NCBI GenBank assembly: GCA_903865705.1
Contig: CAIPKT010000145.1
Coordinates: forward strand, 1-36,752
Length of the DNA stretch: 36,752 nt
Source: an uncultured Chlorobiaceae bacterium
Lineage (GTDB): Bacteria > Bacteroidota > Chlorobiia > Chlorobiales > Chlorobiaceae
Direction of reading: 5' to 3'
Every line of letters starts with the position of its first letter. Within the stretch, counting starts at the first letter, position 1. Position numbers and translations under genes: made by a program. This document shows, piece by piece, positions 1-36,752 of this stretch. The notes under the pieces are model-generated. The model did not search any database, was not told the origin of the DNA, and worked only from the letters and a program-made list of their open reading frames with translations.

Positions 1-1293
1 CTTGTCCATAAACCCGCGCAGCAGAAACCCTTTGTTGCCGGAGACTCACGCATCCCTTATGCTGGCCGCGTCTTCGACGAAAACGAACTGACAAACCTTG
101 TCGACAGCTCCCTCGAATTCTGGCTCACCACCGGCCGTTATGCCGCACAGTTCGAACAAGAGTTTACCGGATTCATCGGTGTTCCATACTGTTCCCTCAC
201 CAACTCCGGTTCTTCAGCCAACCTGCTGGCATTCATGGCGCTGACAAGCCCGAAACTGGGCGAACGCCGCATCAAGCCCGGTGATGAAGTGATAACCGTA
301 GCTGCAGGCTTCCCTACGACGGTTGCTCCTATCATCCAGTATGGTGCCGTCCCGGTTTTTGTTGATGTCACCCTGCCGACCTACAATATCGATTGCTCAC
401 AACTTCAGCAGGCACTCTCTGCAAAAACAAAAGCCGTCATGGTTGCCCACACTCTGGGAAACCCCTTCGACATCGCTTTGGTCAAAGCATTTTGCGACAC
501 CCATAACCTCTGGCTGATCGAAGACAACTGCGACGCTCTCGGTTCACGATACCTGCACAAGGGCACATGGCGTTATACCGGTACCATCGGCCATATCGCC
601 ACGTCAAGCTTCTACCCGCCGCACCACATGACCATGGGTGAGGGCGGAGCGGTCTACACCAGCGATCCGCTGCTGAAACGGCTTGTTGAGTCATTCCGTG
701 ACTGGGGTCGCGATTGTTGGTGCCCTTCAGGAAAAGACAATACCTGCTCAAACCGATTTGGCCAGCAGTTCGGTGAATTGCCCTATGGCTACGACCACAA
801 ATATGTCTACTCACATTTTGGCTACAATCTCAAAGTAACCGATATGCAGGCAGCAATCGGTTGTGCACAATTGCAAAAACTGCCCGGATTTATCGAAGCC
901 CGCAAAAAAAACTGGAAACTCCTGCGTGACGGACTTGGATCGCTTGAAGAATATTTCATCCTGCCTGAAGCGACCGAAAACAGTGATCCCTCCTGGTTTG
1001 GCTTTCTGCTCACTGTAAAAGAAAGCGCGGGCTTTACGCGCGATCAGATCGTCCATAAACTTGAATCCAAAGGGATCCAGACGCGTATGCTCTTTGCCGG
1101 TAACCTCATCAAACACCCCTGTTTTGACGAGATGCGTCGTGAAGGGAAAGGCTACCGGGTGGTAGGTGACTTGGCAACAACTGATCGGATTATGAACAAC
1201 ACCTTTTGGGTTGGCGTCTATCCGGGGATGAATGATCAGGTAATTGCTTACATCATTGATACAGTTAAAACATTTATCAAAAGCATTACATGA
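1..1293 (+). CDS. rfbH: RfbH-type CDP-4-keto-6-deoxyglucose-3-dehydratase (E1), 5' end truncated by window
   Basis: Frame is open from base 1 ([30 protein letters not shown]...); the ORF track starts at an internal Met at 235. DegT/AHBA fold with [16 protein letters not shown], where His replaces the PLP-lysine as in RfbH/E1, plus the cysteine-bearing segment [16 protein letters not shown]. Confidence 0.9.
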
Positions 1294-3113
1294 GAGTAGC
1301 AGATTATATCGCGCAATTTATTGCTGAGCACGAGCAGATTGCCAAAACGATTTTTATGGTTTCAGGTGGTGGTAATATGCACTTGATTGATGCCCTTGGA
1401 AAAAATGATGGGCTTGAATATGTTTGTAACCATCACGAACAGGCTTGTGCCATGGCGGCTGAGGGGTATGCGCGTATATCGAACAAGATTGGCATTGCAT
1501 ACGTCACTACGGGGCCGGGTGGAACCAATGCTATAACGGGGGTTATAGGTGCATGGCTTGATTCTATTCCGATGATGATTATTTCCGGGCAGGTCAAGTT
1601 TGAAACGACGATTGCTTCACAGCCTGAATTGAACCTCAGGCAACTTGGCGATCAGGAAATAAACATTGTTGATATTGTTCGTCCCATCACCAAATATGCG
1701 GTGCTGATCATTGATAAAAACAGTGTAAGGTATCATCTTGAAAAGGCTGTTTATGAGGCGAAACATGGTCGCCCCGGCCCTGTGTGGCTTGATATTCCGC
1801 TGGATATTCAGGGAGCTCAGGTTGAACCGGGAGAACTCGTTGGGTTCAGTGCCCCAGCTGAATCGAATGATGACCTTAAAATTGATCAGGTCATAGCAGC
1901 GCTTAAAAAAGCAAAGAGACCTGTGATCATCGCGGGCAACGGCATAGCGCTTGCCGGAGCTGTTGCCGAGTTTCGTGAACTTGCAACTAGGTTGAAGATA
2001 CCGGTTATCGGAACATTTGCCCGGTATGATATTGTCAATGATGATGACGCCTTGTATGCCGGACGATTTGGTTCAGTCGGACACCGGGCCGGAAATTTCG
2101 CTGTTCAGAACAGTGACTTGATTCTGGCTATAGGAGCCCGTCTCAATATCAGGGCTGTCAGCTATAATTGGGCCTGTTTTGGCCGAGAGGCAGTCAAGAT
2201 TATTGTTGATATTGATGAAAATGAACTTAAAAAGCATACTCTTAAAGCTGATATTCCTATTTCCGCTGATGCCGGAGCATTTATCAAGGCGTTGCTGATT
2301 TCCTGTAATGCCCCTCTTGACTGTGCCGACTGGGTGAAGCAATGCCAGAATTACCGGAACAGCTTTCCAACTATTATTCCTCAGAGGCAAGCGGGTGGAG
2401 AAAAAGTTGATTCCTACAACTTTTTTGACGTGCTATCGGATTGTGCTGCCGATGATGCCATTTTTGTTTTAGGCAATGGAACGGCTTGTGTCTCATCTTA
2501 TCAGAGCCTCCGCTTGAAAGGCAGTCAGAAAGTTGTTGTTAACTCCGGTTGTGCCTCGATGGGTTACGATCTTCCTGCTGCTATTGGGGCATGGTATGCT
2601 TCACAGGATAGGCCGGTAATCTGCGTAACCGGTGATGGCAGTATGCAGATGAATATTCAGGAACTGCAAACCATTATCCACAACAAGATTCCGCTCAAAT
2701 TGTTTGTTTTGAACAATGAGGGGTACATTTCAATCCGAAATACCCAGAGGGGCTTTTTTAATGGTAATTTTGTAGGGTCAGGATGTGAGAGTGGAGTCAG
2801 TTGCCCTGACACGCTTAAGATTGCAGCTGCCTATGGGTTTCAAGGTGTTAGAATTAGTAATCAAGACCATCTCAAAGAGCAGCTTCAGTCAGCATTACAA
2901 TCTCCTGGCCCTGTTATTTGTGAAATTATGCTTGATCCTGAAGAAAAAATGGAGCCCAAGCTCTCTTCAGAGAAAAAACCTGATGGCCGCATGGTTTCCA
3001 AGCCGCTGGAAGATATGTATCCTTTTCTTGACCGTAAAGAATTCTTCAGTCATCTTCTCATTCAACCGTGGGATGAGGATGAAAAAAAAGAACGTCAAAA
3101 AGCAAAGGTCTGA
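1290..3113 (+). CDS. ThDP-dependent enzyme, acetolactate synthase/YerE-like fold
   Basis: 607 aa; N-terminal [15 protein letters not shown] (catalytic Glu region) and C-terminal GDGSMQMN...LFVLNN ThDP-binding motif; ATGA overlap with rfbH. Confidence 0.88.
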
Positions 3114-3781
3114 TGAGAGGACGTGTCGCTTTAATTACTGGCGCAACACGTGGTATTGGCAATGCCATTGCTCAGCTCTTCCTGGAGCAGGGAGCGCGGC
3201 TGCTTACCCCTACCCGTCAGGAATTGGATTTGTCGTGCAACGATTCTATAGACAGGTACTGCTCGCATATTGATCAACTAGTTGATATTGTTGTGAACAA
3301 CGCAGGAATCAATGTACTGGCGGCGGCTGATGAGTTCAGCGATACTGAATTGACCGAGATGCTTCAGGTAAATCTTGTAGCGCCGATGCGACTGTTACGT
3401 GCTCTTTCGCCAGGAATGGCTCAACGTGGTTATGGCCGAATTGTCAATATCAGCTCAATCTGGAGTGGAGTCTCAAAACCGCGCCGTTTTCTCTATTCGA
3501 CCACTAAGGCTGGAGTGAATGGGATGACTAGGGCGCTTGCGGTCGAGCTTGCTTCGTCTGGTGTTCTGGTTAATTCCGTAGCACCTGGTTTTGTCAACAC
3601 GGAGATGACCAAACAGAATAATTCTGAGGAAGCTATTGGCCACATATCGGCTTCTATTCCGGCTGGTCGCCTTGCAGAACCAGGGGAGATCGCTGAAGTT
3701 GTTGCTTTTCTTTGTTCACAGCGTAACAGCTATCTGACCGGACAAACAATTTTTGTAGATGGAGGTTTTACATGTCAGTAA
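3113..3781 (+). CDS. Short-chain dehydrogenase/reductase (SDR)
   Basis: TGATRGIG Rossmann motif, NNAG, YSTTK active site; 222 aa; overlaps neighbours. Confidence 0.9.
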
Positions 3782-4830
3782 TTGCAATTCAATCCAAACT
3801 GCGGGATTATACCGTTCATTTCCAGAATGATGTTAGCTTTATAGAAGGATTTACCCGCTTCCCGCAGAGGCTGTTTGTTATAGATGAGAACGTATGGAAA
3901 CTTCATGGTACTGGTTGTCTGGCCGCTCTTGCTGATTCTGAGCGGATTATTTTTCCGGTCAGCGAGGAGCGAAAGAATCTTGTCGGTGTCATGGAGCTTT
4001 ACGACCGTCTTATGGAGTGTTCCGCCAAAAAGAACATGACGCTTATCTCTATTGGCGGTGGAATTATTCAGGATATCACAGGTTTTGTTGCCTCGACGCT
4101 ATACCGCGGCCTCAACTGGGTTTTCGTCCCGACTACACTGCTGGCACAGGCCGATAGTTGTATCGGCAGTAAAACCTCTCTTAACTACAAGCGTTTCAAG
4201 AACCTGATCGGAACCTTTTATCCACCGTCTGAGGTGTATATCTTTTCCGGATTCCTGCAGACACTTGAAAAATATGATTTTTTGAGTGGGATGGGTGAGG
4301 TTGCCAAACTGCACATTATGGGTGGAAACGATTCGATTTCAGCTTTTGCTGTGGCTTTACCGGCACTTCTGGGGCGGGATGATGATGCTATTTTATTAGC
4401 TATCCATCGTTCACTTATGGTAAAGTTAAGCTATATGGAGGGTGATGAATTTGATACCGGACGTCGTAACTGGCTTAATTACGGTCATTGTTTCGGGCAT
4501 GCGCTTGAGACCGTAAGCGACTATGCCATTCCTCACGGTCAGGCAGTAGTAGTGGGCATGCTTGTAGCAAATCGTGTCGCCGTACAACGTGGTCTGCTTT
4601 CTGAGGTCTTTGCTCAGCGTTTAGCGGAGCAGTTTCTCGGCCCGCTGCTGGATTTCAAGTTAGAGCTTTCCGGGTATTCAATGGTTGAATTCATTACTGC
4701 AATGAGACAAGACAAGAAGCGGGTTGGCGATGGACTTGTCATGGTTATGGTGACGGATGCCATAGTGATGGTAAAAGTCGATGATGTTACCCCGGAGGAA
4801 ATAGAAATGGCTGTACAAAGCTTTTCGTAA
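3772..4830 (+). CDS. 3-dehydroquinate synthase-family sugar phosphate cyclase-like protein
   Basis: 352 aa; [53 protein letters not shown], metal-ligand motifs [16 protein letters not shown] and PHGQAV. Confidence 0.87.
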
Positions 4831-4880
4831 TAAGGTTAGAGCTACAACTTAACTGGTGATTAAATTTAAAGGAGGTATTT

Positions 4881-5669
4881 ATGAATGTCCTTGAAGTTCA
4901 AATGGTTGAAGTGCTTAAGGAGTTACGTGATGATTATGGCGTATTCGAAATCAAAGCGGAATTTGAGGCTGAAGGCAGTCGCATTGAAGAGATGATGCGT
5001 CTGAAGGACGTCACTTCAAAAGTAAATTTGCCGATTATTCTTAAGATTGGCGGTGTTGAAGCTATAACAGATATCTATAATGCAATTTCTATTGGAGTCA
5101 CAGGAGTCATTGCTCCGATGGCTGAGACAGCATTTGCCGTTTCGAAGTTTCTTAATGCAGTAGAAACCTTTGTTGCTGAAGACAATCGCAAAGATATTGA
5201 TTTTGCTATTAATATCGAAACCATTACCGCCTTTAACAATCTGGATAGTATTTTAGCCCTTCCAAATATTTCCATCCTGCAAGGGATTACCATCGGCAGG
5301 GTAGATTTTGTCGGCTCGATGGGGCATGATCGTGGTCAGGTTGATAGTGATGAGATTTATTCTTACTGCTCCAAAATTTTCACAAAAGCCAGGCAGCACA
5401 ATCTTAAAACAGGGCTTGGCGGAGCAATCTCAACAGGATCTATTGCTTTTATCAAGAATCTTTGTGCTGATAACCTTATTGACAAGTTTGAGACACGAAA
5501 AGTCGTCTTTAAAGCAGACTCAATATTCGGTAACCCGGAAAAAGCTATTCTCAAAGCAGTAGAGTTCGAACTCCTCTGGCTGAAAAGCAAACGCCGTTAC
5601 TACCACCGTATTAAGTCAGAAGACGAACACCGGATAGAGATGCTTGAGAGTAGGCTCAGTCAGGAATGA
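4881..5669 (+). CDS. HpcH/HpaI aldolase/citrate lyase-like TIM-barrel protein
   Basis: 262 aa; EAEGSR near the N-terminus, FAINIET and GRVDFVGS resemble the metal-binding Glu/Asp motifs of the family; strong SD (aaaggaggt) just upstream. Confidence 0.75.
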   Translation: MNVLEVQMVEVLKELRDDYGVFEIKAEFEAEGSRIEEMMRLKDVTSKVNLPIILKIGGVEAITDIYNAISIGVTGVIAPMAETAFAVSKFLNAVETFVAEDNRKDIDFAINIETITAFNNLDSILALPNISILQGITIGRVDFVGSMGHDRGQVDSDEIYSYCSKIFTKARQHNLKTGLGGAISTGSIAFIKNLCADNLIDKFETRKVVFKADSIFGNPEKAILKAVEFELLWLKSKRRYYHRIKSEDEHRIEMLESRLSQE

Positions 5670-6577
5670 AATCGGTCTTCATTACAGGTGGGAGAGGATT
5701 CATTGGCAGGAATCTTATGGAGAATTTGACAGCAGTTGGATACCGGGTTCTTGCTCCATCAAGTTCCGAGCTCAATCTGCTTGATGAACAGGCTGTTGAC
5801 GCTTTCATTCGTCGAGAGCCCGTTGATATTATCATTCATGCGGCAAACAAGGGAGGTGGGCGTGATACAATGGGCATGGTCGATGTTGTACATGACAACC
5901 TTCGAATGTTTTTTAACATAGCCAAGCATGCTGACAAGGTCGAAAAAATCATCCATTTCGGTTCTGGAGCAGAATACGGCAAGCATCAACCGATTGCCAT
6001 GGTGACAGAGGAGGAGGCCGGCAAGGCATTGCCTCATGACGCTTACGGCTTCTATAAGTCGGTTTGTTCTCGATACATTGAGCACTCAAATATAAACATC
6101 ATCAATCTTAGGATATTTGCCTGTTACGGCAAGTACGAAGACTACCGCTACAAATTCATTTCTAATGCGATCGTAAAGAACCTTCTCGGGTTACCCATAA
6201 CCATACGTCAGAACGTCAATTTCGACTATGTTTATGTGGATGACCTCGTGAAGATGGTTACCTGGGCTATGACCTCGAATTCTCACTATAAAGTATACAA
6301 CCTTACCAGGGGGATGAGTGTGGACCTCCTAACTCTTGCAGGGCTTATCAATTCGGTCGCGGATTGCCCGTCTGAAATCGTGGTTGACATACCAGAGCTG
6401 AACTGCGATTACACCTCATCAAACAGGCGGATTATTGAAGAGTGTCCTGTCGATTTCACACCGCACTCTAGCGCGATTGAATCGTTATATGAGTATTATT
6501 CAAAGAACCTTTCTAGCCTTGACCTTGAAGCGGTTAGGCAGGATGAATTTATCAACAACATCAGGGTAGTGAGGTAA
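5666..6577 (+). CDS. NAD-dependent epimerase/dehydratase (extended SDR)
   Basis: TGGRGFIGRNL, HFGSGAEYG, YGFYK; ATGA overlap with preceding gene. Confidence 0.88.
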   Translation: MKSVFITGGRGFIGRNLMENLTAVGYRVLAPSSSELNLLDEQAVDAFIRREPVDIIIHAANKGGGRDTMGMVDVVHDNLRMFFNIAKHADKVEKIIHFGSGAEYGKHQPIAMVTEEEAGKALPHDAYGFYKSVCSRYIEHSNINIINLRIFACYGKYEDYRYKFISNAIVKNLLGLPITIRQNVNFDYVYVDDLVKMVTWAMTSNSHYKVYNLTRGMSVDLLTLAGLINSVADCPSEIVVDIPELNCDYTSSNRRIIEECPVDFTPHSSAIESLYEYYSKNLSSLDLEAVRQDEFINNIRVVR

Positions 6578-6597
6578 TAATCATGAGGGAAGTGATA

Positions 6598-6993
6598 ATG
6601 AAACATCGGACTAAAATCACATACCTTATCGTCGGCGGATGGAACACACTGTTTGGTTATGCGTCCTTTTCCATCTTCTACTTTTTTTTGTCGCAAAGGT
6701 TCAACTCCACGGTTATTCTCACAATCAGTTATGTGCTAAGCATAACCAATGCTTTCATCGGCTACAAGGCCTTAGTATTTAGGACAAGAGGTAACGTGTT
6801 AAAAGAGTATATGCGCTTTTATGTGATCTACGGCGGAGCATATGTGGCCAATCTTATTCTTCTTCCTGTGCTTATGGGCATACTATTACTTAATGTATAC
6901 ATCGCTCAGGGATTGATTGTTTTTTTGACTGTGATAAGCAGTTACATTTTTCACAAGAGGTTTACTTTCAAAATGCATGAACATAAAGAGTAA
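6598..6993 (+). CDS. GtrA-family small membrane protein (polyprenyl-linked sugar flippase-like)
   Basis: Four hydrophobic segments, KITYLIVGGWNTLFGY start and SSYIFHKRFTF end typical of GtrA. ORF track starts at 6583; the Met at 6598 has a GAGG SD upstream. Confidence 0.85.
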   Translation: MKHRTKITYLIVGGWNTLFGYASFSIFYFFLSQRFNSTVILTISYVLSITNAFIGYKALVFRTRGNVLKEYMRFYVIYGGAYVANLILLPVLMGILLLNVYIAQGLIVFLTVISSYIFHKRFTFKMHEHKE

Positions 6994-9430
6994 CGTAAGG
7001 TGGTCGATCTACCTGCTGCTTCTCACAGTGAATGCCTTGTTTCTTGTTTATTCTGTTCTCGGTGCTCAAAGTGGAAGCGATATCAGCGATGATTTGTATA
7101 GTGGTGTCGCGATCTATTTTAACAGAAATAAGCCGAATGAACTGCTCGGATATCTTATAGGTGCATCGCTTCTTTTCTTGATTTATATTATTAACGTGGT
7201 AGCTCGCACCAGAACACCCTGTACAAGCACCTTGCGTTCATTAGCTCGAGCTTCGTTGAGTCTTCAGTTTAGGTGGCATAATGGCATCCATTATTTCCAT
7301 ATGATTGTGTTGCCGATCCTTGCTGTTTCATTCATAAATGATCTAAAGCCAAGGGTTTTTGTGCTGTCTTATGTGTTGCTTTACACATTATTGAACATGT
7401 ATGGTCCGAAGGTGGCTGGTTTTATGAAAAATACGATGAGTTGGCGGGCAATTTCATTATCTGTTGTAACGATGGTTATGATGTTGTTGGTCTGTCAGGT
7501 CGCATACGTATTTTCGAATCATATATGGGGCAGACCTAAGATTATCAATGAATTTTACAACATTCCGGAATACACGAAGATAGGTGGCAGTTTTGTCGAT
7601 AACTCAACATACATGAATCAGCATTTCCTGAAAGGAGTAACGAATAAATGGGATATCGAAAAAACTGATGAGCAAAGGAATTTCATAAATATCGTAATAG
7701 GCGAACATGATGTCATAAGCCCGGAAGTTAATGATTCTCTGATCTATTACAATCGGCATGATTCAAGGCTTTATCTTAACGGGGTTCTTAAATTACAAGA
7801 TCTTAAATTGTATGGGAGCGAGAAAATCTATGCAATTAACGATGAGAATAAAATCAAGAAAGATGTGTCGACCGAAAGGACGTCGAAATACAACAAACAA
7901 GAGATCCAGTATCTTTCGGATAACGCATTCGAGTTTCATTGGCAGATTTTAGATAGATACATGATACATCATCATGGATTTATACTGAACCCAGTATCAG
8001 ATCTAGAAATTGGCAAACCCTATTCCGGGATTAAGGCTCAGTACGGAATAGGTAATATTCTGGTATTTAAATTGCTAATGAAAAAACTTGGGGGCATCTC
8101 AATAGATAATTGGCTTAAGTTAAACGGAATCATTTATGTAGCCTATTATTTGGTATATGCCTTAATCCTACTGTCTGTTTTTGAGGATAAGTTATTGGCG
8201 CTGATGATATTCCTGTTGTCTGTTTTCGTCCTCAACTCTCACTTATATATGTTTTTAATTCTTGCACCTGGCAATTCGCCATGGAGGAACTTTTTTGATA
8301 TTTCTATATTGTTCGCCCTGCATCGGTATCAAAAATATAATAAGTTGATATATGCTTTATTAGCGTTACAGATGGGAGTATTTTCTGTATTTATGAATCC
8401 TGAGATCGGTATAATGATTTACGTGGCTGTCATCGTATCAATAATCGTTTATTCGTTCATTAGACTTGACTTTAAGCCAGGGTTGATTATAATGATTATT
8501 TTGTCTTTCATCGAAAGCTTATATCTATATGCTCATTTTTCTTCTAAAGGAGACCTGGCAGTATATTACCTGAAGGGAGTGATAGGATTTCCAATATCTA
8601 AAGAGGCTGTTGTTATAATATTTACCATTCTTATAACAGTTTATGCTGTATTGCTTTATGATATGAAAAACAAAAGATTCAGTCAGTACCTCCCTAAGTT
8701 ATATTTATTTATATACGCCCAGGGATTGGTGTTATATTACGTATGGCATGCGGATCAGAACGGATTAGTTGCAAGATCACATATTTATGTGCTTGTAATA
8801 GCTATGTATCTATATGATTTATCTGGGACTTTTTGGCGTAAGATGAGATTGAAATATGCCATTTATGGGTCGGTGATTATCCTGAGTTTCATCATGTATA
8901 TAGACTCAGCATCAAGGGTGTTAAGAGAAAAATCTCGGTATGAAAAAATATTTGTAAATCATAAAACATATAACTGGGATTTCGATAGGGCTAAAATCGA
9001 GTCTACTGTTAATCCTATATATTTTAGTGAGGCTATTTCACTAATAAATAAATATAACGGATCATCGTCATCTATTTGTATAATCTCGAAATATGATAAT
9101 TTATTGCCATTTCTTGCTCATAAATCGACCATTATGCCTTTTCATGATCTTAAGTGGTATAATATTACAGATAAAGAGTTACAGAAATCTATTGAGACGA
9201 TCAAAATATTACGGCCTGAATATATTTATGTGGATAGCGACATAAACAGGAATTATAATACCGATATCATACCTTCCAGTCTTTTCGGTCTTGGATACCT
9301 GCATCAAGAGTCTGTCTGGAGAGCAGAAAGGCTGAAGCTCCTTGCAATGATTTTTTACAATGTTTCTGATAGATATCAACTCGTTGAGTCTGGTCGTCTT
9401 ATGTCAGTTTATAAAAAAATACTACCATGA
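6977..9430 (+). CDS. Large polytopic membrane protein, putative Gtr-type/GT-C glycosyltransferase
   Basis: 817 aa with multiple TM segments and a long hydrophilic loop; located between gtrA-like and gtrB-like genes and overlapping both. Confidence 0.65.
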   Translation: MNIKSNVRWSIYLLLLTVNALFLVYSVLGAQSGSDISDDLYSGVAIYFNRNKPNELLGYLIGASLLFLIYIINVVARTRTPCTSTLRSLARASLSLQFRWHNGIHYFHMIVLPILAVSFINDLKPRVFVLSYVLLYTLLNMYGPKVAGFMKNTMSWRAISLSVVTMVMMLLVCQVAYVFSNHIWGRPKIINEFYNIPEYTKIGGSFVDNSTYMNQHFLKGVTNKWDIEKTDEQRNFINIVIGEHDVISPEVNDSLIYYNRHDSRLYLNGVLKLQDLKLYGSEKIYAINDENKIKKDVSTERTSKYNKQEIQYLSDNAFEFHWQILDRYMIHHHGFILNPVSDLEIGKPYSGIKAQYGIGNILVFKLLMKKLGGISIDNWLKLNGIIYVAYYLVYALILLSVFEDKLLALMIFLLSVFVLNSHLYMFLILAPGNSPWRNFFDISILFALHRYQKYNKLIYALLALQMGVFSVFMNPEIGIMIYVAVIVSIIVYSFIRLDFKPGLIIMIILSFIESLYLYAHFSSKGDLAVYYLKGVIGFPISKEAVVIIFTILITVYAVLLYDMKNKRFSQYLPKLYLFIYAQGLVLYYVWHADQNGLVARSHIYVLVIAMYLYDLSGTFWRKMRLKYAIYGSVIILSFIMYIDSASRVLREKSRYEKIFVNHKTYNWDFDRAKIESTVNPIYFSEAISLINKYNGSSSSICIISKYDNLLPFLAHKSTIMPFHDLKWYNITDKELQKSIETIKILRPEYIYVDSDINRNYNTDIIPSSLFGLGYLHQESVWRAERLKLLAMIFYNVSDRYQLVESGRLMSVYKKILP

Positions 9431-10392
9431 ATAAGATGACCAAGTTGATCACCGTATGTACTGCTTGTTATAATGAAGAGGAAAATATTGAACAGGTTTA
9501 TCGCAGAGTTAAGGCAATTTTTAATACCGAGCTCTCAAGTTATTCTTACGAACATTTGTTCATTGACAATGCTTCTGAGGACAATACCGTAAAGATTCTT
9601 AAAAACATCGCAGCAAGGGACATAAATGTCAAAGTTATCGTTAATTCACGTAATTACGGTCATATACGTTCTCCGTATCATGGACTGATACAGGCTGAAG
9701 GTGATGCGGTTATATCCATTGTTGCAGACTTACAGGATCCTCCTGAAATGATACCAGAATTTGTCAAATATTGGGAGGAGGGGGCTCATATTGTTGTTGC
9801 TGTAAAAAAGGAGAGCAAGGAGCATCCGCTGATGTTCAGGGTAAGGAAGCTGTATTACGGTTTGCTTAAACAGTTGTCAGATGTCGATATCATACAAAAC
9901 TATACAGGATTTGGTTTGTACGACAAAAAAATCATTACTATACTTAAGAACATTCCAGACCCATATCCCTTTTTCAGAGGCATCATAGCAGAGATTGGTT
10001 TCAAAGTAGTGCAGATTCCTTATTCTCAGCCGAGGCGAGAGAGGGGGTTCACAAAAAACAATTTCTATACCCTTTATGATATGGGGATTCTTGGGATTAT
10101 CAATAATTCAAAAGTTCCATTACGACTTTCAATATTTATCGGCTTCTTGATGGCTTTTATCAGTTTTCTTGCGGGGTTTGGATTTCTTATTGGCAAACTT
10201 CTGTTCTGGAATACGTTTCAGGCAGGAATAGCACCTCTTTTGATAAGTAATTACTTTCTGTTTGGTATTTTGCTCTTTTTTATCGGAATTCTTGGCGAAT
10301 ATGTTGGAGCGATATATACCCATGTTCTTGCGAGGCCTCGAGTTTTTGAGGCTGAGCGTATTAATTTCGATAACGATGAGAGTAATTCGTGA
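9427..10392 (+). CDS. GT2 glycosyltransferase, GtrB/dolichyl-phosphate-mannose-synthase-like
   Basis: TACYNEEENI, IVADLQDPPEMI, RGFTKNNF, two C-terminal TM helices, LGEYVGAIY. Confidence 0.88.
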   Translation: MNKMTKLITVCTACYNEEENIEQVYRRVKAIFNTELSSYSYEHLFIDNASEDNTVKILKNIAARDINVKVIVNSRNYGHIRSPYHGLIQAEGDAVISIVADLQDPPEMIPEFVKYWEEGAHIVVAVKKESKEHPLMFRVRKLYYGLLKQLSDVDIIQNYTGFGLYDKKIITILKNIPDPYPFFRGIIAEIGFKVVQIPYSQPRRERGFTKNNFYTLYDMGILGIINNSKVPLRLSIFIGFLMAFISFLAGFGFLIGKLLFWNTFQAGIAPLLISNYFLFGILLFFIGILGEYVGAIYTHVLARPRVFEAERINFDNDESNS

Positions 10393-10464
10393 TGCAGGTA
10401 AGATGCCGACAAGAAATATTTCCTTAAAATAGGGGCAAGAAAGTAAACAGAGACACCTGCCCCT

Positions 10465-11076
10465 CGTTCAAAGATACAAGAAGTTGTGGAAAAAGGTAGT
10501 AATTGGAGAGCACATCCTCGGGCTCAAACATTTTTGTATTTTGATGATGGGTTGAGAGCAAAGGCCATAGTGGCTTTGCAAGACCTGAATATCGATAAGG
10601 TTTGTGACTGACGTATAAAGAGGTTATCAAAAGGGTTTGCTTTTTTTTATGACGTGCATCGAAGCGGCGCACCTTCGAAACTGAATACAATTCACATGGA
10701 ACCGATCAAGATTATGGCGAAGCAGGAAAAGCTGACAGCCCCAGCGATGGTGGCCTGGTTAAAGGAAGAGTGCGAAGTAAACATGAGCGTTGGTACCGCG
10801 AGTAATGCGTAGAAAACGCTTTGAATTGTCCGGAAACTTACACTTATTTGGTTGAAAAGGGAAAGCAGTTCATCTGATATTAATGTTGTTGGCTCAAAAA
10901 GAGCTGACACTCTATTTCCTGCCATCTTACAGTGCAGAACTCAATCACATGGAAAATTTTGGCACAAAGTGAAGTATGAATTGATGGAATTCAAGACGCG
11001 AAATGTCAAAACCCTTGAAGAAGATGTCTGGAAAATCTTGGACGGTTTTGGGAAGGATTACGTAATGACTTTTTAA
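10465..11076 (+). pseudogene. Decayed, internally deleted IS630-family transposase
   Basis: Disrupted frames read NWRAHPRAQTFLYFDDGLRAKAIVAL (HTH), FYDVHRSGAPSKLN, TAPAMVAWLKEECEVNMSVGTASNA*, then LTLYFLPSYSAELNHMENF / FWHKVKYELMEFKTRNVKTLEEDVWKILDGFGKDYV (DDE C-terminus) with stops and frameshifts. Confidence 0.82.
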
Positions 11077-11133
11077 TGAGCGCTTATCTTATAAAAATGT
11101 ATGAAGATTATTGATTTAAGTGGTAGAGGTGTT

Positions 11134-13905
11134 ATGAAAGTGCTCGTAATTATTGCAATGATCTTTATTAGCATTTTTATATCTTTTAAGGTCTATCCTG
11201 AAGCGTTTAGTTTTAAATCAAAAGATATCGTTTTTGATAAGCAGTATTATGACATAAGATCAATAAATATATACGAGAAGGCAATTGGTGAGTTAGCTGT
11301 AGACCCGACTTCTAAAGTGGATATTCAAATCAATTTTCTTTTTAAGATGCCTGAAAATGGTCTAAAATCTGAATATGAGAATATTTTCCAGACGGCTGAT
11401 CTGAATAATGGTCTTAGAATGGAAGTGTCAAAGAAAAGTGGTGTTATTGCACTGATATATAACAGCGGGGACAGGGATAACAAGGTTTTGACTTCAATTG
11501 TCTTGATCGATCATGCAGAGATCGATACAGCAGTCTATCATAATGTCGCAATACAAATCAAAAACGGTACTGTCATCAATATTAATATTGATGGTCAGGC
11601 AGTTAGACGCGCTATAGATCCGAATTGTATAGAATTATCCCGAATTCTTGTTGGACAAGGGTTTGATAATTCACGCAAGTTTTCAGGTATTATAAAAAAT
11701 TTCAAACTCAAGGCACGATGCTATTATAAAATCCCGTCTAAAACAATTGGCAATATTGCAGGAGTTAGTGCGCTTATAATTCTCAGTATTATTTCTTTTT
11801 ATGGTATAAGCAATAAAAATAAACTTATTTCAATAATACATGCCGTAATATCAGTGCTTGTAGTTTATTGGGTTGCGATTTTTTATAAGCATTATATGTC
11901 AGATGCTGGTATAACATTTGATCAACTTTTAACAAATCTTGTTATAATTACTGTTGGCGTTCTTTTGTCAGCGCTGGTTGGACTGATAGATAGAAAGCGA
12001 ACCAGTTTAGGCATTGCATGGTTGATGATCCTTGCGGCAATATGTCATCTTTATTTTCGTGGAGATTTAGTTACGACGATAACTATTGTTTTTTTGATGA
12101 TAGTATATATTTTGTTTGATATATATGTTGGCGATTTAAAGAAATTTGCATTTATCTACGGGGTGCTAGCAGTCTTTTTAAATGTTCCGAATTTAATCCC
12201 CTGGATTAGTATAAGTGTTTACTATGAAATTATATTTACAGCGATAGTTTTATCTTTTGTATCCTATTTACTGATCTTTACTAAAAAAGATCTTATATCT
12301 AAAAGAAATTCTATAGAATACGCGTATTATGAACGTGTTACTTTATATTTATTTGTATGTGTTATGTTATTTGGGGCATTTGTTTATAGCTTTGTTTGGG
12401 ATGATTTAAATGGAACTCTATGGGTACCAAAGGTTAGCGTCATTAAAGATCATTCCATAGTAGGAGTCAACTTGCCTGCCACATTGACTTTTATGTCGAT
12501 ACATAATTTGGGATACTTGACTTCTTTATATTGGCTGTTTTCACATAATGAGCTAATTGATAAGATATTTGCATGGAAGAACTTTAATGCGTGGTTGTAT
12601 ATATCATCTGTTTTGTTGTTTTATAAATATAACAGACCGTTTATAAGAAGGGGCGGTATCGCTTTGATGTGTTTGCTGTTATATGCTTTTATTCCTGGGT
12701 ATATGTATGGCGAGGTGACGGGTAATAATAGTGATTATGCCTTAGTAATCTCTACGTTTATTGTTGTTGGGGACATTTTGACTCGCAAAAAGATAAGGCA
12801 TAATGATTTGCTTGTTTTCTCAGCACTTTTAGCTGTGTCACCTAAATCTTTTATAGTTATTGGTCCATATTTTCTTATAAAGATAATTGAAGACCCTGAG
12901 CTTAGAGCAAATATTTTAACGTATAATTACATTTGGAGAGCGGGCGTTGGTTTATTGTTAATTGCGCCTGTCTATTTACGGAATTATATTATTAGCGGAA
13001 ACCCAACATTTCCTGCTGGTAACATTAATATTAAAAGTCCTTTATTTGATATTACGGGCATAGTGGCTGATAAGTATAGGGTTCCTGGTGGTGTATCATT
13101 ATATAATTATTTTGATTTATTAGTCAATAAATATGATGGTATTAAAAATTTTTATGCATCTGATCTGCGTTATTATGGACCGGTATTTTTAACTTTAATA
13201 TGTATTTTATTTTATTGTTTTGTAGTGAAGATGATGGCTATTAATATAAGGAGAAATTATCTTGTCATTGATAGAGGCGTTTATATTCTTTTTCTCGTTT
13301 CTGTTCTTGGTTTTCTTTTTGCCAGTGCATTTACAGGTTTGCAGCACAGGTATCTTTATTCTGTTATTGTGGCAGAATCTGTTTTAGTGGTTTTATTAAT
13401 ATATAGAAACTCGGGTCCAAAAAAAGATTATGTTGGTGTTATTGTCATTATTTTGGTAAGCGCATTGTATACTCCAATGATTATTATATCTCCAAGTGTT
13501 TTTGGGGAGTATGTGGTAAAAAACGGCTATTTTGCAGGTAGCGAGGACAAGTGGACAAAAAGGTGCGAATTTTATCGAGATGTAAATTTAAAAATAAGTG
13601 ACGGTGAAGGGGTACTAATGTCATATGTCCAAGATAAGGTATTTATAGATTCCACAAATAATTTGTATGAACTTGATTGGTATGATTACCCTAAAACCAA
13701 TGCTCTTGTCAAGTCTTTCGATTTAATTGATCGGTCAAATATTGATAAAGCTAGGATAGCAGGATGTAAGATATTGAAAAAAAATGGCATTAAATGGCTA
13801 CTATTAACTAAAGCTCGTGACCCTTTTGGGATGGATATCCGATGTGTATTAATTAAGGTTGTTGATGGACATGATTTGGATTTGAATTTGTATAAAATCC
13901 CCTAA
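11134..13905 (+). CDS. Polytopic membrane protein, putative GT-C glycosyltransferase with N-terminal LamG/lectin-like periplasmic domain
   Basis: ORF track start 11101; Met at 11134 (MKVLVIIAMIFISIFISFKVYP) has SD-like AGAGGT. A ~200-aa hydrophilic region follows, then many TM helices and YLRNYIISGNPTFP, a motif seen in GT-C-like proteins. Confidence 0.68.
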   Translation: MKVLVIIAMIFISIFISFKVYPEAFSFKSKDIVFDKQYYDIRSINIYEKAIGELAVDPTSKVDIQINFLFKMPENGLKSEYENIFQTADLNNGLRMEVSKKSGVIALIYNSGDRDNKVLTSIVLIDHAEIDTAVYHNVAIQIKNGTVININIDGQAVRRAIDPNCIELSRILVGQGFDNSRKFSGIIKNFKLKARCYYKIPSKTIGNIAGVSALIILSIISFYGISNKNKLISIIHAVISVLVVYWVAIFYKHYMSDAGITFDQLLTNLVIITVGVLLSALVGLIDRKRTSLGIAWLMILAAICHLYFRGDLVTTITIVFLMIVYILFDIYVGDLKKFAFIYGVLAVFLNVPNLIPWISISVYYEIIFTAIVLSFVSYLLIFTKKDLISKRNSIEYAYYERVTLYLFVCVMLFGAFVYSFVWDDLNGTLWVPKVSVIKDHSIVGVNLPATLTFMSIHNLGYLTSLYWLFSHNELIDKIFAWKNFNAWLYISSVLLFYKYNRPFIRRGGIALMCLLLYAFIPGYMYGEVTGNNSDYALVISTFIVVGDILTRKKIRHNDLLVFSALLAVSPKSFIVIGPYFLIKIIEDPELRANILTYNYIWRAGVGLLLIAPVYLRNYIISGNPTFPAGNINIKSPLFDITGIVADKYRVPGGVSLYNYFDLLVNKYDGIKNFYASDLRYYGPVFLTLICILFYCFVVKMMAINIRRNYLVIDRGVYILFLVSVLGFLFASAFTGLQHRYLYSVIVAESVLVVLLIYRNSGPKKDYVGVIVIILVSALYTPMIIISPSVFGEYVVKNGYFAGSEDKWTKRCEFYRDVNLKISDGEGVLMSYVQDKVFIDSTNNLYELDWYDYPKTNALVKSFDLIDRSNIDKARIAGCKILKKNGIKWLLLTKARDPFGMDIRCVLIKVVDGHDLDLNLYKIP

Positions 13906-13967
13906 AATAGTTTTGGTTTATTACTTTTTCTGGTCTGTAAATATAGAATCGCATTAAAAGAATAATT

Positions 13968-14927
13968 ATGCTTATTTCATCTCATGTAAATCCAGTGTTG
14001 TCATTAGTTGTGCCAGTATATAAAGAAGAGAGTAGTATTCTGCCTTTTTTAACTCGTGTTGAAAAAGTATTTGAGTCTTTGAATATTAGTTATGAAATTA
14101 TTTTTGCATTGGACCCGTCACCAGACAATACAGAACTGGTAATAATGAGTGAATTGTCTCGTAACCCGAACATCAAGCTGCTGGTCTTCTCCCGACGATT
14201 CGGACAGCCAGCAGCAACCATGGCCGGAATTCTTGCCTGTACTGGTGAAACTTGTGTGGTGATTGATGTAGACCTTCAGGATCAGCCTGAACTTATAGAG
14301 CAGATGTATTCAAAGCTGAAAGAGGGCTACGAGGTGGTTTATGCACAGCGCCGTTCACGCAAGGGTGAAACGATGATCAAGCGTGTTATTTCTCATGTTG
14401 GATATTCAGTTATCAATAAACTGAGTGACGTGCAGATTCCCAGAAATACAGGTGATTTTCGTATTATGACAAGGCGCGTGATTGAAGAGTTGCGGAGCTT
14501 GAATGAGAGTCATGGTTTTCTGCGCGGCTTGGTGGCATATGTCGGTTTTAAACAGACCTTTATTGAGTATGACCGTGATGAACGTTTTGCTGGCAAGGGC
14601 AACTATAACCGCCTTACCGGTTCATTCAAGATCGGATTGAACGGCTTGATCAGTTTCAGTTCAAGGCCGTTGTTTTTAATGTCGATTACCGGGTTTATAT
14701 TGGCGGGATTAAGTTTTTTATTAGGAATCTGGTATGTTTTTCAGAAAGTGATAGGCTTAGAACTAACTCCCGGGCTTTCTACAACGGTATTGGTAGTGAG
14801 CTTCTTTTCAGGTGTTCAGTTACTTGGCCTTGGTTTGATTGGGGAATACGTTGGAAGGATTTATGATGAAGTAAAGCAGCGACCTATGTACATCATAGAT
14901 CGAAAAATTAATTTTGTAAATAAATAG
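13968..14927 (+). CDS. GT2 glycosyltransferase, GtrB-like
   Basis: LVVPVYKEESSI, VIDVDLQDQPELI, GKGNYNRLTGSFKIGLNGLISFSSRPL, LIGEYVGRIYDEVKQRPMYII. Confidence 0.92.
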   Translation: MLISSHVNPVLSLVVPVYKEESSILPFLTRVEKVFESLNISYEIIFALDPSPDNTELVIMSELSRNPNIKLLVFSRRFGQPAATMAGILACTGETCVVIDVDLQDQPELIEQMYSKLKEGYEVVYAQRRSRKGETMIKRVISHVGYSVINKLSDVQIPRNTGDFRIMTRRVIEELRSLNESHGFLRGLVAYVGFKQTFIEYDRDERFAGKGNYNRLTGSFKIGLNGLISFSSRPLFLMSITGFILAGLSFLLGIWYVFQKVIGLELTPGLSTTVLVVSFFSGVQLLGLGLIGEYVGRIYDEVKQRPMYIIDRKINFVNK

Positions 14928-15001
14928 ATAGCTTTCTTGTTAAGTAACCTCAAATAAATAGAGATTTATAAACAATTTAACAATTTTAATGGTGTTGATA
15001 T

Positions 15002-16492
15002 ATGAAACTTGTTTTGATCCAGACTCCATGGTCGAATGCATCATCTCATGAATATAAGAGTGTTGCTAAGCGTTTCGCGTTCTATCCACCTTTAGGTCTT
15101 ATGTGCATTGCTGCTTCTGTTGAACAAGCAGGTCATTTTGCTGATATAATCGACTTAGAAGTCGAAAACTTAAGTTTCGATGAGTTGAGGAAACGTGTAG
15201 CAGATTTTGAGCCGGATATCATTGGTTTAACTGCGAGCACGCCAGTGTTTCATATTGTGCGAGATTATGCTGTAGAATTACGCACTCATTTTGACATTCC
15301 AATCGTCGTTGGCGGGCCTCACATTAGTGCGTTAAAGGAGCATGCGTTTTATCCTGAGTTTGATTTCTTGGTAGTTCAAGAAGGCCATAATACTATGGTT
15401 GAACTTATGGATGCATTGGAAGCTGAGATAACTGACTTTAGTCTGATTAATGGTTTGATTTGGAAAAACAGTGACGATAAAAAAATAGTGAAAAATCCAG
15501 GACGCGCTTTTACCACGGATTTGGATTCTTTGCCGTTACCAGCACGACATAAAGCTGATCCGAAAAACTATGTGTTTGAGGTTCCAGGTCGGGGATCAAT
15601 CCCGGTGGCAACTATTGAGCTGACCAGAGGCTGTCCATTTAAATGCGTTTTTTGTTCAGAGCCGTTAAACACTGGTTCACAACTACGGAAAAGATCACCC
15701 AGAAGCGTAGTGGATGAGATGGTTATAGTGCAAGAACGGTTTGGAATTAATCACTTTATGACGTTAGATTCGACCTTGACATTAAATCGCAAGTTAATAG
15801 TCGATATTTGCAATGAAATTATCGATCGTAAAGTTCAAATTACTTGGGAGGGTCAGACTAGGGCCAATTTGATTGATAAAGAATTGCTTGTGCTGCTTAA
15901 AAAAGCAGGTTTAGTTCGACTTGGCTTTGGAGTGGAGAGCGCTGATGAACATGTGCTCACATTGATGAAGAAAAAGGTTAACCCACAGGATATGCGAGAG
16001 GCATTTCGATTATGCGGTGAATTAAAAATTTCTACCATGTGCGGTACAATGATGGGTAATCCCGGTGATACACGTCAAAGTATTCTCAAAACAGCGTGGT
16101 TTGTTCGTTCTATACCTGAAGTACGCTACGCGCCTATGGCCATCGCAATTCCTTATCCTGGAACAGAACTGGCATTATTGGCAGAACAAAATATGCATGG
16201 CTTGAGGTTGTTGGACGCAGACTTTACAAAATATTCTCGTTATGCCGGTGGCGTTATGGAAGTAAATGGAATGATGCCATCTGATCTTATTAAGTTACAA
16301 AGAGTTGCTTTGTTTATAATTCATTCAACTCCATCTAAGGTTTGGGGGTTAGTTACTCACTTTGGTTTATGGAATGTTTTGGCAGTAAGTTTAAAACAAC
16401 TTAAAAATCAAATTCTTTCGATAGTTACTGGTGAAGAACCGACTTTACGTGCTAATGTAATTCATGATAATACCACTATAAAAAGTCTTTAA
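15002..16492 (+). CDS. B12-binding-domain radical SAM protein
   Basis: N-terminal cobalamin-binding-like domain (DIIGLTASTPVF, PIVVGGPHISA), cluster motif TRGCPFKCVFCSE (CxxxCxxC), GFGVESADEHVL. Confidence 0.92.
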   Translation: MKLVLIQTPWSNASSHEYKSVAKRFAFYPPLGLMCIAASVEQAGHFADIIDLEVENLSFDELRKRVADFEPDIIGLTASTPVFHIVRDYAVELRTHFDIPIVVGGPHISALKEHAFYPEFDFLVVQEGHNTMVELMDALEAEITDFSLINGLIWKNSDDKKIVKNPGRAFTTDLDSLPLPARHKADPKNYVFEVPGRGSIPVATIELTRGCPFKCVFCSEPLNTGSQLRKRSPRSVVDEMVIVQERFGINHFMTLDSTLTLNRKLIVDICNEIIDRKVQITWEGQTRANLIDKELLVLLKKAGLVRLGFGVESADEHVLTLMKKKVNPQDMREAFRLCGELKISTMCGTMMGNPGDTRQSILKTAWFVRSIPEVRYAPMAIAIPYPGTELALLAEQNMHGLRLLDADFTKYSRYAGGVMEVNGMMPSDLIKLQRVALFIIHSTPSKVWGLVTHFGLWNVLAVSLKQLKNQILSIVTGEEPTLRANVIHDNTTIKSL

Positions 16493-16512
16493 TCTCTCAG
16501 TGTTGAATTCCC

Positions 16513-16583
16513 CACCGCTTGCGGTGAAAACTAGCTCATTTCTTCTATACACAGATACCTCGCGGTTTGCGGCGGTGAGCTTC
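16513..16583. repeat. Short GC-rich palindromic intergenic element pair (possible decayed REP-like element)
   Basis: CACCGC-TT-GCGGTG perfect stem at 16513-16526 and a related imperfect copy cctcgcggtttgcggcggtgagcttcatt nearby, in otherwise AT-rich DNA. Confidence 0.4.
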
Positions 16584-16594
16584 ATTATATAATC

Positions 16595-17473
16595 GTGATA
16601 CTGCCTTTTAAGTTACCTACACCTACCGGGTTTTTAGATCCTCCAAAATGGAATGGATTTAATTTCGTGTTTGATGACCAATGTACTCCGGTGCTGGAAT
16701 ACAGTGAGAATTTTGCTGGCTGGTCGGATGATCTTACTGCACTTCATGAAAAAGTTGCAGGAGACAAACATCCAATTGATCTTGCGTCGCGGCATGATGC
16801 TTTGCTACAAGTGAAACATGTAATGCCATCCGCAGATGCCGTAATCATGGAGATCGGATGTTCGTCTGGTTTTTTGATATCTGATATGACAAAGTACTTC
16901 CCGGAAGCTGTTATTCTTGGTGTTGATGTTGTTAAATCGCCACTTTTTAGGTTGGCAAAGAGTTTACCTGGTATTCCTTTGATGCGTTTTGACTTGCTCC
17001 AATGTCCTTTACCTGACAAGAGTGTTGATGTATTGGTTATGTTAAATGTGCTTGAACATATTGATGACGATGTCAAAGCTTTGCAAAAAGCATATAACCT
17101 TTTGAAGCCGGGTGGTTCTCTTGTCCTTGAGGTGCCAGCCGGTCCGAGCCTGTATGACTCTTATGATCTAAAATGGCATCATTTTAGGCGTTATTCGGTT
17201 TCGGAGCTTCGTAAAAAATTGAGTATTACCGGATTCATTATTTACAGAAAATCGCATCTTGGTTTTCTTATGTTTCCTGCTTTTTTTATTTCTAAACTGT
17301 TGAATAGAATGATTTCTATTCGGACAAAAAGAGATGTTGTACAAGAAAAGGCGGTTCAGGCTTCAGGTATTGGCTTGGTTCGGTTCGCAATGAATATTGA
17401 GTCAAAATATTTATCTGAAATTTCGTTGCCATTTGGGATTAGAATGCTTGTAACTGCGCGTAAGCCTTTATGA
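16595..17473 (+). CDS. Class I SAM-dependent methyltransferase (GTG start)
   Basis: IMEIGCSSGFLISDM motif I; DVLVMLNVLEHIDDDVKALQKAYNLLKPGGSLVLEVP. Confidence 0.9.
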   Translation: MILPFKLPTPTGFLDPPKWNGFNFVFDDQCTPVLEYSENFAGWSDDLTALHEKVAGDKHPIDLASRHDALLQVKHVMPSADAVIMEIGCSSGFLISDMTKYFPEAVILGVDVVKSPLFRLAKSLPGIPLMRFDLLQCPLPDKSVDVLVMLNVLEHIDDDVKALQKAYNLLKPGGSLVLEVPAGPSLYDSYDLKWHHFRRYSVSELRKKLSITGFIIYRKSHLGFLMFPAFFISKLLNRMISIRTKRDVVQEKAVQASGIGLVRFAMNIESKYLSEISLPFGIRMLVTARKPL

Positions 17474-17488
17474 ATAAAATAGTTATAT

Positions 17489-17905
17489 ATGAATATTTCT
17501 GATTTTAAAATAAGAGATAATTTTTTCATTTTTTATAAATTTGGATTAGTGGGAGGATCAGCCACAATAATTTTTTTCATTGTTATGTGGGTTAGTCAGG
17601 CAGTTTTTAATATGTACTATGTCTTGGCGATTAGTATTGCTTATTTATTAGCGTCAGCTTTTAATTTTTTTACAAATATTCATTTTACTTTTAGGGCAGC
17701 AAAAGATAGACGAGAACGTCAACTTATTCGATATCTCACGGTTTGGTCGTTGAATTATGCTATTACGATTTCTATAGTTGGTATTTGTGTTGAACGATTT
17801 CATCTTTCATCTTATCTCGGCGTATGTGTAGCAGTAATTTTAACAACGTTGATAAGCTATCTGTTATCACGATATTGGGTATTTAAAATCAAGGAGAATG
17901 CATGA
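17489..17905 (+). CDS. GtrA-family membrane protein
   Basis: YKFGLVGGSATIIFFIVMW, FNFFTNIHFTF, SYLLSRYWVFK; four TM segments. Confidence 0.88.
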   Translation: MNISDFKIRDNFFIFYKFGLVGGSATIIFFIVMWVSQAVFNMYYVLAISIAYLLASAFNFFTNIHFTFRAAKDRRERQLIRYLTVWSLNYAITISIVGICVERFHLSSYLGVCVAVILTTLISYLLSRYWVFKIKENA

Positions 17906-18861
17906 GTTGTTATGTTGTAACCGGTTGTGCTGGTTTTATTGGTAGTACCTTGGTTGATCGTCTGCTGGCTGATGGTCATCAGGTGACTGGTGTTGATAAC
18001 TTTTCAACTGGCCAACGCAAATTTCTTGATAAGGCATTGGCACATCAGAATTTTCGGCTGATTGAAATTGATCTTTTGGACCTTGATGCACTGAAAATAG
18101 CGGTAGCCGGTAATGACGCAGTTTTTCATCTTGCAGCGAATGCTGATGTCCGTTTTGGGACTGAGCATCCTCGCAGGGATCTTGAGCAGAATACGATTGC
18201 TACTTATAATGTGCTTGAGGCCATGCGTGCCAACGGGATAAAGAAAATTGCCTTTTCTTCTACAGGGTCTGTATATGGCGAGTCACCGGTTGTGCCAACG
18301 CCTGAAGATGGGCCCTTTCCTATCCAGACTTCACTCTATGGTGCTTCCAAGGCTGCTTGCGAGGGATTGATTGCGGCATACTGCGAGGGGTTTGGGTTTC
18401 AATCATGGATTTTCCGTTTCGTATCTATCCTTGGTGAGCGTTATACCCATGGGCATGTTTTTGATTTTTATCAAAAATTAAAGGCTGATCCTTCATGCCT
18501 GCCGGTGCTTGGCAATGGCAAGCAACGTAAATCGTACCTATATGTTCAGGATTGTATTGATGCGATCCTGCTGGCAATGAACAAGGCTTCCGATAAGGTT
18601 AACATCTTCAATCTTGGTGTTGACGGCTATTGCGAAGTGAACGACTCTGTTGGCTGGATTTGTGATGAGCTTGGTGCTAAGCCTGAACTGCAATATTCAG
18701 GTGGAGACCGTGGCTGGATTGGGGATAATCCCTTCATATTTCTTGATACCCGGAAGATTCAGTCGTTAGGCTGGACTCCAAAAATCGGTATTCGTGAAGG
18801 TGTTATTAAAACAGTAGAGTTTTTACGCAGTAATGAATGGGTATTTGACGCGAGGAGTTGA
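17902..18861 (+). CDS. NAD-dependent epimerase/dehydratase (UDP-sugar 4-epimerase-like)
   Basis: TGCAGFIGSTLVDRLL, FHLAANADVR, SSTGSVYGE, YGASKAACE. Confidence 0.92.
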   Translation: MSCYVVTGCAGFIGSTLVDRLLADGHQVTGVDNFSTGQRKFLDKALAHQNFRLIEIDLLDLDALKIAVAGNDAVFHLAANADVRFGTEHPRRDLEQNTIATYNVLEAMRANGIKKIAFSSTGSVYGESPVVPTPEDGPFPIQTSLYGASKAACEGLIAAYCEGFGFQSWIFRFVSILGERYTHGHVFDFYQKLKADPSCLPVLGNGKQRKSYLYVQDCIDAILLAMNKASDKVNIFNLGVDGYCEVNDSVGWICDELGAKPELQYSGGDRGWIGDNPFIFLDTRKIQSLGWTPKIGIREGVIKTVEFLRSNEWVFDARS

Positions 18862-20168
18862 TCATGAAAGTATGTGTACAAGGTCTTTGGCATCTGGGTC
18901 CGGTAACTTCGGCCTGTCTTGCATCTATTGGGCATGATGTGGTGGGGTTGGATATAGATCAAAAAATTGTTGATAGGTTAAGCCAAGGGAAGGCGCCAAT
19001 TTATGAACCTGCTCTTGATCAACTGATAGTTGAAGAAATAGCTATGGGGCGGCTTCGATTTTCAACTGACGGAGCAGATGCGCTCGCCGGTGCGGAAGTG
19101 CTTTGGGTTACATTTGATACTCCTGTTGATGATGATGATCAGGCTGATGTTGAATTTGTTCTAAATCAGATCAAGAGTGTTTTGCCTCTCTTGGCTGATG
19201 GGACAATTGTATTGGTTTCCTCCCAATTGCCCGTAGGCTCAATTCGCAAGCTTGAAGAGTTTGTGTTGGAAAATCTGGCTGAAAAACAGCTCAGCTTTGC
19301 ATGTTCTCCCGAAAACCTCCGACTGGGCAAAGCTCTTGATGTATTCTTGAATCCAGATCGAATAGTGGTCGGCATTCGTAGTGATGATGATCGTTGCAAG
19401 TTGGAAAAATTGTTATTGCCAATAACTGACAGGATAGAATGGATGTCTGTCGAGTCGGCCGAGATGACAAAGCATGCAATCAATGCATTTTTGGCTACAT
19501 CCGTAACGTTTGCCAATGAGATTGCATCAATATGTGAGACGGTTGGAGCTGATGCCAAGGAGGTTGAGCGAGGTTTAAAGAGTGAACAGCGTATTGGGCC
19601 TAAAGCTTACTTGTCTCCAGGCGGTCCTTTTGCCGGAGGGACATTGGCACGTGATATTGAGTTTCTTGGTGTTGCATGCCGTGCAAAACAGTTACTGACC
19701 CCGCTGCTCTCTTCGGTTCGATCTAGTAATGATGAACATAAACATTGGGTGCGTCGAAAGTTGCTTGAGAATTTTGGCGAAATGAAAGGGGTGTTGGTAG
19801 CGGTATGGGGGTTAACCTACAAGCCTGGTACCGATACGTTACGCCGTTCTCTTTCTGTGGAGCTTTGCGACTGGTTGATTGAGCAGGGTGCTCTTGTGCA
19901 TGTGCATGATCCGGTTGTTCAACAATTACCAGATCGATGGACAGATAGAGTGGTAAACCACGTAAAAGCGCTGGATGCGGTGGTCGATGCAGATGCGCTG
20001 GTAATAGGTACCGAATGGCCAGAGTTTCGCGAGGCAGCAGAGAACCTTCTTTCGGTTGTAAAGCCTGATTTGATTGTGATTGATGCCAACAGGCACTTGC
20101 TCAAGGTGGTTGCCGCTTTTGGGCTAAAATATATCGCAGTAGGAACCTCTTTGACTAACAAAGTTTGA
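18858..20168 (+). CDS. UDP-glucose/GDP-mannose dehydrogenase-family protein lacking the canonical catalytic Cys motif
   Basis: Rossmann VCVQGLWHLGPVTSACLASIGHDVVGLDID; AEMTKHAINAFLATSVTFANEIA (Lys/Asn retained); expected GGxCFxKD replaced by SPGGPFAGGTLARD. Confidence 0.87.
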   Translation: MIMKVCVQGLWHLGPVTSACLASIGHDVVGLDIDQKIVDRLSQGKAPIYEPALDQLIVEEIAMGRLRFSTDGADALAGAEVLWVTFDTPVDDDDQADVEFVLNQIKSVLPLLADGTIVLVSSQLPVGSIRKLEEFVLENLAEKQLSFACSPENLRLGKALDVFLNPDRIVVGIRSDDDRCKLEKLLLPITDRIEWMSVESAEMTKHAINAFLATSVTFANEIASICETVGADAKEVERGLKSEQRIGPKAYLSPGGPFAGGTLARDIEFLGVACRAKQLLTPLLSSVRSSNDEHKHWVRRKLLENFGEMKGVLVAVWGLTYKPGTDTLRRSLSVELCDWLIEQGALVHVHDPVVQQLPDRWTDRVVNHVKALDAVVDADALVIGTEWPEFREAAENLLSVVKPDLIVIDANRHLLKVVAAFGLKYIAVGTSLTNKV

Positions 20169-20171
20169 TTC

Positions 20172-21047
20172 ATGCAAAAAGTTTTATCAGGTAAGGTTGC
20201 CATAGTTACCGGCGCAAATCAGGGACTTGGTTTGTCAATCGCTAAAAAATATGTGCTGGCCGGGGCTGATGTTATGTTATGTGCCCGAAATGCGGCGCTG
20301 TTGAATGAAGTTGAGGCTGATTTTCTCAAAATAACAGAGCCTGGCCAAAAGGTCATTGCCATGGCAATGGATGTTTCTGTTGAGGCTGAAGTGCAGGCTC
20401 TTGTGAAAGAGACGCTCGAGAGGCTCGGTGGTTGCCACATTCTTGTGAATAACGCTGGTATTTATGGGCCTAAAGGTGAGATTGAGTCGGTCGATTGGGC
20501 TGAATGGGTCAAGACAATCGAGATTAACGTGTTCGGTTCCATTTTGATGTGTCGGGCTCTTCTGCCGCATTTTAAAGCGCAAGGGTACGGAAAGGTGATT
20601 CAGCTTTCCGGTGGTGGAGCAACAAACCCATTGCCAAGAATCAGTGCCTATGCAACGTCTAAGGCGGCAATTGTGAGATTTGCCGAGACTCTGGCTGAAG
20701 AGGCCAGGGGTACGGGTATTGATGTTAATGCGGTTGCTCCTGGCGCCTTGAATACCAGGATGCTTGATGAAGTTCTTGAAGCTGGTCCGAAAAAAGTAGG
20801 GCAGGCTTTTTATGATCGGGCTGTAAAGCAAAAAGAGTCAGGTGGAGCTCCGCTTGACCGGGGTGCTGATCTTGCTTTGTTTTTAGCTTCTGCGGAGAGC
20901 GATGGTATTACCGGCAAGCTCATAAGTGCGGTTTGGGATGATTGGGAGCATTGGCCTGAACATGTTGATGATCTGTCATCGAGTGATGTTTATACCCTGC
21001 GCCGTATAGTCGGGCGGGATAGAGGCTTTACCTGGGGGGATAAATGA
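20172..21047 (+). CDS. SDR-family oxidoreductase
   Basis: TGANQGLGLSIA, NNAGIYG, SAYATSKAA. Confidence 0.92.
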   Translation: MQKVLSGKVAIVTGANQGLGLSIAKKYVLAGADVMLCARNAALLNEVEADFLKITEPGQKVIAMAMDVSVEAEVQALVKETLERLGGCHILVNNAGIYGPKGEIESVDWAEWVKTIEINVFGSILMCRALLPHFKAQGYGKVIQLSGGGATNPLPRISAYATSKAAIVRFAETLAEEARGTGIDVNAVAPGALNTRMLDEVLEAGPKKVGQAFYDRAVKQKESGGAPLDRGADLALFLASAESDGITGKLISAVWDDWEHWPEHVDDLSSSDVYTLRRIVGRDRGFTWGDK

Positions 21048-22054
21048 GCAGTGTTGAGGGAATATATGGGATCGGGATTGTCGGCTGTGGCATTATTGGC
21101 CAAAAACGGGCAAAAGCGTTGGGAAGCGGAGGACGGCTGGTGGCTTGTGCGGATATTGATATCACCCGTTCTGAATATCTTGCAAAAGGGTCGGGTGCCA
21201 AGGCGTTTCTTGACTGGCACGAGTTGATTGAGTTGCCGGAAGTGGATATCGTGGTTATTGCTACGCTGCATAATTCGCTGGCAGAGATTACGCTGGCAGC
21301 GATCAATGCCGGCAAGCATGTTCTGGTAGAAAAACCTGCTGCACGTTCGGCGACTGAACTTGAGCCGGCCATTGCAGCCGCTGAAAAGCAGAATGTGAAA
21401 GTGCATGTAGGGTTTAATCATCGTTATCACCGTGCGTTGCGCAAGGCAAAGGAGATTGTTGATTCTGGTGAGTTGGGAGAGCTGATGTTTATCCGGGCTC
21501 GCTATGGTCACGGTGCCCGGATTGGTTACGACAGGGAGTGGCGGGCAAATCCTGCGCTTTCCGGTGGTGGTGAGTTGATCGACCAGGGGCCTCATTTAAT
21601 TGACCTTTCGCGTTGGTTTCTCGGCGAGTTTGTTGAGGTGCAGGGTTTTGCCCACACTTATTACTGGGATATGCCGGTCGATGATAATGGTTTTATGATG
21701 CTCAAGACAGAGAAGCAGCAGGTCGCTTTTCTTCATGCTTCGTGCACCGAGTGGAAGAACCTTTTTTCGATGGAGATTTATGGTAGGGCAGGCAAGCTTG
21801 ATATTTCCGGCCTGGGAGGAAGCTATGGTGTGGAACGGTTGACCTACTACAAGATGCTTCCGGAAATGGGGCCTCCGGAAACCACTTCCTGGGAATACCC
21901 GATGGGGGATGACTCCTGGATGGTGGAGATGGCTGAGTTTTATGAGGATATTCGTTTGAATCGCACACCCTCTGCAGGTTTGAATGATGCTTATGAAGCG
22001 CTTAAGATAATTCAGCAAATTTACAAGGAGTCAGGTTATGATCATTGCGCGTAG
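21044..22054 (+). CDS. Gfo/Idh/MocA-family oxidoreductase
   Basis: GIVGCGIIGQKRAKAL, HVLVEKPAAR, ELIDQGPHLIDLSRWFLGE. Confidence 0.92.
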   Translation: MSSVEGIYGIGIVGCGIIGQKRAKALGSGGRLVACADIDITRSEYLAKGSGAKAFLDWHELIELPEVDIVVIATLHNSLAEITLAAINAGKHVLVEKPAARSATELEPAIAAAEKQNVKVHVGFNHRYHRALRKAKEIVDSGELGELMFIRARYGHGARIGYDREWRANPALSGGGELIDQGPHLIDLSRWFLGEFVEVQGFAHTYYWDMPVDDNGFMMLKTEKQQVAFLHASCTEWKNLFSMEIYGRAGKLDISGLGGSYGVERLTYYKMLPEMGPPETTSWEYPMGDDSWMVEMAEFYEDIRLNRTPSAGLNDAYEALKIIQQIYKESGYDHCA

Positions 22055-23021
22055 TCCTTTGCGCATTACACTGGGTGGTGGTGGTACTGATCTGCCCTCA
22101 TATTACCGGAACAATGAAGGGTTTTTGGTATCGGCTGCTATCGACAAGTATGTCTATGTCACGGTTATGCGACCGTTTACAGAGGGGATCTATCTCAAGT
22201 ATTCGCAACTTGAGCAGGTCAGCAAGATTGTTGATGTACAGCATCCGATTATTCGTGAAGCACTCGACATGCTTGGATTCAGAACGCCTCAGGTTGAAAT
22301 TACAACGCTTGCGGATATCCCGGCTGGCACTGGCCTTGGTTCTTCCGGCAGTTTTACGACAGCCTTGTTGAAAGCATTGTATACTCACCGTAAGCGCCAT
22401 CTACATCAGGAAGAGCTTGCTGAATTGGCGTGCCATATTGAAATTGATCGCCTTGGTGAACCCATTGGCAAACAGGATCAATACATCGCGGCCATTGGAG
22501 GAATTACCTGTTTTACCTTCCATAAAGATGACAAAGTGACTGCTGTGCCCCTGGATATCAGTATGGATACCCTGCTTGATCTTGAGGACAACTTGTTGCT
22601 GTTTTTTACCGGTTTTTCGCGCAGTGCCAGCGGCATTCTCAAAGACCAGCAGGTACGGTCTCAGAAAAACGACGAGGATATGCTCAATAACCTGCACTAT
22701 GTCAAGGATTTAGGTTATCTCAGCAAAGAATCTCTGGAAAATGGCGATACCACTCTTTTTGGTGAGCTGATGCATGAACATTGGGAGCATAAAAAGCGTC
22801 GTTCGGGAGGTATGAGCAATCCTCAGATTGATGAGTGGTATGAGCTGGGTATGAACAACGGTGCCGTTGGAGGGAAACTTGTAGGAGCAGGGGGCGGAGG
22901 ATTTTTGATGTTTATGGCTCGTGACAGGAGCAAATTGCGCTCGGCAATGGCCAATGCCGGATTGGAAGAGGTTCGCTTCCGTTTCGATTTTGAAGGGAGC
23001 AAAGTAATGATGTCCTCCTGA
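22038..23021 (+). CDS. hddA: GHMP kinase, D-glycero-D-manno-heptose 7-phosphate kinase-like
   Basis: RSPLRITLGGGGTDLPSYY, PAGTGLGSSGSFTTALL, KLVGAGGGGFLMF; position in an HddA/HddC/GmhA/GmhB-like set. Confidence 0.85.
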   Translation: MIIARSPLRITLGGGGTDLPSYYRNNEGFLVSAAIDKYVYVTVMRPFTEGIYLKYSQLEQVSKIVDVQHPIIREALDMLGFRTPQVEITTLADIPAGTGLGSSGSFTTALLKALYTHRKRHLHQEELAELACHIEIDRLGEPIGKQDQYIAAIGGITCFTFHKDDKVTAVPLDISMDTLLDLEDNLLLFFTGFSRSASGILKDQQVRSQKNDEDMLNNLHYVKDLGYLSKESLENGDTTLFGELMHEHWEHKKRRSGGMSNPQIDEWYELGMNNGAVGGKLVGAGGGGFLMFMARDRSKLRSAMANAGLEEVRFRFDFEGSKVMMSS

Positions 23022-23725
23022 TGCTGCCGGTAGCGATTCTTGCGGGGGGGTTGGCAACACGGTTGCATCCGATTACTGAAACGATTCCCAAGTCGCTTGT
23101 CGACGTTGCAGGAATACCATTTATTGTTCGTCAACTCGACTACCTTCAACACCAAGGCATTACCGACGTCATCCTGTGTATTGGCTACCTTGGTGAACAG
23201 GTGAAAGCACTGGTGGGTGATGGTTCATCTTTTGGGCTGAAGGTTACCTACTCGTGGGATGGTCCAAAGTTAATGGGGACTGGTGGTGCATTAAGGCAGG
23301 CTCTTCCATTATTGGGGGAACAGTTTTTTGTTTTTTATGGAGATTCCTATTTGCCCATAGATTTCAGGAAAGTGGAAAAATCTTTTATTCATAGTTGCAA
23401 GCCTGCATTGATGACGGTTCTCCGTAATGGGGATTTGTGGGACAAGAGCAATGTATTGTTTTTGGATGGCATTCTTATAGAGTATAATAAGCGCAATCCC
23501 ATCCCTGAGATGGCTTATATTGACTACGGACTTGGGATTGTATCTGCTGTCGTTTTAAAAGATGTGCCGCTTGATGAGCCGTTTGATTTGGCTGATATTT
23601 ATCACAATCTCTCAGTTCAGGGCGATTTGGCAGGGTATGAAGTGTTTGAGCGTTTTTATGAGATTGGATCGCTTAAGGGGTTGGAGGAAACCGTTAATTA
23701 TTTTCAAAAGGGAGAAAAAACATGA
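23021..23725 (+). CDS. hddC: Sugar-phosphate nucleotidyltransferase (HddC-like)
   Basis: AILAGGLATRLHPITETIPKSLVDVAGIPF signature; next to HddA-like kinase. Confidence 0.82.
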   Translation: MLPVAILAGGLATRLHPITETIPKSLVDVAGIPFIVRQLDYLQHQGITDVILCIGYLGEQVKALVGDGSSFGLKVTYSWDGPKLMGTGGALRQALPLLGEQFFVFYGDSYLPIDFRKVEKSFIHSCKPALMTVLRNGDLWDKSNVLFLDGILIEYNKRNPIPEMAYIDYGLGIVSAVVLKDVPLDEPFDLADIYHNLSVQGDLAGYEVFERFYEIGSLKGLEETVNYFQKGEKT

Positions 23726-24321
23726 GTTATACCGCTCAGCATTTACATGAGGCCCTGGAAATTATTCGTAGCCTTGATGTTGGTGCCATAGAAAAAATGG
23801 CTGATTTGTTGGTTACGGTAAAAGCAGAGGGTGGCCGGATTTTCTTTTTGGGTGTTGGCGGCAGTGCAGGTAATTGCTCTCATGCAGTAAACGATTTTCG
23901 AAAGATTGTGGGGATTGAATCCTATGCTCCGACAGATAATGTTTCTGAGCTGACTGCGCGTACCAATGATGAGGGTTGGGCAACGATTTTTGCGGGTTGG
24001 CTGCAAACAAGCAAGCTTTCTCCGAAAGATGCGCTTTTTATTTTTTCCGTCGGGGGCGGTAATCTGGAAAAAAATATCAGTCCGAATTTGGTTGAAGCTC
24101 TCAAATATGCCAAAACAGTAGGGGCCAAGGTGGCTGGAGTGGTTGGGCGTGATGGTGGTTATACCGCGCAGGTCGCTGATGCCTGTGTAATCGTGCCGAC
24201 CGTGAACCCTGATAATATAACGCCGCATTCAGAGGCCTTTCAGGCTGTGATCTGGCATCTTCTTGTTTCACATCCCAAGCTGAAGGCCAATCAGACCAAG
24301 TGGGAATCTACCGTTAAATAG
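23722..24321 (+). CDS. SIS-domain sugar isomerase (GmhA-like)
   Basis: IFFLGVGGSAGNCSHAVNDF, FSVGGGNLEKN, TPHSEAFQAVIWHLL; 199 aa. Confidence 0.85.
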   Translation: MSYTAQHLHEALEIIRSLDVGAIEKMADLLVTVKAEGGRIFFLGVGGSAGNCSHAVNDFRKIVGIESYAPTDNVSELTARTNDEGWATIFAGWLQTSKLSPKDALFIFSVGGGNLEKNISPNLVEALKYAKTVGAKVAGVVGRDGGYTAQVADACVIVPTVNPDNITPHSEAFQAVIWHLLVSHPKLKANQTKWESTVK

Positions 24322-24864
24322 ATGCGAAAGGCTGTTTTTCTTGATCGGGATGGTGTGATTAATCGCGCTATGGTTCGCAATGGTAAACCCTATCCACCAG
24401 CCAATATCAACGAAGTTGAAATATTGCCGGGTGTTTCGGAGGCATTGGCTGCACTGCATGATGCAGGTTTCATGCTGATTGTGGTGACAAACCAGCCCGA
24501 TGTTGCCAGGGGGACAACACCGAAGGCGGTTGTAGAGGAGATCAACCATTATTTGGGAAGGTGTTTGCCTATTGACGAGTTCCGGACTTGTTATCATGAT
24601 GGCGATGACGGTTGCGATTGCCGCAAGCCACTGCCCGGGGCACTGTTGGCAGCAGCACAAATGCATGGTATTGATCTCAATGAGAGCTATATGATTGGTG
24701 ATCGCTGGCGGGATACTGAATCAGGGGTGCGTGCGGGTTGTAAAACTATTTTTATTGATTACGGATACGATGAACAACAGCCGGAATCTTTCACTTTTAG
24801 CGTAAAGTCATTAAAAGAAGCCTCTACAATTATTTTAGGAGAGACCCCTTATGAAAAATATTGA
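24322..24864 (+). CDS. HAD-IIIA phosphatase, GmhB-like heptose bisphosphate phosphatase
   Basis: AVFLDRDGVIN, VVTNQPDVARG, CYHDGDDGCDCRKPLPG (Cys/His Zn-loop), MIGDRWRDTESG. Confidence 0.88.
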   Translation: MRKAVFLDRDGVINRAMVRNGKPYPPANINEVEILPGVSEALAALHDAGFMLIVVTNQPDVARGTTPKAVVEEINHYLGRCLPIDEFRTCYHDGDDGCDCRKPLPGALLAAAQMHGIDLNESYMIGDRWRDTESGVRAGCKTIFIDYGYDEQQPESFTFSVKSLKEASTIILGETPYEKY

Positions 24865-25567
24865 AACATTAAAGGTTAAAATCTTTGCAGATGGCGCAGA
24901 TAAAGACGGCATGCTTGAAATGTATGAAAAACCTTACATCAAGGGATTAACGACCAATCCTACCTTGATGAAAAAGGTGGGCATAACCGATTATCGGGCA
25001 TTTTGCAAGGATATTCTTACCCATATCAAGGATAAACCGCTTTCATTTGAAGTTTTTTCGGATGACTTTGACGAAATGGAGCGCCAGGCAATGGAAATTA
25101 CCGGTTGGGGCGAAAATGTTTACGTCAAGATTCCAGTGACCAATACCAGGCAGGAAACCTGTTATGCTCTCGTTAAAAAGTTGGCTGCCCAAAAAGTTAA
25201 ACTGAATGTAACAGCACTGATGACGCTGAATCAGGTGCGTGATGTGGTTGCTTCTCTCAATCCGGATGTTCCAAGTTATGTTTCGGTATTTGCAGGGCGG
25301 ATTGCCGATACTGGTCGTGATCCTGTTCCGATGATGGCCGCTGCCGTCGAGGAGCTTAAAATTGCTCCATCCGCTGAATTGATTTGGGCAAGTCCTCGGG
25401 AATTGCTGAATATCTTTCATGCCAATGATATTGGTTGTCACGTGATTACCGTTACCAATGATATTCTCAAAAAATTATCGTTGGTCGATTATGATCTCGA
25501 TACGTACTCTCTTGATACGGTAAAGATGTTTTATAATGATGCCGTGGCGGCTGGCTTTTCTTTATAA
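24851..25567 (+). CDS. Small transaldolase-family protein
   Basis: IFADGADKDGM, KGLTTNPTLM, VYVKIPV (Schiff-base Lys), VSVFAGRIADTGRDP. Confidence 0.9.
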   Translation: MKNIETLKVKIFADGADKDGMLEMYEKPYIKGLTTNPTLMKKVGITDYRAFCKDILTHIKDKPLSFEVFSDDFDEMERQAMEITGWGENVYVKIPVTNTRQETCYALVKKLAAQKVKLNVTALMTLNQVRDVVASLNPDVPSYVSVFAGRIADTGRDPVPMMAAAVEELKIAPSAELIWASPRELLNIFHANDIGCHVITVTNDILKKLSLVDYDLDTYSLDTVKMFYNDAVAAGFSL

Positions 25568-25678
25568 GGTTACCGTTTTTATGATATTGAGTTGAGTACC
25601 GATGTTTTGCCCAATGCTTATCAAAATTGATAGGTAATTAAGTTTGTGAAAATTAAGATAATCAGGGCTAAAATTTAG

Positions 25679-26602
25679 ATGAAACAAAATACTCAGCTTG
25701 CCATAGCCCTGCCCACCTATAATCGGGCAGAGTATCTTGATCTCTGCCTGACAGTGAACTTGCCCATGCTGAAGCAGTGGGCAATTCCTCTCTTCATTTC
25801 AGACAACGGTTCAACCGATCACACAAGAGAGGTTGTCGAAAAGCATTCCCTTGAGTACCCGTTTATTCATTATTACCGGAATGAGGTAACAATAGGGCCG
25901 GATGAAAATTTTGAAAAAGTGCTCTGTTATCCGCAAACGGAGTACATCTGGTTGCTTGGCGATACTTATCGCCTTCCTTCAGAGGAGGCGATTGCCGTAC
26001 TCCTGCAATCGGTCATGCATGAGTCTTTTGATGCTTTTATTTTTAACGTTGCTGGCAGGGCTTCAGACATTAAGGAACAGGTTTACACCGACCAGAGCAA
26101 GCTTCTTTCTGACATCGGATGGCACATGACCTGTCTCAGCTCTCTGGTTTATAGCAGGCATCTATTGGATAACGCCGACTTTAGGCGGTATCATGATACA
26201 AACTTTATGCAGTTGGGTATTATTCTTGAATATATAGCAAATAAGCCGTTTCGTATCAATTGGTTCCCTCACTATTCCGTGACGGGTCTTGCCATAGCAG
26301 GGGCAAAAAAACAGAGCTGGGAAGCGCTGACGTTTGATATCTGGACCAAACGGTGGGCAAATTTCATTTTTTCACTTCCACCCGCTTATTCTCTCGACAG
26401 TAAGCTGAAATGTATTATGGATCACGGGCTTAAATCCGAAGTCTTTACCTTTAAAGCATTGACGCGGTTAAGGAAAAAAAATATCCTCAACCTTGCTGCC
26501 TATCATCAGTACTCAAGGTATTTTCCTTTTACAATCGCGATTCCTTCATCACTGCTTCGACTCATTGCTTTTCTTCCTGGATGGGTTTGCAGAATATTTT
26601 GA
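25679..26602 (+). CDS. GT2 glycosyltransferase
   Basis: LAIALPTYNRAEYLDLCL, LFISDNGSTDHTREVV. Confidence 0.85.
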   Translation: MKQNTQLAIALPTYNRAEYLDLCLTVNLPMLKQWAIPLFISDNGSTDHTREVVEKHSLEYPFIHYYRNEVTIGPDENFEKVLCYPQTEYIWLLGDTYRLPSEEAIAVLLQSVMHESFDAFIFNVAGRASDIKEQVYTDQSKLLSDIGWHMTCLSSLVYSRHLLDNADFRRYHDTNFMQLGIILEYIANKPFRINWFPHYSVTGLAIAGAKKQSWEALTFDIWTKRWANFIFSLPPAYSLDSKLKCIMDHGLKSEVFTFKALTRLRKKNILNLAAYHQYSRYFPFTIAIPSSLLRLIAFLPGWVCRIF

Positions 26603-26742
26603 TTTCATACCATACCAAAGAGAGTGTCAAAATATCTTGCTTGTGAGGGCCCTTGAGTGAATTTTGTTTATAACTCTCTGATGGAGTACCTTGTGCATTG
26701 TTATCAGTCACTCTTGTTTAATCTATTGTTTTCTCTATCTGC

Positions 26743-28665
26743 ATGAAGCTGTTTGTCCGCATACTGCGTTATCTAGCCCCATCAAAAGGAAAAATTGCTC
26801 TTGTCATCGTCGTCAGCATGATGACCTCGCTGCTTGGTGTTGTTTCAATCTATTCGGTGCTTCCTCTCCTGAATGCGGTCTTTACCTCCGACAGAACCAG
26901 TGCTCCTATTCATCCCGCCTCTGTGCCGTTGGTAGCAAAAAGTTTCAAAAATACAAGCGGTCTTAGCCCGGTTAGCATTAACGGGATTGATACCGACAAG
27001 CTGAAGGCTTCGGTTACGGATGCATTTGCAAATGCGTTCCATGCCGAAACCAAAGAGCAAACGCTGCTTAATATCAGCCTTTTCTTGATTTCAGCATTTG
27101 CTCTGAAGAACTTTTTTGTTTACATGAACGGTCAGATCATTTTCAGGATCCAGACCAAGACTGCCAAGAAGCTTCGCGATGATGTGTTCAGCAACATCAT
27201 TGAAATGCACCTTGATTATTTCAACAAGAACCGGGTTGGCAACCTGATGAACCTGGTTTACAATGATGTGCAGTCGGTAAACGATACGGTCAGCTCAACG
27301 TTTGTCAATTTTTTGCAAAACCCGTTTTCGGTATTTGTCTACGTTACAGTTCTTGTTGTTTTGAGCTGGAAACTCACCATTTTTGCAACGGTTACCTCGC
27401 TGCTCATTTTTTTTGTGATCCGCATTATTGGTAAACAGGTAAAGGGGCTTGCTGGAAGTTTCCGTACCAAAATGGGGGATATGAATTCCGTGCTGCAGGA
27501 AAAATTCAGCGGTATCAAGGTTATCAAGTCGAGCGCATTCGAAAATATTGAGCTCGAACGTTTTCAGGCCTTTACCCGCGAGTTCCGCAATCTCGATATT
27601 CAAATAGCACGGCTTCGCAATATTATAGGACCATTAAATGAAACGCTGCTTGTGGCAGCTATTGCACTTGTGCTCTGGTTTGGCGGGTTGCAGGTGTTTG
27701 AGGGCAAGATGACCTCCTCTGAGCTTATTCTCTTTGCCTTTACCCTCTATTCAACGATGGGGCCTATCAAGAAGTTTGGGGATGTTAATAACCAGATAGC
27801 GGTTGGTATCGTCTCTGCAGAGCGTTTGTTTGAATTGCTCGATACTGTGCCGGATATCGTTAATGGCACGCGTTCGATCAAGGGTTTTTCGCATGATATC
27901 CGTTTTGAGGATGTCTGTTTCAAATACAGCAAGGATGCTGATGCTCCCAATATTCTGGATCATGTCTCTTTTGAGATCAAGAAAGGGGAGATGGTTGCTC
28001 TTGTTGGTCAGTCCGGCTCGGGAAAGTCGACAACGGTTGATCTTTTGCTGCGCTTCTACGATGTTGATTCAGGACATATTACCATTGACGGGGTGGATAT
28101 TCGCGAATATGATTTCAAGCAGTTGCGCCGCATGATTGGTGTGGTCAGTCAGGAGGTGATTTTGTTTAACGACACCATCAAGGCTAATATTGCTTATGGT
28201 ACTCATGACGAAGTCGGTCCTGAGAGGGTCATTGTGGCGGCTAAAATGGCGAATGCGCATCAGTTTATTGAAGAGAAGCCGGAGCAGTACGAGACACTGA
28301 TTGGCGACAGGGGAATTCAGCTTTCCGGCGGACAGCGGCAACGGCTGGCCATTGCGCGGGCCATGGTGAAGAATCCTGAACTGCTTATTTTTGATGAGGC
28401 AACCAGCGCTCTTGATAACGAGTCCGAAAAGGTTGTGCAGCAGGCCATTGATCATGCCCTTGAAAATCGCTCAGCCCTTGTGGTGGCACACCGTTTGTCA
28501 ACTATCAGGAATGCAGACAAGATTATTGTCATGGATCGTGGAAGGGCGGCTGAGTCAGGAAATCATGAAGAGCTTCTTCAGATCGGAGGCCTGTACAAGC
28601 ATCTTTATGATATTCAGTTTTCCGGCAAAATGGAAGAAAACGTAACATCATTACCTGCAACCTGA
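26743..28665 (+). CDS. ABC exporter, MsbA/PglK-like fused TMD-NBD
   Basis: Walker A GQSGSGKST, signature LSGGQRQRLAIARAM, LLIFDEATSALD; N-terminal TM domain; 640 aa. Confidence 0.93.
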   Translation: MKLFVRILRYLAPSKGKIALVIVVSMMTSLLGVVSIYSVLPLLNAVFTSDRTSAPIHPASVPLVAKSFKNTSGLSPVSINGIDTDKLKASVTDAFANAFHAETKEQTLLNISLFLISAFALKNFFVYMNGQIIFRIQTKTAKKLRDDVFSNIIEMHLDYFNKNRVGNLMNLVYNDVQSVNDTVSSTFVNFLQNPFSVFVYVTVLVVLSWKLTIFATVTSLLIFFVIRIIGKQVKGLAGSFRTKMGDMNSVLQEKFSGIKVIKSSAFENIELERFQAFTREFRNLDIQIARLRNIIGPLNETLLVAAIALVLWFGGLQVFEGKMTSSELILFAFTLYSTMGPIKKFGDVNNQIAVGIVSAERLFELLDTVPDIVNGTRSIKGFSHDIRFEDVCFKYSKDADAPNILDHVSFEIKKGEMVALVGQSGSGKSTTVDLLLRFYDVDSGHITIDGVDIREYDFKQLRRMIGVVSQEVILFNDTIKANIAYGTHDEVGPERVIVAAKMANAHQFIEEKPEQYETLIGDRGIQLSGGQRQRLAIARAMVKNPELLIFDEATSALDNESEKVVQQAIDHALENRSALVVAHRLSTIRNADKIIVMDRGRAAESGNHEELLQIGGLYKHLYDIQFSGKMEENVTSLPAT

Positions 28666-28667
28666 GC

Positions 28668-29669
28668 ATGGATACGAAGTCATTCAATACTTTCATATCA
28701 GTATCAGCAATCATTGCTGTCTATAACCCGGATCTCTATTTTTTTGAAAAAGCAGTGTCATCGGTGCTTTCACAGACCTCTCCGGTGCTGGAACTTGTTC
28801 TGGTTAATGATGGCGGGAGTGAAACATTCAGAAGCGTCCTTCCTAATGACCAGCGAATCAGGGTGTTCTCAAAGCAGAATGAGGGGGTAGCTGCGACCCG
28901 CAACTTTGCTCTTCAGCAGTGCAGGGGAGAATACATAGCTTTTCTTGACCAGGATGATTACTGGTATCCCGATAAGTTGCAGGAGCAGATGGCCATGATC
29001 CTGGTACCCAGCGAACCCTGCATGGTTACCTCACCGGTTGACATTATCGATCACCGAGGTGTTTTGATAAAGAAAATCATAAAGCGGGTTCAAAAAATCT
29101 ATTTTTTGAAAGCATTTCAGGAAAAGGCTCTTCTGCACCTTGCCGAGGAAAACTTCATTTATTCATCTACTCCGCTTGTCCACAAGGCTGTTTTTCAACA
29201 TGCAGGAGGATTTGATTCTTATGCCCAGCCGCATGATGACTGGGATATGTATCTCAGAGTGGCGCTTGCCGGATTTCCGATTTATTGCTATCGTCAAAGA
29301 GCTCTTTCGGTCTGGAGGAGTCATGGTGCCAATGAATCGCGTGCTATGCAGAGTATGCTTAAATCCAAACTCCGGGTTGAAAAAAAGCTGCTGTGCACGA
29401 CTTTGTTGGAGCCTTCAGTCAGAAAGCTGCTGCAGACCAATTTACAGCTTGATTCTGTTAATCGCGTTCTCCTGCTTTATAGAGGAGATCACTATGCTCA
29501 TTTCAGAAAGTTTATTTTTCCACATATACAGGTGTTGATCAAGGAGTATTCTGCCGATCGCGGGCTTTGCAGGGAGCTCGACAACATTTTGAAGACCCGG
29601 ATACGTCAGCTCGTGTACAAGTCGGTCAGAAGGTATCTGCAGTCGTTTTATTATCAGGCAAGGCTTTAA
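28668..29669 (+). CDS. GT2 glycosyltransferase
   Basis: SAIIAVYNPDLYFFEKAVSSVLSQT, AFLDQDDYWYPDKL. Confidence 0.9.
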   Translation: MDTKSFNTFISVSAIIAVYNPDLYFFEKAVSSVLSQTSPVLELVLVNDGGSETFRSVLPNDQRIRVFSKQNEGVAATRNFALQQCRGEYIAFLDQDDYWYPDKLQEQMAMILVPSEPCMVTSPVDIIDHRGVLIKKIIKRVQKIYFLKAFQEKALLHLAEENFIYSSTPLVHKAVFQHAGGFDSYAQPHDDWDMYLRVALAGFPIYCYRQRALSVWRSHGANESRAMQSMLKSKLRVEKKLLCTTLLEPSVRKLLQTNLQLDSVNRVLLLYRGDHYAHFRKFIFPHIQVLIKEYSADRGLCRELDNILKTRIRQLVYKSVRRYLQSFYYQARL

Positions 29670-29683
29670 TTTTTTGTTTTTTT

Positions 29684-30730
29684 ATGGCCATAAAAATTCT
29701 CTGTCTGCATATTTCTGAAAATCAGGCAAGTTACCGATACCGGGTTGAGCAGTTTCTTCCATTTTGGGAGGAGTATGGTATTGAAATGCATCCGGTGAGC
29801 ATTACCGGAAAAAGCTATATTGCAAAGCTTCGGCTTGCGCTTGCAAGTAAGGAGTATGATTATGTCTGGCTTCAGAGAAAGCCGCTTTCGCTTTTTTTTG
29901 TTGCGCTTATAGCAAGCCGGTCGCGGCTTGTATATGATTACGACGATGCGCTTTATGCACGGGAAAGCTATCTCACAGGTTTGCTTAAGCCGACGCAGCC
30001 TGGATCTAAGCAAACTGTTAAGCGACTCAATACTATATTGAAACGTTCTTCTCTGGTGTTTGCTGGCAGTAAGGCACTTGCGGATTATGCACAGGGGTAT
30101 AATCCCGTCGGAACATTTCTTGTGCCTACAGCGTTTGACAAAGTCTGTTCGCCCCTCTCAGGCACAGGTCCAGGTGGCACTATTACTATAGGCTGGATTG
30201 GCAATAACCTAAATCTATTTTTTCTTTCCCTTATTGATGATGCAACATTTGCTTTGCAAAAGCGCTATCCAGCAGTAAAGTTTTCAGTTATGAGTGGTAA
30301 ACAGCCTCAGGGGTTGAAAACTCAATGGGACTTCGTCCCTTGGTCAAAGGAAGCTGAAGGACAATGGCTTCATTCAATAAATATCGGTCTGATGCCACTT
30401 GTCGATGATGAGTGGAGCAGAGGAAAGTGTGCTTTCAAGCTGCTGCAATACATGGCTCATGGTAAGCCGGTCATTGCTTCCAATGTTGGGGCGAACCGAG
30501 CCGCTGTACTCCATGGTGTCAGTGGTTATCTTGCATCCTCCTCTTCGGAGTGGTTTACTGCTCTTGATTCGCTTGTTTCCAATCAAGAGTTGCGGTGTTC
30601 AATGGGAGAGGCAAGCCTAAAGCTTTTTCTTTCAACTTATGAGCGACAAATTGTTCAGGAGCGAATAGCGGTTCTTCTGCACCGGCATTTTAACCAAAAT
30701 CTTGGAATTTGCACGAATGAAATTGTATGA
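29684..30730 (+). CDS. GT4-like glycosyltransferase
   Basis: ORF track begins 29567, but ATG at 29684 (MAIKILCLHISENQASYRYRVEQFLPFW) fits better; VYDYDDALY, MPLVDDEWSRGKCAFKLLQYMAHGKPVIASNVG. Confidence 0.85.
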   Translation: MAIKILCLHISENQASYRYRVEQFLPFWEEYGIEMHPVSITGKSYIAKLRLALASKEYDYVWLQRKPLSLFFVALIASRSRLVYDYDDALYARESYLTGLLKPTQPGSKQTVKRLNTILKRSSLVFAGSKALADYAQGYNPVGTFLVPTAFDKVCSPLSGTGPGGTITIGWIGNNLNLFFLSLIDDATFALQKRYPAVKFSVMSGKQPQGLKTQWDFVPWSKEAEGQWLHSINIGLMPLVDDEWSRGKCAFKLLQYMAHGKPVIASNVGANRAAVLHGVSGYLASSSSEWFTALDSLVSNQELRCSMGEASLKLFLSTYERQIVQERIAVLLHRHFNQNLGICTNEIV

Positions 30731-30961
30731 AGCTTTGCTGAAGGTAATAATATGAATTTCAAGTTTCGAAAACTTTGCTCCAATCATTTTAAGCAGTGGT
30801 GTGAGTAGCACCGAGTCGCCAAGCTTGTCCTGAGCCAGAATTGCAATGGAGCGAAGCTCCCTTGTAAAAGAGTTGCGGTGACTTTTTCGGGGAGCAGCGA
30901 ACTTCAGAAATCTGGCAAATGCCTGGCGGAGCTCTCTCTTTTTCTTTTTTTTTGGTTTCAC
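30632..30961 (-). pseudogene. Truncated GT9 (heptosyltransferase-like) N-terminal fragment
   Basis: 109 aa; SIAILAQDKLGDSVLLTPLLKMI aligns with SIVILAQEKLGDSILLTPLLRNL of the full GT9 at 33290..34351; homology is lost where it runs into the convergent gene; GTG start overlaps the upstream stop (GTGA). Confidence 0.78.
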
Positions 30962-32052
30962 AGATCAGTTGTTTTTTCCACCAGTTTTTGCTGCAAATAT
31001 TCTTCAAGTTTATTGCCCATAGCGTTCATGGTGAACTCACGCGTTACTCGTTCATATCCGGATTTGCCGAACTCTGCAAGGGTCTCTGGTTTGTCGATGA
31101 TCTTCGCTATTGCATCAGCAAGGGCTTCAGGTTGTTTTGGCGGAACGATTATTCCGGTTTTGCCATCAACCATCAGTTCTCGGGCTCCGTTAACATCTGT
31201 AGCAATGACAGCTTTCTGCATAGCCATAGCTTCCATGACAACGTTTGGCATTCCTTCAAAGAGTGAGGCAAGTACAAAAAGATCACATCCTTTCAGGTAA
31301 GGGTAGATATTGTCAGTAAATCCCATAAAGATGAAGGAGTCTTCAAGGCCGGCATTTACAACCTGTTTTTTTAGATCAGCGTCAAGTTTCCCTTCGCCTG
31401 AAATGGCAAAGATGAGGTCAGTTCGAGTTTTTTTCAGGATTGCTGCTGCGTCAATCAGATAAGTGAATCCCTTTTGTTCAGAGAGTCTACCGGCACTGTA
31501 AATTATTTTTTTGCCAGGGAAGCGTAATGAAAAATCATTTGCAATAATTTTCTCCGGAATGGTAATTCCATTGTAGATGACTTTGACAAAATCGGCATCA
31601 AACCAGCCGTAGTTCTTGTATGATTCCTTGATAGTGTTGCTGTTGGTTATGATGCCATTAACCAATTGTGTCAAGGTAACTTTATGTTTCCATTTATTTC
31701 CACAGAGCAACATCCCGTGGCGGGCAAGAACAACTGGTGTTTTCACAAGCCGAGCCGCAAAACCAGCGACCCTGACATCTTTATTAAGGTTACATATCAG
31801 AACATCAATGGCATGTTTTTTTAGAAAAATCGCAATTTTTAACGTACTGAGGGGGCTTATATCTCCGCGAATCTCAAATACCGTTGTCTTTACACCGTTA
31901 GCTGTCGCGTAATCGAGGATTTTTGAGTTTTTTTTGCTTCCAAGAACGACATTATGCCCTCGTTTTGAAAGCTCTTTTGCAGCATTTACCATCCATTTTT
32001 CTCCGCCGCCAAATTTGTCGCGACCGATAGAGTTGCTGAAGAGAATGTTCAT
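30958..32052 (-). CDS. GT4 glycosyltransferase
   Basis: MNILFSNSIGRDKFGGGEKWMVNAAKEL; IYSAGRLSEQKGFTYLIDAA; LFEGMPNVVMEAMAMQKAVIATDVNGARELM. Confidence 0.93.
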   Translation of the reverse strand: MNILFSNSIGRDKFGGGEKWMVNAAKELSKRGHNVVLGSKKNSKILDYATANGVKTTVFEIRGDISPLSTLKIAIFLKKHAIDVLICNLNKDVRVAGFAARLVKTPVVLARHGMLLCGNKWKHKVTLTQLVNGIITNSNTIKESYKNYGWFDADFVKVIYNGITIPEKIIANDFSLRFPGKKIIYSAGRLSEQKGFTYLIDAAAILKKTRTDLIFAISGEGKLDADLKKQVVNAGLEDSFIFMGFTDNIYPYLKGCDLFVLASLFEGMPNVVMEAMAMQKAVIATDVNGARELMVDGKTGIIVPPKQPEALADAIAKIIDKPETLAEFGKSGYERVTREFTMNAMGNKLEEYLQQKLVEKTTDL

Positions 32053-32117
32053 GAATGTTACCGATTGCGTTTTGGTTCTGAATATTTCATCCGTTTCTAT
32101 TGGGATGAGGATAAATT

Positions 32118-33173
32118 CTACTGTTTAATTGTTTTGAAGAAATTGACCATATCGGTTTCCATTTTTTCAAGCGAAAACTTTTTTTGAGCGATAGCTTTCG
32201 CATTAACTGCCAATCTTTTCCTTAATCCGGTATTACTGTAAAGAAGAAATAGGTGGTCAGCCAGATGTTGTTCATCGCCATAATCCACGAACAGACACTC
32301 CTGATTATCTCGTAACACCTCTTCTACTCCTCCAGCCTTCGTGGAGATAATCGCATTGTCAAGCAATGCTGCTTCCAGAGTGGCATAAGGAATCCCCTCA
32401 TTTTTTGAGGTCAGAGCAAAGACATCGCTTGCTGCAAGGTAAGGATAAGGATTTTTTACGAACCCTGTAAACGTCACCAAACGTTCAATCTTAAGCGAAA
32501 TAGCAAGTTTTTTCAATGCTTCAAGTTCTCCTCCAGCTCCAATGATAAGCAACCCGGAATTGGTGATGTTATGTTTTTGGACAAATACGGCAAACCCTTT
32601 TATAAGAAAATCAAATCCTTTTCTCTCGCTCAGTTCTCCTAAAGAGGTGATGAGATAGTCAAATTTTTTCTGAACAGGCGGTTGTAAGCTATTGATGTCA
32701 ATCGAAAGTCCATTTGGAATGACTGCAATATTTTCTGCTTTGATATAGGCCGACTGCAATAACACATTCTTGATCATGTGCGCATTAACCATAATCCCGC
32801 TCGCTAGTTTATTATAAACTAAGTTGTTAATAATAGTGTTTTTTAAATCGCGAACAATTCCGAGAATCATGATGTTTTTTGTACCGGTTAGCTTGCAAGC
32901 AATTCCGGCTAGAAAATAATCTTTTCGTTTGGTTGGGACTACAATATCAATACGATGTTGCTTAATGATGGTAACAAGCTTTGCAAGAGTATAAAAGTCT
33001 GCCTCATTACAAAAAGGCAGTTGGTATTTTTCGCAGTTGAAGCGCTCTCCGATCACATCTTTCCGATACGCGATGACGATATGATGTTTTAGTGCTAAAA
33101 CGCGAGCAGCATTTAACACCCAAGCCTCATTACCGCCCCATTTTCTTGCCGAACAGGTGAAGAGAATGTTCAT
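32118..33173 (-). CDS. GT4 glycosyltransferase
   Basis: MNILFTCSARKWGGNEAWVLNAARVL; SLGELSERKGFDFLIKGF; NEGIPYATLEAALLDNAIISTKAGGVEEVL. Confidence 0.92.
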   Translation of the reverse strand: MNILFTCSARKWGGNEAWVLNAARVLALKHHIVIAYRKDVIGERFNCEKYQLPFCNEADFYTLAKLVTIIKQHRIDIVVPTKRKDYFLAGIACKLTGTKNIMILGIVRDLKNTIINNLVYNKLASGIMVNAHMIKNVLLQSAYIKAENIAVIPNGLSIDINSLQPPVQKKFDYLITSLGELSERKGFDFLIKGFAVFVQKHNITNSGLLIIGAGGELEALKKLAISLKIERLVTFTGFVKNPYPYLAASDVFALTSKNEGIPYATLEAALLDNAIISTKAGGVEEVLRDNQECLFVDYGDEQHLADHLFLLYSNTGLRKRLAVNAKAIAQKKFSLEKMETDMVNFFKTIKQ

Positions 33174-33289
33174 AGATTCTGGTTACAATTTTTTGTCATG
33201 GCATCGTTTGTCGTCATGCTTTTATAAGCTACTAAGATACTTAATTGATGCCACTCTGTATTTTTCTGACGCCGTTTTTTTGCAATCTG

Positions 33290-34351
33290 TTATTTCTGTT
33301 TTAACCGGTCTTCATGCAACTTTTTTTGCAATGCTGAGGATACGGTTTGCACATCAATGTCGGCGACTGTTGATGTGCGGGAAATGATCTGTTCAAAGTC
33401 AATCAGATAGGGGCTGAATCGCGAGAGATCCTGAGCCGCTTCTCGGTAAAGAGCGATAACCGGAATATTGTAGCATGAGGCAACGTGAACCATTGATGTG
33501 TCGGGAGTTACGAGGAGTTTCAGCATTTTGACAAGCAGTCCGGCTTCATAGATGTTGGCTGTCAGGGGTGAGCTGGTGACATTGCTGTGCGTCCGTTCTA
33601 TCCGTTGCTTCATTTCACTATCTTCAGGTGCTGAAAACACTATGAATTGCTCTTCAGGAAACGCGGCAATAAGTTCTGACCACTTCTTTTCAGGCCATTG
33701 ACGCAGCGGGCCTCCGGCGCTTATATTGAGTCCGGTAAAGATTCCGCTCTTCATTCTTTCTATAAATGACTTCATAATGCCCGATACCGGCGCTGGAGGT
33801 ATATAGGGCCGGCACTCTTCTTCTGTGGCGTTGATTGAAAGCAGTGAGAGCAATGAGCAGTTTTTCAGAGCCATCTGGGTATTAAACTCTATCGCTATGA
33901 GATGGTTGAAGAGTCCTTCATGGTAGGGATTTTTGAGTCCGGTTTTGAAACGGGCACGGATAAGTAGGGTCTGCAGCAGAAAGTGAGTTGAGGGGCTGTC
34001 TTTTGTATTGAACAGGATATCGAATTTTCTTGAAAGCACATTCCGGTAATAGGTGGCAAAGTTTTTTTTTACCTCATGAATTGCGGTGATATGAGGGTCA
34101 TTCCGGAAAAATTGCGCCGATGCTTTGGTGAAGCAGCATAAGTGGATTTCAAGATTAGGAAAATGATGGCGCAGGTTGCGCAGAAGTGGCGTCAGCAGGA
34201 TAGAATCTCCGAGTTTTTCCTGAGCCAGGATGACAATGGAGTCCAGTTGTCCTGTAAATGGTTGGTTTGAAAGCTCTTTGTGAGCAAGCAACTGTAGCGC
34301 CCGGGCAAAGAGTCTTCTTAAGAGCCTTTTTTTCTTTATCGGATGAGGCAT
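33290..34351 (-). CDS. GT9 glycosyltransferase (heptosyltransferase-like)
   Basis: DSIVILAQEKLGDSILLTPLLRNLRHHFPNLEIHL; TGLNISAGGPLRQWPEKKWSELI; LLVTPDTSMVHVASCYNIPVIALY. Confidence 0.92.
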   Translation of the reverse strand: MPHPIKKKRLLRRLFARALQLLAHKELSNQPFTGQLDSIVILAQEKLGDSILLTPLLRNLRHHFPNLEIHLCCFTKASAQFFRNDPHITAIHEVKKNFATYYRNVLSRKFDILFNTKDSPSTHFLLQTLLIRARFKTGLKNPYHEGLFNHLIAIEFNTQMALKNCSLLSLLSINATEEECRPYIPPAPVSGIMKSFIERMKSGIFTGLNISAGGPLRQWPEKKWSELIAAFPEEQFIVFSAPEDSEMKQRIERTHSNVTSSPLTANIYEAGLLVKMLKLLVTPDTSMVHVASCYNIPVIALYREAAQDLSRFSPYLIDFEQIISRTSTVADIDVQTVSSALQKKLHEDRLKQK

Positions 34352-34503
34352 GTTGTTGGGTAGTTCGATCAGGATTATTTATGGGTTCCAGATCAATATT
34401 CAGAGGTGGTGATCAGGTTGCCGGTTTATGGAAATCATGGAGAATATCGACAATTTTCTCTCGAATGCGTGTTCTTTCAAATCCCTCTGTAAAGATTACT
34501 CCT

Positions 34504-35481
34504 TTACTTTATTTGCTTGTCCTCCAAGCCATCGACGATGGCGAACCAGCGGCCGTCCTTCATTCTATGAGGGTCGACGTTATGCATGCCCGCGTTGTGC
34601 CATGGTGCGCTGCCCACGCCAACGACCGGTCCTCCCGGGCATGGTTCTTCATGGTAGCTTTCGGGAGTAAGCTCAGTAATCTTGAATGCCCAAACCTTGC
34701 TGCCGTACCGAGGGTTGTCGTCCTGTGCATAGCGGTAAAGGCAGTCTTCATTGCTGACTATCCTTCCGGCCGGCCTGGAGAATCGCTCGCTTGCTGTCAC
34801 GATCGGGCTTGCCGGATGCTCCTTCCAGGATCCGGTCAGCGTTTCGGCGGTGAAGAGATGCAGGTTCTTCAGTTTGCGGGCATAGCTGAACAGGTACCAG
34901 TGGCTGTTGTGGCGGACGATCGATGGATCGATCAGCGGAGCGTGCCGGCTCTTGTTCTGTATCAGCGGGGCGACATAGTCCCACTGGATTGGGAAGCCTG
35001 ATGCCCTGTAGAGGCGCACTGCGTTTGATTTCGCGCATTCCGGAATCATATAGGTTTCCCCTTCGTGCGCGAACACGTATGGGTAGGAGAGGTGGAACTT
35101 TTCTTTAAGGACGATGCCGCCGTACTCCCAGGTGACCAGGTCAGGGCTTTGGGCGTATCCGATTTCGCCTTTGTTCCTGTCGTTGTTGAGAACTTCAAAA
35201 AAGAGGTGCCATGCTCCATTTTGCCATAACATGAAGGGGTCGGCCACGAACCGGGCTTTAATGTCTGTTATGTCCAGCGCGGTGATGATCGGGTTGAGTA
35301 CCCCGGTAGCAGGGGAAAATGTGAGTGGGTCGGTTCCTTCATAAATACCTATAGACCAGATTTTGCTCTCTCTCCGGAGGCGTTTTGCTTTGTTTCGTTG
35401 CTTGCGTTTGAGTACGAGCAGGATAAGTGCGATGGCAAGGAGCGGAGATATGAGTATGGTTGGGGAGGTGAAGAAGTGCAT
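34504..35481 (-). CDS. Membrane-anchored beta-propeller protein, GH43/GIPC-transferase-N-domain-like
   Basis: N-terminal hydrophobic anchor; RFVADPFMLWQNGAWHLFFEVLN, KGEIGYAQSPDLVTWEYGGIVL, WYLFSYARKLKNLHLFTAETLTGSW repeats. Confidence 0.75.
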   Translation of the reverse strand: MHFFTSPTILISPLLAIALILLVLKRKQRNKAKRLRRESKIWSIGIYEGTDPLTFSPATGVLNPIITALDITDIKARFVADPFMLWQNGAWHLFFEVLNNDRNKGEIGYAQSPDLVTWEYGGIVLKEKFHLSYPYVFAHEGETYMIPECAKSNAVRLYRASGFPIQWDYVAPLIQNKSRHAPLIDPSIVRHNSHWYLFSYARKLKNLHLFTAETLTGSWKEHPASPIVTASERFSRPAGRIVSNEDCLYRYAQDDNPRYGSKVWAFKITELTPESYHEEPCPGGPVVGVGSAPWHNAGMHNVDPHRMKDGRWFAIVDGLEDKQIK

Positions 35482-35597
35482 ATGCAGGAATACTCGTGGT
35501 TAGAATTTATGTAATCGGTAGTGGATAGAATTCCAGCGATAAGCAGTATGGATGAGTGATCCTGATTTACTCAAAATGGTCTTGCATAATTCGATTT

Positions 35598-36689
35598 TTA
35601 GCAGACAGTAGATCGTTTACTTTTTTTGTGTATGATAGTGGTTTTTTCGCAGAACTGTGCAATTTCTGAGGCCATAACGGGAATCGAGAATTTGCATATT
35701 ACCGTTGCCCTTGCGTTATTGGCAACACGTTCTCTTTGATCATTGTTTTTATAAAGTCTCAGGAGAAGTTCTGCCAGTTGCTCATCATCTCCATAATCAA
35801 AAAGAAACCCGTTTTTGTTATCAGTGATGACTTCGCGGACACCTCCGGCATAAGTACTCAATGGGACACAGTCGAGGTACATGGCCTCAAGGAGGGCGTT
35901 CGATAGTCCTTCGTTGGTGGAGGTCATTGCAAAAATGTCAGTTATAGCAAGCATCGGGTACGGGTTCTGCATAAAGCCGGTAAAGATTACCCGTTCCGCT
36001 ATACCGAGTTTCTTTGCGAGGTTGCGGAACTCTTCCATATCGACGCCTTCGCCCATAATTATAAGTCCGGCATCCTTAGCTTCAGAAAGAGCAAGAAATC
36101 GGGCAAAAGAGCGGATGAGAAAATCGAATCCCTTGTTGTGGGTTATCCGTCCAAGAGCGCTTATAAGAAACGGGAAGGGCTTGTTGATTGATTCCTCTCT
36201 GCGACGATTGATTTCTTCGGTGTCAAGACCGTTGTAGATGACTTTGATTTTTTCCTGCGGAATGTACCCAGTGTCCAGCAGTGTCTGTTTAATTTTTTCA
36301 GCATTGACAATAATTCCGTCGGTGAGGGTATGATACATCAGCCGCTGCCATGGCCAGCGCAGTTTTCTGTCAGCACCGAGCCGCAGGATGACCGCTTTGC
36401 CTGTTATTTTCCCTGCCAGCCCAGCTATCATGTAATCTTTGCGCTTGGTCGGAATGATGACCTCAATATTTTCCTTTCGGATGATCTGAACAAGCCTGAT
36501 AAGGGTATAGAGATCAATGTGGCTCAGGCAGGGAAGCCGAAACTTGGGGATGGTGAATCTTTCCCCGACAATCTCACGACGATAGACCAAAAAAGTTTTA
36601 TGTTGTTTCGCAATGGCTTCAGCCGCCATTCGTGTCCATTTTTCAGTTCCGCCCCATGTTCGGGCAGAGTTCATAAAAAGGATGTTCAT
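35598..36689 (-). CDS. GT4 glycosyltransferase
   Basis: ORF track start 36740; internal Met at 36689 gives MNILFMNSARTWGGTEKWTRMAAEA, matching paralogue N-termini; SALGRITHNKGFDFLIRSF; NEGLSNALLEAMYLDCVPLSTYAGGVREVI. Confidence 0.92.
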   Translation of the reverse strand: MNILFMNSARTWGGTEKWTRMAAEAIAKQHKTFLVYRREIVGERFTIPKFRLPCLSHIDLYTLIRLVQIIRKENIEVIIPTKRKDYMIAGLAGKITGKAVILRLGADRKLRWPWQRLMYHTLTDGIIVNAEKIKQTLLDTGYIPQEKIKVIYNGLDTEEINRRREESINKPFPFLISALGRITHNKGFDFLIRSFARFLALSEAKDAGLIIMGEGVDMEEFRNLAKKLGIAERVIFTGFMQNPYPMLAITDIFAMTSTNEGLSNALLEAMYLDCVPLSTYAGGVREVITDNKNGFLFDYGDDEQLAELLLRLYKNNDQRERVANNARATVICKFSIPVMASEIAQFCEKTTIIHKKSKRSTVC

Positions 36690-36752
36690 GCTTATGCTGC
36701 TCTTGGTACTGTTTGATGTTCTGTGACGCCTAAATTGCATTGGGTTCAGGAC

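Follow-up and report, generated by a model that had tools for sequence, protein, structure and literature searches.

The 36,752-nucleotide stretch analysed here (the window), from an uncultured Chlorobiaceae bacterium, encodes at 18858-20168 a UDP-glucose dehydrogenase relative that has lost the acid-forming cysteine. In the UDP-glucose 6-dehydrogenase (UGDH) mechanism this cysteine traps the aldehyde, allowing a second oxidation to the acid, and its loss raises the question of what such an enzyme makes. Our preferred answer, to which we assign a probability of roughly two in three, is that it is an octose enzyme of the type of LmbL, from lincomycin biosynthesis, and that it forms no uronate.

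The reading frame is intact, with a stop-free translation of 436 residues, and translation probably starts at ATG 18864 instead of TTG 18858, since homologues open with MKV or MKI. All three UGDH domains are present (PF03721, 5e-40; PF00984, 4e-22; PF03720, 2e-21), and the nearest solved sequences are UGDHs (3gg2 at 4e-76; BceC, 2y0e, at 2e-69). The AlphaFold model (pLDDT 93.9) has the UGDH fold at a TM of about 0.9; model and fold comparison together back a predicted UGDH architecture and nothing beyond it. The gene and its diagnostic segments are as follows.

18858..20168, + strand: Cys-less UGDH-family protein, LmbL counterpart (domains, alignment, trees, model)
18882..18899, + strand: GLWHLG, the glycine-rich dinucleotide loop, Trp-His replacing Gly-Tyr
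19308..19328, + strand: PENLRLG, residues 151-157, first Glu (E152) kept and Leu156 in place of the second Glu
19458..19496, + strand: AEMTKHAINAFLA, residues 201-213, catalytic Lys205 and Asn209 kept
19614..19655, + strand: SPGGPFAGGTLARD, residues 253-266, Thr262 at the catalytic Cys column and catalytic Asp266 kept

In the HMMER alignment FAGGTLARD stands over GGSCFPKD, which puts Thr262 at the catalytic cysteine. The original prediction had described a GGxCFxKD-type motif without its Cys, a PENLRLG segment without its second Glu and an intact Lys/Asn segment, and each of these is borne out. Two further invariant changes can be added: the loop motif GxGYVG has become GLWHLG, and the catalytic Thr (T118 in Streptococcus numbering, T131 in human) has become Gln123. 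An alignment of homologues had been proposed to decide whether the Cys-less motif marks a conserved subfamily, and it does: the changed residues are invariant in 32 diverse Cys-less members. The Trp and His of the loop are likewise invariant in 32 members from cassettes of the kind described below and in five lincosamide-type proteins, and absent from 29 canonical UGDHs. A diagnostic set of W11, H12, Q123, N153, L156, H206, T262, L263 and R265 is common to the cassette and lincosamide-cluster proteins and occurs in 0 of the 29 canonical enzymes. Set against the canonical uronate-forming enzymes, the protein thus has the domains, the fold and the Lys, Asn and Asp, and lacks the catalytic Cys, the catalytic Thr and the second Glu. 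The retained Lys, Asn, Asp and Glu would fit an alcohol-to-carbonyl step.

Spread of the motif was surveyed with a degenerate DNA pattern for FAGGTLARD, which returned at least 116 genome-contig stretches and one viral contig. With chance matches removed (L089, for example, matched in an unrelated frame), at least 113 loci encode a protein matching the query besides the window and its close relative L002, so that the Cys-less motif is shared by at least 115 loci from many phyla, archaea included. Among the matches listed are Verrucomicrobia, Planctomycetes, Proteobacteria, Chloroflexi, Acidobacteria, Nitrospirae and Elusimicrobia, as well as a cyanobacterium, Frankia, Gottesmanbacterium, Methanoperedens and another archaeon. 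The pattern itself selects for Thr, and members found by other means served as the control: Thr is kept in all Verrucomicrobiae members recovered by profile (L186 reads IAGGTLTRD) and in five of five Streptomyces proteins found independently of the motif. Chance is excluded, as the 32 diverse members carry the changes without exception and the members found without the motif carry them too. Four loci from Kiritimatiellae and a Rhodospirillaceae MAG (L041, L066, L068, L100) form a divergent Cys-less branch with GLWHQG instead of GLWHLG.

Phylogeny gives the same grouping. When the tree is rooted on WecC-type enzymes, the 36 Cys-less proteins fall into a single clade (support 100/99) against 15 Cys enzymes that include the distant outgroup; an earlier tree with more canonical enzymes gave 100/100, with a long-branch warning. 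The clade takes in the proteins of the lincomycin-like (lmb-like) Streptomyces clusters described below. A first profile search had as its top Streptomyces matches (L147-L156) canonical enzymes with the Cys, and these then served as outgroup; a search of the class Actinomycetes at a threshold of 1e-118 gave no match because the lincosamide members score lower. On alignment and trees, then, the Cys-less proteins are a conserved subfamily and not a decayed gene. A decayed canonical UGDH was considered and rejected, given the cross-phylum invariance and the separate canonical copy in the genome. The nearest relative among the matches listed, at 83% identity, lies on a 109,772-base contig of an uncultured Chlorobiaceae MAG (G019, locus L117). 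A same-phylum sample of 297 genomes held no match beyond the window's own genome, and for this reason the host has probably acquired the cassette horizontally.

The Cys-less gene is the second of nine in a cassette spanning 17902-25567, in the order epimerase (EpiB), Cys-less UGDH, short-chain dehydrogenase (SDRb), Gfo, GHMP kinase, nucleotidyltransferase, SIS, HAD, transaldolase. Its other members are these.

17902..18861, + strand: EpiB, NAD-dependent epimerase/dehydratase, LmbM counterpart (PF01370, 1.9e-48)
20172..21047, + strand: SDRb, classical short-chain dehydrogenase (PF00106, 7e-52), in place of the aminotransferase LmbS
21044..22054, + strand: Gfo/Idh/MocA oxidoreductase, LmbZ counterpart (PF01408/PF22725; 35-38% identity to the protein of lmb-like clusters)
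22038..23021, + strand: GHMP sugar kinase, LmbP counterpart, HddA-like (NF049969, 9e-50, below cut-off)
23021..23725, + strand: sugar-1-phosphate nucleotidyltransferase, LmbO counterpart (PF00483; 28-36% identity to the protein of lmb-like clusters)
23722..24321, + strand: SIS-domain sugar-phosphate isomerase, LmbN counterpart (PF13580; bit scores and tree)
24322..24864, + strand: HAD-IIIA phosphatase, LmbK counterpart, GmhB-like (TIGR01656, 9.7e-34, above cut-off)
24851..25567, + strand: transaldolase, LmbR counterpart (PF00923, 1.6e-39; KIP-motif Lys93 invariant in the alignment; tree)

This gene set travels with the Cys-less enzyme. Among the matches listed, EpiB is found in 81 of the 86 loci with at least 1 kb of upstream sequence, and SDRb and Gfo in all 25 with at least 5.6 kb downstream; those same 25 hold the kinase and nucleotidyltransferase in 23 cases, SIS and HAD in 18 and the transaldolase in 16. 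The set also occurs on plasmids of Lawsonia intracellularis and Rhizobium jaguaris. On Lawsonia intracellularis plasmid 3 (L138:16952-25303) the isomerase, HAD, transaldolase, Cys-less UGDH, SDR, Gfo, kinase and nucleotidyltransferase lie in one block, with an epimerase homologue about 7 kb away, and a 96-kb contig filed as viral in IMG/VR (L137:1709-7401) carries the epimerase, Cys-less UGDH, SDR, Gfo, kinase and nucleotidyltransferase. An LmbS-type aminotransferase was looked for as a DegT match near the cassette, and neither L138/L139 nor the loci up to 8 kb long showed one; the RfbH-like DegT protein of the window is about 17 kb distant and seems to belong to a different sugar pathway. The cassette is flanked by glycosyltransferases and by an MsbA-like ABC transporter.

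Elsewhere in the window, region 235-4830 has the look of a second exotic sugar pathway, one whose product may be a branched or cyclised sugar. It encodes an RfbH-type 3-dehydrase that lacks its N-terminus (633.8 bits), a TPP enzyme resembling acetolactate synthase, an SDR, and a putative sugar-phosphate phospholyase related to AroB, which scores 398.7 bits with TIGR04425 (cut-off 400). Large proteins of 817 and 934 residues, encoded at 6977-9430 and 11101-13905 in the most AT-rich part of the window, had no Pfam match at 1e-5. A B12-binding radical SAM protein is encoded inside the glycan locus at 15002-16492, its best family match being BchE (7e-55, below cut-off).

The cassette's enzyme classes are those of the lincomycin octose pathway. 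For that pathway the transaldolase LmbR, the C8 isomerase LmbN, the C8 phosphatase LmbK and the C8 guanylyltransferase LmbO are confirmed and LmbL is predicted to be a C8 dehydrogenase (PMC4351081), while GDP-octose is converted to GDP-lincosamide by LmbM, LmbL, CcbZ and CcbS (PMC12945683); the enzyme classes also include the kinase LmbP, the epimerase LmbM, the oxidoreductase LmbZ and the aminotransferase LmbS (PMC4351081; PMC12945683). Searching Streptomyces-type genomes with the cassette transaldolase profile recovered five clusters, which are lmb-like and not verified S. lincolnensis genes, their genus being assigned from the search route and the clusters themselves. Their gene order (HAD, Cys-less UGDH, EpiB, SIS, Gfo, GHMP kinase, nucleotidyltransferase, DegT, transaldolase) matches lmbK-L-M-N-Z-P-O-S-R, and in one of them (G538) the transaldolase was matched by profile only. 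As in lincosamide clusters, PmbA/TldD proteins are encoded in both of the two closest, and one or other of the pair also has genes for an MDMPI protein, a glycosyltransferase, methyltransferases and a WS/DGAT-type acyltransferase. The UGDH-like proteins of these two clusters likewise lack the Cys (AAFSGSTLQRD and AAFSGATLRRD, with GLWHLG and PENLRLG). Three of the Streptomyces clusters (L166, L167, L168) form a separate lincosamide-like group in which the loop reads GDWHLA, with the Trp and His kept, possibly reflecting a distinct, uncharacterised octose product.

Between the window and its lincosamide counterparts, protein identities run from about 25% to 48%. The HAD phosphatase reaches 44-48% in the two best lmb-like clusters, and the GHMP kinase cassette profile scores 144-218 bits against these clusters. 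EpiB is about 40% identical to their epimerase, and at that level it is no closer to LmbM-type proteins than to an archaeal GalE-like structure. SDRb had no match in the lmb-like Streptomyces clusters. In sum, the window has a cluster of counterparts of LmbR, LmbN, LmbP, LmbK, LmbO, LmbM, LmbL and LmbZ, with no LmbS-type aminotransferase beside them. Because SDRb replaces the aminotransferase, the end product must differ from lincosamide.

From these partners we infer a GDP-octose substrate and the following pathway. The transaldolase, SIS isomerase, GHMP kinase, HAD phosphatase and nucleotidyltransferase would build a nucleotide-activated, probably GDP-linked, eight-carbon aldose, which EpiB, the Cys-less UGDH, the Gfo/Idh protein and SDRb would then remodel. 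Using NAD, Lys205, Asn209 and Asp266, the Cys-less enzyme would oxidise the secondary C6 hydroxyl of GDP-octose to a ketone. The ketone would most likely drive loss of the C8 hydroxyl, water being eliminated across C7-C8, and return of the hydride to C8 would complete an internal 6,8-dehydration to a 6-keto-8-deoxy-octose. SDRb would then reduce the 6-ketone in place of the lincomycin aminotransferase, giving a GDP-8-deoxy-octose donor for the surface glycan of the flanking glycosyltransferases; it is these glycosyltransferases and the MsbA-like transporter that suggest a surface glycan. A secondary alcohol such as octose C6 cannot become an acid, which would explain why the thioester Cys and the hydrolysis residues were lost. 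The 6,8-dehydration step itself is tentative, at slightly under even odds, and depends on homology to LmbL and the role attributed to it: in a 2020 PNAS abstract LmbM, LmbL, CcbZ and CcbS are said to perform 6-epimerisation, 6,8-dehydration, 4-epimerisation and 6-transamination, in that order. The original prediction, that the enzyme carries out a two-electron redox step or another reaction, therefore stands only in part: four-electron oxidation to a uronate is unlikely on the residues present, while simple two-electron oxidation gives way to what may be a redox-neutral dehydration. As the net reaction is perhaps redox-neutral, zero NADH need not mean an inactive enzyme.

The strongest competitor shares the octose substrate and drops the deoxygenation. 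Here the enzyme would be a plain NAD-dependent 6-dehydrogenase releasing ketone and NADH, and SDRb would re-reduce the ketone with the other stereochemistry, the pair acting as a two-enzyme epimerase. The published prediction of LmbL as a C8 dehydrogenase (PMC4351081) favours such a reaction, as does the SDR gene directly 3' in nearly every locus among the matches listed; EpiB, however, already supplies an epimerase. The loop Trp may signify altered, tightly held NAD, which would suit an internal redox cycle. We consider this alternative unlikely, though not negligible, and continue to prefer the internal 6,8-dehydration.

A less probable alternative concerns the substrate. The cassette could yield a modified GDP- or NDP-heptose, with the Cys-less enzyme oxidising the secondary C6 hydroxyl, for example for 6-epimerisation; loss of the Cys would be equally sensible there, the heptose C6 also being a secondary alcohol. 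Family models do name heptose enzymes for the kinase, isomerase and phosphatase, and the best PDB matches of the kinase are heptose-phosphate kinases, yet the heptose equivalog cut-offs are unreached for the kinase, isomerase and GmhB. The isomerase profile scores lincosamide LmbN-like proteins at 115-133 bits and other SIS/GmhA-type proteins at no more than 78 in the genomes searched. With the transaldolase profile, the two closest lincosamide proteins reach 167 and 139 bits, whereas ordinary transaldolases reach 123 and 114; the remaining three lincosamide proteins score about 100. In the isomerase tree the cassette SIS and LmbN-type proteins group together (98/94) apart from the GmhA-type, with a long-branch warning; in the transaldolase tree the cassette and lincosamide proteins group at 100/100 apart from the ordinary transaldolases, of which only two were included, and the same warning applies. 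Sedoheptulose 7-phosphate is a central metabolite, so that a dedicated transaldolase is unneeded in a heptose pathway and fits octulose 8-phosphate instead. Octose is favoured over heptose because isomerase and transaldolase side with the lincosamide proteins; a heptose substrate, weakened by these trees, is improbable. Where the original prediction suggested a heptose-derived nucleotide sugar, the partner enzymes indicate an eight-carbon, lincosamide-type sugar.

Continued uronate formation, by another nucleophile or by direct oxidation of the hydrate, could appeal to the overall fold and the several catalytic residues kept, but throughout the clade the Cys, catalytic Thr and second Glu have all been exchanged, invariantly and together, and a normal UGDH with its Cys (L169) is encoded in the same genome. 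The search for another active-site Cys, which the original prediction had named as evidence against itself, found no conserved replacement at the equivalent place or near the active site in the clade alignment, and that possibility was discarded. The sole near-invariant Cys, Cys226, is also a Cys in 12 of the 29 canonical enzymes and is missing from the lincosamide-type proteins. We regard uronate synthesis as very improbable. A non-catalytic remnant or regulatory pseudoenzyme, to which the loss of the textbook nucleophile might point, is still more improbable, as the invariant Lys, Asn, Asp and Glu and a cassette tightly conserved across phyla argue for selection for activity.

Taken together, the data suggest that an unusual eight-carbon sugar is incorporated into the surface glycans of many microbes that are not related to one another. 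Rather speculatively, and with somewhat less than an even chance of being right in full, we propose a widespread, previously unrecognised nucleotide-octose pathway. It would be a sister to the lincosamide pathway, without the amination, and would deliver 8-deoxy-octose to surface glycans in many bacterial phyla and some archaea, its signature being a UGDH-fold uronate synthase turned sugar dehydratase. In a limited literature search, straight-chain octoses made by such a route were found for lincosamide antibiotics only. If the proposal is correct, octose would be a common constituent of microbial surfaces that has so far been overlooked, and the signature of Thr for Cys with GLWHLG and PENLRLG would re-annotate many proteins now called "UDP-glucose" or "nucleotide sugar dehydrogenase". 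The cassette would point to an older pool as the possible source of the antibiotic pathway, and the enzyme would provide a clean case of a family dropping its signature nucleophile once the oxidised carbon became secondary.

Among known systems, UDP-glucose 6-dehydrogenase (3gg2; BceC, 2y0e) has in common with the Cys-less protein the fold, the three domains, the active-site Lys, Asn and Asp and the first Glu; the Cys-less protein differs in having Thr for Cys, Gln for the catalytic Thr, Leu for the second Glu and Trp in the dinucleotide loop. The WbpA/WbpB pathway pairs a UGDH-family enzyme with a Gfo/Idh oxidoreductase, as the cassette does, but WbpA is a Cys-dependent uronate former on UDP-GlcNAc and the pathway is without octose-building genes, whereas the cassette has these and a Cys-less enzyme. 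The GDP-D-glycero-alpha-D-manno-heptose pathway (GmhA, HddA, GmhB, HddC) supplies the same isomerase, kinase, phosphatase and nucleotidyltransferase classes but has no dedicated transaldolase, and the cassette isomerase sides with LmbN-type proteins, not GmhA-type. The closest likeness is to LmbL/CcbL, which processes GDP-octose in lincomycin and celesticetin biosynthesis and is represented here by the LmbL-position proteins of the lmb-like clusters, with which the window enzyme shares the Cys-less UGDH subfamily, the diagnostic residues and the partner enzymes. At about 30-37% identity, and with an SDR beside it instead of an LmbS-type aminotransferase, the window enzyme differs from this type also in its setting, which is glycan assembly and not an antibiotic cluster.
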